Of a DNA stretch of 64,000 nucleotides, positions 1 through 64,000 are shown one piece after another; positions within the stretch are counted from its first letter, which is position 1, and each line of letters starts with the position of its first letter. The notes below the pieces were generated by a model, which did not search any database, was not told the origin of the DNA, and worked only from the letters and a program-made list of their open reading frames with translations. Where the stretch lies: assembly GCA_947495135.1 (NCBI GenBank), contig CANLXN010000013.1:1-64000 (forward strand). The letters run 5' to 3'. Source of the stretch: an uncultured Flavobacteriaceae bacterium. GTDB lineage: Bacteria > Bacteroidota > Bacteroidia > Flavobacteriales > Flavobacteriaceae. The position numbers were made by a program, and so were the translations under genes.

Positions 1-1198
1 TGAAGAACAAGCGAGACTAGCTGCAGAGGCGCAAGCTAAAAGAGATGCTGAGGAGCAAGCGAGACTAGCCGCAGAAGTGCAAGCTAAAAGAGATGCTGAA
101 GAACAAGCGAGATTAGCTGCAGAGGCGCAAGCTAAAAGAGATGCCGAAGAAAAAGCAAGATTAGCTGCAGAAACACAAGCTAAAAAAGATGCTGAAGAAC
201 AAGCAAGACTAGCTGCAGAAGCACAAGCTAAAAAAGATGCTGAAGAACAAGCAAGACTAGCTGCAGAAGCACGAGCCGAGTTAGATGTTGAAGAAGAACC
301 CGAGAACTTGATTGAAAAGCCAACCGATAATATCGGTAAAACAATTAGTACGTTGGCAGATCAAACCGAAGAATCTGGTCAAGAACAGGACAAATTATTG
401 GCAAAACTTGAGACGGCATTAGCCATTAAGGACAAAGATCTTAAAGACTTAAAAGAAGAAAATGACCTAAGTGATAGAAATATCTATGTAGCTCCTAAGC
501 CATTTAAAAGTGTTACTGCTGAAAATAAGGCCATAGAAGAATTAAAAATAAGTTTGGATACCGTAATAATAAGACGAAAAAAGAAAATTGCTCAACTGGA
601 ATCATTAATTCAGGATAGAATAAAGACCATTAACGATCCAAAAGATGAAACCAACCTCTATTACCTAAATATGGTTAGCAAGTTAGAAGCTGAACAGCTT
701 GCAGCAATTAGAGCACGTGAATCAATCGTTTCTTCATTAAAACAAGTCGCGGTTGCCACAGATTTTGAACGAAAGCGAAGAATTAAGCGAGCTTCTTATG
801 ACAACGATCAGGACAGATATATTCAAGACCGAGCAAAACTAAGTAGTCTGAAACAATACGCTTCTACTAATAATGGAAGTACCCTTTCGAAGGATGATTT
901 AGATTTTGGTAAAGAACGAAGCACGAATATTCAAATTATTAAGAATGTTCCTAATTCTGAAAGTGGATATTATTTAGTACTTGCCGTCCACAGTGATGTT
1001 AACAAGCGAAATAAATTTTTATCACAGGTAATTTCCACTGGAAACACCGATATAGATTTCTTTTACGATGTAAACACTAGTGAATACTATATCTACTCGA
1101 AAAAATTCGAGACGATTAAGCAGGCAAATAGAGAAATAGACAAACAAGATAACAAAGCATACAACGAGAAGATGACCATTATTAAAATTGAAAATTAG
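1..1198 (+). CDS. C-terminal part of a repeat-rich, SPOR-like T9SS-associated protein (5' end outside window)
   Basis: The frame is open from base 2, so the gene begins upstream of the window; 398 residues are visible. The first 96 are six tandem 16-residue units (EEQARLAAEAQAKRDA and variants), strongly charged and helical. A long coiled-coil region with many K/E/D residues follows. The last ~90 residues (around GYYLVLAVHSDVNKRNKF) resemble a SPOR-type fold used to bind peptidoglycan or mediate envelope contacts. It lies 83 bp upstream of a giant T9SS adhesin in the same direction, so an adhesin-export or anchoring role is likely. In Flavobacteriaceae such long proteins can carry an N-terminal PorP/SprF barrel; that part is not visible here and is inference. 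Confidence 0.75.
   Translation, partial: EEQARLAAEAQAKRDAEEQARLAAEVQAKRDAEEQARLAAEAQAKRDAEEKARLAAETQAKKDAEEQARLAAEAQAKKDAEEQARLAAEARAELDVEEEPENLIEKPTDNIGKTISTLADQTEESGQEQDKLLAKLETALAIKDKDLKDLKEENDLSDRNIYVAPKPFKSVTAENKAIEELKISLDTVIIRRKKKIAQLESLIQDRIKTINDPKDETNLYYLNMVSKLEAEQLAAIRARESIVSSLKQVAVATDFERKRRIKRASYDNDQDRYIQDRAKLSSLKQYASTNNGSTLSKDDLDFGKERSTNIQIIKNVPNSESGYYLVLAVHSDVNKRNKFLSQVISTGNTDIDFFYDVNTSEYYIYSKKFETIKQANREIDKQDNKAYNEKMTIIKIEN
2..289 (+). repeat. Six tandem 48-bp in-frame coding repeats
   Basis: Units start at 2, 50, 98, 146, 194 and 242. Each encodes the 16-residue unit EE(Q/K)ARLAAE(A/V/T)QAK(R/K)DA; the last unit has diverged (ending ARAELDV). The repeat is coding and probably forms a stiff helical stalk. 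The array may continue upstream of the window, so its full copy number is unknown. Confidence 0.95.
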
Positions 1199-1281
1199 TT
1201 ATGATAAAATAGGTAAACGGCTTCCCCACCCGCTTTTCCTTAAACAGTGTAGAAAGAAAATCAAACCAAAAATTAGTCGCC

Positions 1282-4200
1282 ATGAACATCCCTACTATTC
1301 TTAAAAGAATCCCAATAATTCTTACCTTACTATTTATTGGTGCTCATTCCTACGCGCAAAACTTTGTGCCATTTGAGAGCTCTAACGGATTTGATAGCGA
1401 CTTAAAAGGAGACATCCTTCTCATTGGAAACAACATCCTAGGGCCCGACAACAATCCATTCAACGACGGTTCGGTTTACAACTCCGACGTGGATATGCAG
1501 TATATCGATATTGACGGCGATCCAAATACATTTAGTTCTTCCAGTGCTGATTTAACTATTCCAAACCCAAATTGTTATGAAATCGTATATGCCGCACTGT
1601 ATTGGGGTGCTGTGGAGCGAGACGAAAACCAAACTGAATTTAATACCGTAAAATTTAAAGGACCAACGGGACCTTATCAAGATATCACTGGAACGGTTAT
1701 TTACGACAGATATACGGATGGCGGAGGTGCAATTCAGGGTAGTTATCCATATGCCTGTTTCGCCGATGTAACCAGTATAGTAACGTCCCTTGGGAATGAT
1801 TTAGGAACTTATACTGTTGCCAATGTTCTGTCGCAACAGGGATTCAACGGTGGAACCGGTCATTCGGCGGGTTGGTCTTTATTTGTAGTTTTTCAGGATC
1901 CTACATTACCAGGAAAATCCATTACCAGTTTTAACGGTTTCAGTATTATAAAAGGTAATCCAAACCCAGTTGGTGTTGATTTTGATATCTCCGGATTTAG
2001 AACAGTGCCTGCTCCTACTCCTGTAAGAGCAAATTTTGCATTTGCAGTTCTAGAAGGTGATTCGCCTATTTTAAATGATCAATTAAGAATAAATACGAGT
2101 CCGATGTCCACATTGGATCGTCCCGTGAGTAATTTCTTTAATAGTTCGGTAACCCAGTTAAGCGCACTACCTGTTGATAACAGAGTTCCCAATAGTACAA
2201 ACACTCTTGGATTCGATACTGGTATTTTGTCAATTCCAAATCCTGGAAATACCGTAATTGCCAACGACGCAACTACCGCAAATATTGAACTTACCACTAG
2301 TGGTGATACTTATTTTCCATATTTCTTCGCGATGGCGGTTGAAATTATTGAACCAGATATTGTTCTTACAAAAATTGTGGAAGATGAATTTGGTAATAAC
2401 ATTGGTGGGCAAACGGTAGGCTTAGGTGATGACCTAAATTATGTAATAGGTTTTCAGAACGTAGGAAACGACAATGCTACTAATTTTACTATTCGGGATA
2501 TTTTACCTATCAATATCATCTATGATCATCCCACAGATTTAGTATTACCGGCGGGTGTAACTGTAGATAGCTATAACCCAACTACGCGAGAATTAATTTT
2601 TGCTATTGAAAACTCTCTAGTTGAAGAAAACGATCCCGTTTACGAGATCCGAATTGAAGTTCAAGTAGTAGACACTTGTCAACAACTAGCAGATGCGTGC
2701 TCGAACATTATCAACAACCAAGCATTTGCTACTTACCAAGGTACTCTAAATCCTACCTTCATAATTACAGATGATCCTAGTTATAGCGACAACACTGGGT
2801 GTCTTATTAGTCCGCAAGCAACTAACTTTTTAGCAAATCTTGACGACTGTGTATTCTCACAAAATGAAACACTCTGTGGGGAAAGTATGGAATTGACAGC
2901 TGCTAATGGATATGATAGCTATTCTTGGTCTACTAGTCCGACAGGAACCCCTGTTATTGGGACTGGACAAACCATTACTGTTACGGCAACCGGAACTTAT
3001 TATTCATTTAATACCGCCATTGCTCCATGCCAATCGATTGTTCAAGAATTCGATGTAACATTATACGGAGGAAACATTACAAATCCAGTAATTCCATATG
3101 CAGACGAAGTAGTTACTTGTCCTAATGACGGTAAATTATTACCTAATATTTTCCTATGTGGTGAAAACGATTTTCGTGAAATTTCCATCGACGTAGCAGG
3201 TGCTGCTACCATCATATGGGAAATGCTCGATGAAGGCAGCTGTCCTCCAGTAGCCGATACAGATTGTGCAAATGAAAATAATACCTGTACCTGGAACCAA
3301 GTGGGTACAGGAAACGATTTTACTGCAAATACATCTGGACAATTTCGATTAACTATTAATTATCCTGGTGGATGTTTTAACCAATTTTACTTTAACGTAT
3401 ATCAAAACTTACTGGACCCTACAGTGGCAGTAACCGATATCATATGTACAACTCCGGGAAGTATTACTGTAAATAATGTGCCAAGTGGATATGAGTATAG
3501 TCTGGATGGTGTTAATTACCAAACTAGTAATGTTTTCTCAATAAACACTCCTGGGTTTTACACCGTTTATGTGCAACAAGTTGGTGTGCCTTCGAATGCC
3601 TGTGTATTTACTATTCCTGATGTTTTAGTAAGAGAGCGTGACTTTACTGTTTCGTCTATCATTACTCAGCCTTTATGTAATGGAGATTTAGGAAGTATCT
3701 ATTTAGCTGCCAACGACGCAGAACCACAATACTTCTTTGAGCTCTATTTAGGAGGTACCCTAATAAATAGCGTAGGACCTATTGTTGACAATAATTATGC
3801 TTTTGAGAATTTAAATCCAGGGACCTATACCGCAACAGTAGAAACAGAAGATGGATGTACTTATTCAGAAACTATTACAATTATAAACCCTCCACTTCTA
3901 ACGGTAACTGCTGCAATTACTACTCCGTTAACCTGTACAGATGGTGAAATCACGATCTATCCTGTTGGAGGAACTGCTCCTTATTTCTATTTCATTAATA
4001 GTACAACGGTATTCCAAACCAACCCAGAAGTTGTAGTTACAACTCCTGGAGTTTATAACATTACTGTAGTGGACTCAAATAACTGTAGTGCAGATACTAC
4101 TATTTCTATAGATGCTACACCAGCACCCGAGTTTAACATTACCAAAACCGATATCATATGTGCTGATGCTGGAGATACCGGAACCATCACGATAAATGTC

Positions 4201-7200
4201 ACTAATCCAAATGGGAATAGCCTGGAATACAGTATTGACGGCGGATCTTCATTTTCTAATTCACCTGTATTTACAGGACTAGCTACTGGCAATTATGAGG
4301 TAGTGGTGCAATATACCAATGGACCATCCGTATGTTTGTCGGACCCAGAAATCATTACAATCGAGTCAACCGACCCTATTTCTGGTGAAGCCGAATTAAC
4401 CGCACCTTATACTTGTACATCAACGGCCACTATTACTGTAATAAATGTTACAGGAGGTACTGCTCCCTATATGTACAGCATAGATGGTATTAACTTCCAG
4501 ACGAGTCCAATTTTTCCCAACCTAACTCCAGGAACATATGCCGTTGTAATAAAGGACGCGAACGATTGTACGTTTTTGACCAATGAAATTATTATACCGC
4601 AATTAGATCCACCAACAGATCTTACATTTACCAATACACCTCTTACCTGTCCAACTAATACAACCTCAGTTACAGTAACAGCTATTGGAGGTGTTGCCCC
4701 GTTAGAGTACCAAATTATTGCTCCAACAACTGCAGTAACTCCATATCAAACTTCAAATGTATTTTCAGGACTTGCACCAGATATTTATACATTTCAAGTA
4801 AGAGATGCAAACGATTGTATTTATAGCGAATCTTATGCGATTGATCCGCTACCAGCTATCGATGTTTTTGGCGAGACCTTAAACGATGTTACATGTGTTG
4901 GTAATGCGGATGGATCTGTTCAATTTACTGTTTCGGGGACTACTTCTTTCGAATACAGTATTAATGGAGACCCTGCTGTAGCAGGAACATCTCCTGTTGT
5001 GTTAACAGGATTAATTGCTGGCACCTATAATATTGTGGTAACAGATCTTATTACAGATTGCGAGGCAACGGCTTCAGCTATCGTAAACGAACCAACAGAT
5101 GCGCTCACTGTATCTGTAGATATATCTCCTATTACCTGTGTTGGAAGTGGTAGCGTTGTAATTAATGCCATGAATGGTTGGGGTGGATATAGCTATACCC
5201 TTACCCTACCAGATAGTACTGTGCTGCCTACCCAAAATAGTGACACATTTACAAATCTAACACAGGATGGTCTCTATTCCATTGCTGTGGAAGATGCTAA
5301 TGGATGTGTTGTTACTGAAACATTCAACCTTGATATCCCAGTTGTACCGGTAGCAACAATTAGTACAACTTCAGATATTTGTTACGATACAGGAAACAGT
5401 GCAACCATTGAGGTAGATGTAACTGCTGGTGAAGCTCCATTCGAATTCAGTATCAATGGAGGTTCATTTCAATCGAGTAATATATTTCCGAACTTAGTTC
5501 CGGGTACTTACATCATTACCGTGAGAGATGCTTTTGGTTGTGAAATTACACTACCTGCAGAAATCATCGCTCCTCAATTGCTAGTGAGTGCCGTTTTAAC
5601 AAATGGCCTAGATTGTACAACTTCACCAGATGCGTTGATAACAGGAACCATTACAGGTGGAACCGCACCTTTTGACCATGCAGTTTCGATTGATGGTGCT
5701 CCTTTCAGTGGACTAGGTGCAACGGGATCACCTTTCACTTATACAGCGGCAACAGCTGGAACGTATCAATTTGAAATAACCGATGCAAATGGATGTACGG
5801 CTACTTCTCCAATTATTACAGTTAATCCAATTACTCCTCCTGCAATCGATGTAGTAACTCAAACTCAGGATATTCTATGTAATGGAGACGCAAACGGAGC
5901 CATTAATATTACCATCGATCCAAATTCGGGTACTCCTCCATTTCAAATCAACGTAAACAACGATACGACTGGTGTAGACTATGGAACTCAAACGTCTGGA
6001 TTAACTGCCGGCGATTATACGATTACCGTTACAGACGCTAACTCATGTTTAGCAACAGATACTATTACAATTAATGAACCAGATGCTATGGTTGTTGATT
6101 TTGACACTGTGGATATAACCTGTACCACAGGTGGTGTTTCTCAAGGGTCTATTATAATCAACAGCGTTGTTGGCGGTGTGGCGCCTTACAATTATTTTGT
6201 TACTGGCTCCAATGGATATTCCAATTTTGAACTTAATGCCACAGGATCTACTTCTGTTACTTTTGACGTAGTTGATTTTGGCTTATATGAAATCAATATA
6301 GTAGACGCGAATGGCTGTTCTGTTTTATTTCAGGATGTATTAATAGCGTCTCCACCAGACGACTTAGACATTGATATTACAACTACCGTGGATTGTACCT
6401 TAGGTGGTGAGGCAGTAGTAACGGTTAGTTCGACACTTGGTAGTTCTGGACCTTTCCACTTTGCAATATATGAAGGTCCTGGAACTGTATACCCACTTCC
6501 TGCAGGAGCTTGGATACCAGAAAATCCGTTAGGAAGTCAGTCTACCATCTTTACTGGTTTAACACCAGGCGTAACATATACTTTTATTGTGTATGACGAA
6601 TCTACCATGTGTAGTTATTATGAGCCTGCGACTACTCCAATACCGACCAATTCAACCCTAACAACAACAGCTGTAAGTTCAGATAATATTACCTGTACTG
6701 GTAGTGCAGATGGAGACGTAACGTTTACCGTAAATAGCACGTACGGTTCGGCAGTAGGCATTAACTATGAAATTTTTGATTCGTTATCTCTAAATACTAC
6801 GGGGATATCAGGAACTGGTTCTGTTCCAGCTGGAGGTTCTTTAGTAGTGCCAGACCTTGGTCCTTTACCTTTCGGTAATTATTTCGTTTTAATTGAAGAA
6901 ACTTCTGGTCCTAATGCAGGATGTGGAGTTGTAACAGCACCTTTCAACATAACCGAATCTGCATTTTTGCTAAGCCTATCTGCATCAGTAGATCAAAATG
7001 CTAATTGTAATGTAAACTCAGGAGTGGTGAGCGCTGTTGCTTCCAATGGAACGGCTCCTTATCTATATCAAATAACAACAACACCAGCTGCTCCCCTAGC
7101 TACAGACCCTTCTTGGGACCCTGCGAGCACTTTTAACGTAGACGCTGGTAATTACTATGTGCACGTCTTAGACGCATATGGATGTATCGTTACTAGTCCA

Positions 7201-10200
7201 GTACAAGTTGTGGGCACCGATCCAAGCCCTGAAATTACTGCGGCTACATCCAATCAATGTACTTCAGTAGAAGGACAATTTGAAATAGATGTTTCTTTAG
7301 TCGTAGCGGGAACAGCCCCCTATAGCTTTAGTATTGATGGTGGTAGTTTTCAAACCCAAACCGTGCCATTCACCATTTCAAATCTATCTTCTGGAACACA
7401 TACCATTGAGATAAATGATGCAAATGGCTGTGGAAATACGGCGACTGTTATTATTGAACCACCTTTAGGAATAACTCCCGCAGTAACAGGACTGCCAAGT
7501 TGTGATGATGATGACGGAGAAATCACCGTAACAGCTGCCGGAGGAACTGGTAACTATGCATATACCATTAGCCCGAATCCTCCTTCAATAGTGCTAACCG
7601 GAAATGTGTTTTCTGGTGTTCCATCAGGGACTTATACTGTTACCGTAACAGATACGGTTACTTTATGTCCTGAAGATGTAACGATTACTGTAGATAACGC
7701 TACCCCTGTAACGTTTAATACCGATGTTACAGATGTAAGTTGTAACGGAGGAAGCGACGGGACCATAACTGTGGAATTGCCTCCTAGTAATGACAACCCA
7801 ATATATACGTATGAAATTACGGCCCCTATTGTGATACCAGCTCAGACCAGTAATGTTTTTACCGGGCTAGCTGCAGGAACCTACACTGTAGAAGTAACCT
7901 CAGGAAGAGGCTGTATTGCTATGGCCGATGTTCCAGTTAATGAGCCTGTATTACTAACGGTTTCTGGAATTGCTACAGATTTTGCCTGTACTTCAGATAA
8001 CACCGTATCTACGGCAACTATAACTATTACTGAAGTTGGAGGTACTCCTAACTATACCTATAGTATTGATGGTACTAATTATTTTGTAACTAATCAATTC
8101 GAAGTTATAGACACTGGTTCAATCCAAAATGTTTCTATCTATGTAAAAGACGCCAACAATTGTGTGGCAACCAATACCGTTGTAGTAAACCCATTACCAA
8201 CAATTACGGCCGCTGCAGTCACCATTGCGACACCTGTAGATTGTAATGAAACGGGATCTGTGGCTATTAATGTTACAGGTGGTTCCGGGAATTTCACCTA
8301 TCAAATGCTTCCAGATGGTATTGCTCAAGCTTCAAACACTTTTGACATACCTGGACCAGGAACTTATTTCTTTCAAGTGAATGATGTAGATACCAATTGT
8401 TATTTCTTAACCATTCCTTTTGAAGTAGCTCCATTCGACGAAATTGATGCAGTATTAACCACGACAGTGGTAAACGATTGCTTTGGAGATACCAACGGGG
8501 AATTAGAATTATTGATTAGTGGATATATTGGCGCATACACCTACCAGCTACTTGACGAAACAGGTACGCCAATAGGAGGACCTGTTGCAGCAAACACTTC
8601 TACCAATCCCGAAATTATTACTGGACTACCTTCCGGAAATTATTCGGTGACCATTGTAGAAACAGAAACGCCATTCTGTACAACCGATTCTAACGTTGTA
8701 AATATTAGTACTCCACCAACTCCATTATTATTAGATATTTCTGAAACGTCTAATGTTACCTGTAATAACAATGAAGGTACTATAACCGCAATAGCAACTG
8801 GTGGTACAGCTCCATACGAATACGAACTAACAGGTGATGCAACCGTACCCTATTCTGCCAACAGTGTATTTACAGACTTGAGCGCAGGAACATATACTGT
8901 AAACGTAAGAGATGATAACGATTGTATCACAACAGATACTATCATTTTAATAGAACCAGATCCTATTGATGCTGATTTCGTTCCTAGTACCACAATGCTA
9001 TCCTGTTTTGACGATCAAAACGCATCGTTAACTGTTGAGAACATTACAGGTGGACAAGGAGGTAACTATGTTTATACCCTAAATACGATTTCTCCAGGAT
9101 CCACAACTTCTGGACCGCAAACCTCTCCGGTATTTAATGACTTAGGAGCTGGTATATATTCGGTCACTATTACAGATGGATACGATTGTATTTTTACATC
9201 ATTACCAGTTACCATAGACCAACCAGACCCTATAGTTTCTAGTTTGGTTGCCAATACGACCCCAACATGTCTAATTGAAGCGGAACTTACATTAAGCGCT
9301 ATAGGTGGAACAGGGATGTACGAATATAGCGATACTGAAGATTTCGCTACCGTCTTGGGTACATTTACAACCTCGGTTACTTTTCCAGTGCCAGCAGGTG
9401 TATACGATTATTATGTGAGAGATGCCAACGGATGTATCACGAACGTTTCTAATGAAATTACGATTGACCCACTTCCGGATCTAGAAATTAACTTACTCTC
9501 TACTAATCCAGAGATAAACTGTGCTGGTGATAATACCGGAACTATAGAAGCAACGGCCTTAGGTGGACTTGGCGACTATGTATATGTTTTGAAAGACGAA
9601 TTCGGAACCATTATTCCGGCAGATCAAAACAGTCCTGGAGTATTTACCGGACTGGTTGTAGGTACGTATTTCGTACATGTCGAAAGTGGTGATTGTTTAG
9701 CCACTTCCGAAGAAATTACCATTACAGAACCAGATGCGGCTTTGGGAATGACATTTGACGTAACGAATGTTCAGTGTAACGGAGAAGATAATGGTAGACT
9801 CGAAATCTTTCCTACGGGAGGAACGGGTATTATTAAATACGCGATTTCACCTCAATTGGATCAATTTTTTGAAACCAGTGTATTCGAAAATCTTGCTCCT
9901 GGAGTTTATGACGTAATTGTTCAAGACGAACTGGGTTGCTTCTTAACATTCGATTTTGAAGTAACGGAGCCATTACCAGTACTTATTACCATAGTAGCAG
10001 ACTCTATTATTCCAGAGATATGTGAAGGAGATCAGGATGGTTTCTTTAGCATAGATATTGAAGGTGGTACACTTCCATATAGTGTAAGCTTAGACGATTA
10101 CGATGGAACGTACGTAACAGGAGGACCAAGCCAAACTATTTTTGATTTTAACAATCTTGGCGGAGACGATCATGTTGTTTATGTAAGAGATAGCGCAGGA

Positions 10201-10956
10201 TGTGAGTCTGAGTGGAATATAGCCTTTCCAGAATCGGCGTTTATCGATCCAAAGGCTGAGGTAGAAATTCTATGTATCAATAACGAAACGGCTAATAGCG
10301 TAACTATTACTGTTGACGAAAGCATTACTAATACTTCATTGTTAGATTATTCATTAAATGACGGACCTTGGCAAACGAGTAATGTCTTCGAAGATTTACC
10401 TCCTAGTACAGACAACTATGTTACCGTAAGACATACCAATGGATGTATCCAAATAACCGAGTTTTTCGATATTGAAGCACTTACTCCTGTCTCATTAGAA
10501 CTGAGCCCCGGAGGTTTAAATGAAATTGTAGCAAATGCTGCCGGAGGAACAGGTGATTATACATTCACCCTAAATGAATCGAATTATGGTAGTACGAATA
10601 CATTTACCATATCTGAATCTGGCACCTACGAAGTTACTGCAACCGATAGTAATGGGTGTATGGCTATGGCTATAATAGCCCTAGACTATATCGATGTATG
10701 TATCCCAGATTACTTTACACCGAATGGAGACGGTATACAAGACGGTTGGGGTATAGGATGTGCAGAAAAATACCCGAATTTAGTATTCTCCATATACGAC
10801 CGATACGGCCGAAAAGTAGCGACCTTACGTGCAGACCAGAAATGGGATGGTAAATACAATAACGCAGACCTCCCAACTGGAGACTACTGGTTCGTTGTTG
10901 TACTCGATGCTAAAAACAGCCGAGACTTTGTAGGACATTTTACGCTCTACAGATAA
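1282..10956 (+). CDS. Giant SprB-repeat surface adhesin with T9SS type B sorting domain
   Basis: The protein has 3224 residues with a signal peptide at 1-25 (cleavage after SYA). Residues ~30-350 form an N-terminal globular region. A DUF11-like domain starts near 358 (EPDIVLTKIVEDEFGNN). From about 720 to 3120 there are roughly thirty ~80-residue Ig-like units, each with a C-N/T-G start, a GG-APY-Y core and an end of the type G-Y-V-D-GC; these match SprB repeats. Residues 3140-3224 (CIPDYFTPNGDG to the end) are the gliding-motility-associated C-terminal domain that directs type IX secretion by the type B route. Export across the outer membrane and surface display, as for the SprB gliding adhesin of Flavobacterium, follow from the family. 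The next gene is a PorP/SprF protein, the usual partner. Paired Cys residues recur in the repeats. Confidence 0.93.
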   Translation: MNIPTILKRIPIILTLLFIGAHSYAQNFVPFESSNGFDSDLKGDILLIGNNILGPDNNPFNDGSVYNSDVDMQYIDIDGDPNTFSSSSADLTIPNPNCYEIVYAALYWGAVERDENQTEFNTVKFKGPTGPYQDITGTVIYDRYTDGGGAIQGSYPYACFADVTSIVTSLGNDLGTYTVANVLSQQGFNGGTGHSAGWSLFVVFQDPTLPGKSITSFNGFSIIKGNPNPVGVDFDISGFRTVPAPTPVRANFAFAVLEGDSPILNDQLRINTSPMSTLDRPVSNFFNSSVTQLSALPVDNRVPNSTNTLGFDTGILSIPNPGNTVIANDATTANIELTTSGDTYFPYFFAMAVEIIEPDIVLTKIVEDEFGNNIGGQTVGLGDDLNYVIGFQNVGNDNATNFTIRDILPINIIYDHPTDLVLPAGVTVDSYNPTTRELIFAIENSLVEENDPVYEIRIEVQVVDTCQQLADACSNIINNQAFATYQGTLNPTFIITDDPSYSDNTGCLISPQATNFLANLDDCVFSQNETLCGESMELTAANGYDSYSWSTSPTGTPVIGTGQTITVTATGTYYSFNTAIAPCQSIVQEFDVTLYGGNITNPVIPYADEVVTCPNDGKLLPNIFLCGENDFREISIDVAGAATIIWEMLDEGSCPPVADTDCANENNTCTWNQVGTGNDFTANTSGQFRLTINYPGGCFNQFYFNVYQNLLDPTVAVTDIICTTPGSITVNNVPSGYEYSLDGVNYQTSNVFSINTPGFYTVYVQQVGVPSNACVFTIPDVLVRERDFTVSSIITQPLCNGDLGSIYLAANDAEPQYFFELYLGGTLINSVGPIVDNNYAFENLNPGTYTATVETEDGCTYSETITIINPPLLTVTAAITTPLTCTDGEITIYPVGGTAPYFYFINSTTVFQTNPEVVVTTPGVYNITVVDSNNCSADTTISIDATPAPEFNITKTDIICADAGDTGTITINVTNPNGNSLEYSIDGGSSFSNSPVFTGLATGNYEVVVQYTNGPSVCLSDPEIITIESTDPISGEAELTAPYTCTSTATITVINVTGGTAPYMYSIDGINFQTSPIFPNLTPGTYAVVIKDANDCTFLTNEIIIPQLDPPTDLTFTNTPLTCPTNTTSVTVTAIGGVAPLEYQIIAPTTAVTPYQTSNVFSGLAPDIYTFQVRDANDCIYSESYAIDPLPAIDVFGETLNDVTCVGNADGSVQFTVSGTTSFEYSINGDPAVAGTSPVVLTGLIAGTYNIVVTDLITDCEATASAIVNEPTDALTVSVDISPITCVGSGSVVINAMNGWGGYSYTLTLPDSTVLPTQNSDTFTNLTQDGLYSIAVEDANGCVVTETFNLDIPVVPVATISTTSDICYDTGNSATIEVDVTAGEAPFEFSINGGSFQSSNIFPNLVPGTYIITVRDAFGCEITLPAEIIAPQLLVSAVLTNGLDCTTSPDALITGTITGGTAPFDHAVSIDGAPFSGLGATGSPFTYTAATAGTYQFEITDANGCTATSPIITVNPITPPAIDVVTQTQDILCNGDANGAINITIDPNSGTPPFQINVNNDTTGVDYGTQTSGLTAGDYTITVTDANSCLATDTITINEPDAMVVDFDTVDITCTTGGVSQGSIIINSVVGGVAPYNYFVTGSNGYSNFELNATGSTSVTFDVVDFGLYEINIVDANGCSVLFQDVLIASPPDDLDIDITTTVDCTLGGEAVVTVSSTLGSSGPFHFAIYEGPGTVYPLPAGAWIPENPLGSQSTIFTGLTPGVTYTFIVYDESTMCSYYEPATTPIPTNSTLTTTAVSSDNITCTGSADGDVTFTVNSTYGSAVGINYEIFDSLSLNTTGISGTGSVPAGGSLVVPDLGPLPFGNYFVLIEETSGPNAGCGVVTAPFNITESAFLLSLSASVDQNANCNVNSGVVSAVASNGTAPYLYQITTTPAAPLATDPSWDPASTFNVDAGNYYVHVLDAYGCIVTSPVQVVGTDPSPEITAATSNQCTSVEGQFEIDVSLVVAGTAPYSFSIDGGSFQTQTVPFTISNLSSGTHTIEINDANGCGNTATVIIEPPLGITPAVTGLPSCDDDDGEITVTAAGGTGNYAYTISPNPPSIVLTGNVFSGVPSGTYTVTVTDTVTLCPEDVTITVDNATPVTFNTDVTDVSCNGGSDGTITVELPPSNDNPIYTYEITAPIVIPAQTSNVFTGLAAGTYTVEVTSGRGCIAMADVPVNEPVLLTVSGIATDFACTSDNTVSTATITITEVGGTPNYTYSIDGTNYFVTNQFEVIDTGSIQNVSIYVKDANNCVATNTVVVNPLPTITAAAVTIATPVDCNETGSVAINVTGGSGNFTYQMLPDGIAQASNTFDIPGPGTYFFQVNDVDTNCYFLTIPFEVAPFDEIDAVLTTTVVNDCFGDTNGELELLISGYIGAYTYQLLDETGTPIGGPVAANTSTNPEIITGLPSGNYSVTIVETETPFCTTDSNVVNISTPPTPLLLDISETSNVTCNNNEGTITAIATGGTAPYEYELTGDATVPYSANSVFTDLSAGTYTVNVRDDNDCITTDTIILIEPDPIDADFVPSTTMLSCFDDQNASLTVENITGGQGGNYVYTLNTISPGSTTSGPQTSPVFNDLGAGIYSVTITDGYDCIFTSLPVTIDQPDPIVSSLVANTTPTCLIEAELTLSAIGGTGMYEYSDTEDFATVLGTFTTSVTFPVPAGVYDYYVRDANGCITNVSNEITIDPLPDLEINLLSTNPEINCAGDNTGTIEATALGGLGDYVYVLKDEFGTIIPADQNSPGVFTGLVVGTYFVHVESGDCLATSEEITITEPDAALGMTFDVTNVQCNGEDNGRLEIFPTGGTGIIKYAISPQLDQFFETSVFENLAPGVYDVIVQDELGCFLTFDFEVTEPLPVLITIVADSIIPEICEGDQDGFFSIDIEGGTLPYSVSLDDYDGTYVTGGPSQTIFDFNNLGGDDHVVYVRDSAGCESEWNIAFPESAFIDPKAEVEILCINNETANSVTITVDESITNTSLLDYSLNDGPWQTSNVFEDLPPSTDNYVTVRHTNGCIQITEFFDIEALTPVSLELSPGGLNEIVANAAGGTGDYTFTLNESNYGSTNTFTISESGTYEVTATDSNGCMAMAIIALDYIDVCIPDYFTPNGDGIQDGWGIGCAEKYPNLVFSIYDRYGRKVATLRADQKWDGKYNNADLPTGDYWFVVVLDAKNSRDFVGHFTLYR

Positions 10957-10998
10957 AGCATTGCCCCATATCTTAATTGTTACATAAAACCTATACTT

Positions 10999-11985
10999 AT
11001 GAAAAATTTACTAAAATACCTGCTCATCCTAATGGTGGCTCAGAGCTCGGCTCAGGAGCTTAACCTACCTGTATTTACTCAGTACTTAGCAGACAACGAT
11101 TTTGTGGTATCCCCTACCTTCGCTGGAATCGGCGATAATTTCAGAATTAGAGCTAACGGACTAACCCAATGGGTTGGAATTAAAGGCGCTCCTCAGAATC
11201 AAGCGGTTTATGCAGATATTAGAATGGGAAACCGATCTGGTGTTGGAGTTTCGGCCTACAACGACAGAAACGGAAATACGCGCCAACAAGGAATGAAGTT
11301 TTCTTTTGCCCATCATTTAATTTTAGACTATAAAACAAAACAATACTTATCCTTCGGTATCTCTTATAATATCAATAGTTTCAGAATTGATATCGAAAAT
11401 TTCAATCCAACTTTTGAGAACCCCACTATCGATCCTGCTGTTACCGATGACCGAGCTATTACCAATAACAATTTCGATGTTGGAGCACTTTATAGAATTG
11501 GAAAATTTTGGTTAAGTGCCAATGCCAATAACATCTTGCCAAAAGACATAGAAACTTTTGCTGAAATTGAGCCAAATACACTTCTCAACCTTCAGTTTTA
11601 TACTGGCTATACAATTAAATCAAGTAACCATTCCGAATTCGAACCATCGGCTTATTATCAAATGTTCGCAAGTGATGGAAGGTCAAGTACTGATCTTAAC
11701 ATTAAATACCGACAATACAATAGAGATAATGATTTCTTTTGGGTGGGTGGATCTTTCCGTTTCTTAAACGATCAGGTAATGATGCCTCTAAATGTTGGCC
11801 CTATGGCTGGTTTTAAGAAAAATATATTTTATGTTTCCTATGCTTATCAAATTACCTTGAACGATTTAACAGGATATAACTCTGGTACTCATGCTGTCAC
11901 TATCGGATTCGATTTGCTACAAGGTTTAAGTGATTGTCCGTGTACAGAAGGGAAATACAATCCTGGAAATAGATTGTGGCAATAA
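10999..11985 (+). CDS. PorP/SprF-family T9SS outer-membrane protein
   Basis: The 328-residue protein has a signal peptide (cleavage near QSSA-QE, about residue 18). The family hallmark follows at once: PVFTQYLADNDFVVSPTFAG, then alternating beta-strand segments of a small outer-membrane barrel. The length is typical of PorP/SprF. It starts 42 bp after the giant adhesin, so the two are almost surely co-transcribed. SprF-like proteins are needed for secretion or attachment of the adjacent type B substrate; by position this one should serve the 3224-residue protein. The C-terminus (DCPCTEGKYNPGNRLWQ) carries a short CPC motif, possibly a disulfide. Confidence 0.92.
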   Translation: MKNLLKYLLILMVAQSSAQELNLPVFTQYLADNDFVVSPTFAGIGDNFRIRANGLTQWVGIKGAPQNQAVYADIRMGNRSGVGVSAYNDRNGNTRQQGMKFSFAHHLILDYKTKQYLSFGISYNINSFRIDIENFNPTFENPTIDPAVTDDRAITNNNFDVGALYRIGKFWLSANANNILPKDIETFAEIEPNTLLNLQFYTGYTIKSSNHSEFEPSAYYQMFASDGRSSTDLNIKYRQYNRDNDFFWVGGSFRFLNDQVMMPLNVGPMAGFKKNIFYVSYAYQITLNDLTGYNSGTHAVTIGFDLLQGLSDCPCTEGKYNPGNRLWQ

Positions 11986-12127
11986 AAGCAATTGTTTATT
12001 AAGCGCTTTTCAGAAGAAAAAACATCCAAATACGTTATTCATTAAAGGTCTAAGTTCAACCCAAATAGTGAAGTGCTGTTGACAATACGGCCTAGTTTCA
12101 TTGTTCCAACACCTATGTTTAGAACAT

Positions 12128-12161
12128 AAAAAAGCCGTAACATAGAATGAAACGGCTTTTA
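12128..12161 (-). terminator. Rho-independent terminator of the fasciclin gene
   Basis: An AAAAGCCGT / ACGGCTTTT stem with a 13-base loop lies 25 bp beyond the minus-strand stop at 12186. Read on the minus strand it ends in a run of six T. It could also stop plus-strand read-through from the adhesin operon (CTTTT on that side). Confidence 0.8.
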
Positions 12162-12185
12162 TAAATACTCTTAGGTTATTACCTA

Positions 12186-12773
12186 CTACTGAGGCATAAT
12201 TACACTGTCTAGCGCGTGGATTACTCCGTTGGACGCAGCAACATCTGCAATAACTACTGTAGATGTTCCTCCTTTGGCATCAGTTAAAATAACATTTCCA
12301 TCGTTTAAACTTAAATCAATATTATTTCCTTGAACAGTCTTCACTGTAAACTTTCCGTTATTACTGTTTATTGCTTCAATCACAGCAGCTGCCTCAAATT
12401 TTCCAGCTACAACATGGTATGTTAAAATACCAGTTAGCGTTGCTTTATTTTCCTCTTTTAACAAGGTTTCGACCGTCCCTTCTGGTAATTTTGCAAAAGC
12501 ATCATTGGTAGGTGCAAAAACAGTGAAGGGCCCTTCACCGCTTAAAGTATTTACCAAGTCGGCTGCAGTAACTGCTGCCACCAAAGTTGAAAAAGAGTCA
12601 TTACCAGCGGCTACTCCAACAATGTTAGGCACTGTTTCTACAACCTCTGCTTCTTCTACTACCTCTACTACCTCTTCCGCCACTGCATCCGTATTCTCTT
12701 TAACCTTCTCTCCGCATGAAGTGAAGAAAGCCATTGTTAGTGTTGCAATGCAAAACGTTTTTAATATTTTCAT
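12186..12773 (-). CDS. FAS1 (fasciclin) domain lipoprotein
   Basis: The 195-residue protein has a lipoprotein signal ending in the lipobox FFTSC (Cys20). An acidic Glu/Val-rich linker (~25-48) precedes one FAS1 domain (~52-193). The FAS1 hallmarks are visible: a TLVAAV-LV-L-GPFTVFAPTNDAF H1 region and the second conserved block near VIADVAASNGVIHALDSVIMP. FAS1 domains mediate adhesion between cells or to polysaccharide; lipidation implies an envelope location. It is a single gene with its own terminator. Upstream on the minus strand, TAGTTTTG at 12810-12803 matches the Bacteroidota -7 element TAnnTTTG, but no clear -33 TTG was found. Confidence 0.93.
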   Translation of the reverse strand: MKILKTFCIATLTMAFFTSCGEKVKENTDAVAEEVVEVVEEAEVVETVPNIVGVAAGNDSFSTLVAAVTAADLVNTLSGEGPFTVFAPTNDAFAKLPEGTVETLLKEENKATLTGILTYHVVAGKFEAAAVIEAINSNNGKFTVKTVQGNNIDLSLNDGNVILTDAKGGTSTVVIADVAASNGVIHALDSVIMPQ

Positions 12774-12997
12774 AATGTGGTTTTTAGTGTTATTTAATAG
12801 ATCAAAACTACGATAAATTCAGAGTTGTTTAATTTAATTAACAAAACCTTAAACAAAAATTAGTAATTCCTATTAATTATCTCTCTCTCTAGATATGGTT
12901 TACTAATTATTCACACTCTTTTTACACTTCTTTGACATATGCAGGCAAGGCTTCACCATAGCTTTACCCAATCATATAATCCATAAAATTTAATAAT

Positions 12998-13573
12998 ATG
13001 AAAATGAACAAATTCATAGTACCTCTTCTACTTGTATTAGGAACAAGTTGTAAATCCGATTTGCAACCGTCAAGAGAACTATTAGCAACAAACGAAATAC
13101 AGCCACCCGTAACAGTTTCCGAAGATAAAACGGACATCTACTCCACTTACGGTGCCGAACCCTATGAGATAAAGCTAGAAATAAGTCCGTTGGGAAATAA
13201 CTTATTTGATCTAGAGATAAATATGCTATTAAACAATGGCTCCTATTATGTATCCCCAAACTCCAAGGGTGACTTTACGGGAATGTTTACCTTACATATA
13301 GAAGAAAATGAAGAACTAGAACTAATTTCTAATTTAGTTGAAACACCAGCGTCTATCGAAGAATTCGACCCACATCCATTTGTTAACGGCTATGTGAACT
13401 GGGTGCGAGAGAATACTACATATCATCAAAAATTGCAACCCAAAACGAAAGACAAAATCATACTTAAAGGATATGTTCAATTTACTATTGAGCCTAGATG
13501 TACTTTAGAAAAGATCCCATTTATTATAAAATACTACAAAGGAGAAATGAGAATAGAAATCGACAAGTGTTAA
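12998..13573 (+). CDS. Lipoprotein of unknown function
   Basis: The 191-residue protein has a lipoprotein signal with lipobox LGTSC (Cys18). ATG codons at 12998 and 13004 are both possible starts. The mature part is acidic with mixed beta character (EIKLEISPLGNNLFDLEINMLLNNGSYYVSP) and ends with a single Cys pair region (PRCTLEKIPF ... EIDKC) that could form a disulfide. I do not recognise a family. It lies 50 bp before the serine-hydrolase lipoprotein in the same direction and may be co-transcribed with it. Confidence 0.75.
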   Translation: MKMNKFIVPLLLVLGTSCKSDLQPSRELLATNEIQPPVTVSEDKTDIYSTYGAEPYEIKLEISPLGNNLFDLEINMLLNNGSYYVSPNSKGDFTGMFTLHIEENEELELISNLVETPASIEEFDPHPFVNGYVNWVRENTTYHQKLQPKTKDKIILKGYVQFTIEPRCTLEKIPFIIKYYKGEMRIEIDKC

Positions 13574-13623
13574 CTCATTCTAATCTAGATATCAATCAAG
13601 AACCGTAAACACGCACAATACCT

Positions 13624-15114
13624 ATGACATCATTCAAAACTGTACAATCATCATTTCTATTAATAGCTCTAATATGTTATCAAGTAGTCTTTTTCTCTTG
13701 TAAGCAAACAGAATCTAAGGTTTTACCAGACCATACAAAATTGCAAGCGATTGACTCCCTAATTTCTGCTTACAGCGATTACGCTGGATTTAATGGCTCT
13801 GTTCTAATCGCTCATGAAGGTGAGGTTATATACAAAAAAGGTTTTGGCTTGGCTCACATGGAATGGGATATACCTAATGATACCAATACAAAATTTAGAA
13901 TAGCGTCCATAACCAAACCATTTACGGCCATTTTAATTATGCAGTTGGTTGCGGAAAAAAAGTTGGATCTAAATAAACCTATTACTACGTATTTGCCAAA
14001 TTACCCTAAAACCACTGGAGATCGTATTACGATACATCAACTCCTTACCCACACCTCAGGGATTGTAAGAGATTACGAATCTGCGGAAAAAACAAATCAA
14101 TACCCAGATCGCCAACGTCCCGAAATATTAATTAAAGACTTTTGGGATCTTCCGCTCGAATTTGAACCAGGCGAACGCTTTGCATACAGCAATTCCGGTT
14201 ACCTCATCTTGGGAAGTATTATTGAAGAAGTAACTGGCACATCTTATGAAGAGCTCTTAAAAGAGAAGATTTCATCACCACTTGAAATGAAAAATACTGG
14301 GGTAGATAAACATAGGCCCATAACAAAGAATCGTGCCGAAGGATACTTTAAAGGCTTTGGAGAATACTATAACTCGGATTATAACGACCTTTCTTCCATT
14401 ACAGCAGTAGGAAATATACATTCTACCGTAGAAGATTTATTTTTGCTAGACCAAGCTTTATACGGCGAACAACTTCTACAAAATAAATACATTGATCTCA
14501 TGTTTAGCAAACACATTGCAGATCCAGACTACGGTGGTCACTATGGGTATGGTTGGGAAATTAAAGAAAAGCCCATTGGTAATGGTACTGCAACAGTTAA
14601 AACCATTGGCCACAGCGGATCGCTGAATGGGTTTTGCGCCCTCTTTACTCGAATACCCACAAGTAATTCAACCATCATACTATTGAATAACACACGTCGC
14701 GCATACCTTAATTCGATTACGACAGCAGTGACAGGAATTCTGAATGATCAGCCGTACGATTTCCCAAAAAAACCATTAGCTAAATTTATGACACAGGTCA
14801 TTGAAAAAGATGGCATCGAAGAAGGAATTTCGTTTTATAAGCACCATAAAGACCATGCAGACTACTACGTTTCTGAAACAGAATTAATTGTGGCGGGATA
14901 TCGATTCTTGCACGCTGGAAACGCAGAAGATGCCGCTGCTGTTTTTAGATTGAGTATTGAAATCTTTCCCGACAGAGATAATCCATACGACAGTTACGCG
15001 GAAGCACTAATGACTCTAGAAAAAAATGACGAAGCAATTAAAAACTATAAAAAATCACTGGAACTAAATCCAAATAATAACAATGCCAAAAAAATGTTGA
15101 TGAAATTAGAATAG
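13624..15114 (+). CDS. Serine beta-lactamase-like hydrolase (S12/PF00144 family) with C-terminal TPR, lipoprotein
   Basis: The 496-residue protein has a lipoprotein signal ending VFFSC (Cys26). The beta-lactamase/DD-peptidase fold spans ~45-365 with its three active-site motifs: SITK at 95-98 (nucleophile Ser95, Lys98), YSN at 188-190 and HSG at 330-332. Residues ~418-496 form at least two TPR units (YAEALMTLEKNDEAIKNYKKSLELNPNN). The family includes esterases, D-aminopeptidases and PBP4-like proteins, so the substrate cannot be read from sequence. It is probably periplasmic and membrane-anchored. It faces the minus-strand regulator gene across a 70-bp convergent gap. Confidence 0.9.
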   Translation: MTSFKTVQSSFLLIALICYQVVFFSCKQTESKVLPDHTKLQAIDSLISAYSDYAGFNGSVLIAHEGEVIYKKGFGLAHMEWDIPNDTNTKFRIASITKPFTAILIMQLVAEKKLDLNKPITTYLPNYPKTTGDRITIHQLLTHTSGIVRDYESAEKTNQYPDRQRPEILIKDFWDLPLEFEPGERFAYSNSGYLILGSIIEEVTGTSYEELLKEKISSPLEMKNTGVDKHRPITKNRAEGYFKGFGEYYNSDYNDLSSITAVGNIHSTVEDLFLLDQALYGEQLLQNKYIDLMFSKHIADPDYGGHYGYGWEIKEKPIGNGTATVKTIGHSGSLNGFCALFTRIPTSNSTIILLNNTRRAYLNSITTAVTGILNDQPYDFPKKPLAKFMTQVIEKDGIEEGISFYKHHKDHADYYVSETELIVAGYRFLHAGNAEDAAAVFRLSIEIFPDRDNPYDSYAEALMTLEKNDEAIKNYKKSLELNPNNNNAKKMLMKLE

Positions 15115-15122
15115 TAATGGAC

Positions 15123-15149
15123 AGTGAGTGGTAAAATCTACTGCTCACT
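15123..15149. terminator. Possible bidirectional hairpin between convergent genes
   Basis: AGTGAG...CTCACT arms extend inward with G-U pairs and GTA/TAC to an ~11-bp stem around a 5-base loop. It lies between the stops at 15114 (plus) and 15185 (minus). There is no proper T-tract on either side, so intrinsic termination is only a possibility. Confidence 0.35.
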
Positions 15150-15184
15150 TTCAGAACAAACCAAGTCAATGATCGAAATTTATC

Positions 15185-16045
15185 TTACATATCCAGCTTA
15201 TACCCTACTCCGTGAACGTTCGTGATCTGAATTGATTGGTCTTCCTGTAACTTTTTCCGAAGCTTAGAAATATAGGTATCCAAACTTCTCCCAACCACAA
15301 CTCCATTATCTTCCCATACTTTTTTGGTGAGCTCTTCTCGTGTTACGATCTGATTGGGACTAGCAACAAGAATAGCGAGCAATTCACATTCCTTTTGAGT
15401 GAGACTTATTTCTTTGGCTGCTTTTACTAGTTTGTGCTGTTCTGGATAAAAGCTAAAACTTCCCAAGCTTGTTCCTGTGTCGTCGATTTCATCATTATTT
15501 CGAGTTATAAATCTACTATAGAAAACGAATATGAGAAACGACAGTACCAAAAATACAAGTACATAAAACAAAAATTGATTCCCAGAAAGACTTGGATTCA
15601 GTTTTATAAATGATACTTGAATATAATAACAACCATATGGCAATACCCTGCTAGAACAGGGCACCAAATTGTTTGTCGTTTCTTGTTTCATTTCATAACT
15701 GTATGCCACTTCTCCGTCTACACACTGGAACACTTCCACGAGATAGCTTTTAGGTAGGTTGGCCTTCGAGAATACATCGGTAATAGTAGTGGTCAACTTT
15801 CCCGGAGCAAACAATAAAGAGCTCTCAAAAGACAATTTATAGGTGTTATTTGGTAACTCAACCACGGGTAACACTAAAGAAGTAGAATCTTCATTAGCGA
15901 GTAGCAACTCATTTCCAACCTCCCGTAAAGCTACTTTTACAGCGCTTGGAGCATCAACCTTTGGTTTTTTTTGGCTGCAGGCTGCGAATAGCAATGCGAG
16001 TAACAATTGGAACGCAATCGTGGTAGGAATCACTTTTCTCTTCAT
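15185..16045 (-). CDS. Membrane-spanning one-component regulator with C-terminal OmpR-type winged helix
   Basis: From the ATG at 16045 the protein has 286 residues (a longer GTG start at 16093 is possible but would bury the signal). It begins with a signal peptide with a lipobox-like end (LLFAAC), then a ~130-residue periplasmic region, one transmembrane helix (about residues 156-179), a short linker and an OmpR/PhoB-type winged-helix DNA-binding domain (about 190-286: SLTQKECELLAIL, VGRSLDTYISKLRKKL, VHGVGYKL). So the sensor is outside and the DNA-binding domain is C-terminal and cytoplasmic, the reverse of the ToxR/CadC order. No receiver domain or kinase is adjacent. Its targets are unknown. 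Confidence 0.88.
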   Translation of the reverse strand: MKRKVIPTTIAFQLLLALLFAACSQKKPKVDAPSAVKVALREVGNELLLANEDSTSLVLPVVELPNNTYKLSFESSLLFAPGKLTTTITDVFSKANLPKSYLVEVFQCVDGEVAYSYEMKQETTNNLVPCSSRVLPYGCYYIQVSFIKLNPSLSGNQFLFYVLVFLVLSFLIFVFYSRFITRNNDEIDDTGTSLGSFSFYPEQHKLVKAAKEISLTQKECELLAILVASPNQIVTREELTKKVWEDNGVVVGRSLDTYISKLRKKLQEDQSIQITNVHGVGYKLDM

Positions 16046-16468
16046 ATACTGCAAAGAACTGGCAATTTGCCGACTTTTAATAACAGTTGACACTTCTTTT
16101 ACATTCTTTTCACATTTTAGCCGTAAGTGCCTCTAGAGGTAATGGCAATACTTCGTAGCTATATGAAATGTACAACGAGTATTTGGCGGCTTTTATAAAA
16201 TTCGGTGTTATTGTTAATCGAAGCTTTCAGAAAAACACCAAAACACAGCCTTCATTGAAGTCTTCTCATCAATTATAAAACACTACAGCGGGCATAGGAA
16301 GAAAGACGAATAGCAACTGGAGAAGCAGATCCTTATTACCATCGAAGTTTGGCACCATTATTTCCACTCCTCACCCCTTTCCCCATATTGATCTTTGTCC
16401 CTATAAAATACTCGAAATCTGTTTTTGGAATAAAGAAGAAATATAGTCGATTCACTATCATAAATAAA
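16046..16468. other. Intergenic region without a convincing gene
   Basis: About 420 bp lie between the regulator start (16045) and the patatin stop (16469), both on the minus strand. It must hold the regulator's promoter. Frames that are open here on the plus strand have no start context or recognisable product. I see no RNA gene, strong hairpin or repeat. Confidence 0.6.
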
Positions 16469-18136
16469 TTACACCCATCGCTTCGGATTTTCATTAAATC
16501 CCTCCCAGTCTTTTCGCAACGAAGCCTCTAATTGGTCTAGACTATTAGAAGTAATACCTTTGTTCTTAAGTTCAAGTACATAGCTCAGTAAATTATAGCA
16601 TGTAGTAAATTGTCCACAGGCAATAAGGGCATCCATTCTTTCTACTTCGACATCTTTTTGATCCCACCATAATGCAGTTGGAGCTTGGGAAGCTACAAGA
16701 GCAATTTCTTCTAGTGAGTTACTTGGTTTTGGAACTATATCCTTATGGAATTTAAATAAGCCATAGGCTGTTTCTTGCCCGTTTAGTTGATATACCGTAG
16801 AAGTAATTCGTTTATTATCTAAAGAGTCGTTCAAATACATCACATCGTAATTGAGACGTCTAATCTGTTTTAAAAATACATCATTGATCATTTTCATTCC
16901 TGAAGTTAATCTATTGGTAAGTAGTTGTTTTACCAAGCCAACTTCTAGTGTTTCGAACAATAAGATGTCATCCATTAAAGCCTCTGGAACGTTTTTCTTA
17001 AATAGTTTCTTAACCCAAGAAACACTTGTTCTTTTAAAACCAGACAACAGAGCGCCAATCCATGTTAGCAATCCTCCAACTCCAATAAGTAAACCGCTTA
17101 TAACCAAGGCAAGTTGAGAAAACCTTTGAGGGATGATTTTCGAAATAGTTAAGACTAAACAAATAATCCCTAGGACCAATAGAATCCAATAAATAGGCCG
17201 AACGCTCGCCAGCTTTAGAACAGAACTAAGTACTCGCTTAATGGATGTTTTCTTATTTATTTCTTCTACATCTCTTTCCCATGGCGTCATTTTATAGCTG
17301 GCCACATCATTAACAATCAATAAATTAAATTCGTCTTTAACTCCCACTCGCCTGCTTATGTTCAATATACTTTCGATACCTTGGTTGTCTGTAATACCTC
17401 CATCCATTATACCAACTCCCTTGGCATATTTCTCTTGCTGCTTTAGTTTTTTATATAAATCATCTTCCCTATTACTTAAATAATCATCTGGAAATAGCAG
17501 CGGTTCAAAACCAATGGGGAAGCAGGATGAAGAAGCCACCATATCACCCAAAGGGATTTTGTACTTTAATTGGTCCAATAATTCCGAGCTTTTCAACGGG
17601 TTATTTCCGAAAACCCCTCCATTCTGAAACCGAAAGGGAAGCCCAAAACTAAAGTCGGTCGCATTAAAACACACATTTTTTAATCGGGAATGTGGTGTTT
17701 TTTCAAAAACATCAAAATTTCCCTTGAATAGTTCCATTTCAGCATACGTCAAAGCAAAAGCATTGATCAAACTTCTGTTTTTATGAATACCACTTAGCCA
17801 CAGTTGATCATTTCTGAACTTACTAATTGCGCGCTCTAATAAACGATCATTGTTAGGAGTAAACTCATTGTAAAATTTGTTATAAAAATTTGAGAATTTA
17901 AAATCTTTAGACTGCGCTGCCTTAGCGTAAGCAACTCCTAAAATAGTTCCTCCACTAACAGTACTGATGGCAATCACTTCACTTAACAAGGATTTCTCTT
18001 GATACTGAACCTTATTCAAATAAGAAACCACGCCTAAAGCGAAGAAAGTGGCTCGATAACCGCCTCCACTGAAGCAAAGACCAATTCCATTAAAGGGAAC
18101 TAATTGATTTTTTTTATCTGCTTCGGTCGTTTCCAT
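16469..18136 (-). CDS. Patatin-like phospholipase with a two-helix membrane insertion
   Basis: From the ATG at 18136 (the longer frame begins with TTG at 18145) the protein has 555 residues. Patatin motifs are clear: the oxyanion loop GGGYR at 24-28, the nucleophile elbow with Ser61 (STVSGGT, where the usual first Gly of GxSxG is Thr) and the catalytic Asp245 in DGG. After the catalytic part come two hydrophobic helices (~315-333 and 341-363), then a ~190-residue C-terminal helical part. The family hydrolyses acyl esters of membrane lipids. No signal peptide is present, so the catalytic part probably acts at the cytoplasmic face of the inner membrane. A second patatin with a TM pair lies at 32084-33628. 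Confidence 0.9.
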   Translation of the reverse strand: METTEADKKNQLVPFNGIGLCFSGGGYRATFFALGVVSYLNKVQYQEKSLLSEVIAISTVSGGTILGVAYAKAAQSKDFKFSNFYNKFYNEFTPNNDRLLERAISKFRNDQLWLSGIHKNRSLINAFALTYAEMELFKGNFDVFEKTPHSRLKNVCFNATDFSFGLPFRFQNGGVFGNNPLKSSELLDQLKYKIPLGDMVASSSCFPIGFEPLLFPDDYLSNREDDLYKKLKQQEKYAKGVGIMDGGITDNQGIESILNISRRVGVKDEFNLLIVNDVASYKMTPWERDVEEINKKTSIKRVLSSVLKLASVRPIYWILLVLGIICLVLTISKIIPQRFSQLALVISGLLIGVGGLLTWIGALLSGFKRTSVSWVKKLFKKNVPEALMDDILLFETLEVGLVKQLLTNRLTSGMKMINDVFLKQIRRLNYDVMYLNDSLDNKRITSTVYQLNGQETAYGLFKFHKDIVPKPSNSLEEIALVASQAPTALWWDQKDVEVERMDALIACGQFTTCYNLLSYVLELKNKGITSNSLDQLEASLRKDWEGFNENPKRWV

Positions 18137-18342
18137 GATCGTCAATATTGAAAAAAATGTTGAATTATTAATTACGCTACCAAAGATATACGATTTTTAA
18201 TCTACTGGTATCATCTCTTGAGTAGGCATCTATTTATAGTTATTGCAAATCATTTGTCACCACTTTGGGCTTGTTCTTCACTACAAACAGGTCTTTTATC
18301 AACTTCTTTGGTAGGCAATGTATAATCCAGTAATTTCGGAAC

Positions 18343-19110
18343 ATGAGGAAGCTATTGCGCGTATTAAAATGGATTCTGGTGATTATTCCACCTGTGATTA
18401 TTTTTGTATTGGTAATTGATGACCTAGAATTTGAGGCGACTATCTTTACTTTTTTGTATTCCATCATACTATTGGTCTTGGGAACGCGATGGATAATTCG
18501 TGAATTAAAACTGGTGAACCAACTCAAAAAAGAAAAAAAGGCTACCGAATTACTTCATTTAAAGAGCCAAGTGAGCCCTCACTTTTTCTTTAATACGTTG
18601 AACAATTTGTACGGTTTAGTAGAAAAAGATTCAAAAAAAGCACAGGAATTAATCCTGAAACTCTCCGAAATGATGCGTTATAGTATCTATGAAGGTGAAA
18701 AGAGCTTTGTGCCTATTAAACAAGAAGTTACCTATTTAAAAAACTTTATTGAACTACATGAAATGCGCTATCACAAAAAAGTAGACATTTCTTTTTTAAC
18801 TGAAATTTTATCGGAAGAAACAAGGCTCATGCCATTGCTATTTATTTTATTGGTCGAAAACGCTTTCAAACATGGTGTAGAAAATCTACGAGAGAATGCT
18901 TACGTGCATATGAAACTGAAATCCACCGAGCATGAAATTTTGTTTGAGATAGAAAACAATTTTGATTTGGAGGACCAAAAAACAGAACAGGGTATCGGAC
19001 TCACAAACTTAAAACGAAGACTCGAATTAATGTATCCAAATAAACACTCGTTGGATCTAATGCAAAAAGACGATACGTATAAAGCTCAATTAATTCTTCA
19101 CATTATATGA
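18343..19110 (+). CDS. LytS/YehU-type sensor histidine kinase
   Basis: The 255-residue protein has two transmembrane helices (~8-25 and 33-52), a short coiled linker and a His_kinase (PF06580) domain with phosphoacceptor His80 in the motif SQVSPHFFFNTLNNLYGL. An HATPase follows, with N-box Asn173 (LLVENAFKHG) and G-box GIGLTNLKRRLEL (217-229). It has no separate periplasmic sensor domain, so the stimulus is probably sensed within the membrane. Its last 4 bases overlap the start of the LytTR regulator, which must be its partner. It is divergent from the patatin gene across ~200 bp. Confidence 0.93.
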   Translation: MRKLLRVLKWILVIIPPVIIFVLVIDDLEFEATIFTFLYSIILLVLGTRWIIRELKLVNQLKKEKKATELLHLKSQVSPHFFFNTLNNLYGLVEKDSKKAQELILKLSEMMRYSIYEGEKSFVPIKQEVTYLKNFIELHEMRYHKKVDISFLTEILSEETRLMPLLFILLVENAFKHGVENLRENAYVHMKLKSTEHEILFEIENNFDLEDQKTEQGIGLTNLKRRLELMYPNKHSLDLMQKDDTYKAQLILHII

Positions 19111-19805
19111 TAAGCTACTTAATTATAGACGACGAGCACATTGCCCATGATATTATAAAAGGGTATTGCGATTTATTGCCTAACCTAAAGCTAATGAAGA
19201 ACTGTTACGACGCATTGGAGGCGCTAGAATATTTAAACAGTCATAAGGTAGACCTCATTTTTCTTGATCTAAACATGCCTAAGCTCAAGGGCTTCGATTT
19301 TTTGAAAACATTGCCGGCTCCTCCCAAAGTAATTGTCACAACTGCTTATCAAGAATTTGCCTTGGAAGGATACGAACTAAATATCACAGATTATCTGCTC
19401 AAACCATTCAGTTTTGATCGATTTTTAAAGGCTATTAACAAAGTAGCTAGTGCTAGCAATCACATCAAATCGAACATTTCAGTAGAAAATAATAATGCCT
19501 CACAAAGTATTTTTCTTAGAAGTAATAAAAAGTACACCCAAATCAATATTGGTGATATTATGTATTTGGAAGCTGCCGGAAACTACACCAAAGTAATCAC
19601 TACTAAAGAAGTGATAACCGTTCGGGAAAAAGTCTCGGATCTATTGGAAACATTATCCAGTGATCATTTTTTGCAAGTTCACAAATCGTTTGCCGTTTCT
19701 ACAAAACATATCAAAACAGTAGAAGGAAACAGAATTTTAATTCAAGACCACGTTGTACCCATTGGAAAACATTACAAGCTGAACGTCAATAAATTACTTA
19801 GTTAG
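19107..19805 (+). CDS. LytTR-family response regulator
   Basis: The 232-residue protein has a receiver domain at 1-~118 with acidic pocket Asp8/Asp9, phosphoacceptor Asp54 (FLDLNMP), Thr79 and Lys99 (LLKPF). A LytTR DNA-binding domain spans ~133-230, with the usual cues IMYLEAAGNYTKV and LQVHKSFAVS. It overlaps the LytS-type kinase gene by ATGA, giving translational coupling. LytTR regulators bind imperfect direct repeats with a large groove contact; the target promoter cannot be assigned here. Confidence 0.94.
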   Translation: MISYLIIDDEHIAHDIIKGYCDLLPNLKLMKNCYDALEALEYLNSHKVDLIFLDLNMPKLKGFDFLKTLPAPPKVIVTTAYQEFALEGYELNITDYLLKPFSFDRFLKAINKVASASNHIKSNISVENNNASQSIFLRSNKKYTQINIGDIMYLEAAGNYTKVITTKEVITVREKVSDLLETLSSDHFLQVHKSFAVSTKHIKTVEGNRILIQDHVVPIGKHYKLNVNKLLS

Positions 19806-19919
19806 CACGAGTATCAGTTCATCTAGAAAGCACTAGAATCGCTTTATTTCTGTTAGTGCTAGAAGTCAACGATCTCCCATCCTTACCATACATCTTATAC
19901 CGCATGCCCATATCGAAAC

Positions 19920-22394
19920 CTAAGCTTTCTTCTCAAACAATCTTGGAATCTGATTGTAATCAAGGAAATACTGCAATTTCAATGAAAAGGTATGATTAAT
20001 GGGCTGGCTAAATAATTCAGTAAAACTAGCGTCGTATTTTCGCTGGGATTCGTTGTCGAAATTAAACAACTGGTTTCTATACAGTGCGGTTAAAAAGCTA
20101 CCAGGTGCAAACTGCCAAGAATAACTCACATCTAGGTTCCAATTGGAAAAGTTAATATCTGGATCGTTTGGAATATTTGTTTTGGTATAGCCACTTTCGG
20201 AAGTAACACGCCCTGTATCCAAAAGACTAAATAACTGTCGATCGTATTTTACAACCGCCCAGTAGTTGCGGAGCGTAAGAGAAAGTGTATTGTAAGGATT
20301 AAAGTTGTAATTAGCATTAAACGTTTGTTCAATTTCCCGTCTCTGTCTATCTCCAAGAATAACGTCATCGTCTACCTGTGTTACATAACCACGATCTCCC
20401 GAATAATATTCTCTGTCGAAGAAGTAGGACATAACAAACTTATCACTCACTCGAAATCGAGGGCCAAATCCAAACCAATAGTTCACAAAATCTCTATTTT
20501 CTTCTAACAAGGTTTCCACTCCAATATTAGCGCTTATCGCCAATCGTTTATTGTCGTTAGAGTTAAACCACATGTTCGAATTAACTCCGTTTTCAGTAAT
20601 AAAAAAACTGCCTGCTTTTCTTGGCTCAAAATAATCGTATTGCTTACCAGGCTGCAGGTTGAGGTTAAATCCGTAATTATTCAACTTCACTGTATTCCCG
20701 TTGAAATTTCCTCCAAAACCAAAACCTGTAAACGTGCTTGGATTTGCTAAACGTCTATAATTGACATACGTATTAATGAAAAAATTATTCCATTTTTCGG
20801 TAGCCTCAAACGTTCGGTAATTGGCATCAATCCCAAAGTTATTATAGTTGTTTCTGAAAATTAGTCCGATATCATTGATGTCGTATTTAGTGTCTGCATA
20901 ACTATGATCAAAGCTATAACGGTAATTCCCATGAAGTTTTCGGGCGAAAAAGAAACTACTATATCCTGTTTCTGTGCCTGTTTCGAGATTTAGATTACTC
21001 ATTTTAATATCTGCTCTAATCCCATATGTATTTCGTTTATTCACAAAATTTGAAAGCAATCCAGTTACATTTGCATCTCTAAAAGATCCTTCTCGCAACA
21101 CGTTGGTATTGATTAGACTCACCGAAGAGTTACCATTAAATTGTTGATCCACCACCATGATATTATAATTGGTGAATGGTTCCACCACTTCACTCCTCTT
21201 CTCTCCCGTTACGGTATTTTCAACAGTAACTCGAGTAGTTTCGGTTATAGAATTAAAAATTCCGATTCCCAATCCCTTTTGAGTTCTTCCAGAGAATTTG
21301 ATGGCATTCAAAACTTTAACCGATTCTGGATAGTCTATTACTTCCTCATCGTCTGTGGTATCAGGGAAAGTGGATGGTCCGTTTCCAACCCTCCTAGAAA
21401 AGAAGAGATTGCCTTTATTAAAGAGATCTACGCCTTCCGTAAAAAACTGTCGTTGTTCACTAAAGGTTTGCTCAAATGGTCCAAGGTTTAACGCCACATC
21501 ATCAAACCCAGCTTGAGAAAAATCGGGAATCAAGGTGGCATCCAAAGTAAAATTTTCTGTAACTCCGTATTTCACATCTAAACCTGCGTTAAAATTAGAT
21601 TCGTATTCTCCATCAAATGTATTTTGTACGGTAGATACAAATGGATAAAACGCAAGTCTCGTGGGTGGGTGCAGATCTTCCAAGCCTTTTAGTTCTGCAT
21701 GATAGAGTCCTATATTCCCTTTTGAAATATCTATTGGATTCCAGGTGTATTGCGATTCATCTCTGCGGAACCGCCTATGAAACTGAACTCCCCAGGTTTC
21801 CACGTTCTTATTGTCGAAACGAAGACAGCGGTATGGTATTTTTATTTCTACCGCCCAGCCATCATCATTAATTTGCACAGCACTCTTCCAAACCGCGTTC
21901 CAACCGAAGTCTTCACCAATACTGGGGCTTGCTATGGCATCCGCCTGTGTTCCAGAAGCAAAAACAAAGAACTCGGTATCGTTTTGAGCATCGTTGTTGG
22001 GGTTAAGTATAAATCCGAAAAAATCGGACTGTCCAAAATTATCTCTACTTGAAAGCTGCTGAGCGATTAAGTTAGGGTCGTCGTATAAGTATGCCCCAAC
22101 ATAGATTGCCTCATCGTCGTAGGTCATCTTAACCACCGTTTTGTTAGCTTCTGTGTCTGCTACGCCCATGGTAGGTCTAAATTGAATAAAACCCTTTGCT
22201 TCCTGTGCATTTTCCCAAATAGCATCGTCGAGGACGCCATCAATTTTGGGAGCGATTGCAGCTCTTTCTATGGTAAGTACTTTTTTGTCTTGTGCTTTCA
22301 TTGTGTTTGAAAATCCTAGGGTGATGAAGCCTACTATCACAATGATAGACTTTGGCCAAACCAAGAATAGTTTGGCGATTGATTGATGATGCAT
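19920..22394 (-). CDS. DUF5916 protein: N-terminal CBM9-like domain plus outer-membrane barrel-like C-terminus
   Basis: The 824-residue protein has a signal peptide ending near residue 35 (NTMKAQ). Residues ~40-240 form a carbohydrate-binding-family-9-like domain (IDGVLDDAIWENAQEAKGFIQFRP). The rest is the DUF5916 region, rich in alternating aromatic beta-strands and ending in a series of barrel-like strands (SWQFAPGSFLTALYRNQLFNF ... FSLKLQYFLDY). Family members are secreted or outer-membrane proteins of Bacteroidota, sometimes annotated as hydrolases without proof. It stands alone, convergent with the LytTR regulator. The 114-bp gap between them contains an inverted repeat (AGCACTA at 19829, TAGTGCT at 19854) without a T-tract. 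Confidence 0.88.
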   Translation of the reverse strand: MHHQSIAKLFLVWPKSIIVIVGFITLGFSNTMKAQDKKVLTIERAAIAPKIDGVLDDAIWENAQEAKGFIQFRPTMGVADTEANKTVVKMTYDDEAIYVGAYLYDDPNLIAQQLSSRDNFGQSDFFGFILNPNNDAQNDTEFFVFASGTQADAIASPSIGEDFGWNAVWKSAVQINDDGWAVEIKIPYRCLRFDNKNVETWGVQFHRRFRRDESQYTWNPIDISKGNIGLYHAELKGLEDLHPPTRLAFYPFVSTVQNTFDGEYESNFNAGLDVKYGVTENFTLDATLIPDFSQAGFDDVALNLGPFEQTFSEQRQFFTEGVDLFNKGNLFFSRRVGNGPSTFPDTTDDEEVIDYPESVKVLNAIKFSGRTQKGLGIGIFNSITETTRVTVENTVTGEKRSEVVEPFTNYNIMVVDQQFNGNSSVSLINTNVLREGSFRDANVTGLLSNFVNKRNTYGIRADIKMSNLNLETGTETGYSSFFFARKLHGNYRYSFDHSYADTKYDINDIGLIFRNNYNNFGIDANYRTFEATEKWNNFFINTYVNYRRLANPSTFTGFGFGGNFNGNTVKLNNYGFNLNLQPGKQYDYFEPRKAGSFFITENGVNSNMWFNSNDNKRLAISANIGVETLLEENRDFVNYWFGFGPRFRVSDKFVMSYFFDREYYSGDRGYVTQVDDDVILGDRQRREIEQTFNANYNFNPYNTLSLTLRNYWAVVKYDRQLFSLLDTGRVTSESGYTKTNIPNDPDINFSNWNLDVSYSWQFAPGSFLTALYRNQLFNFDNESQRKYDASFTELFSQPINHTFSLKLQYFLDYNQIPRLFEKKA

Positions 22395-22604
22395 GCGTTG
22401 TTGGTTTTGCTAGTTGTTTTTTTAAAGAGCGCGAAGTTATAAAAACGTTACAGTTCCTAGTCATTGTTTGTCTCTTATTCAATACTAACGTAAAGACTAG
22501 AATTTTATTGACATGTCACAAATATCTCACATTACATTAAAAAAAACCGGCTTACTAATGGAGGTCTAACATTTCGAAAACCTGTAAGTGCGCTTTCAAC
22601 ACAA

Positions 22605-23018
22605 CTAATACGATTTATAAGAAAATGACTTGTGAATAATAATCCATTCACCTCGTTCCTTTAGTAAAAGCAAATAATCTGTATAAAGCCGTTTACTGTT
22701 TGGCATATCAATCTCTATTTTGGCAGTTGCTGCATTACCTTCATAATCGATCGAAACTATTTTTCCGATGCGATTGCTTTTTCGTCCTGGTTTAATGTTT
22801 CCAACATAATCTTTACCAGACCAAACCGCGATACTATCGTTTTTAATATGGTAGAGATTAAAATCTGGATGAAATGCTCGTTTTAATCGCTCTGGCTCTC
22901 CATTGGCGGTACCTTCAATATAGTCCATTAGCGGTTTCTTTATTTCCTCTAATTCACTTTGAGCCGCTAGTTGAATAGACATCACTAATAAAAGGATGGT
23001 AAAAATTTTAGTTTTCAT
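22605..23018 (-). CDS. Secreted NTF2-like (lumazine-binding-type) protein
   Basis: The 137-residue protein has a signal peptide (MKTKIFTILLLVMSIQLAAQ) and one NTF2-like fold. The family cues are the start ELEEIKKPLMDYIEGTANGEPERLKRAFHPDF and the closing strand GEWIIIHKSFSYK. Members have a cone-shaped pocket used for binding or catalysis; the function here is unknown. It follows the DJ-1-like gene by 18 bp on the same strand, so the pair is probably an operon. Confidence 0.86.
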   Translation of the reverse strand: MKTKIFTILLLVMSIQLAAQSELEEIKKPLMDYIEGTANGEPERLKRAFHPDFNLYHIKNDSIAVWSGKDYVGNIKPGRKSNRIGKIVSIDYEGNAATAKIEIDMPNSKRLYTDYLLLLKERGEWIIIHKSFSYKSY

Positions 23019-23036
23019 ATGGTTTCAATTTTAGAG

Positions 23037-23792
23037 TTATTTTATCTTTTTAATAATTTCAATTACTTTCTTGGCCACTAAAGCGGAGCCAGATGGGTCC
23101 TGCCCAGTTACTATTCTGTTATCTAGCATATAATGCCCATCCCAACCTTTTTCAGAATAATTAAAAACACCTCCATTAGCGCGAATCTCATTTTCAATGG
23201 AAAATGGAAACGTCTTATAATAAGGTTTATGGGTTCGTTCAAAAGCATCTGGAAAGCCAGTTATCTGCATACCACTATAGAGCGCCAAACCATTTTCATT
23301 TTTTAGGTTTACTATTCCGGCTGTACCGTGGCAGACGGCCGAAATAACTCCATTATTATTGTATATGTTTTCTGAAATCTTCTGAATTTGTTCGTTCTCT
23401 GGCACTCCAAACATAGCTGCTCCTCCTCCACTGTAATAAACAGCCAAATAATCTGTTTCGGAAACAGCAGAAGGTTGCAGAGTTGTTTTTAACCTATTCA
23501 TAAATCGTCTATTTTCTAAGTATTTTTTCTGAACTCTATCTGAGGAATCGATGTACCCAATTGGAATTTCACCTCCTAACGGACTCATAAAGTCTACCTC
23601 GTAACCAGCATTTTTAAATTCATCATAGGCCCAAACAATCTCTGCAAAGTGATTAGACGTTGGAAGATTGGTGTTTCCGTAGGTGGTCTGATTAGATGTG
23701 ATAAAAAGAATTTTTTGGTCTCCAGATTGAGAGAAGCTCAAAGTGGTTTGCAGGAATAGAAAGCAGATTAATAATAATGCTGAAAATCTCAT
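23037..23792 (-). CDS. Exported DJ-1/PfpI (type 1 glutamine amidotransferase-like) protein
   Basis: From the ATG at 23792 the protein has 251 residues and starts directly with a signal peptide (MRFSALLLICFLFLQTTLSFSQ). A longer frame from 23831 would put 13 charged residues before it. The DJ-1/PfpI fold includes the nucleophile elbow AVCHGTAG with Cys154 and His155, and the acidic residue region around GGEIP. The spacing is close to Hsp31/HchA-type proteins (chaperone or glyoxalase activities). An exported location is unusual for the family. It shares an operon with the NTF2-like gene and lies just downstream of the membrane AraC regulator. Confidence 0.85.
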   Translation of the reverse strand: MRFSALLLICFLFLQTTLSFSQSGDQKILFITSNQTTYGNTNLPTSNHFAEIVWAYDEFKNAGYEVDFMSPLGGEIPIGYIDSSDRVQKKYLENRRFMNRLKTTLQPSAVSETDYLAVYYSGGGAAMFGVPENEQIQKISENIYNNNGVISAVCHGTAGIVNLKNENGLALYSGMQITGFPDAFERTHKPYYKTFPFSIENEIRANGGVFNYSEKGWDGHYMLDNRIVTGQDPSGSALVAKKVIEIIKKIK

Positions 23793-23896
23793 GTAATATT
23801 GTTTTGCCACAAGATCATGGATTTCTAGCAAAATGGGTTTGTCTATTATAATTCAGAAGTTCGGATTTATAAAATCGAACAAAGACTACTGTAAAA

Positions 23897-24955
23897 TCAG
23901 GTGTTTTCCTTCTTGAAGTTAGCCGGAGTTGTTCCGCTCATTTTTTTGAAAGTAGTAAAAAAGGTTGACTTAGAATTAAAACCACACTCATATCCAATAG
24001 CTTCATTGGTATAGTTCAGGTTCGTTAAAAGCATCTTTTTAGCAGCATCAATTCGGTATTCATTAATAAAAGTTGAGAAGCTTTTTCCTAGATTATCATT
24101 TAAAAACTGTGACAAATAATGCGGCGCGGTGGAAAGTTCTTCAGCTAAATCAATTAATTTCAAATTGGGATTTTTATAAAGTTCTTTCGAGAGAATTGTA
24201 CTGTTCAAATTGTAAAGAAACTTATCCGCTTCAACTGAATCGATTTTTTTATTCGCATACTTCGTTGGCTGATCAAAAAGTAGTTTAACATTCTTACTTC
24301 TTTTGTAGAACCAGATAATAATAGTAAGGTAAAACAGAAAAGAAAAGGACAAGGCCCCTACAATGTAAGAGGTATATTGAGTGGTGTTATATGCAAGCCA
24401 TACCAATCCAATTCCTAGCACTATATTAACCAGCCAAAAATCGTTACTTGTCGCCTTCTCATCTCTCGAAAACACTTTTTTAATTGCGTTGCGTATGGTA
24501 TATATAGCTATTAATAAGTAAGCTAACCATTGCGAGAACAAAATCCAGCCCAAAGTCCCTGTTGCGTTTCTTCTCCAGAGATAATAGTATTCAAAATATG
24601 GATAGTAAATCGCCACAACAGACATTAATACCATCACCGGTAAAATATGAACGAGCCATGACCATTTATAACTTGAACGCGGCTGAACAACTTGCCTAAC
24701 GTACAAATATAGAAATGGCCCAATGAGCAAACAAGCTGTCAAACCTAACTCTATAAAAGCGTTGGATATATCTGGATAAAACGTAAGAAAAACAGACTTC
24801 GTTACGCGCACACTTACCACAAATAGTAAGGCGGACAAGAAATAAGTTGCAAGGGATTTTTTTTTGATAAAAAATGCAAAATAGAAGCTCAGAAAAAGCC
24901 CGTTAAAAGCTCCAAGTGCACTAAAAAAGAAAAGTAATTGTTTACTAAAATCCAT
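23897..24955 (-). CDS. Membrane-anchored AraC-family regulator
   Basis: The 352-residue protein has about seven transmembrane helices (residues ~6-215) and a C-terminal AraC/XylS helix-turn-helix domain (~245-350: LAEELSTAPHYLSQFLNDNLGKSF and YTNEAIGYECGFNSKSTFFTTFKKMSGTTPANFK). This 7TM-plus-AraC layout is common in Flavobacteriaceae and suggests a signal sensed in the membrane. It is 105 bp upstream of the DJ-1-like and NTF2-like genes on the same strand, so control of that operon is plausible but not shown. Confidence 0.92.
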   Translation of the reverse strand: MDFSKQLLFFFSALGAFNGLFLSFYFAFFIKKKSLATYFLSALLFVVSVRVTKSVFLTFYPDISNAFIELGLTACLLIGPFLYLYVRQVVQPRSSYKWSWLVHILPVMVLMSVVAIYYPYFEYYYLWRRNATGTLGWILFSQWLAYLLIAIYTIRNAIKKVFSRDEKATSNDFWLVNIVLGIGLVWLAYNTTQYTSYIVGALSFSFLFYLTIIIWFYKRSKNVKLLFDQPTKYANKKIDSVEADKFLYNLNSTILSKELYKNPNLKLIDLAEELSTAPHYLSQFLNDNLGKSFSTFINEYRIDAAKKMLLTNLNYTNEAIGYECGFNSKSTFFTTFKKMSGTTPANFKKENT

Positions 24956-25070
24956 AAGCTCTATCGGATACTAAATATAGAAATTTATGATCAACTTACC
25001 TCCACTCATTTTACTTCCATAAAACTAACTTAAAATAACGGCTCGTTAATGCGAAAATAATACTTCAAAT

Positions 25071-25103
25071 AAAAAAAGGTTGGACTAACCAAAGCCCAAC
25101 CTT
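25071..25103 (-). terminator. Rho-independent terminator of the astacin-like protease gene
   Basis: The stem is AAGGTTGG (25076-25083) paired with CCAACCTT (25096-25103). Read on the minus strand it is followed by seven T. It lies ~22 bp beyond the protease stop codon. Confidence 0.88.
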
Positions 25104-25125
25104 AATAATGAGGACATTCCTTCAT

Positions 25126-26007
25126 TTATGGTTTATAAATTTTAGCAATTGCCTGCTTGTCCTTGTTACTTAGACCATTTCGCTGAATATTAAAAGTAGA
25201 GCCATTTTTTCTGGTAATAGTTGGTTGACCGTTTTTGGACCAAAAGTAAGATCCATACATCATTACAGACCCTAGATTAAAGGAAGAAGTTTTAACATTG
25301 GACCATGCTTGACGCGAAAAATTCCCTTCATACCCAGGTCTAATATTGTTCCATTTAATGGTAACGAAATTATTTCTGGCAGGATGTGATTGCTCATGAT
25401 ACATTCCTACCGCATGCCCAATTTCATGAATAGTATTCCCACGTGTACACCCGCTACCTACCGAAATGGTTTGTTGTCCGCCAATCTTTCCAATATACGA
25501 ATAACAACCGCCGTCGTCTGTAAAATAGACGTAATTGGCCTGTGTTGTCCTTTCTACAAAGCGAATCCGAGTATTATTCTTCCAGTGATTCATCGCTTGG
25601 TACACTCTACTCTTGTTTGGAAGGTCGGGGTCGATTTTGTAATAAACTCTATAAAAGGCACCTACTTTGGGCCACCTACGTGCTGGGTTATTCAAAATGG
25701 TTCCTCTACTATCGATATTATTTGTTTCCTCCACGTGCTCCGGATGAAATAACATATCGCCAAGTACAAGGGTACCATCTTCCAATTGATTAAAATCGGT
25801 AGGAACTCCAAAGTATTGATGTATTTCGGTCAATTCTGGGTTTTCTAATGGATAATTCTCTGCGTCGGCTTCGGAAAAAGGGGCTTGAACTTCGGCGACT
25901 AAACTTTGCTCATTCAATTCTTCACTCTGGGGATCGGAGTCACAATTAACGAAGAGTAATGACAATGCAGCGATTGCCGCCAAATTGATTTTGTTTTTGG
26001 TTTTCAT
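25126..26007 (-). CDS. Astacin-like (M12A) zinc metalloprotease lipoprotein
   Basis: The 293-residue protein has a lipoprotein signal ending LLFVNC (Cys22), then a propeptide-like region to about residue 108. The catalytic domain (~109-293) has the zinc site HEIGHAVGMYHE (His194, His198, His204 with Glu195) and the Met-turn SVMMYGSYFW at 248-256, both diagnostic of astacins. The Cys168/Cys187 pair flanks the active-site cleft. Flavastacin and myroicolsin belong to this group. It probably acts at the cell surface or after release, on extracellular protein. It is a single gene with a strong terminator and a long upstream region. Confidence 0.93.
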   Translation of the reverse strand: MKTKNKINLAAIAALSLLFVNCDSDPQSEELNEQSLVAEVQAPFSEADAENYPLENPELTEIHQYFGVPTDFNQLEDGTLVLGDMLFHPEHVEETNNIDSRGTILNNPARRWPKVGAFYRVYYKIDPDLPNKSRVYQAMNHWKNNTRIRFVERTTQANYVYFTDDGGCYSYIGKIGGQQTISVGSGCTRGNTIHEIGHAVGMYHEQSHPARNNFVTIKWNNIRPGYEGNFSRQAWSNVKTSSFNLGSVMMYGSYFWSKNGQPTITRKNGSTFNIQRNGLSNKDKQAIAKIYKP

Positions 26008-26367
26008 ACTAATAATGTTTAAAAGGTTTGTTTGAAATATTCATAACATAATATGTTAAGTAGACAAAGTAATTAGATGGAGGGTTCGACTTAAATTAAT
26101 AAAGGTGCTTAATTAAAGTAGACCTATTCATCTAAATATTGTAGGAATGAGGCATCCTATTTATTAGGATTAGTGCCAAGAATATACCACCTTCTTAATA
26201 CGACGAAGCTTTAGGTAAGAATAGGTCAATTTTTAAACAATAAAAAGTGTAAAAACATGTGTTCCAGTAAAAAAAACACAATACCCTATCAAAAAACTAG
26301 AGATTAAATAGCTCATTCGTGTAGTTCATCTATAAACACATAGGCTTCAACGAATAAGTGATTTTAT
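26008..26367. other. Non-coding region upstream of the astacin gene and of the first 32-codon gene
   Basis: This is the first part of an ~550-bp stretch between the protease start and the tiny gene at 26561. It is very AT-rich with no convincing reading frame. It must contain the minus-strand protease promoter. No repeat or RNA gene is evident. Confidence 0.5.
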
Positions 26368-26400
26368 GTAGGAAGTCCTACAAGAAGTTTCGTACATTTG
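26368..26400 (+). promoter_or_regulatory. Putative promoter with overlapping palindrome, upstream of the 32-codon gene
   Basis: TACATTTG at 26393-26400 matches the Bacteroidota -7 element TAnnTTTG exactly. In the -33 area there is no TTG; instead there is the inverted repeat GTAGGAAGTCCTAC (26368-26381), suggesting a regulator-dependent promoter. The transcript would start near 26407 and run through the tiny gene to the terminator at 26716. Confidence 0.45.
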
Positions 26401-26421
26401 AATAACACCCAAATTTTATGT

Positions 26422-26441
26422 TGGCTCGCCAAAACGAGCCA
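26422..26441 (+). other. Hairpin in the leader of the first 32-codon gene
   Basis: TGGCTCG / CGAGCCA arms of 7 bp enclose a 6-base loop (CCAAAA). It would sit close to the 5' end of the RNA if the promoter at 26393 is used. It has no T-tract, so a terminator is unlikely. Confidence 0.4.
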
Positions 26442-26560
26442 TTATTACTTTACGTTCTTATATGCTGTAGTAGTTTAAAGCGATTTTTAATTGTTGCCAT
26501 TCTAATAATTATGAATGAATTGAAGGTCGTGTAAATATATTAACCTCTAAAACAGTACAT

Positions 26561-26659
26561 ATGAAACAAAAACTACACGGATGGAATGAACGGTTGAAAA
26601 GATGGTATGCCATCTTGGAAATTTATGGAAAGGCAAGTAGTTATGCCATCCACAGATAA
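26561..26659 (+). CDS. 32-residue peptide of unknown function, C-terminus KASSYAIHR (copy 1)
   Basis: ATG at 26561 to TAA at 26657-26659, 32 codons. It has no signal peptide; the body is a basic, Trp-containing amphipathic helix (W8, W15), and the last nine residues are KASSYAIHR. A second gene at 40673 encodes a peptide of exactly the same length with the same last nine residues and the same W15, L19 and E20. In those nine codons the two genes differ only at synonymous third positions (K24, A25 and A29), strong evidence for translation. A dedicated terminator follows 24 bp later. It is separated from the downstream DUF1800 gene by that terminator. I do not recognise the family. Confidence 0.75.
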   Translation: MKQKLHGWNERLKRWYAILEIYGKASSYAIHR

Positions 26660-26683
26660 GAATTCCTAAAATAACTAAAAAAG

Positions 26684-26716
26684 GCCCTTACTAATTAAAC
26701 TAGTAAGGGCTTTTTT
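26684..26716 (+). terminator. Rho-independent terminator of the first 32-codon gene
   Basis: A perfect 10-bp stem GCCCTTACTA (26684-26693) / TAGTAAGGGC (26701-26710) with a 7-base loop is followed by six T. The core CCCTTACT / AGTAAGGG recurs in the terminator of the second copy at 40801. Confidence 0.93.
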
Positions 26717-26883
26717 ATGTGTAATAGGTTTACAATTACACACTTTTTCGTGTAAAACTTACACAGGTAGAAAGTTTCGTATTCCTACAAATTAAAAAGA
26801 CCCCAAGCTGTTTGCTAACTCGAGAAGTTTACATGTTTTAGGCATGTTAGTTGCCATTAACTGTAAAACAAACTGCTTTATTC

Positions 26884-28338
26884 ATGTTCAAAACTGTTAA
26901 ATCCCCAGCGCTTGGAATGTACCCCTACATTCCTGATAGTATTATTCCTTGGAACGCGAAAACCATCCAGCATCTCTTTCGAAGAATTAGTTTTGGTATT
27001 CCGCATACCAACGTCTCCAATTTTATCAATGAAGACCCGCAAGAGGTAATTGACACCATTCTTAGTGATGCACAGAATGCCCCAATTACCGATCCCCCAG
27101 TTTGGGCCTTCTGGACACAAGAAGATTTCAATAATTCTGACATCTTACCTTACGAAGCCCGCAGAGATTGGCAAAAACAGGCAGTTAACGATTTTATAAA
27201 TAACGGATTGCGTGATAAGATGACCTTATTCTGGTCTAACCATTTTGTAACAGAAATGCAAGTTTATAATGCTCCTTCCTATTTGTACCAATACTATCAT
27301 GTATTGCAGACAAACGCCCTTGGAAATTTTAAAGAATTTGTACGAGCCATTGGCTTAACACCTGCAATGCTTATTTATCTCAATGGTTTTGAAAATAGAA
27401 AGAACAATCCTAATGAAAATTATGCAAGAGAGCTGTATGAACTTTTCACTTTGGGAGAAAACAATGGATACACACAAGATGATATTGTTGAAACAGCCAA
27501 GGCGCTTACCGGTTGGAATACCAGAGAAGAGAATGGAGGCCCCATTACTTTTAACCCAGATACCTTCGACGACAGTGATAAAATTATCTTCGGAAATATA
27601 GGTAATTGGGGATATGATGACGTAGTGGATAACTTATTCGCTGAAAAAGCTCCTCTTATTGCCGAATTTATTTGTTCTAAAATCTATACCTTTTTTATAG
27701 GCCCCGAAATTGATGCCACCTATGTAAATGGAATGGCTGAAACATTTATAGATAATAATTTTGAAATTTTCCCTGTAATTAATCAACTTGTAAAAAGTGA
27801 ACACTTCTTTGAACAAGTTCATCTGGGAGTAGTTATAAAAAGTCCTCTCAATTTACTAATTAGTTCGTATCAAGAATTAAATTTTGAAGTCGCGCCCGAT
27901 TTTGACATTATTAATCGAATTGTAGCAAATGCACGTGACACTGGACAGAACTTGTTTAACCCACCAGATGTCGCAGGTTGGCAAGGTGATAAAGCATGGA
28001 TGAACGCAACCGCTTTCACTAATAGGTGGTTATTTACTGAGCAAATGATTAGAAGGTTTTGGAATCATGATCGTGAACAATTTAGACAGTTAGCTGTTTC
28101 ATTGGTCGATGGCTCGAACGACCCAGCCTACATTACCCAAACTATCTTAGATTATATTCTGGTCTACGAATTACCAAATCCTGAAGAGTACGAAGCCGCA
28201 ATCGACGTCTTTAAATTGGACATTCCTCAAAACTATTACGACGAGGGGCTTTGGGATCTTAGCTGGGAACAGGTTCCGAAACAGGTCTTTGAATTATTAA
28301 AGTTTGTGATCAGAATTCCAGAATTTCAATTAAAATAA
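26884..28338 (+). CDS. DUF1800 family protein
   Basis: From the ATG at 26884 the protein has 484 residues (a TTG at 26851 would add 11). The family cues are AKTIQHLFRRISFGIPHTNVSNF near the start, KMTLFWSNHFVTEMQVYN, YARELYELFTLG and the NPPDVAGWQGDKAWMNATAF block near residue 360. DUF1800 proteins occur almost always beside DUF1501 proteins, as here: the next gene starts 5 bp later. No obvious signal peptide is seen at this start. The biochemical function is unknown; the pair is widespread in marine Bacteroidota and Planctomycetes. Confidence 0.9.
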   Translation: MFKTVKSPALGMYPYIPDSIIPWNAKTIQHLFRRISFGIPHTNVSNFINEDPQEVIDTILSDAQNAPITDPPVWAFWTQEDFNNSDILPYEARRDWQKQAVNDFINNGLRDKMTLFWSNHFVTEMQVYNAPSYLYQYYHVLQTNALGNFKEFVRAIGLTPAMLIYLNGFENRKNNPNENYARELYELFTLGENNGYTQDDIVETAKALTGWNTREENGGPITFNPDTFDDSDKIIFGNIGNWGYDDVVDNLFAEKAPLIAEFICSKIYTFFIGPEIDATYVNGMAETFIDNNFEIFPVINQLVKSEHFFEQVHLGVVIKSPLNLLISSYQELNFEVAPDFDIINRIVANARDTGQNLFNPPDVAGWQGDKAWMNATAFTNRWLFTEQMIRRFWNHDREQFRQLAVSLVDGSNDPAYITQTILDYILVYELPNPEEYEAAIDVFKLDIPQNYYDEGLWDLSWEQVPKQVFELLKFVIRIPEFQLK

Positions 28339-28343
28339 AAACT

Positions 28344-29966
28344 ATGTGCAGTAATACTACCCATCAACATACTAAGAAGTCTGAAGAAGAACAATCCCCT
28401 AATCATCAGAAAGAACATAAAACATGGAGTCGTAGGGCGTTTATGCACGCCCTAGGACTTACTGGCGCTGGGAGTATGGTGCTTTCCAACACAGTCCTTT
28501 CTGCATCTGCCGCTTCTCCATTAGCCGATGCTATCAACAATTCTGAAACAGATCGTGTTTTAGTGGTTGTGCGCCTTAAGGGAGGTAACGATGGACTCAA
28601 TACTATTATTCCTGTATACGACTATGACGCCTACGCAGGATATAGACCTTCCATTAAAATTAACCAGAACAACCTACTTAGTTTAGATCCAGATTTTGGA
28701 GTTCCAAACTATATGCAAGGTGTTAAAAACTTATGGGACGATGGTAAGATGAAAGTAGTACATGGTGTTGGCTACAACGATCAAAATTTATCACACTTCC
28801 AAGGTTCCGATAATTGGGCAACCACAGATGTTGTCAATGAAGATGAAGACACAGGTTGGCTTGGCCGCTATTTTCAAGAAATTTATCCTGACTTTCTAAA
28901 CAACCCACCAGAAAAACCCGCTGCCATCCAAATTGGTAATAGAGGGAATTTAATTTTTGAAGGCACAGAGACCAGCTACGCGCTTACGGTTGCCAATCCG
29001 CAACAATTGTATCAAATTGCAAGCGAAGGGACTTTATATAGCCTCGATAATCTACCCAATAATCTCTACGGAGATCAGGCAGAGTACTTAAGAGGTCTCG
29101 CCAATACTACCCTCAGTTATGCCGAAGTAATTAATACGGCCTATGAAAGTAGTACAGATGGAACTGGATATACCAATGGAGACTTGAGTAGTCAACTCAA
29201 TATCGTAGCCAGATTAATAAAAGGTAATTTAGGAACTAAAATTTACTTCGTTTCATTAGGAGGGTTCGACACACATAATTCTCAGCCGCAAAGACATCAG
29301 GCTCTCATGGAAGAATTATCGGGTGCTATGGAGGCCTTTTACAATGATTTAAGTGATCAAGGCCTTGATAACAAAGTATTAGCAATGACCATTTCAGAGT
29401 TTGGTAGAAGAACTGCAGAAAATGGCTCCAACGGAACCGATCATGGTGCGGCTTCTCAAATGATGCTTTTTGGAACTGGTTTAGAGGGAAATGGTTTTAT
29501 AAGTCAGCATCCAGATCTCAATGACCTGGACAATAGAGGAAACCTTAAATACAATTTAGATTTTCGGCAAGTCTATTCCTCCGTTCTTACCGACTGGCTC
29601 TGTGTGGATCCAGAAATAGTAAATGTTGCATTGCTGGGAACCGAATTTGACTCACTTCCCATGGGATATAGCTGTGAAGGTATTCTGGGTACGGAAGAAA
29701 TTATACCTGGTAGATCATTTGTTCATCATGCTATTTACAACAACAAGCAAGTTTCATTGCGTTTTGTGCTTACCGAAAGTATGCATGTAGATATTAAAAT
29801 TTATGCGATTACGGGTCAACAAGTTACCACCTTGTCTAATACATTTGCGAACGCGGGAGAACATCTCATTAACATATCTGAAAAGACTTCGCTATTGCCA
29901 GGAACATATATTTATAAAATAGCAACCCGCAGAGGGTATTACAGCAAGCAATTTATTGTTCCATAA
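28344..29966 (+). CDS. DUF1501 protein with Tat-like signal and T9SS type A sorting domain
   Basis: The 540-residue protein has a Tat-type signal in the N-terminus: SRRAFM at 29-34, then a hydrophobic Gly/Ala stretch and an ASA cleavage region near 56. The DUF1501 domain (alkaline-phosphatase-like fold) spans ~65-440; visible cues are VVVRLKGGNDGLNTIIPVYD, SHFQGSDNW, GGFDTHNSQPQRH and TISEFGRRTAENGSNGTDHG. The last ~80 residues (from about 458, ending in ATRRGYYSKQFIVP) are a type A sorting domain. So the protein seems folded in the cytoplasm, exported by Tat, then passed to type IX secretion. It is coupled to the DUF1800 gene. Confidence 0.92.
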   Translation: MCSNTTHQHTKKSEEEQSPNHQKEHKTWSRRAFMHALGLTGAGSMVLSNTVLSASAASPLADAINNSETDRVLVVVRLKGGNDGLNTIIPVYDYDAYAGYRPSIKINQNNLLSLDPDFGVPNYMQGVKNLWDDGKMKVVHGVGYNDQNLSHFQGSDNWATTDVVNEDEDTGWLGRYFQEIYPDFLNNPPEKPAAIQIGNRGNLIFEGTETSYALTVANPQQLYQIASEGTLYSLDNLPNNLYGDQAEYLRGLANTTLSYAEVINTAYESSTDGTGYTNGDLSSQLNIVARLIKGNLGTKIYFVSLGGFDTHNSQPQRHQALMEELSGAMEAFYNDLSDQGLDNKVLAMTISEFGRRTAENGSNGTDHGAASQMMLFGTGLEGNGFISQHPDLNDLDNRGNLKYNLDFRQVYSSVLTDWLCVDPEIVNVALLGTEFDSLPMGYSCEGILGTEEIIPGRSFVHHAIYNNKQVSLRFVLTESMHVDIKIYAITGQQVTTLSNTFANAGEHLINISEKTSLLPGTYIYKIATRRGYYSKQFIVP

Positions 29967-30035
29967 TAGCCAGAACTAATATAAAGGAGTACAGACAGGA
30001 TCAATAAACTTATTAAAAAACGGCATTCGAAACCT

Positions 30036-30566
30036 TTATAGTTCGATTGGGGTTGCTTGAGAAGCGTTTATTTTCCAGCGATCGTTGTAGATAGACTTAT
30101 AGTTAATTTTATAGTCTAATCCCTCATTCTGCAATCGGCTTATCAATTCAACAAAGGTATCATAACTCTTTTGACCTCCTCCAACCGTTAAAACATTACG
30201 TCTAGAACCTGCAGGAATGGCCAACCCAATTTGAACACTGGAGTAATTTACAATATGTACGCTATCCATCTCCTTTATATGTTCCCGCAAAAACATTTCA
30301 AATTCCATGTCGTATTCCTTTCCTTTATAGATAATCACTCGGTTTTCTATAATAGCTGGTCCTACGCCGTAATTTTCTAAATCAAGTTTAAAAGTTCCGT
30401 CTTTACTATTATTTGAAGTTTCAAGCATTAAATATGGCATTACCGATAGATGACTTTGCGCTTCAATGATATTGGTTTGTTTAATGAATATGAAAAGAGT
30501 TAATAAACTTATAGACATGGCAGAAAAGCTTACGATTTTATCGGAAGTCCAGAATTTTTTTTTCAT
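30036..30566 (-). CDS. Membrane-anchored protein of unknown function
   Basis: The 176-residue protein has one N-terminal transmembrane helix (~12-28, SFSAMSISLLTLFIFI) and an extracytoplasmic beta-rich domain (LSVMPYLMLETSN ... LENYGVGPAIIENRVIIYKGKEYDMEF). The middle resembles small uncharacterised proteins of Bacteroidota and Gammaproteobacteria that share the ENYGxGPAII pattern. The family function is unknown. It stands alone, divergent from the DUF2807 gene across 205 bp, and convergent with the DUF1501 gene. Confidence 0.75.
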   Translation of the reverse strand: MKKKFWTSDKIVSFSAMSISLLTLFIFIKQTNIIEAQSHLSVMPYLMLETSNNSKDGTFKLDLENYGVGPAIIENRVIIYKGKEYDMEFEMFLREHIKEMDSVHIVNYSSVQIGLAIPAGSRRNVLTVGGGQKSYDTFVELISRLQNEGLDYKINYKSIYNDRWKINASQATPIEL

Positions 30567-30771
30567 GTGTTAGCCGAATTAGTTGTCTAAATTTAATGAA
30601 ATGTACGCTCTCATACAACTAAAATATATATTTGAACCATTGATATATAGAACTATAGATCGTTTTTAAAAATTTCGTTCTACCAATAATATTTCAACCT
30701 AACTGTAACAATTTGGGCCTGACGACATCTTTAAACAAGAAGAAATTAATCACTCTTAAAAATCAACCATT

Positions 30772-31500
30772 ATGAACAGCAAATCCATCTTTCTCACCGC
30801 ATTCATCCTTTTTATTAACCTCTCATTAGTCGCTCAGAAACGTTTTAATCTATCAAAAGAAACCACAACCACCAGCTATAACTTTGATGGCTACACACAA
30901 TTGGACATTGCCAGTGACTTTGAAGTTGAATTAAATTTTTCGGACACGAAGGAAGAAATTACCTTAGAAACGAACAGTAACCTTTTAGAGTTTATTGATA
31001 TCACTAAAAAGGGAAATACGCTTGTTTTTAGAATGGAAGATGGACTTTGGAATATGAAGGGGAATTTGATTCTAAAGGTAAACATAACCACCCGCCCTAT
31101 CATAAACAAATTTAACCTGTCATCAGATGCTGTTGTTAAAGTGAATGACCCATTGACACAAGATAGCCTAGAATTAAATCTGAAAAGTGACAGTACGTTG
31201 TCTGCAGACATCAAAGTAAATTCCTTAATGGTAAACGCAAAGTCTGATGCTGTGGTAACACTTTCCGGTATTGCTAATTCAATGAAGGCAGCGCTTTCAT
31301 CAGATAGCCAGCTAAAAGCAGATAACTTGACCATTCAAGATGTTAAAATCAAGCTTGCAAGTGATAGTAAAGCTGAGATAAATGTAACAGGATCGTTAGA
31401 TGCAAATGCCAGCGGAGATGCCCTACTTCGCTATTCAGGTAACCCTAGCAAGGTAAATAAAAAAGCGAGTGGAGATGCCGAAATCATTTCTTATAACTAA
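30772..31500 (+). CDS. Secreted head-GIN (DUF2807) domain protein
   Basis: The 242-residue protein has a signal peptide of ~22 residues (ending SLVAQ). The DUF2807 adhesin-like beta-helix follows, built from repeating short strands: DGYTQLDIASDFEVELNFS, FNLSSDAVVKVNDPL, NLKSDSTLSADIKV, NAKSDAVVTLSGI and ASGDALLRYSGNPSK. Members are exported and their role is not established. The Ser-Asp turns recur about every 20 residues, as expected for a right-handed helix. Confidence 0.9.
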   Translation: MNSKSIFLTAFILFINLSLVAQKRFNLSKETTTTSYNFDGYTQLDIASDFEVELNFSDTKEEITLETNSNLLEFIDITKKGNTLVFRMEDGLWNMKGNLILKVNITTRPIINKFNLSSDAVVKVNDPLTQDSLELNLKSDSTLSADIKVNSLMVNAKSDAVVTLSGIANSMKAALSSDSQLKADNLTIQDVKIKLASDSKAEINVTGSLDANASGDALLRYSGNPSKVNKKASGDAEIISYN

Positions 31501-31542
31501 TGCTTCGTAAGTAAACTCGATTTAAAACGATCGCACCTATTA

Positions 31543-32076
31543 CTATCTGTTTTTACCATTCGATTTTCCGAAGAAAAAGTTATAAGCCTTTCCAATAATG
31601 AACAGCCCGTAATAGAACACAATAGTTAAATTAATTAGAAAAAAGGCAATCACAAAAAACCATTTGATCCTAACAGACCAATAATAAAAGATGAAATTAC
31701 GTTCTATATCTAGGTCATTGACGAAGTGTAAAAACGAGAAGTTTTCGACTAAATCAAACGCTCCTGGAATAATACAAAGCAGGTAAAACAGTTTATGAAC
31801 CTTAAATCCCATAGACTGAGCCATTACCTTAATGGACAAAACAAAGAGGACGGAATACAAGAACATGAATACAAAATCTAAATAGGCGTTCTTGTTTAAT
31901 CTTTCCAAACTATAGCCAGATACGGCCTCTTTAAAATGCTGCCAATTATCTGTAAACTGAATTGATAGTATATCAGGAATATTAAGCGATTTATTAAAAT
32001 GAAATATCGCCAAAACTGTTACCACTGCGAAAAAGGCAACTCCCCATGACTTACTTGTTTTGTTTAAACTTGCCAT
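31543..32076 (-). CDS. Four-helix integral membrane protein
   Basis: The 177-residue protein has about four transmembrane helices (~11-27, 66-86, 94-110 and 136-164) and a short basic C-terminus. I do not recognise a family. It starts 7 bp after the stop of the patatin gene upstream on the same strand, so the two form an operon. A partner or anchor role for the lipase is possible but inferred from position only. It is convergent with the DUF2807 gene across 42 bp. Confidence 0.78.
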   Translation of the reverse strand: MASLNKTSKSWGVAFFAVVTVLAIFHFNKSLNIPDILSIQFTDNWQHFKEAVSGYSLERLNKNAYLDFVFMFLYSVLFVLSIKVMAQSMGFKVHKLFYLLCIIPGAFDLVENFSFLHFVNDLDIERNFIFYYWSVRIKWFFVIAFFLINLTIVFYYGLFIIGKAYNFFFGKSNGKNR

Positions 32077-32083
32077 TTTTTGA

Positions 32084-33628
32084 TTATTTTAAAGCTGAAT
32101 TTCGAATTTCTAAATACTCTTGCCATTCAAACTTATCTAGCTGCCGAATCGCAGCATCTACTCCTTTCTTAAACAATGCTCTCTTGGTATCGTCGGTCAT
32201 CCAAAAGTCTAACCAATTAAAACCTTGTGTTTGAACTGTTTCAATACGCGAGGTAATTTCATCGTTTCTAAACAAAAACTCATTGTCATAGAAATTTCTG
32301 AAAGTGGCGAAGAAAGAGCCAATGTAAGCCACAAGTGAAACGGATTCAAAACGTAGTTTATCCAATGCATCCTTAATTTTTTTCTCGACTTCAGATATTT
32401 CAGATTTCTTCTTGAGTTCTCTTTCTGAAAGTAGCACTCCGAAAGTTGGAAACCTAGGATTCCTATTATCGCTTCTATGAAACTCCCTAATTGGAAAATT
32501 TGAAAGCATTCCTCCATCTACGAATCGGGCGTACAGCTTTATCGGATTCTCTGGAGCCACTCCCGCATAATGATATTGACTTGGGATAAAAGCGTGATAA
32601 ATAAAAGGCAAAGACATGGTTGCCCTTAAATAAGCCCCCGGCTTTATACGATCAGGATTTTTCCAGTAATCACCTGCCTTTTCTGGAAACTTCACGATTC
32701 TATTGTGTGTGAGGTTAGAGGTGATGAGCACTAAACGAGGAGAATCTGACGAGTCTGCACCTTCAATAGTCGTTTCTTTCATCCTATTCATTAAATTAGC
32801 AGTGTCTTCAATTGCGACGATAGCTAATAACTTATTTGCCCAAGTATAAAATTGTCTTCCAGTATTAATTCCGAAATTCTTGTTCATTAATTTAACAAAC
32901 AAGATATAACCCAAAGCCAACAAAGCAAAAACATTAAGTGTTCCTACTACAAAATCATAAAAACGCAATTCCCTTCCAGTAAGACCATTGCTAGTGCTAA
33001 AGACCATTCCGAATATGGTATAAGTAAAAATAAGAAAGGCTATGACCAATAGCGCCAAGCAAAATTTCATCCAAAAGGATTTAAAATTTTTGAATAGCTT
33101 ACGCTGCATTGCCCCTACAATCCCTTTTCGCTCCATAAAACTACTGAAATCGGTATTGGCGATGATATGAGTTAGTATTTCAGACTTAGAAGCTTGTCTG
33201 GAATTAGCTCCTTCACTAAAAAGTGATTCTTGTTCATAGATACTGTTTGGCAGGGACGCCAAAAACATCGCATTAATTGCTCCAGCGCTGGTTCCTCCAT
33301 GACTATAAAATCTAATTCCAACCTTCTCCATAACATAGGTATAGCCAAGTAGGGCAATTCCGTACATACCTCCACCCTGTTGAACAAGGTCAATAACAGG
33401 CCTGCTGTACTTCACCCCTTTGTATGTTTCTACAATAGTGGCTTTAGATATGAAAGAACCCTCAATTTGACCATTGATGATCTTATCTTTCAATGTTCTA
33501 TTCTCATCGCCAATAGCTCTTGCCAATGCTTCATCGGCTTCCTTCAGCATCTTAGTTGTATTTTCAGTATTATTGGAGACAATTACCTTCTCCTCTAATG
33601 CCTTCTTAAAAACATTTTCAATATTCAT
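32084..33628 (-). CDS. Patatin-like phospholipase with a membrane hairpin inside the catalytic domain
   Basis: The 514-residue protein has oxyanion loop GGG at 85-87 (QQGGGMYGIALLG), nucleophile elbow GTSAG at 112-116 (Ser114) and catalytic Asp371 (FVDGGMLSNFPI). Between Ser and Asp sit two transmembrane helices (~187-210 and 228-248), so the active site is split by a membrane hairpin. The N-terminal ~75 residues are a helical, charged extension. The protein should hydrolyse membrane acyl lipids at the inner membrane. It is the first gene of a two-gene operon with the four-helix protein. It shares architecture, not close identity, with the patatin at 16469-18136. Confidence 0.9.
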   Translation of the reverse strand: MNIENVFKKALEEKVIVSNNTENTTKMLKEADEALARAIGDENRTLKDKIINGQIEGSFISKATIVETYKGVKYSRPVIDLVQQGGGMYGIALLGYTYVMEKVGIRFYSHGGTSAGAINAMFLASLPNSIYEQESLFSEGANSRQASKSEILTHIIANTDFSSFMERKGIVGAMQRKLFKNFKSFWMKFCLALLVIAFLIFTYTIFGMVFSTSNGLTGRELRFYDFVVGTLNVFALLALGYILFVKLMNKNFGINTGRQFYTWANKLLAIVAIEDTANLMNRMKETTIEGADSSDSPRLVLITSNLTHNRIVKFPEKAGDYWKNPDRIKPGAYLRATMSLPFIYHAFIPSQYHYAGVAPENPIKLYARFVDGGMLSNFPIREFHRSDNRNPRFPTFGVLLSERELKKKSEISEVEKKIKDALDKLRFESVSLVAYIGSFFATFRNFYDNEFLFRNDEITSRIETVQTQGFNWLDFWMTDDTKRALFKKGVDAAIRQLDKFEWQEYLEIRNSALK

Positions 33629-33924
33629 ATTTAAATTCTAGAGTTTCATTTAACCCGCACTGAGCATTTAAACTACAACGAGCATACTTCAATTAGACGA
33701 GGAGAAAATACCGATAATTGAAAATCAGTTGTCTAAATATAATCCGTTTTTATTTAGTATCAAAGCTGCCGTTGGGTCGAAAATGATTTTCATTACTATT
33801 GACACCATGCATTTCATTCTTCACCTCATACTTCGCCCTATTAATTCCTGAGAAAATTTTACATAGTGTTGAATTAGCCGTATTTTTAACTCCTATCATA
33901 AGCAACAATTAATTTTTCTCAGCC

Positions 33925-35487
33925 ATGAAACAAATATTTGCTCTTTGCCTTGCCTTCAGTCTTTTTTCAATCCAGCTAATCGCTCAAAAAAAAGAGCAAG
34001 ATCCAATAATCTCCAAAATTATCAATGAAGCGAATGAAAACTCACAGCTTGAACCCCTTGGACATCATTTAATGGATGTAATAGGTCCGCGTTTGGTTGG
34101 CTCTCCACAAATGGAAAATGCGCATAATTGGGCAATTGAAAAATATAAACAATGGGGAATTTCAGCGAGAAATGAAAAATGGGGTGAATGGCGCGGATGG
34201 GACAGAGGTATTACTCATATTGATATGGTCTATCCAAGAACTCAAAGTCTTCGTGGAACGCAATTGGCCTGGAACCCCAGTACATCAAAAGAAGGAGTTA
34301 CTGCAGAGCTTGTAGTGCTGCCTACTGTAAAAGATTCTCTTGAGTTCTCTAAGTGGCTTAAAAAGAATGTAAAAGGCAAGTTGGTGATGATTTCTATGGA
34401 ACAACCAACCGGAAGACCCGATTCTAATTGGGAAGAATTTGCTACTGAAAAATCTTTTCAAAAGATGAAGGACAATAGAGATGCGCAAACCAAAGAATGG
34501 CGAGCAAATTTTAGACGAATGGGATACACAAGTAGAACATTACCGGCTGCGCTAGAAGATGCAGGAGCGGCGGGATTAGTTGCCTCTTATTGGTCGAGAG
34601 GGTTTGGAGTGAACAAGATCTTTAGTGCGCGAACAAAGAAAATACCTACGGTAGATCTTGAATTAGAGGACTACGGAATGTTGTACAGAATGGTAGCATC
34701 TGGACAGAAGCCAAAAATTAATATTGTCGCTCTTTCAAAGGAACTAGGAACCGTACCTACCTTCAATACCATTGCAGAAATCAAAGGAAGTGAAAAACCT
34801 GAAGAATACGTCATTCTTTCTGCCCATTTCGATTCTTGGGACGGCGCGACAGGCGCAACAGATAATGGAACTGGAACCCTTGTGATGATGGAAGCAATGC
34901 GTATTTTAAAGAAATTCTACCCCAATCCAAAACGCACCATTTTAGTAGGTCACTGGGGAAGTGAAGAACAAGGACTTAATGGTTCAAGAGCCTTTGTAGA
35001 AGACCATCCAGAGATAGTCGATAAAACCCAGGCTTTATTTAATCAAGACAATGGAACAGGAAGAGTAGTGAGACTTTCGGGTGCTGGCTTTTTACACTCA
35101 TACGACTATTTATCCCGCTGGTTAAATGCTGTTCCAAAAGAAATCAGAGATGAAATTGAAACCACCTTCCCAGGAGCGCCTGCCAGAGGTGGGTCCGACT
35201 ATGCGTCTTTCCAAGCAGCCGGAGCACCCGGTTTTAGTTTAAGTTCTCTTAGTTGGTCTTACTGGGATTATACTTGGCATACCAATAGAGATACTTACGA
35301 CAAGATTGTTTTTGACGACCTAACGAACAACGTTATACTAACTGCAATTTTAGCATACAAGGCAAGCGAAGACCCAGAAACTACTTCTCGGGTTAAAAGT
35401 GTACTTCCTATTGATCGCAGAACAGGCGAACCTCGCGTATGGCCTTCACCAAGATCTCCAACGAGAAGCGGGGGTTTGGATAAATAG
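33925..35487 (+). CDS. Exported M28-family zinc peptidase
   Basis: The 520-residue protein has a signal peptide at 1-21 (LIAQ). A PA-like domain is likely in ~110-280. The M28 catalytic domain begins near 290 with His301 and Asp313 (SAHFDSWDGATGATDNGTG), the general base/metal pair Glu347-Glu348 (HWGSEEQGLNGS), the metal Asp in FNQDNGTGR, and a late His in WDYTWHTNRDTYDKI. The motifs match aminopeptidase/glutamate-carboxypeptidase relatives with two zinc ions. It is probably periplasmic or secreted and would release amino acids from peptides. It stands alone. Confidence 0.92.
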   Translation: MKQIFALCLAFSLFSIQLIAQKKEQDPIISKIINEANENSQLEPLGHHLMDVIGPRLVGSPQMENAHNWAIEKYKQWGISARNEKWGEWRGWDRGITHIDMVYPRTQSLRGTQLAWNPSTSKEGVTAELVVLPTVKDSLEFSKWLKKNVKGKLVMISMEQPTGRPDSNWEEFATEKSFQKMKDNRDAQTKEWRANFRRMGYTSRTLPAALEDAGAAGLVASYWSRGFGVNKIFSARTKKIPTVDLELEDYGMLYRMVASGQKPKINIVALSKELGTVPTFNTIAEIKGSEKPEEYVILSAHFDSWDGATGATDNGTGTLVMMEAMRILKKFYPNPKRTILVGHWGSEEQGLNGSRAFVEDHPEIVDKTQALFNQDNGTGRVVRLSGAGFLHSYDYLSRWLNAVPKEIRDEIETTFPGAPARGGSDYASFQAAGAPGFSLSSLSWSYWDYTWHTNRDTYDKIVFDDLTNNVILTAILAYKASEDPETTSRVKSVLPIDRRTGEPRVWPSPRSPTRSGGLDK

Positions 35488-35502
35488 AATTATAGTTCTT
35501 AG

Positions 35503-36396
35503 TTAGTCCATTTCTCGCTTTCTGGAATTAATGAAGTAAACACCGGTCAATAAAATAATAGCAGCTACAACGGTCTGCCCAGTAACCACTTCATCTAAAA
35601 CGTACCAACCTAGAGCGACAGCAACTACTGGGTTCACATAAGCAGAAGTAGAAACTTTCTCTGTAGAAACTACCTTTAGTAGATAGTTGAAAGATGTGAA
35701 CGCAGCTATACTTCCGAAGAGAATCAAAAACACCATTGCGCCTTTGGTTCGAAGACTCCATGATATTGGAGAAATCCATGCTTCCCCAAAAGCCATACTT
35801 GCAATGGCAAGGGATATTCCAGCGGTCCCCATTTGATAACCCGTATTAACTAGAAAATTAGATGGTAGATCGGCTTTGGCAACAAACAAACTACCTGCAG
35901 CCCACCCTAAAATGCAGGTGAAGATCATAATCATAGCCAGTGTACTACCCTCTTGTAAGTGCAGTTCCTTCTGACTTACCAATAGATACATACCAAAAAT
36001 ACCCAACGCAACTCCTATTCCAGATCTTGCCTTAATTTTAGTACCATGAAAAAATTTCATCATTAAAAGCACCACTAACGGCAGTAAAGCAGCCTCCAAA
36101 GATGCAAAACCACTATCTAGGTATTTTAAAGCCCAAACATATACTCCATTTCCATATCCGAGAAATAAAAACCCCGCCAAAACCGTATTAACAAATTGTT
36201 TTTTGGTAATTCGAAGACTTGCTCCAGAGAACTTTGCAATAAGCATGATCAAAATACTAGCGCATATAAAACGAAAAGACGCGAGCATAAACGGGTCTAA
36301 TTGCTGGACGGCAATCTTATTAAAAAGGTAGGTAGATCCCCAAAAGACATAAATGGAAAAGAAAGCAGCAATTACCAGTAAAGGGCGTTTTTCCAT
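35503..36396 (-). CDS. EamA-family (DMT superfamily) transporter
   Basis: The 297-residue protein has ten predicted transmembrane helices arranged as two EamA repeats (~7-140 and ~150-290). The signatures are FWGSTYLFNKIAV near the N-terminus, GNGVYVWALKYLDSGFASLEAALLPL in repeat 1 and VSTEKVSTSAYVNPVVAVALGWYVLDE in repeat 2. Family members export metabolites such as amino acids; the substrate is not predictable. It is convergent with the M28 gene with only 15 bp between stops. Confidence 0.93.
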   Translation of the reverse strand: MEKRPLLVIAAFFSIYVFWGSTYLFNKIAVQQLDPFMLASFRFICASILIMLIAKFSGASLRITKKQFVNTVLAGFLFLGYGNGVYVWALKYLDSGFASLEAALLPLVVLLMMKFFHGTKIKARSGIGVALGIFGMYLLVSQKELHLQEGSTLAMIMIFTCILGWAAGSLFVAKADLPSNFLVNTGYQMGTAGISLAIASMAFGEAWISPISWSLRTKGAMVFLILFGSIAAFTSFNYLLKVVSTEKVSTSAYVNPVVAVALGWYVLDEVVTGQTVVAAIILLTGVYFINSRKREMD

Positions 36397-36465
36397 TATT
36401 AGAGCTGTATTGAAGGTTCAAATATTAAAGCGTCTATCCCATGTTTGCTGAAATAGAATGTTAGA

Positions 36466-38028
36466 TCAATCTTCCGGAGGATGCCCGTGTATCTCTTCAA
36501 ATACCGCGTCGAAATTCTCTCTCAAATAAGACCGAAGCTTCAGTCTGTAGTCGTCTTTTAACCAACTCACAAAGTTATGGGTGCTCTTGCTAATGCACTT
36601 GGCGTAATCGGCAATACGCTGATCGATATCTGGACCCAACATTTTCGCTAATCCTAAAGCATCATAAATATCTTCACTATTCTCAATGCAAATATACGCG
36701 TGCTGAGCAATGGAACGTTCCAAAACTACTTTTGAAGACTCCCCTTTTGCGGTAGCAGTAATGTATGTCTGCTTTATATCGAAATAAACCTCTTCAGACT
36801 TCGAGAACTCTGCTCTTAGCTCTTCTGGCATTTCGTGCTTAAAATGGCTTTCTAGATCCTCATCGTTCAACAAACGATCCATGTAAAAATCTGGAGACTT
36901 AAAAATGGTCTGCCAATCGAGATCGGCTCCCCAAGGACCAAAGCGTTGATAGTTATTTCCTAAGTCAATTACCTTAAAGCTTGACTTATTATTTAGGATA
37001 CGAGATCCACGACCAATCATTTGGTAATAGAGCGTCAACGACTTGGTTGCTCTATTTAAGATTATGGTATCTATGGTAGGTTCATCAAAACCAGTGGTTA
37101 AGATACTTACTGAAGTTAAAATAGCGTCTGGAGTCTTTTTGAACCACTCCAAAATCTGCTTTCTTTGCTTTTTTGTTGCGGTGTTATCCAAATGCGCCAC
37201 TGGAAGTCCCGCTGCTTTAAATGTATAGTATACTTGGATAGAGGTATTAATTCCGTTATTAAAAATCAGCGTTTTCTTTCCGGAAGAATGTTTTTGATAA
37301 GCTTCCAATAGCTTATCAAGCATAGAATTGCTGGTGTAGAGATCTTCAGAAGATTTAACGGTATAATCTCCATGCGAACCTACTTCTAAGGAAGTTAAAC
37401 TCATATCGTATTGATACACCTCTGCTCTCGCAAGAAATTCGTTTTCGATCAGGGCCTCGATTGTCTCTCCGGCAATTAATTCGTTATAATTATCTTTCAT
37501 TGGTAAGTTCTTATTTGAACTTAATGGCGTTGCTGTAACACCAAGAATGAAAGAGTTATCGAAAAACTTAAAAAGTTTAGTAAAAGAATTGTAATGCGCT
37601 TCATCAATAATTACCAACCCAATGTCTGAAATGTCTAACTGATCATCGTTTAAACGATTGTTCAGGGTTTCCACCATGGCAACGAAACAACTATATCGAT
37701 CCTGATCATCAAGGTTTGCAGTGCTATTTACCACTTTATTAACCACTCCAAAACTGGTAAGCATTTCCGAAGTTTGCTTACAAAGCTCAATACGGTGGGT
37801 CATCACCAATACTTTCTTGTTGTGGTTTTTAAGATATTGACGAACAATTTCGGAAAAGATAACAGTCTTTCCCCCACCAGTTGGCAGTTGATATAGTAAA
37901 TGATAATCGTCTGGAGCAGTATCAAATTTTTCGAAAATCTGATTTATAGCTCCTTCCTGATAACTATATAATTCTTTGTCTGTTTTTCGTTCTTGTAATT
38001 CGTAAGCGATCTCACCCATAAATGCCAT
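36466..38028 (-). CDS. Superfamily 2 DEAD/DEAH helicase (RadD/type III restriction-like)
   Basis: The 520-residue protein has Walker A PTGGGKT at 49-55, Walker B DEAH at 142-145, motif III GVTATPL, and motif VI in YYQMIGRGSR near 340. The pattern is that of RadD-like helicases rather than DEAD-box RNA helicases (no Q motif of that type). The C-terminal ~130 residues are helical and charged. A role in DNA repair or restart is likely by family. No nuclease or methylase neighbour is present, so it is not part of a restriction system here. Confidence 0.88.
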   Translation of the reverse strand: MAFMGEIAYELQERKTDKELYSYQEGAINQIFEKFDTAPDDYHLLYQLPTGGGKTVIFSEIVRQYLKNHNKKVLVMTHRIELCKQTSEMLTSFGVVNKVVNSTANLDDQDRYSCFVAMVETLNNRLNDDQLDISDIGLVIIDEAHYNSFTKLFKFFDNSFILGVTATPLSSNKNLPMKDNYNELIAGETIEALIENEFLARAEVYQYDMSLTSLEVGSHGDYTVKSSEDLYTSNSMLDKLLEAYQKHSSGKKTLIFNNGINTSIQVYYTFKAAGLPVAHLDNTATKKQRKQILEWFKKTPDAILTSVSILTTGFDEPTIDTIILNRATKSLTLYYQMIGRGSRILNNKSSFKVIDLGNNYQRFGPWGADLDWQTIFKSPDFYMDRLLNDEDLESHFKHEMPEELRAEFSKSEEVYFDIKQTYITATAKGESSKVVLERSIAQHAYICIENSEDIYDALGLAKMLGPDIDQRIADYAKCISKSTHNFVSWLKDDYRLKLRSYLRENFDAVFEEIHGHPPED

Positions 38029-38143
38029 TTCTAAGATTGCAAAAATACCTCCTTTTGAAGGGTTTTGTTGAATATTTTAAAAAAAATGTAGAACTATTTT
38101 TCCTATAATTGGAAAAAAGCTAGACAGATGGAGGATAGAAGGG

Positions 38144-39493
38144 TTATTTCTTTTTGTTCCTTTTATTGAAATTCTTATCTCCCTTTGTCTTTGGTTTCTT
38201 ATATTTTCTTTTAATAATACGCTGGTAAGACCCACCCTGATTCTCCTTTTTATTCTTGTCTTTCTTCTCATGGAATCCAGATGCATCTTCTTCGGTTCTT
38301 TTGGTCGGGTTGTTAGGTTCGTAATTTTTGGGTTGTTCTTCAGGGGTTAGTCGTGTTGCTATTTCAATTTCTTCAGGTATTGTTTCTTCTGAAATTTTCA
38401 TATTCATTAGAGTTTCAATGACCTCTTTTGCGGGCTGTTCCTTTTCAGTATAAAACAAAAGTGAAACACCTTCTTTCTCTGCCCTACCTGTTCTACCTAT
38501 GCGATGCATGTAATTTTCTGGAAATGCAGGCGTATCCATATTTACCACATGAGAAATTTCATCCAAATCCAACCCCCTGGACATTACATCTGTAGTCACC
38601 AAAATACGTGTTGCTCCCTCATTGAAATGCGCTATGGATCTAATTCGGTAGTTTTGAGTCTTGTTAGAATGTATCACCGCCACACGCTCTCCAAATTGCT
38701 CTTCCATCACCTCGAACAAACGGTCTGCACTCTTTTTATTTGAAACAAACACTAATACTTTCCTGTAGGTTTCGGCATCCTTCAATAAATGAGCCAACAG
38801 GTTTACTTTGGTGTAAAAATTTGGAACCGAATAACTATGCTGGGCAATATTGTCCAAGGGTGTTCCGCTTATGGCCACCGAAACTGTGGTAGGTCCAAAG
38901 AAAAAGTCTTGGATTAGTTCATTTACATCGTCCGTCATAGTTGCCGAGAACATTATATTTTGACGACGTTCTGGGAGTAGCTCAAAAATATTGATAAGTT
39001 GAAATCGAAATCCTAAATCCAACATTACATCAACCTCATCTATTACCAGTTTTTTTATGTTTTTTAACTGAAGCGCTCTACTTAAAACCAGGTCGTATAA
39101 ACGTCCAGGTGTTGCTACAACAATATCTGCACCCATCGCAACTGCTTCTTTGTGCTGATTAATATTAACTCCTCCATATACACCCGTAACACGAATAGAC
39201 GAGTACTTCCCAAATTTTTCTATTTCCTCTGTTACCTGAATAACCAATTCTCTAGTTGGAACTATTACCAAAATTCTAGGATGTAATTCTTTTGAAAATT
39301 TCAAGCCTTGAATGAGCGGCAACATATATGCAAAGGTCTTTCCCGTACCCGTTTGAGCAATACCCACCATATCTTTACCAGACATAATCACAGGAAAAGA
39401 TTTGGCTTGGATGGGCGTTGGTGTTTCAAAGCCAAGATCGTCTATGGCGTACTGTAGCTGCTTGGAAATATTAAAATCCTGGAAAGAATCCAT
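38144..39493 (-). CDS. DEAD-box RNA helicase (RhlE-like) with basic tail
   Basis: From the ATG at 39493 the protein has 449 residues (the longer frame from 39523 adds ten unlikely residues). It shows Q motif GFETPTPIQ, motif I AQTGTGKT at 46-53, motif II DEVD (a variant of DEAD), motif III SAT, and motif VI HRIGRTGRA. The last ~70 residues are highly basic and Lys-rich, as in RNA-binding tails of cold-shock or ribosome-assembly helicases. It acts on RNA in the cytoplasm. A second DEAD-box helicase lies at 52995-54113. Confidence 0.92.
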   Translation of the reverse strand: MDSFQDFNISKQLQYAIDDLGFETPTPIQAKSFPVIMSGKDMVGIAQTGTGKTFAYMLPLIQGLKFSKELHPRILVIVPTRELVIQVTEEIEKFGKYSSIRVTGVYGGVNINQHKEAVAMGADIVVATPGRLYDLVLSRALQLKNIKKLVIDEVDVMLDLGFRFQLINIFELLPERRQNIMFSATMTDDVNELIQDFFFGPTTVSVAISGTPLDNIAQHSYSVPNFYTKVNLLAHLLKDAETYRKVLVFVSNKKSADRLFEVMEEQFGERVAVIHSNKTQNYRIRSIAHFNEGATRILVTTDVMSRGLDLDEISHVVNMDTPAFPENYMHRIGRTGRAEKEGVSLLFYTEKEQPAKEVIETLMNMKISEETIPEEIEIATRLTPEEQPKNYEPNNPTKRTEEDASGFHEKKDKNKKENQGGSYQRIIKRKYKKPKTKGDKNFNKRNKKK

Positions 39494-39748
39494 TTTGTTA
39501 TATGTTTTTTGCAAAAATAGCATTTAAAGACGAGGAACTAAGTATCGTAAAGAACGAAAGAAGAAACTTCTTTATTTTATGCAAAGGTGACTATTGCGAA
39601 CTGATATTACTTTAAATTTGATTTACAGGTTGAAAATGTATGGTATCAAAAATTGAAACGACCTATTGTTGGGTCGGGCAATAAAAACATGGTATTCGCA
39701 TTTTTTATAGTAGCAACTTTTTATATGATGAAAATTTCAGAAATACAT

Positions 39749-40546
39749 ATGATCACTCAAAGAACAATTTATTTAATATTTACAATGCTGGTATTGGTTT
39801 CCTGCAAGGATACTAATGAAAGTAGCCGTAAAATTGAACCGGTTAGGGTAATCACTCCAAATGCAGAAACCACTCCCGAAGACCTTTTACTAGAAATGGT
39901 TATAAACGCACATGGTGGCGAATTGTATAACGAAGCCAACTTTTCATTCCGTTTCAGAGAAAAAGAATACACTTTCGCTAACAGTGGGAACAACTATACT
40001 TACACTGTTGAAAGCTCCGCAAATGGAGATACCATTATTGACGTTTTTAAAAATGGTAAATTCTCGCGGTTTATGAATGATCAACTTTTAGAGTTATCGG
40101 AGAAGAACATAGCCAAATATAGTGAGGCACTCAATTCTGTCATCTATTTTGTCACCTTACCACATAAGCTCAACGATCCTGCGGTGATCAAAAAATACAA
40201 AGGCACTGCAACCATAAAGGACAAGAATTACGAAATTTTAGAAATCACATTCGAGAAAAATGGAGGCGGAAAAGATTTTGATGATGTTTTTCACTACTGG
40301 ATCAACTCTGAATCGCATAAAATAGATTACCTCGCTTATAATTATCGCGTAAACGAAGGTGGCGTTCGTTTTAGAAGTGCTTACAATAAAAGAGTTGTTT
40401 CTGGAATTACCTTTCAAGATTACATCAACTACAAAGCTCCAGTAGGAACTCCCCTAATTGATCTTCCGGTTCTGTTTGAGAAAGGTGAATTAAAAGAACT
40501 CTCTAGAATAGAAACAGAAAATATAATCAACCTAACTGACTTATAA
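39749..40546 (+). CDS. Lipoprotein of unknown function with an outer-membrane-lipoprotein-like fold
   Basis: From the ATG at 39749 the protein has 265 residues and a lipoprotein signal with lipobox LVLVSC (Cys19). A longer frame starts with TTG at 39653 and would add an implausible N-terminus. The mature part contains the block LLLEMVINAHGGELYNEANFSFRFREKEYTF and many amphipathic strands with two FEKNGGGKDFDDVFHYWINSESHKIDYLAYNYRVNEGG-type segments, a pattern of uncharacterised Bacteroidota envelope proteins. Its function is unknown. The second 32-codon gene follows 126 bp later with its own promoter-like signal. Confidence 0.78.
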   Translation: MITQRTIYLIFTMLVLVSCKDTNESSRKIEPVRVITPNAETTPEDLLLEMVINAHGGELYNEANFSFRFREKEYTFANSGNNYTYTVESSANGDTIIDVFKNGKFSRFMNDQLLELSEKNIAKYSEALNSVIYFVTLPHKLNDPAVIKKYKGTATIKDKNYEILEITFEKNGGGKDFDDVFHYWINSESHKIDYLAYNYRVNEGGVRFRSAYNKRVVSGITFQDYINYKAPVGTPLIDLPVLFEKGELKELSRIETENIINLTDL

Positions 40547-40586
40547 ACAATTAGTTAATCGCAATTTTTTTATTAAGAAATTTTAA

Positions 40587-40602
40587 TGGCACGCTTATTG
40601 AA
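40587..40602 (+). promoter_or_regulatory. Sigma-54-like -24/-12 promoter of the second 32-codon gene
   Basis: TGGCACG at 40587-40593, four bases, then TTGA at 40598-40601. The sigma-54 consensus is TGGCACG-N4-TTGC, so only the last C differs. Transcription would start near 40613, giving a ~60-base leader before the ATG at 40673. No rpoN gene or enhancer-binding protein is visible in the window, so this rests on sequence match alone. Confidence 0.45.
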
Positions 40603-40672
40603 CTCTACTAAACAACTAGACTAATAATTAGCTAGTGTAGAAAAATAAGTATTAACATTAAAATTCTAGATT

Positions 40673-40771
40673 ATGAAAAATTTGAAGAAAGTTCTAGCAG
40701 AAAAACTGACAAAGTGGAATGAGAAATTAGAAGAATTTGCAAAAGCCAGTAGTTATGCAATCCACAGATAG
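40673..40771 (+). CDS. 32-residue peptide of unknown function, C-terminus KASSYAIHR (copy 2)
   Basis: ATG at 40673 to TAG at 40769-40771, 32 codons, the same length as copy 1 at 26561. The N-terminal two-thirds is a Lys/Glu-rich amphipathic helix with W15; the last nine residues KASSYAIHR are identical to copy 1. Conserved codons differ only at wobble positions, and stop codons differ (TAG against TAA). It is followed 29 bp later by a strong terminator and faces the DoxX gene, so it cannot be the leader of a downstream gene. This argues for an independent small protein gene. No family is recognised. Confidence 0.78.
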   Translation: MKNLKKVLAEKLTKWNEKLEEFAKASSYAIHR

Positions 40772-40800
40772 TCCTCGCCCCAAATTTCAGTTTAAATAAA

Positions 40801-40831
40801 ATCCCTTACTGCAGCAGTAAGGGATTTTTTT
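40801..40831. terminator. Bidirectional terminator after the second 32-codon gene and the DoxX gene
   Basis: ATCCCTTACTG / CAGTAAGGGAT form an 11-bp perfect stem around CAG (40801-40825), then seven T on the plus strand. On the minus strand it directly follows the DoxX stop codon (40830-40832) and ends TTTTATTT. The stem core matches that at 26684. Confidence 0.92.
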
Positions 40832-41291
40832 ATGTCTTTACTCCCGTTTTATGGTACATGGAGCCGCCAATGGTTAAAGCAGCAGCAATAATTAGCAGGT
40901 TTTTAATAATATATTGCCCTTCCATAGTAGGCAAATAAACCAATCCAGCTTCTTGGTAAACAGTTTCCGGTAATAACACCAACGGCATAAAGGTGCCTAC
41001 CATCTGCAAGAATAGGAGTCCAATGGCAATTCGCGTTGTCTTTTTAAATAGGAAACAAATACCTATAACAACTTCCCACCAGCCAATTACTGCAAGCCAA
41101 CCTTCTGGGCTTCCAATTGGCATCCAAGCAACGGTGGCTTTTAAAAGGGGTTCGGCCGCAGATACACCCAATGGTTTTAAAATTCCAAACCAAACAAAAA
41201 TAATTGCGAAAGAAATACGAACTGCAGGAGTCCCCCACCGTTTCATACTTCCAGCGATACGCTGATCAATAGTAAGAAAATCTAATTTCAT
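40830..41291 (-). CDS. DoxX-like integral membrane protein
   Basis: The 153-residue protein has four transmembrane helices. It begins with a short cytoplasmic segment (LDFLTIDQRIAGSMKRWGTPAV). The block RISFAIIFVWFGILKPLGVSAAEPLLKATVAWM and the following GWWEVVIGICFL match DoxX/DUF417-type proteins. The family lacks a settled function; some members are linked to redox homeostasis or quinones. The stop codon lies inside the T-run of a bidirectional terminator. Confidence 0.85.
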   Translation of the reverse strand: MKLDFLTIDQRIAGSMKRWGTPAVRISFAIIFVWFGILKPLGVSAAEPLLKATVAWMPIGSPEGWLAVIGWWEVVIGICFLFKKTTRIAIGLLFLQMVGTFMPLVLLPETVYQEAGLVYLPTMEGQYIIKNLLIIAAALTIGGSMYHKTGVKT

Positions 41292-41385
41292 ATGGTAGCA
41301 TTGAAATTAAGATACAAATTTCGTGAATAATGCTGGTATGTCCTAGATTTAGATAAAGAGTTTTAATTCTTATTACAACTTTGTA

Positions 41386-42072
41386 CTATTCCTTTTTTAA
41401 AGTTTTAATATCGGCAATGAGCTGTGCGATGGCGGTCTTATTAAGTCCGTTATAAATACCTCTAATATGTCGATCCTTATCGATTAAAAGGAAATTTTCT
41501 GTATGCAAAAAATCATCTTCATTTCTTTCCAAACCTAAATCTTCCTCCACGTAGTAATGATTTCTTCCAAGGTCATAAATCTGTTTTCGGTCTCCCGTGA
41601 CTAAATGCCACTTGGCAACGTCAATACCTTTGTCGTCTGCATAACTCTTGAGTACAGGTACCGAATCAATTTTGGGCGTAACCGAATGTGATAGGAGTAA
41701 AATTTCAGGGTCATCCTTAAAAGCCTCTTGCAAGAGCAACATATTGTCGGTCATTTTAGGGCAAATCCCTGGGCAGGTCGCAAAAAAGAAATCGGTTACA
41801 TAGATTTTATTCTGAAAAGTGTTTTGCGTTATAGTGTCTCCCATCTGGTTGACTAATTTAAAGTCGGGAATACTATGAAATCCCTTTGTTTCCTTGCTTT
41901 GTGGAGCAAGCCAATGGGGTGTAAAAGTAGCTTCCCGATAAAAAGGGAGATGGTCTACTCTACTCGTCTTGTTCTTTGATCCCGACTCTGCACAGCTCAA
42001 CATTAAGACAATTACCAGCAGTGCGTAAACTATAAGGCTAATTAAACCTAACCACTTCTTCTTCCAATTCAT
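41386..42072 (-). CDS. SCO1/SenC-family copper-chaperone-like protein
   Basis: The 228-residue protein has an N-terminal membrane segment/lipobox-like region (residues 8-27, ending VLMLSC) and a thioredoxin fold. The copper-site residues are present: Cys100 and Cys104 in CPGICPK and His190 in DDFLHTENF. SCO proteins deliver copper to cytochrome oxidase or act as thiol reductases in the periplasm. The start overlaps the end of the MORN gene by 35 bp, making it the third gene of an overlapping operon. Confidence 0.92.
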   Translation of the reverse strand: MNWKKKWLGLISLIVYALLVIVLMLSCAESGSKNKTSRVDHLPFYREATFTPHWLAPQSKETKGFHSIPDFKLVNQMGDTITQNTFQNKIYVTDFFFATCPGICPKMTDNMLLLQEAFKDDPEILLLSHSVTPKIDSVPVLKSYADDKGIDVAKWHLVTGDRKQIYDLGRNHYYVEEDLGLERNEDDFLHTENFLLIDKDRHIRGIYNGLNKTAIAQLIADIKTLKKE

Positions 42073-42640
42073 AACAGAGATTTGAGCGTTTTAGACCAAA
42101 AAAGCGTCCATTTTTGGCCTCATAATTCACATATATTTTACCATTTTCCTTCCACGCTTTTTGAAGGCCTTCTTCCTTGCCATCCAGGAGGGTTATTTCC
42201 CTAGACAGTTGTCCATTAGGATACCAAGACTTCTGCACGCCTTCCTTTACACCATTAACATAAAATGCCTTAGTGCTTAGTTCGCCAGATGGCCACCAAC
42301 TCTTCGAAATGCCATCCAAACGGTTCGCTTTATACATACACTCCTTTTTAGGCCTTCCATTGGCGTACCATCGCTTGGCTACTCCTTGCTTTCTACCCTC
42401 GTAGTAACCAAATCGCTCTGCAAGTTGTTTGTTGAGATGATATTCGACCGCATAACCGTTAAAAGGAACGTCTTTATAGTACCATTTACCTTCCTCTGGG
42501 TGAAGGATTAATTCAGATTTATGAACTTCAACGTCTGAGATAACTAATGTATCCTGTACTTCTTCGCATCCTGCTAAACCGAAAAACAGCGCAATTAAAG
42601 TGATCCTAATTAATAGTACTTGGAGTTCCTTGATAGTCAC
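42038..42640 (-). CDS. MORN-repeat (YwqK-type) lipoprotein
   Basis: From the GTG at 42640 the protein has 200 residues and a proper lipoprotein signal with lipobox FFGLAGC; an ATG at 42679 would add 13 hydrophobic residues and overlap the upstream gene by 74 bp. At least four MORN-type units follow, with the pattern YYEGRKQGVAKRWYANGRPK, SWWPSGELSTKAFYVNGVKEG and SWYPNGQLSREITLLDGKEEG. It is often labelled a toxin-antitoxin 'antitoxin' in databases, but nothing here supports that. It overlaps the YHYH gene upstream and the SCO gene downstream. Confidence 0.85.
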   Translation of the reverse strand: MTIKELQVLLIRITLIALFFGLAGCEEVQDTLVISDVEVHKSELILHPEEGKWYYKDVPFNGYAVEYHLNKQLAERFGYYEGRKQGVAKRWYANGRPKKECMYKANRLDGISKSWWPSGELSTKAFYVNGVKEGVQKSWYPNGQLSREITLLDGKEEGLQKAWKENGKIYVNYEAKNGRFFGLKRSNLCYELEEEVVRFN

Positions 42641-43382
42641 CTGGGAAAATAATATAGTATTGATTAAGATATAATTCATTTTCAATATGATAGTGATATT
42701 CTTCTTCTGCTGAATGTTGTGTAGTACTTATATGTCCTCCTGAAGCATCTAAACCTGTTGGATAGGTTCCTGTAGAATTACATTTTCTTCCGTAAATGAA
42801 GAATCCGTCGGCTAAAATACCTATCAGCTCTTCATCGTCCTGAGACCAAGCCACTGGTTCAAGATGGTAATGGTATACACTGGGACCAATATGCCCACCA
42901 CTATAATCCAAACTTCCTGCCGCCTCATCCAAAGGTCCATTTCCTTCCTGATCATTATAAATAGCGGCACCACTAACGGCGATACCAATGGCCCCTAGCG
43001 CAGTTGAAGTACTGCTACTAGCCAACTCAGGACTCGTACTTACGCGTAAGGTAGCAGAAGCATCGCGATCTGGAATAATGCTTGGGGTTAGCTGAACATC
43101 GGGTTCATCAATATACAACAGCTCCCCTACTCCCCAATATACAGTAGTATGATTAGGGCGTCCAGTGGTCTCTATTACCACTTCAGAGCCATCTAAATAG
43201 ACATCGGTATTATCTGTATCAAATTCGGCAAAGGCCGCATGAAGTTCCCCTATTTCTCCTCCTTCATCATCGGTAGTTCCTCCGTCCGAGTCATCATTAT
43301 TACAGGCGGTCAATAAAACTAATGTCAATGCCATTAGGCTGAGCCATTTTAAATTAAAAATAGTTGTTGTTGGTTTGTTCAT
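42606..43382 (-). CDS. YHYH-domain lipoprotein
   Basis: The 258-residue protein has a lipoprotein signal with LVLLTAC (Cys27), an acidic low-complexity linker, and a YHYH domain with the two His-rich motifs VYHYHLEPVAW and EYHYHIENELY. The metal-binding potential of these His-Tyr-His clusters is clear, though the family's function is unknown. It is first in an overlapping operon with a MORN lipoprotein and a SCO protein. The SCO neighbour suggests a copper-related role (inference). Confidence 0.9.
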   Translation of the reverse strand: MNKPTTTIFNLKWLSLMALTLVLLTACNNDDSDGGTTDDEGGEIGELHAAFAEFDTDNTDVYLDGSEVVIETTGRPNHTTVYWGVGELLYIDEPDVQLTPSIIPDRDASATLRVSTSPELASSSTSTALGAIGIAVSGAAIYNDQEGNGPLDEAAGSLDYSGGHIGPSVYHYHLEPVAWSQDDEELIGILADGFFIYGRKCNSTGTYPTGLDASGGHISTTQHSAEEEYHYHIENELYLNQYYIIFPGDYQGTPSTIN

Positions 43383-43520
43383 TTGTTCATGATTAAAGTG
43401 AATAATAGCATTGGAGCGAACTGCTTCATTTTCATCTTAGACATGAACAAATAGAAAAGGTTTAATAGAATATAAAATAAAATCTATTAGACTGAAATAT
43501 GCATAAGAAATGAGCCCTTT

Positions 43521-44411
43521 CTAGATAACTTGAAAAGGATTACCGATGAGTCTAAATTTCTCCCAATTTTCGATCACATGTGAGTCGTTTAAAGAAATAA
43601 TCTTCTGGTGTGCTTTTTGAAGGACTTGTCCAATTGGTTCTTGTGATTTCTGACTCAAAATATCTAAGAGAATTTTGGTAATTGTTCTTAGCGGGACGAT
43701 ATGCACGGCATCCCAGGTTCCTAAAAAAGCACAACTCCTACCCTCCATTATGAGTTGTAGTCCCATTGGTAAAGAGTCTTTCTTATCCTTCTTTAAGCTA
43801 CTGCAAGACAGCGATATAAGACTCCCTATTGGAGCTATTTGTTTAAACTTATCTAAGTGGTGTAATCGAAACCCTCTATAACCAGACCAGCCCCGACTTC
43901 TTCCATGCCCTACATAAATGGCCAAGGCACACCCCTTACTCAGTTTTCGACCTAACTCGTGGCTCGTTGTGGTATCTGGAAAATGCTTTCGCACATCCTT
44001 TTTAGCATAACGACTTTTGCGCAAACTACTGTAGATTTTCTCACCCCAATTCATGTAAAGTGGTTTCATCATACTCAACGAAAGAGCTTTCATTGGCTTC
44101 ACCTCTTCAAACTTCTTTAAACCGTATATCCAATTAGAAATTTGTTCTGTCTTTTTATAGAAAACTAGGGTAATCAGGAAATCCCCAATGCATATTTTAG
44201 GAAAATGAGCAGGTTCTCTTTTACCGTATTTCACCAATATAATTACGGTTCCTGAAAGAATCCCATTCCGCTGGAGGAGTTGGAGGATTTCTTTTTGCTT
44301 GTAAGGAATAGAATTGGGCAGCAGCCAATGATTAACTGAAATAACTTCTTTTAACTTGGTCCCAATTAAATTGTTTACTGAATCTGTTGAAATTATGGTA
44401 GTTGGCCCCAT
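43521..44411 (-). CDS. Caspase-fold (CHAT/C25-like) cysteine protease candidate
   Basis: From the ATG at 44411 the protein has 296 residues (a longer TTG start at 44429 overlaps the upstream gene). The second half has the caspase-fold dyad: His169 in AIYVGHGRSRGWSGYRG and Cys203 in GSLISLSCSSLKKD. It continues with CAFLGTWDAVHIVPLRTITKILLDIL, the GQVLQKAHQK helix and a closing FRLIGNPFQ strand, all typical of CHAT and gingipain-like (C25) domains. The N-terminal ~115 residues are unassigned. There is no signal peptide, so it is probably cytoplasmic, unlike secreted gingipains. Its start is one base after the stop of the zincin-like gene (TAACATG), so the two are translationally coupled. Confidence 0.72.
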   Translation of the reverse strand: MGPTTIISTDSVNNLIGTKLKEVISVNHWLLPNSIPYKQKEILQLLQRNGILSGTVIILVKYGKREPAHFPKICIGDFLITLVFYKKTEQISNWIYGLKKFEEVKPMKALSLSMMKPLYMNWGEKIYSSLRKSRYAKKDVRKHFPDTTTSHELGRKLSKGCALAIYVGHGRSRGWSGYRGFRLHHLDKFKQIAPIGSLISLSCSSLKKDKKDSLPMGLQLIMEGRSCAFLGTWDAVHIVPLRTITKILLDILSQKSQEPIGQVLQKAHQKIISLNDSHVIENWEKFRLIGNPFQVI

Positions 44412-44412
44412 G

Positions 44413-46590
44413 TTAAGCGCTCGCAACAAATTGTTGATACGGATCTAAGGAAGAGGCATCAAAACTAACAAGATCTCCATTGAAATCTGTTAACTCCAAT
44501 TGCGTTCTTACAAACCAATGCATCATGATCTGCCCTTGTTGCTCTCTATTAAATGCTTCAAAATCACCATTTGCATCATCTAAGGCCTGTTCCCCGTTTC
44601 TACCGAGAATAAATCCCAAGGCGTCATAAGTGGTGGTCGTACCATCGTAACGGTCATTCATTGTAATTACATCTTCTTCTTCAACTCTGAAATCGTCATA
44701 TCCGTAGTTGTATCCGCTTCCGAGGTCGGTTTGAGCAATAATAGCTTCTGCCATATAAATTCCACCAACAGTTCTACTTTGCCAGATATGGGTTAATTCG
44801 TGAATGAGCGTTGGCCTATCAATAGGACCATCTGTAACGTCAAAATTAATGAGGTTAATGGTTACAAATGCACGCGAATCTGGTTCTTGAGTAAATAAAT
44901 CTTGTACCCCGAAGATTATAAAGTTAAGTGGGTCTTCGGTTGATAAAAACACATTCTGATAGTCCAGGCTATTCCCGAAAACAGTTCTGCCATCTGCTTC
45001 TTCCTCGGGAAGTAAGCCTCGGTAGCTTCCTAACTGACTAAACAGGTGAGCAATAAAACCTGCTAATGCCGCCGCACTTACTCTTAAAATAGCGCGCCCC
45101 ATGTCAATAATTGCTTCCTCCAACTCCAGTAACGCTTCTACTACTTCCTCCAAAAATTCCTCTGCCGTATCTATAATTACAGCCTCGAAAAGATCGTCCA
45201 AGGTTTGTCCAACCTCCTGCATCCCTTGAATAAAAGTCTCCAGAGCTGAGCCTGGGTCTCTTGCTATCTCAACAAGCATAGTGCCAATAGTAATTCCTGT
45301 ATCTAACGCTGCTCTTATTACCTCCGCGGCAATTTCGACTGTTCTCCCAACCGCCCAGCCTATCAAACCTCCAATAGCTACCCCTGCGGCAATGAGCCCG
45401 CGTGTGTAATCAAATATAAACGGAATTGCACTTGTGGTAAGAAAATTGTACGCATAATAAATAGAGTTTCCAATGGTAGCCGTAGCTTCTCCAATTGCCC
45501 TCCACACCAATGCTCCTGCTGTATTGGCCCATTCGTACAAAGTCTCTAGTGCCTCTCCTATACTCTCCCAAGCTCGAACCATGGCCTCCATTACCATCTG
45601 ACTTTGTTCTGAGGCCCAATCCAGGGCATCCTGTAATGTCCCTTCTGCAAAACGAATTGCAAGCAGCGTACTTCTCCAAAGTCTGTCGGTTGCATTCTCG
45701 ACCTGTGTGAGAATAAAGTCGAAAACTTCTCCAATAGGGCCTAAATTCTCTATAATTCCATTTACAAATCTCCTTAAGACGAAATAGGATTCTGAAACTA
45801 CCGTCGCCAAAAGATCAGCGATTCTAAAACCTACTTCAAATGCCGCAGCAACAAAATTGGAAACTGCAGCATACGCCCAATCGAAGGTTGCTCCAACAAA
45901 TTCTCCTAAATCTCGTCCGAGTTCAATTAAAGCAGCCAAAAGGTCTCCCATTTCTTGAATGGTCCAGTCTACGACGTCTTCAAAAAGATCTACAAGTGCA
46001 GCTCCAACATCGGTCGCTGCATCTATAATGGCATCAATAGCTTCGATAATGGCATCCACTCCATCTTCGAGCGCATCTACTAACCATTCTGCTGCGTCTC
46101 CGAGTGCATCCACCACCACTTCTGCCGTATCCGATGCCTTTACATTGTGTTTTCTTAATACATGTCCAGCGTGTTGCATCCATACTGCAATGTCTGTCAT
46201 TCCACCTCCAGCACTCATAAAATCTTTCATACAAGCCCGTGCATCCTTCTTTTTAAGCATGGCCATATTTTGAATAAGAAAAAGACTTCCAGCCCTTCCC
46301 GTTTCATCTATCATCGCTTTTAAAACCATCGTACGGTCTGTTGAATCCATTTTCACACTTGTATCGAATAGTTGCTGGGCTTCATCTAAAAACTGTTCCT
46401 TAGATTGCTGCGTGTGAATCAATCCCCTTGAAAATGAATAAACTGCTTTATTCGATTCTCTAGCGGCGAGTTTTAGATGGTTACCAACCGACGCAGGTGC
46501 TATTTGATAGTCTCGAATTTGTTTACCTAAAGCTTTGTGGTCTTTAATACCGTAATTGATGTCTTTGTTGGAGTCTTGCGAGGGTTTCAT
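44413..46590 (-). CDS. Long helical protein with C-terminal HELTH zincin (DUF4157-like) domain
   Basis: The 725-residue protein has no signal peptide. Residues 1-150 are a charged helical head. About 155-515 is a very long Ala/Ile/Asp/Glu-rich amphipathic region with repeated segments such as DALEDGVDAIIEAIDAIID and hydrophobic stretches (GLIAAGVAIGGLIGWAVG near 398-415) that could enter a membrane. The C-terminal part (~530-725) has a gluzincin-type site: His597, Glu598 and His601 in LIHELTHIWQS, with GYDDFRVEEEDV as possible third-ligand region. This is similar to the DUF4157-like zincin domains found on toxins and injection-system cargo. It is the first gene of a two-gene operon with the caspase-fold protein. 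TAGATTTG at 46620-46613 fits a -7 element. Confidence 0.72.
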   Translation of the reverse strand: MKPSQDSNKDINYGIKDHKALGKQIRDYQIAPASVGNHLKLAARESNKAVYSFSRGLIHTQQSKEQFLDEAQQLFDTSVKMDSTDRTMVLKAMIDETGRAGSLFLIQNMAMLKKKDARACMKDFMSAGGGMTDIAVWMQHAGHVLRKHNVKASDTAEVVVDALGDAAEWLVDALEDGVDAIIEAIDAIIDAATDVGAALVDLFEDVVDWTIQEMGDLLAALIELGRDLGEFVGATFDWAYAAVSNFVAAAFEVGFRIADLLATVVSESYFVLRRFVNGIIENLGPIGEVFDFILTQVENATDRLWRSTLLAIRFAEGTLQDALDWASEQSQMVMEAMVRAWESIGEALETLYEWANTAGALVWRAIGEATATIGNSIYYAYNFLTTSAIPFIFDYTRGLIAAGVAIGGLIGWAVGRTVEIAAEVIRAALDTGITIGTMLVEIARDPGSALETFIQGMQEVGQTLDDLFEAVIIDTAEEFLEEVVEALLELEEAIIDMGRAILRVSAAALAGFIAHLFSQLGSYRGLLPEEEADGRTVFGNSLDYQNVFLSTEDPLNFIIFGVQDLFTQEPDSRAFVTINLINFDVTDGPIDRPTLIHELTHIWQSRTVGGIYMAEAIIAQTDLGSGYNYGYDDFRVEEEDVITMNDRYDGTTTTYDALGFILGRNGEQALDDANGDFEAFNREQQGQIMMHWFVRTQLELTDFNGDLVSFDASSLDPYQQFVASA

Positions 46591-46612
46591 AATTTTCTTT
46601 TTTTGCTGAATT

Positions 46613-46641
46613 CAAATCTAAAACATTGTTTATGAAAGGAA
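46613..46641 (-). promoter_or_regulatory. Putative promoter of the zincin/caspase-fold operon
   Basis: On the minus strand TAGATTTG (46620-46613) matches TAnnTTTG exactly. TTC replaces TTG at -33, 18 bases upstream. The RNA would begin ~17 bases before the ATG at 46590. Confidence 0.4.
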
Positions 46642-46792
46642 TAGAGGTCTTAACTCCATTTTGAATAAGGGTTTTTCCTAAAGTAGGATTTTGTTCATCT
46701 TGATAACATCATCCTTGTTTTAAAACTGCTTCTTCCACAAGACAATCCTCTAGATTGTGGTATCTTCGTAAGGAATTCTAACAATCCTCCTT

Positions 46793-47692
46793 TTGCATCC
46801 AAATAACCTTCATAACAATCCGTATGATTTTTCAGCCTTAGAAAAGGCGCACCCATCTTTAGCCGAATTTACTTTTCAGAATGAATTTGGCACCAACACC
46901 ATCGACTTTGCCTCTCGCGATGCTGTTTTTCATCTCAACAAAGCCTTACTTAAATTTCATTACAACATCACAGATTGGAGCATACCTCCTCATTATCTGT
47001 GTCCCCCTATTCCAGGAAGAGCAGATTATATTCATCATATAGCAGACCTCCTTAAAGACTATGCAAAAAATGAAGTATCTAGCGATGGAAAATCAAAGGT
47101 TAATTCCATCAAGGGTCTAGATATTGGTGTTGGAGCGAACTGTATCTACCCTATATTGGGAGCGCAAATACATAACTGGTCTATGGTGGGAGCAGATATC
47201 AATGAAAAGGCAGTGTTATCTGCTCGATCCAATGTAGCTGCAACACCCGTATTAAAGGAAAAAGTAGAAATTAGGCAACAATACGAGAATGCTCATCTTT
47301 TTAAAGGAGTTATTGCAGAAAAAGAATATTTCGATTTTACCATGTGTAATCCACCGTTTCACACCTCGCCTGAAGAAGCAACCAAAGGCACCTTGCGCAA
47401 AATGCGTAATTTAGAATCGAACGACGATACGAAAAAAGTGATCACACTCAATTTTGGGGGGCAGGCAAACGAACTATGGTGCAACGGCGGCGAAGCATTA
47501 TTTATAAAAAGAATGATTAAACAAAGCGTAGAATTTCAAACGCAGGTTGGTTGGTTTACCACCTTAGTTTCAAAAAAAGAGCATCTCGCGAAAATTTATA
47601 AGCAATTGGACAAGTTAAAGGTAAATCATACTACCATCAATATGTCTCAGGGAAATAAAAAAAGCAGAATAATTGCATGGCGCTTTAGCTAA
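46793..47692 (+). CDS. rlmF: 23S rRNA (adenine(1618)-N6)-methyltransferase
   Basis: The 299-residue protein shows the RlmF N-terminal signature HPNNLHNNPYDFSALEKAHPSL, the SAM-binding motif LDIGVGANCIYPILG (109-123) and the catalytic NPPFH at 186-190. The usual target is the N6 of A1618 in 23S rRNA. No ATG is available: the frame is closed by TAA at 46769, and the first plausible codon is TTG at 46793 (noncanonical ATT at 46775 is less likely). RlmF proteins usually start a few residues before the LHPRN-like motif, so TTG fits. It is divergent from the zincin operon. Confidence 0.9.
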   Translation: MHPNNLHNNPYDFSALEKAHPSLAEFTFQNEFGTNTIDFASRDAVFHLNKALLKFHYNITDWSIPPHYLCPPIPGRADYIHHIADLLKDYAKNEVSSDGKSKVNSIKGLDIGVGANCIYPILGAQIHNWSMVGADINEKAVLSARSNVAATPVLKEKVEIRQQYENAHLFKGVIAEKEYFDFTMCNPPFHTSPEEATKGTLRKMRNLESNDDTKKVITLNFGGQANELWCNGGEALFIKRMIKQSVEFQTQVGWFTTLVSKKEHLAKIYKQLDKLKVNHTTINMSQGNKKSRIIAWRFS

Positions 47693-47721
47693 CATTAAGG
47701 TTCGACATGTACAATAGTTGT

Positions 47722-49389
47722 TTATTTTAAGATCACCTTCAGTGTAGCATTTCTTTTGCCTGAATTAATAGATACAAAATACAAGCCCGAAGCCAATTTT
47801 GTTCCACCCTCATTAGTTCCTTTCCAAGAAATGGATTGTTGCCCTGTAACAGATGCGTCTAAAAGCGTAGTGACTCTCTTTCCTAAAATATCGAACACTT
47901 CTACGGTTGTATTTTCTTCATTACTATTGATAAAAGTAATAGTCGTTTCGTCTGTAAACGGATTCGGTGAAACCACAGCAGCCAAGCTAGCAGCTTCAAA
48001 ATTATCTGCACTTAATATCTCCGGGGTAATTTGAGTGTAATAGACGTCTTGACCTCCATTAATTGTACTGGTCCAAGCAACATGAGCGTAATTATCATCG
48101 CTCACCATATCAAAATAGTCTCCCATTTTATTTTGTTGCGGGTAACCAATGGTAGGATCAAATGCTTCGGAAATAGGCTCATTGGTAGTCCAAGTTTCCC
48201 CTTCATCTTCAGAATAAGAATAATATAGGACAGAATCTACAGTTCCTGTTGGAGCATCTCTGGTATCCAGCCATATTACGTCAATACGCCCGTTTGGTGC
48301 AACGCTCATTGTTCCAAACCAGTTGTAATTTCCGAAGTCGTCTGTGTTGATGCGCACTGGTTCCGCAAAAGTAACCCCGCCGTCTGTACTTTTTATAAAC
48401 ATCACATCTAAAGGATCGTTTACCGAATTACGAGTGACAGATCCTAACATATAAACATTATCGTTAGACATATCCACATCAACCCACATTTGTCCATGGA
48501 GTCCTTGGGGGTTAATAGGTGGTCCTGTGTTAAGTAAACCATCCATGTCTGGAGTACTTACGAAATCCCAAGTTACGGCAGCAGATGGATCTTTTGCCGT
48601 TGTGGATTTAATTAGAACAACGTCTCCTCCCGATATTCCAGAAATGTACAAATCTCCGTTACTGTTAACCGCCAACGTTCCCCAACGCGGATCTCCGTCT
48701 ACGGTTATACATGTTTCGAAGGTTTCACTTCCGTCTGTAGACCTTGTAAAGTCTCCTGGTGCGCAGGTGGTAAAACTTTCGTTCCAGTTGGAATAATTAT
48801 TTCCAGCTCCAATCCCATCGGTTTTATCGATACGCATCCATTGCTTATCTCCACCGTTGGCAGGATAAGGGCCATCCCAAACAACTCCTCCATCCTCAAT
48901 TTTGTACACATCACAAGAAAAATCACCCTGTAAACTATTGTAATAAAGATTTCCTTCAGAATCAAAATCTAACACAGGGTCGGATCTAAATACGGTAGGG
49001 TTTATTACTCCTGGAAACGTAAAACTATTTCCTCCATCCAGAGAATAGCCATAACCCGCTTGCCTGAAATTACTACTAATATCATCAAACTGGCGCCATC
49101 CAACTACAATTCGATCGGGGTTGGTTGGATCTACAGCTAAGGAAGGCTCATTACCAGCATCACCCACAATATTATTCCCATTTTCGTCTACGTTTACTTG
49201 TGTTGTAAAGTAGCTCGAAAGTCGAACATTATAAGCAGCACTTCTAGGCATAGCCGATTTATCTACTTCTGTATACGGGTGATCTGGAGTCTCATTATGA
49301 GCGTCTAATGCTGTCCCATCAATTCGATTTTGGGCAAATAGAACTTGAGACGAAACAACAAGTGCTAAAAGAATATGTGATAATTTCAT
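47722..49389 (-). CDS. Asp-box (sialidase-like/BNR) protein with T9SS type A sorting domain
   Basis: The 555-residue protein has a signal peptide at 1-20 (LFAQ). The body is a beta-propeller with at least four Asp-box motifs: YSLDGGNSF (116-124), RSTDGSETF, KSTDGGVTF and YSEDEGETW. Such propellers occur in exo-sialidases and other glycosidases, but the catalytic Arg triad and Tyr/Glu of true sialidases cannot be confirmed. The last ~85 residues are a type A sorting domain (SPNPFTDETTITF ... GLYFVSINSGKRNATLKVILK). It is secreted. A 52-codon membrane protein gene lies 21 bp upstream on the same strand. Confidence 0.9.
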   Translation of the reverse strand: MKLSHILLALVVSSQVLFAQNRIDGTALDAHNETPDHPYTEVDKSAMPRSAAYNVRLSSYFTTQVNVDENGNNIVGDAGNEPSLAVDPTNPDRIVVGWRQFDDISSNFRQAGYGYSLDGGNSFTFPGVINPTVFRSDPVLDFDSEGNLYYNSLQGDFSCDVYKIEDGGVVWDGPYPANGGDKQWMRIDKTDGIGAGNNYSNWNESFTTCAPGDFTRSTDGSETFETCITVDGDPRWGTLAVNSNGDLYISGISGGDVVLIKSTTAKDPSAAVTWDFVSTPDMDGLLNTGPPINPQGLHGQMWVDVDMSNDNVYMLGSVTRNSVNDPLDVMFIKSTDGGVTFAEPVRINTDDFGNYNWFGTMSVAPNGRIDVIWLDTRDAPTGTVDSVLYYSYSEDEGETWTTNEPISEAFDPTIGYPQQNKMGDYFDMVSDDNYAHVAWTSTINGGQDVYYTQITPEILSADNFEAASLAAVVSPNPFTDETTITFINSNEENTTVEVFDILGKRVTTLLDASVTGQQSISWKGTNEGGTKLASGLYFVSINSGKRNATLKVILK

Positions 49390-49410
49390 AGTGGAGGTTT
49401 TTAATGTCTT

Positions 49411-49569
49411 TTAAGTATTGAATAACATAGTTGTTGCCGAATCGTTATCGGGTGGCAATTCTGCAGATTGAATATCTTCGATTTTATCTGCCATGCATTG
49501 AAATACGATAAGAGTAATAATGCAACTAACAATAACGACTCCCATCAATTGATACTTCGAATTCTTCAT
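49411..49569 (-). CDS. 52-residue single-pass membrane protein
   Basis: ATG at 49569 to TAA at 49413-49411, 52 codons. A short basic head (MKNSKYQ) precedes one hydrophobic helix (about residues 8-24), then an acidic, Pro-containing tail with two Cys near the membrane (C16, C25). It sits 21 bp upstream of the Asp-box protein gene and is probably in its transcript. No family is recognised. It is too small for automatic calling, and it could be missed by annotation. Confidence 0.6.
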   Translation of the reverse strand: MKNSKYQLMGVVIVSCIITLIVFQCMADKIEDIQSAELPPDNDSATTMLFNT

Positions 49570-49656
49570 GATTTCAATTTTTTGTTTTTGAAATTACACT
49601 CATAACTGAAGAAGTTCTGTTAAAAGGAGCTAGTTCTTGTCGCTATTTGTAAAAAT

Positions 49657-49675
49657 AGACTATAAGTTATAGTCT
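49657..49675. promoter_or_regulatory. 19-bp palindrome, candidate operator
   Basis: AGACTATAAGTTATAGTCT is a perfect 9-bp inverted repeat around G66 (49666). It lies in the divergent intergenic region 49570-49898. A half-site copy, AGTTATAGTC, recurs at 49834-49843, ten bases before the plus-strand promoter. No other gene-like content is seen in this 329-bp region. Confidence 0.5.
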
Positions 49676-49852
49676 TAGAATATAAAAGTGATCTAAATCT
49701 ATATTTTAGTCCTTTCGCACTATTTCAATTTCCCATTCCCAAATCCCATGTTTTTTTAAAATTAGCCGAAAATGGGGTTTTGAAGAAGGATTTCATCTAA
49801 CTATTTTCTCATACAACTCATTATTAGAAGGCTAGTTATAGTCATTAATAGC

Positions 49853-49880
49853 TTGCTGTTAACAAAAATTACTATATTCG
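49853..49880 (+). promoter_or_regulatory. Bacteroidota-type promoter of the 210-residue CxxC protein
   Basis: TTG at 49853-49855, 17 bases, then TATATTCG at 49873-49880, close to the Flavobacterium consensus TTG-N17-23-TAnnTTTG with one T to C change. The gene starts at 49899, about 12 bases after the predicted start of transcription. Confidence 0.55.
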
Positions 49881-49898
49881 ACCTCTTAAACCTATATT

Positions 49899-50531
49899 AT
49901 GCTAAAGAATCTATTATACTGCCTTACAATCGCTATTGCTTTTTCTTCATCTGCATTTAGTCAAGAATTAACCGTAGACATTGAAGAGGAACAAAAAGGA
50001 AATCGCCTGTTTTTTCATGCAATCAATAAAAACTTGGTAGATCTTGATGTTGCCATTACTGTAGAAGGAACCGGGATAAGGCAACGAAAAGGAGCTGCTC
50101 GTAAAGTAAGAGTTCCAGCAACCTCAAAAGTAAACTTGTTGAGTGTTATTATTGAAAGAGGACAAACTCCAAAGTACACCTACACTTTAGATGTCAGTAA
50201 AGAACTTTCCAGAAGAGTTATTATTAGGGAGTCTAAAAAAATAAAGATTGATCCTAATAGACCAATTACTATCTACTTACCAGATAACTGTAGAAACTGC
50301 GATAGTCTCATTGGCCCTCTAGATGCGAGTCCTTACAAGTACAAATCTTATGTAATTTCAGAAAGTGAAGGTGTTCAAAAACAGTTGGAAAAAACGTTTG
50401 CGAGTTCTTCTAGACCACTAGCCGAAATTGATAATGCGATTATAGCTCTTGGTGGAAAAATGTATCTTTATATTGAAACCTATGAGGAAATGATGGAGAA
50501 GGTTAACGAAGCCGATGAAATGAAGAATTAA
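49899..50531 (+). CDS. Exported protein with CxxC motif, possible thioredoxin-like domain
   Basis: The 210-residue protein has a signal peptide of ~21 residues (SSAFSQ). Residues ~22-115 form a beta-rich domain (FFHAINKNLVDLDVAITVEGTG). Residues ~120-205 begin with ITIYLPDNCRNCDSL, a CxxC at 131-134 preceded by a strand, and end with a helix and the strand GGKMYLYIETYEEMM. This looks like a small glutaredoxin/thioredoxin-type fold, though the sequence is far from known families. A periplasmic redox or chaperone role is possible but inferred. It has its own promoter and terminator. Confidence 0.7.
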   Translation: MLKNLLYCLTIAIAFSSSAFSQELTVDIEEEQKGNRLFFHAINKNLVDLDVAITVEGTGIRQRKGAARKVRVPATSKVNLLSVIIERGQTPKYTYTLDVSKELSRRVIIRESKKIKIDPNRPITIYLPDNCRNCDSLIGPLDASPYKYKSYVISESEGVQKQLEKTFASSSRPLAEIDNAIIALGGKMYLYIETYEEMMEKVNEADEMKN

Positions 50532-50554
50532 GATCATTGAAAACATATCTAAAT

Positions 50555-50580
50555 AAAAGCTCCCATTTGGGGGCTTTTTT
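50555..50580 (+). terminator. Rho-independent terminator of the CxxC protein gene
   Basis: AAAAGCTCCC (50555-50564) pairs with GGGGGCTTTT (50569-50578, one T-G pair) around ATTT, and ends in six T. It starts 23 bp after the stop codon. Confidence 0.9.
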
Positions 50581-50669
50581 ATAAAATAAGATAAGGCGAT
50601 TTCACTTGAACATGCTTTGGCATTTTTGTTGATTTACCCAAGCCAGTATTCAACATAAACCATTGACAC

Positions 50670-51224
50670 ATGAGAAATTCGAATGAAAGTCCGACAGTAA
50701 ACGCAGGCAGCATGGCAGATATCGCCTTCCTCCTACTAATTTTCTTTTTAGTTACCACAACAATCCCAAACGATAAAGGCATTGCGAGAAAGCTACCGGC
50801 CATCTGTGTAGATCCACCTTGTAGTGAAAGAATAAATGAGCGCAATATTTTAAGAATCGCGCTCAATAAAGATGGAGCATTAATGGTAGAAAACGATTTA
50901 ACGACCATGAGCGAACTTAAAAATATTCTGAAGTCGTTTATAGACAATAATGGGGATAGCTCCTGCACCTATTGTAAAGGTGAACAATCCAAAGAATCTT
51001 CAGACAACCCTCAAACTGCTGTTATTTCATTGTATACAGATCGAGAGTCTGAATACAAGGATTTTATTGCGATACAAGTAGAATTAACAGCCGCTTATTA
51101 CGATTTGCGAGATGAATTCATCAAACGAAAATTCAATAAGCATCTATCAGAATTATCGTCGGTTGAATTGCAAGAGGCCAAAGATGCGTATCCCTTCTTG
51201 ATTTCTGAAGCAGACGTTCAATAA
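50670..51224 (+). CDS. exbD: ExbD/TolR-family biopolymer transport protein, orphan
   Basis: The 184-residue protein has one N-terminal transmembrane helix (16-32) with the essential Asp17 (SMADIAFLLLIFFLVTTT), followed by the ExbD periplasmic domain (ERNILRIALNKDGALMVEND). It contains two unusual Cys pairs: CVDPPC near 46-51 and CTYC near 98-101, probably disulfides in the periplasm. No ExbB or TonB gene is adjacent, so it must pair with proteins encoded elsewhere. The helix transmits proton motive force to TonB-type systems in the family. Confidence 0.88.
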   Translation: MRNSNESPTVNAGSMADIAFLLLIFFLVTTTIPNDKGIARKLPAICVDPPCSERINERNILRIALNKDGALMVENDLTTMSELKNILKSFIDNNGDSSCTYCKGEQSKESSDNPQTAVISLYTDRESEYKDFIAIQVELTAAYYDLRDEFIKRKFNKHLSELSSVELQEAKDAYPFLISEADVQ

Positions 51225-51320
51225 CCATTAGGGAGTTTCTTATTTTTTCGTAATTTGACCAATATTGATCAGACGATACATTGTACGTCGAGATGAGTAT
51301 CGATCTAACCTTCAACAATT

Positions 51321-52631
51321 ATGAAAAATATTCTCATTCTAAGTGCGTTTCTTTCCCTCTTTTACGCCTGTAACACAAATACTAATAAACCTATGACAGA
51401 AGAAGAGCTAATTGCCAAAGCCAAGGGGATTCACGAACGTGTAATTACTTTGGACACCCATTGTGATATCAACATAAAAAACTTCACAGATTCTGTAAAT
51501 TATTCTCAGGAATTAGAAAACCAAGTGAACCTACCTAAAATGAAGAAAGGTGGTTTAGATGTTGCCTGGTTTATAGTGTACACTGGCCAAGATTCTTTAA
51601 CCAATGGAGGGTACACACGTGCGTATGAAAATGCAATGTCCAAATTTGATGCAATTCATAAACTGGTGAACGAGATAGCGCCCAATGAAATTGAATTAGC
51701 CACTACCTCCGCCGATGTAAGGAGAATTCAAAAATCAGGAAAGAAGGTTGCTATGATTGGAATAGAGAATGGATACCCAATTGGAGAAGACCTTGGTAAC
51801 GTTAAAAAGTTCTACGATTTAGGTGGTAGATATATGTCCTTGTCACACAATGGTCATAGTCAGTTATGCGACAGTAATACGGGTGAAGCCGATGGCATTT
51901 GGCTCCACAATGGCTTAAGTGATTTAGGAAAAGAAGTAGTCACTGAAATGAATAGGCTAGGAATGATGATTGATGTTTCTCATCCATCCAAAGAGTCGAT
52001 GAAACAAATGATTACCTTGAGCAAAGCACCAATTATAGCATCCCACTCATCTGCAAGGGCCTTATGCGATCACAGTCGTAATTTGGATGATGAACAACTT
52101 GGTTGGTTAAAAGAAAATGGGGGTGTTGTGCAAACAGTTGCATTTACGAGTTATTTGAATACCGAAAAGTTTGAAAAAAGAGTGACTATTGAGGTGGAAG
52201 TAGCGAAGCAGATTTTGGATTCCATGGGAGTAAAATGGATGGAGCGTGAGGAGCAAAAATTAGTTTCTGCCGCCGAACGTGAAGTATATTATGGACACTT
52301 AGGTAAAATGGTACCTATTAGAAAAAGAAGACTAGCGAAGATGGATAACCTACCTCCGGCAGTTGATGTAGGAGATTTTGTTGATCATATAGACTATTTG
52401 GTTCAAAAAATAGGAATTGAACACGTTGGAATTAGTAGTGATTTTGACGGAGGTGGAGGAATTGCAGGATGGAGCGATGCTTCTGAAACTTTTAACGTAA
52501 CCCTAGAATTAGTTAAACGAGGTTATACTGAAGAACAAATAGAAATGCTTTGGAGCGGGAATTTACTGCGAGTATTGGACGATGTGGAAAAAGTCGCAAA
52601 TGAAATGAAACAAGATATGGGCAAAGCATAA
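51321..52631 (+). CDS. Membrane dipeptidase (M19) lipoprotein
   Basis: The 436-residue protein has a lipoprotein signal with LFYAC (Cys17). The M19 metal site is visible: HxD in LDTHCDINI (His47, Asp49), Glu in IGIENGYPIG, His in SLSHNGHSQL and HSSARALCDHSRN, and Asp in ISSDFDGGGG near the end. It is a zinc dipeptidase acting in the envelope on dipeptides, including D-amino-acid-containing ones in some members. It stands alone, with a terminator hairpin after the stop. Confidence 0.94.
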   Translation: MKNILILSAFLSLFYACNTNTNKPMTEEELIAKAKGIHERVITLDTHCDINIKNFTDSVNYSQELENQVNLPKMKKGGLDVAWFIVYTGQDSLTNGGYTRAYENAMSKFDAIHKLVNEIAPNEIELATTSADVRRIQKSGKKVAMIGIENGYPIGEDLGNVKKFYDLGGRYMSLSHNGHSQLCDSNTGEADGIWLHNGLSDLGKEVVTEMNRLGMMIDVSHPSKESMKQMITLSKAPIIASHSSARALCDHSRNLDDEQLGWLKENGGVVQTVAFTSYLNTEKFEKRVTIEVEVAKQILDSMGVKWMEREEQKLVSAAEREVYYGHLGKMVPIRKRRLAKMDNLPPAVDVGDFVDHIDYLVQKIGIEHVGISSDFDGGGGIAGWSDASETFNVTLELVKRGYTEEQIEMLWSGNLLRVLDDVEKVANEMKQDMGKA

Positions 52632-52660
52632 TAAACAGTAGAACTAAACATACCACATAA

Positions 52661-52694
52661 AGAATCCCCTTCATCATTGAATAAAGGGGATTCT
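52661..52694. terminator. Bidirectional hairpin between convergent genes
   Basis: AGAATCCCCTT (52661-52671) pairs perfectly with AAGGGGATTCT (52684-52694), an 11-bp stem with a 12-base loop. It lies between the stops of the dipeptidase (52631) and DUF1456 gene (52740). T-tracts are weak on both sides. Confidence 0.65.
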
Positions 52695-52739
52695 ATCGTT
52701 TATACCGTTCTCTGATTCTGAAAGAACCACAGCATATTT

Positions 52740-52991
52740 CTATTCAACTTTTTTATTAACTTTTGGAGGCATAGGGCCTCGCAAATGAATAATAAGTCCG
52801 TTTAAAAAATTTCGCAAGAACTGATCGCCGCACTCCATATATTTTGGATGGTTTTCATTTCGATAGATCGCTCCTATTTCACTTTTAGAAATTTTAAAAT
52901 CTACAAGCGCACATATTTTTACTATGTCTTCATCACGTAACTTGTGAGCTACGCGAAGTTTTTTCATGATATCATTGTTTGTTAGCCCCAT
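52740..52991 (-). CDS. DUF1456 family protein
   Basis: The 83-residue protein begins MGLTNNDIMKKLRVAHKLRDEDIVKI and contains KSEIGAIYRNENHPKYMECGDQFLRNFLNGL, the YehS/DUF1456 pattern, usually duplicated in longer members. Here only one full unit plus a short C-terminus (RGPMPPKVNKK) is present, so it is a short form. Function is unknown. The start is only 4 bp after the DEAD-box gene stop on the same strand, so the two are co-transcribed. Confidence 0.85.
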   Translation of the reverse strand: MGLTNNDIMKKLRVAHKLRDEDIVKICALVDFKISKSEIGAIYRNENHPKYMECGDQFLRNFLNGLIIHLRGPMPPKVNKKVE

Positions 52992-52994
52992 AAT

Positions 52995-54113
52995 CTAAAG
53001 AATAAGTTCTTTTATTTTAATTCCCAGTTCTTTTTGAATTTTGTGTATTTCTTGCAATTCACTTGGTAAAACCAAAGCCACAGAATTGCCCTCTTTTCCC
53101 GCACGAGCCGTTCTTCCACTTCGATGGGTGTAATATTCTATCTGGTCAGGAAGTTGATAATGAATAACGAAACCTAGATTATTAACGTCTATTCCGCGCG
53201 CAGAAACATCGGTAGAGATTAGAATTTGTAGGTTTCCTTTTTTGAAAGCCCTCATCACCTTATCACGTTCCTTCTGTTGCATATCACCTTCTAGCCCTTC
53301 CACCGAATAACCTTCATCTTTCAAAACAGTTGTCAAATTCCGCGTTCCTGCTTTTGTCCTACAGAAAATAATTCCCCTTTCACTATCAAGACTGTCTAAA
53401 TATTGAATTAAAGTTTCCGTTTTATCTGCTAAACTAGTAGTCACATAATGATGGGAAATATTAGCATTCACCAACGAATTCTTATTCACTTCAATTAACG
53501 GGGCATCCTTAGACATATAATTTGAAACTATACTTTTAATATCCTTGGACATAGTCGCGGAAAAAAGCCATGTATTTTTAGTAGCGCCTGTATATTCTAA
53601 AATCTTATTTAGGTCCTGTTTAAAACCCATACTCAACATCTCATCAGCCTCATCTAGAACCAGTGTACTTATATTTCTGATGTCAATTTTCTTTCGCTGC
53701 ATTAAATCTATTAGACGTCCAGGAGTGGCAACAACGATATGAGTTGGTCTCTGTAACTTTCTAATTTGAATGTCTATTTTCTCTCCTCCATATACACCTT
53801 CAGAAAATATCTTTTCTGGCAAGTGTTTTGTGAATTTAAACAGTTGCTTTTGTATTTGCTGCACAAGCTCTCTTGTAGGAGCTAAAACCAATGCCTGAAT
53901 TGTAGGTGAGGCAGGATCAATTTTATGTAAGATAGGCAATCCAAATGCCGCAGTTTTACCTGTTCCTGTTTGAGCAAGCCCAATGAGATCGGTTTTATTT
54001 TTGAGAAGCATAGGAATTACTACCTCCTGAATTTCAGTTGGTTTATTTATACCCATCTCTTTTAACGAGATCACGTATTCCTTCTGTACTCCAATTGATG
54101 AAAATGTCGCCAT
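52995..54113 (-). CDS. DEAD-box RNA helicase
   Basis: The 372-residue protein has Q motif GINKPTEIQ, motif I AQTGTGKT at 47-54, motif Ia PTRELVQQI, motif II DEAD in VLDEADEMLSMGF, motif III SAT and motif VI HRSGRTARAG. It is the minimal helicase core without the basic tail of the helicase at 38144. Family members unwind RNA in ribosome assembly or decay. It is first in a two-gene operon with DUF1456. Confidence 0.93.
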   Translation of the reverse strand: MATFSSIGVQKEYVISLKEMGINKPTEIQEVVIPMLLKNKTDLIGLAQTGTGKTAAFGLPILHKIDPASPTIQALVLAPTRELVQQIQKQLFKFTKHLPEKIFSEGVYGGEKIDIQIRKLQRPTHIVVATPGRLIDLMQRKKIDIRNISTLVLDEADEMLSMGFKQDLNKILEYTGATKNTWLFSATMSKDIKSIVSNYMSKDAPLIEVNKNSLVNANISHHYVTTSLADKTETLIQYLDSLDSERGIIFCRTKAGTRNLTTVLKDEGYSVEGLEGDMQQKERDKVMRAFKKGNLQILISTDVSARGIDVNNLGFVIHYQLPDQIEYYTHRSGRTARAGKEGNSVALVLPSELQEIHKIQKELGIKIKELIL

Positions 54114-54277
54114 AATTTTAATAGAAAGTGCAAAGATACATTATCCAAATTGGCAAAAAAGGTGGAAGGGAATTTAATATCTGTAATAAATCCTTACGCT
54201 TAACACTCTTTAATTAATTAACAAAGCATTAAGAATTTGTCCTTATTTACTATCTTTAATTGACTTTAACACGGAAC

Positions 54278-55909
54278 TTGAAATCAACTAACTTAAAATA
54301 TCTCTTCCTGCTTTTAGCATTTGGAATTTTGTCTTGCGGCAAAAACCATGAAATAACACCCCAAGAACACCAATGGTTAAATGATCAAGATAGTCTAGTA
54401 GTTTCCCTATTCCCCTATTACGCGCCCTATCAATTCAAAAACAAAAGCGGAATTACCGACGGAGTTTTTGTCGATTATTTGGAGCTTTTAGAAGAGAAAA
54501 TGAATTACAAATTCAAAAAAGTTCAATATTCTAAATGGTCCAATGTTTTAAAAGACGTAAAAACTGGAAAAATTGACGTTGTACTAGAAATACAATCGAC
54601 ACAAGACCGGGCTAATCATTTACAATTTTATGAGTTAGATTTTGAATCCCCGCAAACAATTGTTACCAGAAAAGGAGAAGTTGCTGGTACTAAATTATCA
54701 GACTACAATGGCAAGAATATGACATTGCCTAAAGATTATGCAATTACAGAGGTTATAAAGGCCAACTACCCAGAGATAAATATTACAGAACACGAAGGAG
54801 ATTCTCTTTGTTTAAAACTACTCAACAGTGGTGAGTACGATGCATTTGTTGGCCCTAGAGCGGTTGTAAATCACTATAAAAGGGTTGAGCTTCTCAATAA
54901 TATTACAACAGTTTCTAACACCTCTTACAAATACAACCCGGGAATTGCAGTTCAAAAGGATAATGAGATGCTTAATCGTATTTTTAAGAAAGCTACCTTA
55001 TTAGTAACAAAAAAAGAAAGACAGGGTATCGTCCGAAATTGGCTCTTTAATGAAATCAAGCCTTTTTATGCAACTACAGAATTTTGGCTAAAAGCATTTC
55101 TATTTGCGCTCTTCGTTCTCTTATGTGTAGGTATTTTTAATCGTTATCTCAAGTTTAAAGTGGATCAGCGTACCAAGGATCTTTTATTAGCCACCCAAAA
55201 AGCAGAGGAGAGTAATATTTTAAAGAGTCAATTTATTCGTAATATTTCTCATGAAATACGCACTCCCCTAAACGGTATTATTGGTTTTTCGGAATTACTT
55301 CTTCGAAAGAAAATTTCAGAAGAGAAAAGAAAAACTTTTACTACTAATATATCAAAAAGTGCATCACATTTAACAGAGGTTGTGGGTACTGTGCAAGAAG
55401 TAGCCAATTTACAATCCGAAAAATCATCAAAAACAATTGATTTTATCGATATTGAAGCTCTTCTGGAACAAATTGTAAGTGAAAACATAACAAAAGCAAA
55501 AAAGAAAAGCCTCACCATTAAATTGCTCAAAAACAATTACTTCCCAAACGCAGTAGTGGGCTTAGACGGACAAAGACTAAAAACAGCCTTGCAGCAAATT
55601 ATTGATAACGCTATCAAGTTTACGGAAAAAGGAGCTGTGTTACTCGCATATGAAATAACAAATGATGAACTTAAAATTATTATCAAGGATACCGGAATTG
55701 GTATCACCACGAACAATGAAGAGGTGATTTTCAAAAGCTTTGCCCAACTGCAACATGAAATTTCTAAGAAATACAGCGGACTAGGCCTGGGACTAACTAT
55801 AGCTAGGGAGCATATTGTAATCATGGGTGGTAATATTACGTATGTTTCGAGAATAGGTGAAGGCTCGGTTTTTAATGTAAAACTACCCTATACCCCAATG
55901 ACCAGTTAA
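54278..55909 (+). CDS. Sensor histidine kinase with N-terminal solute-binding (SBP family 3) domain
   Basis: No ATG start is available. TTG at 54278 gives 543 residues with a clean lipoprotein-type signal (LAFGILSC, Cys20); a TTG at 54260 is the alternative. A family-3 solute-binding domain spans ~25-255 (DSLVVSLFPYYAPYQFKNKSG, ITDGVFVDYLELLEE, SGEYDAFVGPRAVVNHY). A transmembrane helix follows (~269-287), then DHp with His325 (FIRNISHEIRTPLNGI) and an HATPase with N-box QQIIDNAIKF, DTGIG and GLGLGL. It lacks a receiver domain. The adjacent gene has the same sensor but a receiver instead of a kinase. Confidence 0.92.
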   Translation: MKSTNLKYLFLLLAFGILSCGKNHEITPQEHQWLNDQDSLVVSLFPYYAPYQFKNKSGITDGVFVDYLELLEEKMNYKFKKVQYSKWSNVLKDVKTGKIDVVLEIQSTQDRANHLQFYELDFESPQTIVTRKGEVAGTKLSDYNGKNMTLPKDYAITEVIKANYPEINITEHEGDSLCLKLLNSGEYDAFVGPRAVVNHYKRVELLNNITTVSNTSYKYNPGIAVQKDNEMLNRIFKKATLLVTKKERQGIVRNWLFNEIKPFYATTEFWLKAFLFALFVLLCVGIFNRYLKFKVDQRTKDLLLATQKAEESNILKSQFIRNISHEIRTPLNGIIGFSELLLRKKISEEKRKTFTTNISKSASHLTEVVGTVQEVANLQSEKSSKTIDFIDIEALLEQIVSENITKAKKKSLTIKLLKNNYFPNAVVGLDGQRLKTALQQIIDNAIKFTEKGAVLLAYEITNDELKIIIKDTGIGITTNNEEVIFKSFAQLQHEISKKYSGLGLGLTIAREHIVIMGGNITYVSRIGEGSVFNVKLPYTPMTS

Positions 55910-55916
55910 TTTTGTG

Positions 55917-57536
55917 ATGAAAAAAACACTCCACATATTTACATTATTAATAACCTTTCTGCCAATTTGGTCTGGGTGCGAAACCAAATCTCTTTTAACA
56001 GAAGAAGAGCAAGCCTATCTTCAAAATAGTGAGGCTATTTCTGTTGCCTTATACCCTTATTTTCCACCGTATCAGTATGCTGGAAAAAGGGGCGGCACTC
56101 AAGGAATATTTTGTGATTACCTGGAACTCATAGAACGAAAAATTGATTATCGTTTTCAAAGAAAAGAGTATCTAAGTTGGCCTCAAGTGCTGGAGGATGC
56201 GAAAAACAAAAAATTGGATATAATCTTAGAAGCACAAGCTACTCCGGAGCGCAGTGAATACCTTAAATTTTATGATAATTTCTTCGAATCTGATTTTGTA
56301 ATCGTTACCAGAAAAAATAATACAGATATTAATACAGTCAACTCACTTAAAGGGAAGACGGTTATAATTTCCAAAGGTTTTTCAGTAGAGGAACTACTGA
56401 AATCGGTTGCGCCAGATTTTAAAATGAAATTAGGGGAAAACGACATCCAATCTCTCATACAACTAAGTAATGGTGAAGGAGATGCTTTTGTAGGCCCAAA
56501 TGCGGTTGCGAATTACATCATACAGTCCCAAAATATTACAAACCTTGAAATTAAGTCTAAAATTGGCAAGAGCTATAAACCGAGTATTGCTGTGGCAAGT
56601 GACAACAGATTGTTGAATAGTATTATTCTAAAAGCAACCTCAAGTATTTCAAACGAGGAGCGCGAAAAATTAAAATACAACTGGCTCTACACACAGATAA
56701 AGCCTTTCTATTTAAGAAGTAAATTTTGGATCATATTTATACCCGTTTTGCTTGCGATAACTGTGGTTTTAATGTCCCTAAATGGTTATCTAAAAAAGAA
56801 AATCGATAAAAGAACACTCCAATTGGAAGAAAAAAAGCGTTTAGCTGAAAAGGATACTCAATTTAAAATGCACTTTATAGACAATTCTAATGAGCAATTG
56901 GCAATTCCTTTAAGAAAGATTAAGCAATATACAGATCAATTGAGCAAAGTAACTAATGACGAAAAAACGATTAAAAAACTGGCAACCGATATAATTGAAG
57001 AAGGAAATCAAATTATTACTAATCTGAGCAATATTCTTGAAAAAGGCGTTCGTAGAAATGAGGGCCTAAAGGAGATCCAAATTTCAACAACTGGGGGAAA
57101 AGCACAAACCGGAGAAACCATCTCAAGTGGGATTGCCAATCCTTACACCATTTTAATCGCGGAGGACGGAGACATCAACTACTTATTATTAAGCACTTTA
57201 CTGAACAAAATCGATGACTTATCATTGAATATTCATCGAGCAGTTAATGGAAAGGAAGCTGTAAAGTATGCTGAAGAAAATAGCAATATAGATCTGGTAT
57301 TTATGGACCTTAAAATGCCCATTATGGATGGCTATGAAGCCACTCAAAAAATAAAACAGATCAACCCATTAGTGCCAATAATTGTTCAAACGGCGTTTAC
57401 ATCCCAACAAGCAATGGATTTAGCCTATGAAGCTGGCTGTGACGACTATATCTTGAAACCGATTAAACTTGCTGTTTTACGTGTAAAGACATCACAATTC
57501 CTCCATAGCAAACAACCAAAACAAAACTCAAATTAG
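55917..57536 (+). CDS. SBP-domain sensor with degenerate kinase region and C-terminal receiver
   Basis: From the ATG at 55917 (GTG at 55914 also possible) the protein has 539 residues. A lipobox-like signal (WSGC, Cys21) and an SBP family 3 domain (~35-260) mirror the previous gene. A TM helix (~270-290) follows. In the DHp-like segment the phosphoacceptor His is replaced by Asn325 (FIDNSNEQLAIPLRKI), and there is no HATPase. A full receiver (~411-530) is present with Asp417, phosphoacceptor Asp464 (FMDLKMP), Thr492 and Lys514 (ILKPI). It starts 7 bp after the kinase stop. It looks like the receiver half of a hybrid kinase that arose by duplication. Confidence 0.9.
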   Translation: MKKTLHIFTLLITFLPIWSGCETKSLLTEEEQAYLQNSEAISVALYPYFPPYQYAGKRGGTQGIFCDYLELIERKIDYRFQRKEYLSWPQVLEDAKNKKLDIILEAQATPERSEYLKFYDNFFESDFVIVTRKNNTDINTVNSLKGKTVIISKGFSVEELLKSVAPDFKMKLGENDIQSLIQLSNGEGDAFVGPNAVANYIIQSQNITNLEIKSKIGKSYKPSIAVASDNRLLNSIILKATSSISNEEREKLKYNWLYTQIKPFYLRSKFWIIFIPVLLAITVVLMSLNGYLKKKIDKRTLQLEEKKRLAEKDTQFKMHFIDNSNEQLAIPLRKIKQYTDQLSKVTNDEKTIKKLATDIIEEGNQIITNLSNILEKGVRRNEGLKEIQISTTGGKAQTGETISSGIANPYTILIAEDGDINYLLLSTLLNKIDDLSLNIHRAVNGKEAVKYAEENSNIDLVFMDLKMPIMDGYEATQKIKQINPLVPIIVQTAFTSQQAMDLAYEAGCDDYILKPIKLAVLRVKTSQFLHSKQPKQNSN

Positions 57537-57566
57537 CTCCCGCAGTAGCTTTATTCATTTAAAGAT

Positions 57567-58133
57567 ATGTCTTTACACTATTATAAAATCTATAAACCAT
57601 ACGGCTATTTAAGTCAGTTTATTAGCAATCAGCGAGGCAATCACAAGAAAAAATATCTTGGAGAGCTACACCAGTTCCCAGACAATATAATGGCAGTTGG
57701 TAGATTAGATGAAACTAGTGAAGGACTCTTGTTTCTAACAACCGATGGAAAGTTTAGTAATAGAACCAACAGTCGAGGTGTAGAAAAAGAATACTATGCT
57801 CAGGTAGATGGAATGATTACCCCAAGTGCTGTGAAATTACTTGAAACTGGCATAGATATCAGTATACATGGAAAAAACTACCGAACACTTCCATGCAAGG
57901 CAAAAATAATTCCTATTCCCCTCCTACCTCCCACTCCACAGCATATTCGAGACGATCGTCATGGACCTACCTCGTGGGTGTCTATTGTGTTAACCGAAGG
58001 GAAATTTCGACAGGTACGCAAAATGACGGCAGCGGTTGGTTTTCCCACCTTACGACTTGCGCGCGTGCGCATTGGTAACGAAATACTTGGAGATATGCAG
58101 CCTGGGGATTGCCTGCCTATTAATCCAGATTGA
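57567..58133 (+). CDS. rluE: RsuA/RluE-family pseudouridine synthase
   Basis: The 188-residue protein starts with YYKIYKPYGYLSQF, then VGRLDETSEGLLFLTTDG with catalytic Asp48, EKEYYAQVDG and LTEGKFRQVRKMTAAVGFPTLRLARVRIG. The lack of an S4 domain and short length fit RluE (pseudouridine 2457 in 23S rRNA) better than RsuA or RluB; the exact target is by family inference. It follows the sensor pair in the same direction with only 30 bp between, so may be co-transcribed although functionally unrelated. Confidence 0.88.
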   Translation: MSLHYYKIYKPYGYLSQFISNQRGNHKKKYLGELHQFPDNIMAVGRLDETSEGLLFLTTDGKFSNRTNSRGVEKEYYAQVDGMITPSAVKLLETGIDISIHGKNYRTLPCKAKIIPIPLLPPTPQHIRDDRHGPTSWVSIVLTEGKFRQVRKMTAAVGFPTLRLARVRIGNEILGDMQPGDCLPINPD

Positions 58134-58320
58134 GTATACCCCTATTTTCTTTATAAACTGCGCTTCGAATATTACTAAACTTCCAGGTACACCATCTAAA
58201 TTTTCGGCTTTCGATGTGAGGACTGAACGCTGCAAAACTTGTTTTAGGTACACATTCTATCCTTCAGATATTGCTGTAGGTATATTTCGGTAGGCGCAAC
58301 ACCTATTTTTATGTTTTCTG
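58134..58320. other. Intergenic region after rluE
   Basis: This ~190-bp stretch is the left part of a ~530-bp gap between rluE and the sensor kinase. It holds a weak hairpin near 58291-58305 (TAGG...CCTA) with five T following on the plus strand, a possible rluE terminator. No reading frame on either strand looks coding. Confidence 0.4.
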
Positions 58321-58422
58321 TTATGGGATGAATAGCCATAACTGCTGCAAGAACATTTCGGCATAAAAAAATAGAAGTATAATAGTTAAACTGAATACAA
58401 GGTTTTGGATGGTTGTTTTCAT
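58321..58422 (-). CDS. Possible 33-residue single-pass membrane peptide
   Basis: ATG at 58422 to TAA (58323-58321), 33 codons. The sequence has a short polar head (MKTTIQN) and then a hydrophobic helix rich in L, I and F, which ends QQLWLFIP. On the minus strand the start is preceded at a proper distance by a purine-rich AAAAGGGAAC, a plausible ribosome binding site. No homologue is recognised, and a single sequence cannot prove coding; the AT-rich gap could yield such a frame by chance. Confidence 0.35.
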   Translation of the reverse strand: MKTTIQNLVFSLTIILLFFYAEMFLQQLWLFIP

Positions 58423-58619
58423 GATGTTCCCTTTTTATAATATGACATCAAATTTGGGCACCCGCTAGTGTATACCATGTTAACAGTGCGGTTAAAAATT
58501 GGTTAATAAGTTTCTCTTAGAATAAGTTCTGGCATTAACATTGAATACGAACACTATTAAATAATACCGTTGAGCGAGGAATTAACGTTAATGAACGGTT
58601 AACGCTGCTGTCCAAGGTG

Positions 58620-58647
58620 CTGAACGTACGCATTATCGCTACATTTG
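58620..58647 (+). promoter_or_regulatory. Putative promoter of the sensor kinase/response regulator operon
   Basis: TACATTTG at 58640-58647 matches TAnnTTTG exactly. CTG (for TTG) lies 17 bases upstream at 58620-58622. The ATG at 58666 follows ~18 bases later. The element overlaps an upstream TTG in the coding frame, which supports choosing the later ATG. Confidence 0.5.
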
Positions 58648-58665
58648 GACTGTTCAACCAACTAT

Positions 58666-60063
58666 ATGAAAGACAAGATTACCATATTAATAGTAACCTC
58701 CATCGTCGCTTTGTTAGCACTATCTTCGATTCAGGGGTATCTCATTAATGAATCGTACCAGTTAAAAAAGAAAGCCTTTCTTTCCGAAACAGATGATGCG
58801 ATGTCTCATATTCATTTTGAGAAGGAAACTGGTGGCCTGTTCGATGAGTGGGTAGAAGATCTTAAGAATCATTTGGCCGATTATAAGAGTGATCGAATTA
58901 CTAAACAAGAAGTGATAAAGCGGTCAAAGCTCATGGCAGACTCTTTGAACAAAGCATATACCTTGGCGTACGAAAAGAAGCTAGATACCCTAGATTTAGG
59001 CTATGAAGTGAATTATAAAACGAATTTGGTCGCCATTAACATAATTGAAAATAGAATAGGCGATTCGATCTATCCATTTTTAAGAGGAGAGAAGACAAAA
59101 CTATTTGGCGAAGATTTCAACGAAAATGAAGCCATTACCATCAATGTGTCTCGCCTGTTTTCAGAATACGACTATATCACCAATGAGGAAGATCAAATTG
59201 TAACGAAGAGCTTCGATCTTGAAGTGAAGACAGAACAACGTATTCTTATTAAGGATTGGAAAAGCATTGTAATTGGCAGAATGTCCTTGCTCTTGGTGGC
59301 TTCTATTTCCATTTTTCTATTTGTAATAGGTTTGCTTTATTATTCTATTAAAAACCTGATCACTCAGAAGAAAACCGCCGAAATTAAAACAGATTTCATC
59401 AATAATATTACCCACGAACTCAAAACTCCCCTAGCCACATTAGGTATTGCTAGTAAAAGCCTTAGAAATGAGACTATAAAAAATGATGCGACGGCCTTTT
59501 CGAATACGTTGAGCATTGTAGAACGACAAAACAACCGATTACAAAAATTAATAGATCAAGTCTTAACCAACAGTCTAAGTAGTGAAGATATTGTTTTGAG
59601 CAAAGAAGGCGTATTGGATAATCAATACTTTAACGATCTGCTGCAGGATTTTAAACTATCGACACAGCGACAGGATATGATCATTATAGAAGAAATATTT
59701 GTACCAGAGGTGATGCTTCGAATCGATCGATTTCATTTTACCACCGCATTATTCAATATCCTTGAAAATGCAGTGAAGTACGGAAACAAGGAAAAAACTG
59801 AAATTAAAGTAGTCACACAATTAAAAAATGGTCATTACCATATTCGAATAAGTGATAATGGAGTTGGGATTTTGGAAAAAGATCAAAAGAATATTTTTGA
59901 TAAGTTCTACAGAGTGAGTGATGGAAACGTACACGACGTAAAAGGACTTGGTTTGGGGTTATTCTATACCAGCCAGATTGTGAAGGCACATGAAGGCTTC
60001 TTAAGCTTAGAAAGTGAAGTAAATAAAGGAACTACCTTTCATATAAAGATCCCCGTGAACTAA
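58666..60063 (+). CDS. Two-transmembrane sensor histidine kinase
   Basis: From the ATG at 58666 the protein has 465 residues (a TTG at 58645 lies in the promoter). TM1 is ~5-24 and TM2 ~205-228, enclosing a ~180-residue periplasmic domain with no recognised fold. The cytoplasmic part has DHp His250 (FINNITHELKTPLATLGIAS) and HATPase with N-box LFNILENAVKYGN, SDNGVGI and GLGLGLFYTSQIV. There is no HAMP domain. It overlaps the response regulator by one base (TAATG), so the two are translationally coupled. It resembles the RprX-type kinases of Bacteroidota. Confidence 0.93.
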   Translation: MKDKITILIVTSIVALLALSSIQGYLINESYQLKKKAFLSETDDAMSHIHFEKETGGLFDEWVEDLKNHLADYKSDRITKQEVIKRSKLMADSLNKAYTLAYEKKLDTLDLGYEVNYKTNLVAINIIENRIGDSIYPFLRGEKTKLFGEDFNENEAITINVSRLFSEYDYITNEEDQIVTKSFDLEVKTEQRILIKDWKSIVIGRMSLLLVASISIFLFVIGLLYYSIKNLITQKKTAEIKTDFINNITHELKTPLATLGIASKSLRNETIKNDATAFSNTLSIVERQNNRLQKLIDQVLTNSLSSEDIVLSKEGVLDNQYFNDLLQDFKLSTQRQDMIIIEEIFVPEVMLRIDRFHFTTALFNILENAVKYGNKEKTEIKVVTQLKNGHYHIRISDNGVGILEKDQKNIFDKFYRVSDGNVHDVKGLGLGLFYTSQIVKAHEGFLSLESEVNKGTTFHIKIPVN

Positions 60064-60770
60064 TGGAAAAAACGAGCATATTATTAGCAGAAGACGATTT
60101 TGACTTTGGAAGTATTCTGAAGCAATATCTAGAGATACACGGCTTTGAGGTTACTTGGGCACATGATGGCAAAGAGGCATTGGAGTTGTTTAGAAAACAT
60201 GAAAACTCATTTCATATTTGTGTATTTGATGTGATGATGCCAAAAATGGATGGTTTTAATTTAGCTGAAAAGGTTATTGAAATGAACCCTGAGATTCCTT
60301 TTGTATTTCTTACCGCTAAAAAAATGAAAGAAGATAAGATCAAAGGACTCAAATTAGGAGCCGATGATTATATCGTAAAACCTTTTGAAGCTGATATTTT
60401 AGTGCTCAGGCTTCAAAACATTTTAAAACGAGCGAAGCGCGCGGGAGTTTTAGAAAAAGTGACATCGAATTATCGCATAGGCGCCTATGTGTTTGATCCG
60501 ATAAACCATCAATTAAATCTGAATGGCGATGTACAACGCATTACTGAAAAAGAGGCACAACTTATTCAGTATTTATTCAGCAATAAAAACGAACTAATTA
60601 AAAGAGATGACTTGCTTATTAACGTTTGGGGAAATGACGATTTCTTCTCTGGTAGAAGTATGGACGTCTTTATTAGTAGGTTAAGAAAGTACTTTAAAGA
60701 AGACCCTGGCATATCAATTGATAGTACGCGTGGTGTAGGGTTAACTTTTAAAGTTATGATTTCGGAATAA
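60063..60770 (+). CDS. OmpR/PhoB-type response regulator
   Basis: The 235-residue protein has a receiver at ~1-120 with Glu10/Asp11/Asp12, phosphoacceptor Asp56 (VFDVMMP), Thr84 and Lys107 (IVKPF), and a winged-helix domain at ~135-232 (ITEKEAQLIQYLFSNK, GRSMDVFISRLRKYF, TRGVGLTFKV). The start ATG overlaps the kinase stop. It is the partner of the kinase by position. The following coiled-coil secreted protein is a plausible target or co-regulated gene. Confidence 0.94.
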   Translation: MEKTSILLAEDDFDFGSILKQYLEIHGFEVTWAHDGKEALELFRKHENSFHICVFDVMMPKMDGFNLAEKVIEMNPEIPFVFLTAKKMKEDKIKGLKLGADDYIVKPFEADILVLRLQNILKRAKRAGVLEKVTSNYRIGAYVFDPINHQLNLNGDVQRITEKEAQLIQYLFSNKNELIKRDDLLINVWGNDDFFSGRSMDVFISRLRKYFKEDPGISIDSTRGVGLTFKVMISE

Positions 60771-60875
60771 TGATTTGCGCACCATCAATTCATTACACTG
60801 AACAATTAAAAAGAATAAAAATAATTTAAGTGAGCTGAGGTAAATTTCAGCTACTTATTCAAAAAACATAGAACA

Positions 60876-62141
60876 ATGAAAACAATAGCAATAGTTTTGA
60901 CCCTAATTATGGGAAGTATATGGAATGTCGAGGCACAAACTACTCCAACACCTCCCCCGAGCCCAAGTGCAACAGTTTCGATTCATAGCGATTCTGACGA
61001 ATCAAATTCATCTTACAGTTATTCGCTTAAGGATAGCGATTCTAGTCAAAAAAATGGTAACACATCAATCTCTGTAAGTAGTAATGACAGTTCTTACAGC
61101 TTTTCGGCCAAACACTCTGGTGAGAAAGATCAGGAAATTAAGGAACTACTTTTAAGAGAAATGGGAACCAATAACCTCATGCAGTCCAAGAATAAATACA
61201 CCTGGATTGTGAGCTACGGTAACGACGATGTGTACGAAATTGAGTGGAAAAAAGGACGCCTAAGCATGGAAGTGGACAAAACGATCGCCGATAAAGAATT
61301 GGTAGATAAAATTACCGAAATTGGCAAAAATGCCAAAACCATCATCACCGGCAAAAGTGATCAAGACCGAAGTGTAGAAAGAGAACGAAGAGAAGTAGAT
61401 CGAAAGTTGCGAGAAGCAGACCGAATGAGACGGGAAGCCGAACGTCTTAGACAACGTGCCGAGAGAGACGCAGAAAGAATAAAGAGAGAGGCAGATCGTT
61501 TAGAGAACGATGCCAGACGTGCCGTAAGAGACGCTAGTAAAAGAGGAACTGTAAGCAACCCCGTTAGTGGGTTGCTTCAACGAGAATCGACCGTTTTTAC
61601 AGGAGAAGAGCGAAATAACAATTGGGTGTTACCAAAGCTGAATAAAGTACTTGTTGCTAGTTTGATAAAGGATGGAATTATAAAAGAGGGAGAAGATCTT
61701 AACTTATCGAAAGAGACTTCGTCTATTCATATAAACGGAACTAAATTAGAAGGCCGTGAAATGGTAAAATACATCAGATTGTTTATGGACAACGGAGTGA
61801 GACCAGATGTTCAATTTACCTATTATAGTAAAAGTTCGCATTTGGTGATTATCGATGAAAATCCAAGAATTGAAAACTTTCTAAGAACAGCTGAACGACA
61901 GGGGCTTATTAATTCATTAACTAAAAAAATGAACTTAGAGATCAATGGTAATTCAGTTCGATATGACGGGAAAGAACTTTCTCAACAAGAGGTTTCCAAT
62001 TTTAATAAGCTATTGTTAGAAAATCGAATTATTCCAGCGCCCGGCAAAACAATAACGATTATGTCCAAAGACAGCTATAAATTAGGGTACAGTATAGATA
62101 AGAAATCGCATATTGGAACTTGGGTTATGGGAGGAAACTAA
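60876..62141 (+). CDS. Exported coiled-coil protein with a C-terminal duplicated domain
   Basis: The 421-residue protein has a signal peptide at 1-20 (NVEA-Q). Residues ~21-80 are Ser/Pro-rich low complexity. A basic/acidic coiled coil spans 161-224, with many R-E-A-R and D-R repeats. The C-terminal part has two related copies of a ~50-residue motif (LNLSKETSSIHINGTKLEG... and MNLEINGNSVRYDGKELSQQ...), like the C-terminal repeats of some M56/BlaR1-associated proteins. No catalytic site is seen. It follows the OmpR-type two-component operon after 105 bp and may be its output. Confidence 0.75.
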   Translation: MKTIAIVLTLIMGSIWNVEAQTTPTPPPSPSATVSIHSDSDESNSSYSYSLKDSDSSQKNGNTSISVSSNDSSYSFSAKHSGEKDQEIKELLLREMGTNNLMQSKNKYTWIVSYGNDDVYEIEWKKGRLSMEVDKTIADKELVDKITEIGKNAKTIITGKSDQDRSVERERREVDRKLREADRMRREAERLRQRAERDAERIKREADRLENDARRAVRDASKRGTVSNPVSGLLQRESTVFTGEERNNNWVLPKLNKVLVASLIKDGIIKEGEDLNLSKETSSIHINGTKLEGREMVKYIRLFMDNGVRPDVQFTYYSKSSHLVIIDENPRIENFLRTAERQGLINSLTKKMNLEINGNSVRYDGKELSQQEVSNFNKLLLENRIIPAPGKTITIMSKDSYKLGYSIDKKSHIGTWVMGGN

Positions 62142-62174
62142 AAAATAGACTCTTTTGCAGAAGCAAGCAGTATT

Positions 62175-62465
62175 TCAACGCTCTTCTGGCGCAATATGCT
62201 TCTTCTGTAAAATTAGTTTTTCTACTTCGGAAATATCTTTTGGTTTGAAAACTCGTACTGCAGACGCCGGATACTTCTCAAGCGCTCCCTTCGGTCTTAC
62301 GGGCCTCTGTGTAAAGCCTCCACCACAGTTGGGGCATACATTTTGAAACAAATCCATCGCACACTCTTTACAATAGGTACACTCAAAAGTACAAATCATA
62401 GCCTCTGTACTATTAACAGGTAGTGCTTTATCACAATGTTCGCAGGAAGGCCGTAGTTCGAGCAT
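62175..62465 (-). CDS. DUF1272 zinc-binding protein
   Basis: The 96-residue protein begins MLELRPSCEHCDKALPVNS and has two Cys clusters: CEHC (8-11) and CTFECTYCKEC with CPNC, as in DUF1272. The Cys spacing suggests a small zinc ribbon. The C-terminal ~35 residues are basic (RPVRPKGALEKYP) and may bind nucleic acid. Function is unknown. It is last in a three-gene minus-strand run (63383 to 62175). Confidence 0.87.
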   Translation of the reverse strand: MLELRPSCEHCDKALPVNSTEAMICTFECTYCKECAMDLFQNVCPNCGGGFTQRPVRPKGALEKYPASAVRVFKPKDISEVEKLILQKKHIAPEER

Positions 62466-62476
62466 TTTCTTAGGCT

Positions 62477-63133
62477 TTATTCTTTAACAACTACAATAGT
62501 GGCTCGTCTACCAGTTAGAAGATTCCATTCCTTGGCCGAAATAATGAAACCATTTTCATCGTATACATGAAGTTCTGCAGTATTTGGGCCAGATTCTCCT
62601 TGATTCAGGGCCTCAAATACGATATGGTTTTCACCTTCATCCAAGGTAAGTGTAAAGCCAGAGAAACTACCAGATAAAAATACATTGGCTTGCACCAAAT
62701 CTTCATTTACAAACACTCGAATTCTATCGCCATCGACATATTCATGATCCCTGTATTTTACATCTACATAAACCGCAGAAGTTTTCACTTGTCCTAAACT
62801 TTGATCTTTGGCATATTTAGGCAATGGTTGTTTGTCTCTTGTAAAAGCTTTTGGTGTTTTCCCCACATTATTTTCGAGAAGTCCATCACTCTTGGTCATA
62901 TCGAACTTTTCGGGCTCCGTGTTGCCAAGATCCATTTGAGTCCGTGGATCTCTCTCATCCTTTGGCAAGGTAAGACTTGGTTGTTTCCTAGCTGGCATCT
63001 GCAAACCCGTAGGCTGTGACGTATTCTGCTCTTCTAATTCGAAAGTGACCGACTTAGTATTAGAGTCTATTTGTGCATTCGAAGAGTGAACTCCGAGAAC
63101 ACATACTAGTAAAAAGGTAATAACTAATCTCAT
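62477..63133 (-). CDS. Exported protein of unknown function
   Basis: From the ATG at 63133 the protein has 218 residues and a signal peptide of ~21 (VHSSNAQ); a longer frame starts with TTG at 63166. The N-terminal half is low-complexity with many charged residues and Pro; the C-terminal ~100 residues contain strands typical of an Ig-like beta-sandwich (SAVYVDVKYRDHEYVDGDRIRVFVNEDL ... FTLTLDEGENHIVFEALNQGESGPNTAELHVYDENG). The latter resembles cadherin-like or FNIII-type domains, but the match is not firm. It starts 11 bp before the DUF1272 start and 50 bp after the small membrane protein. Confidence 0.75.
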   Translation of the reverse strand: MRLVITFLLVCVLGVHSSNAQIDSNTKSVTFELEEQNTSQPTGLQMPARKQPSLTLPKDERDPRTQMDLGNTEPEKFDMTKSDGLLENNVGKTPKAFTRDKQPLPKYAKDQSLGQVKTSAVYVDVKYRDHEYVDGDRIRVFVNEDLVQANVFLSGSFSGFTLTLDEGENHIVFEALNQGESGPNTAELHVYDENGFIISAKEWNLLTGRRATIVVVKE

Positions 63134-63182
63134 TGGGAGCGAGTATTTTATTTTGCAAAGTATCAATAATTAAACCAAACAT

Positions 63183-63383
63183 TTATGCTTCCGTATCTTT
63201 TTCTGAAATATCTGAACTAATACCTTCTTTACCTCTACTTCTTTTCCGAAGAAAAAAGTAAAAACCAATGAGCGCTATCGGAACCACTCCATATAGTAGA
63301 ATCTGAAAAGGATCACTAAAATCTACTGGGGTATTATTTTGTGGATGTGGAACGTCTCTAGGTATTTGAAATAGAACAATCAT
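63183..63383 (-). CDS. 66-residue single-pass membrane protein
   Basis: From the ATG at 63383 the protein has 66 residues (a TTG at 63434 would add 17 basic residues). The N-terminal part is short and extracytoplasmic (IPRDVPHPQNNTPVDFSDP), then one transmembrane helix (FQILLYGVVPIALIGFYFFL) and a basic/acidic cytoplasmic tail (RKRSRGKEGISSDISEK). I do not recognise the family. It is first in the minus-strand run with the exported and DUF1272 proteins, separated by 50 and 11 bp. Confidence 0.7.
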   Translation of the reverse strand: MIVLFQIPRDVPHPQNNTPVDFSDPFQILLYGVVPIALIGFYFFLRKRSRGKEGISSDISEKDTEA

Positions 63384-63596
63384 GGGTGTGACACGTAATT
63401 TCTTGTGGAAAAGTAAGGATTTTTTTACAATCAAAAATTTATAATCGGATGAAATACACGGTTCTTATCTATTTTCAGAAACTTTTAACAAAAGCCTCCA
63501 TATCAATAAATTAATTAACAAAATTATGGCATTTTTGTGTCAATAATTTAATTCATTTGTGGCAGCAAACATTAACAAACCTAAAAACAAAGTAAA

Positions 63597-64000
63597 ATGA
63601 AAAGATTAATTGCACTAACACTTTTGAGCGGAACCGTACTAGTTTCTTGTGTCTCAAAAAAGAAGTACGTTGAATTGGAAAGCCAATACAACGATACCAA
63701 ATCCACCCTTTCTAAAACCCAATTAGAGAAGGAAGAAATTGAAGCTAAATACGCTAAAATTGAAGAACGTGTTGCAGACTATAACTCAAAGATTAGCTCA
63801 TTAACCGATGCTAATATTTCTTTAGAGAAAACGAGCTTGCGTAATTACGACGGTGTTGTAATGTCTAAGGAAGACAAAGAACAAATGGCACAAGCCCTTG
63901 CAAATGTTAATCAGAGTGAATTAGCCAATGCGCGGACTTTACAAGATTCGATGAACTTGATCGTCTCTTACAACCTGAAGAAAAATTTAGATAATTCGCT
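63597..64000 (+). CDS. OmpA-family lipoprotein, N-terminal part (3' end outside window)
   Basis: ATG at 63597; 134 full codons are visible before the window ends. The signal is a lipoprotein type with TVLVSC (Cys18) and the residue after it VSKKKYVELESQYND. Residues ~22-100 are a heptad-rich coiled coil (KTQLEKEEIEAKYAKIEERV), then NYDGVVMSKEDKEQMAQALANVNQSELANARTLQDSM. This layout is that of the peptidoglycan-linked OmpA-family proteins of Flavobacteriaceae, in which an OmpA C-terminal domain follows beyond the visible part. The domain itself is inferred. Confidence 0.85.
   Translation, partial: MKRLIALTLLSGTVLVSCVSKKKYVELESQYNDTKSTLSKTQLEKEEIEAKYAKIEERVADYNSKISSLTDANISLEKTSLRNYDGVVMSKEDKEQMAQALANVNQSELANARTLQDSMNLIVSYNLKKNLDNS

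Follow-up and report, generated by a model that had tools for sequence, protein, structure and literature searches.

Twin peptide genes of a Flavobacteriaceae bacterium belong to an apparently undescribed family of ~32-residue proteins with a conserved C-terminal tail

The window analysed here, a 64,000-nucleotide stretch from an uncultured marine Flavobacteriaceae bacterium (contig CANLXN010000013.1 of assembly GCA_947495135.1), carries two very short genes on its forward strand. An earlier note made from the letters of this DNA had described them as twin 32-codon genes, and translation confirms both: copy 1 (window:26561-26659:+) encodes MKQKLHGWNERLKRWYAILEIYGKASSYAIHR and copy 2 (window:40673-40771:+) encodes MKNLKKVLAEKLTKWNEKLEEFAKASSYAIHR, in each case 32 residues followed by a stop codon and in each case ending in KASSYAIHR. 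The two genes and the elements around them are as follows.

26384..26400, +, promoter-like box of copy 1, GAAGTTTCGTACATTTG, found by pattern match 177 bases upstream of the start
26401..26560, +, copy 1, probable 5' leader with the short element TTAACCTCTAAA, loosely common to other members, at its end, placed from the box position and the upstream listing
26561..26659, +, peptide gene copy 1 (copy-B lineage), from translation, the match to copy 2 as query and the exact tail pattern
26684..26716, +, intrinsic terminator of copy 1, stem GCCCTTACTA / TAGTAAGGGC and T run, read from the sequence
40587..40602, +, sigma-54-type promoter of copy 2, TGGCACGCTTATTGAA, from the pattern and the presence of rpoN in the genome
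40673..40771, +, peptide gene copy 2 (copy-A lineage), from translation, with relatives found by search
40802..40831, +, intrinsic terminator of copy 2, stem TCCCTTACTG / CAGTAAGGGA and T run, read from the sequence

Copies 1 and 2 are identical at 16 of 32 residues (50%). The common positions M1, K2, W15, L19 and E20 and the last nine residues had been pointed out before; E10 and L12 are additionally shared. As also described earlier, the sole differences among the nine tail codons are AAG/AAA, GCA/GCC and GCC/GCA, all of them synonymous. When copy 2 was used as the query against its own genome, copy 1 was recovered at E 0.005 with no other match below 1, and the degenerate DNA pattern GCNWSNWSNTAYGCNATHCAYMGNTAR, which covers tail and stop, occurs at 2 places in that genome. 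Just 3' of copy 1 and its terminator lies a DUF1800/DUF1501 gene pair (window 26851-29966), in which the DUF1501 gene carries a weak Por secretion tail; elsewhere, window 1282-10956 holds an open reading frame of 3224 aa.

Further copies in related genomes, on whose existence the earlier note had let its reading depend, were found by searching for the tail, and they keep the frame and the tail and mostly also the length. The nine genomes of the genus contain 17 exact tail-ending frames: eight of them have two, and G005, which is 80% complete, has one. In a set of 60 genomes (our own and 59 relatives) the exact tail pattern is present in 11 and its reversed form, the control, in 0; copy 2 as a query finds relatives at E 0.1 or better in 10 of these genomes, its own counted. 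Scanned for the exact pattern, the GTDB genome collection returned 56 stretches, where we roughly estimate that three would be expected by chance. Of these, 54 are titled as Flavobacteriaceae, its genera or otherwise Bacteroidetes, including Aquimarina, Dokdonia, Gilvibacter, Ulvibacter, Altibacter, Aureitalea, Zobellia, Flavivirga and Pukyongia, and the two from Betaproteobacteria look like chance.

Profile searches of 397 Flavobacteriaceae genomes gave matches, among the candidates scored, in 26 genomes with the first alignment (E 0.01) and in 32 with the last (E 0.003), a few of them weak; E-values in the family are circular for sequences that were themselves rows of the alignment. The 365 genomes without a match among the candidates scored are not firm absences, since in many genomes of the family and order searches at most 20 candidates per genome were scored. 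Matches were likewise found in 6 of 395 genomes of an order sample, among the candidates scored, where the two outside Flavobacteriaceae look spurious, and in 3 of 296 genomes of a phylum sample, all three Flavobacteriaceae; the share of genomes from outside the family is not given for either sample. Weak matches are counted in both the family and the order search (for example G264, G305, G621 and G705). Aquimarina gave 355 matches in 46 of 52 genomes (profile search; median 7 and maximum 14 per genome). A stretch of Aureisphaera galaxeae (G007:C10:118219-118284, E 6.1e-6) is a possible third, more diverged copy. From best-scoring or exact-tail loci we collected 147 distinct members (139 at an earlier stage), for which Aquimarina contributed the loci of 30 of its 355 matches, 19 larger regions and the loci of the exact scan. 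Judged by their sequences, the twins thus belong to a genuine and apparently undescribed family of ~32-residue proteins, and the observation is larger than first stated, as copy number, tandem arrays, promoter elements and terminators now add to it.

Most of the peptides are 32 residues (92 of 139 members) or 28 residues long (23), and the last eight columns, which change little between species, mostly read A-[SC]-S-[YHN]-A-I-[HR]-[RHK], with A-4 kept in 137 and I-3 in 126 of the 139. In the fetched loci the form A[SC]S[YHN]A[IML][HRN][RHK] stands directly before the stop at 127/127 places, a figure that holds partly by construction because the exact-tail searches demand the stop (the profile searches did not), and no larger protein with the tail motif inside it was found there. 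Net charge over the whole peptide lies between +1 and +11 in 147/147 members, and the hydrophobic-moment z averages 1.9 and exceeds 1 in 124/147, so that the earlier description of the N-terminal part as diverged yet basic and amphipathic extends to the family. A membrane-length stretch, taken as 17 residues with a mean hydropathy above 1.6, occurs in 1/147 members; the reported absence of a signal peptide is borne out to the extent that 146/147 have no membrane-length hydrophobic core, a measure of hydropathy and not the output of a signal-peptide predictor. The AlphaFold model of copy 2 is one helix over residues 2-31 (mean pLDDT 83, pTM 0.35), and models of a single short helix carry little information on function. 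A-8 and A-4 would lie on one helical face, and their small-xxx-small spacing would suit helix packing.

Purifying selection on the tail, which had been proposed from the twins, held in a codon-substitution comparison. With pN/pS given as raw proportions, the values for tail and head are 0.00 and 0.29 in the copy-A set (Aureisphaera-like, 16 sequences), 0.03 and 0.52 in the copy-B set (14 sequences), and 0.26 and 0.72 for all 32-residue members together. In four Aquimarina sets the tail values are 0.07, 0.13, 0.06 and 0.00, compared to 0.29, 0.29, 0.12 and 0.39 for the head; the tail is somewhat less strict in this genus, at 0.06 to 0.13 in three of the four sets. Tail codons drift mainly synonymously, and it is therefore the peptide that is conserved, not the DNA alone. 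For the tail tyrosine (codon -5), 86 of 149 distinct genes use TAT and 9 use TAC, as compared to 47 TAT and 44 TAC for tyrosines elsewhere in the same peptide genes. An overlapping frame was considered here and rejected: the TATGC of the tail opens an out-of-frame ATG, but the frame so opened keeps neither its length nor its sequence, and CAC stands at this tail position in 25 of the 149 distinct genes.

The claim that no known family has this signature stands for the libraries that we searched. Pfam, NCBIfam and PADLOC gave no significant match for 37 members (best Pfam E 0.052), the PDB none for a profile of these members (best E 0.28), PHROGs none for five members, and Rfam none for the window and four loci. 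The NCBIfam entry NF047798.1 (leader_Chryseo bacteriocin-like protein) resembles the family in that it, too, is flavobacterial and begins with a small basic segment, and its alignment to copy 2 (E-value 8 over residues 1-7) is chance. A search of plasmids and phages with one Aquimarina peptide as the query gave no match; in viral contigs the exact DNA pattern occurs 0 times, and none of 13 tail-pattern stretches picked up by the profile was confirmed by tblastn. We therefore set aside carriage as phage or plasmid cargo, given no confirmed copy in these collections, and some Aquimarina and Flavivirga copies do lie within T4SS-like loci of genome contigs. None of the open-licence papers listed by literature searches described an SSYAIHR-, SYAIHR- or YAIHR-tailed peptide; the letters YAIHR occur in two unrelated papers. 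What is new is thus the family, absent from the libraries searched; its function may still be of a known kind.

The upstream regions of the twins differ. The box of copy 1 contains a Bacteroidetes-type TAnnTTTG element, and its TACATTTG part resembles the Bacteroidetes housekeeping -7 element. The corresponding pattern, GAADTTTCKTAYATTTR, has a single match in the 4.29-Mb genome, the one upstream of copy 1. Across the family it precedes 15/146 members as compared to 0/611 neighbouring genes, and a shorter form precedes 15/20 copy-B-like members and 17/611 neighbours; here and below, the neighbours are open reading frames called by a simple rule, three of the promoter patterns were spotted in listings before being counted, and one of 139 and one of 147 members drop out for short upstream DNA. 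An AACC-N15..17-GTC class, absent from copy 1 and similar to ECF-sigma promoters, is found at 14/138 members and 6/611 neighbours (shuffles 1.4), a TAACC..TAAA element with one mismatch allowed at 20/138 and 22/611, and a plain housekeeping pattern at 14/138 and 18/611.

The sigma-54 pattern TGGCAC[GA]-N4-TTG (-24/-12) lies upstream of 24/138 members, 0/611 neighbours and 0.0/138 shuffles; a looser version is found at 30/138 members and 5/611 neighbours. It is present in members from Aureisphaera, Aureitalea, Dokdonia and Aquimarina, and in copy 2 but not in copy 1, and rpoN is present in 14/14 genomes searched, our own included. Two of 23 sigma-54-like sites (L045 and L063) are better read as AACC-N16-GTC, and the stricter sigma-54 pattern counted above drops both. 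The different elements upstream of copies 1 and 2 mark the twins as paralogs under different control. For 93/146 members none of three patterns (sigma-54, ECF-like, copy-1) is found upstream, so control through multiple inputs is seen for part of the family only. In our own genome a similar sigma-54 pattern has 11 matches, several inside genes, and its reverse 5. Those outside genes (L196, L199-L201) lie ahead of a region that looks TonB-like and of two genes for secreted proteins, labels that were read by eye and that hint at a small envelope-related sigma-54 regulon. The TonB-like region is in line with the TonB enrichment reported for the Flavobacteriia sigma-54 regulon (PMC12316311). Members of the copy-A lineage and some Aquimarina paralogs resemble that regulon in carrying -24/-12 sites. 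They differ from the products named for it, among them TonB, chaperones and ribosomal proteins, and the term 'small protein' is missing from the main text (PMC12316311).

Many of the genes also end in a terminator of their own. An intrinsic terminator lies within 120 bases 3' of the gene in 81/137 members and is missing from 56/137, with 1.4 expected from shuffles (two of 139 members are left out; these shuffles, like those used for the promoter counts, keep single-base content only). The median distance from the stop to the beginning of its stem is 30 bases. Tandem pairs less than 1 kb apart are on the same strand in 36/36 cases at a median spacing of 335.5 bases; 14 of these pairs are less than 250 bases apart and may therefore share a transcript. 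In an array of four in Aquimarina sp. MMG016, terminator-like hairpins were seen by eye behind three copies. What follows downstream varies: copy 1 has a same-strand gene ~190 bases past its stop, five Aquimarina / Flavivirga loci have a gene 52-76 bases behind the peptide copy, and the next gene behind copy 2 is convergent, as are the opposite-strand genes behind both A. galaxeae copies. Among the 25 largest neighbour clusters, most of them without library annotation, no recurrent operon partner was found beyond apparent inherited context; the candidates S41 peptidase (13 loci) and M28 peptidase (12 loci), some of whose loci come from the same genome, look like such context.

Selection on the peptide, an exact C-terminal tail, terminators at the majority of members and distinct conserved promoter elements for part of the family are thus shown at the level of sequence, and they would fit the earlier note's suggestion of a variable helix that carries a recognition tag at its C-terminus. 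The reading that we prefer, tentatively and at somewhat less than even confidence, is that the family consists of trans-acting, condition-induced cytoplasmic microproteins, each a single amphipathic helix whose tail docks on one conserved partner, with the paralogs serving as several sigma-factor inputs. Most members would probably be made from their own short mRNA; the peptide would be translated, stay in the cytoplasm and fold as one amphipathic helix. The conserved face of its C-terminus, together with the free carboxylate (A-S-S-Y-A-I-H-R-COOH), could then dock in trans on the partner, for which a protease or adaptor, the ribosome or a transcription factor are candidates, while the variable basic helix would tune affinity or location. 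Paralogs would let sigma-54, ECF-like and housekeeping-type factors feed into one target. That no operon partner recurs among the 25 largest neighbour clusters argues for action in trans, and the patchy occurrence among the 397 Flavobacteriaceae genomes implies a partner that in some genomes does without the peptide; with same-strand genes behind copy 1 and some Aquimarina/Flavivirga copies, cis effects are possible there.

For each of the main rivals there is a result that speaks against it. Membrane-active peptides of the type I toxin kind, with an antisense RNA keeping each of them in check, would agree with the basic amphipathic helices and the closely spaced same-strand tandem units (36/36 pairs), and ldr-type toxins are tandem stand-alone small genes. 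Ldr/Fst-type toxins also match the family in peptide length (~30-35 residues); the family departs from them by lacking a membrane-spanning stretch and an antisense promoter signal and by its conserved C-terminal tail. The family has a membrane-length hydrophobic stretch in a single member, an antisense promoter pattern in 7/144 members as compared to 4.95 in shuffles (no enrichment; 3/147 members left out), and a tail conserved beyond what membrane insertion would seem to need, and we regard the toxin explanation as unlikely. A variable leader that ends in a conserved segment, and the many paralogs per genome, would suit a signal or antimicrobial precursor from which the tail is cleaved and exported, to be sensed or to act as a toxin outside the cell. 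Against such export, 146/147 members lack a membrane-length hydrophobic core (by hydropathy, not by a signal-peptide predictor), and the 25 largest neighbour clusters show no obvious recurrent transporter or receptor; we regard a precursor as about as unlikely as a toxin.

A leader or ribosome-arrest peptide, which would sense by means of its tail and stop codon and control a downstream gene in cis, would explain why the tail ends at the stop, as it does in SpeFL and TnaC, which are likewise short and conserved up to the stop codon, and would make use of the terminator close behind the gene and of the same-strand genes behind copy 1 and in the five Aquimarina/Flavivirga loci. Behind copy 2 and behind both A. 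galaxeae copies the next gene is on the opposite strand, so there is no constant cis target, and a same-strand regulated gene is not found at every locus. The terminator stem, moreover, starts beyond the footprint of a stalled ribosome, and the family departs from SpeFL and TnaC in having no constant co-directional gene, its own terminator in the majority and many paralogs; we regard cis control by a leader as very unlikely. Least probable of the four is a dual-function small RNA, in which a base-pairing transcript would come with the peptide as by-product or second output. The putative short transcripts with strong terminators, a partly common 5' element and the TAT preference at the tail tyrosine (86:9, against 47:44 elsewhere) would be in its favour; the synonymous drift of the tail shows that the peptide itself matters, and Rfam had no match in the window or the four loci.

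If the favoured reading of trans-acting microproteins is taken further, the family could represent a new class of bacterial regulators, an interchangeable microprotein with a conserved eight-residue C-terminal docking key for one conserved machine of the cell and with paralogs that each have a sigma-54, ECF-like or unique promoter of their own. We consider this possible but doubtful; if true, many signals would adjust one target via the same key in different amounts. Genes of such shortness are easily overlooked, yet these occur in 46/52 Aquimarina genomes in up to 14 copies, and the family stands in part behind promoter sites found at few or no other places in the genome. These sites make sigma-54 control in Bacteroidetes directly testable, and the tail is short enough to be synthesised, immobilised and used for fishing out a partner.

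Further observations concern the surroundings of individual copies. An M28 peptidase gene is flanked by paired peptide copies, 5.5 to 14 kb apart, in the window (26561-40771) and in four fetched loci (L066 of Aureitalea, L067 of Gilvibacter, and also L063 and L064), an arrangement that is absent in A. galaxeae (L068) and G003 (L069). Aureitalea-like copies keep a CAACCGGAAYC sequence between stop and terminator (L086, L122 and L125, downstream of copy A). In the Aquimarina / Flavivirga loci L176:4364-9320, L099 and L119, a peptide copy lies 52-64 bases ahead of a gene; that of L176 encodes T4SS coupling-protein domains (TraG/TrwB) and is followed by M23 peptidase and TraM genes, and loci of this type may be a conjugation or effector system.
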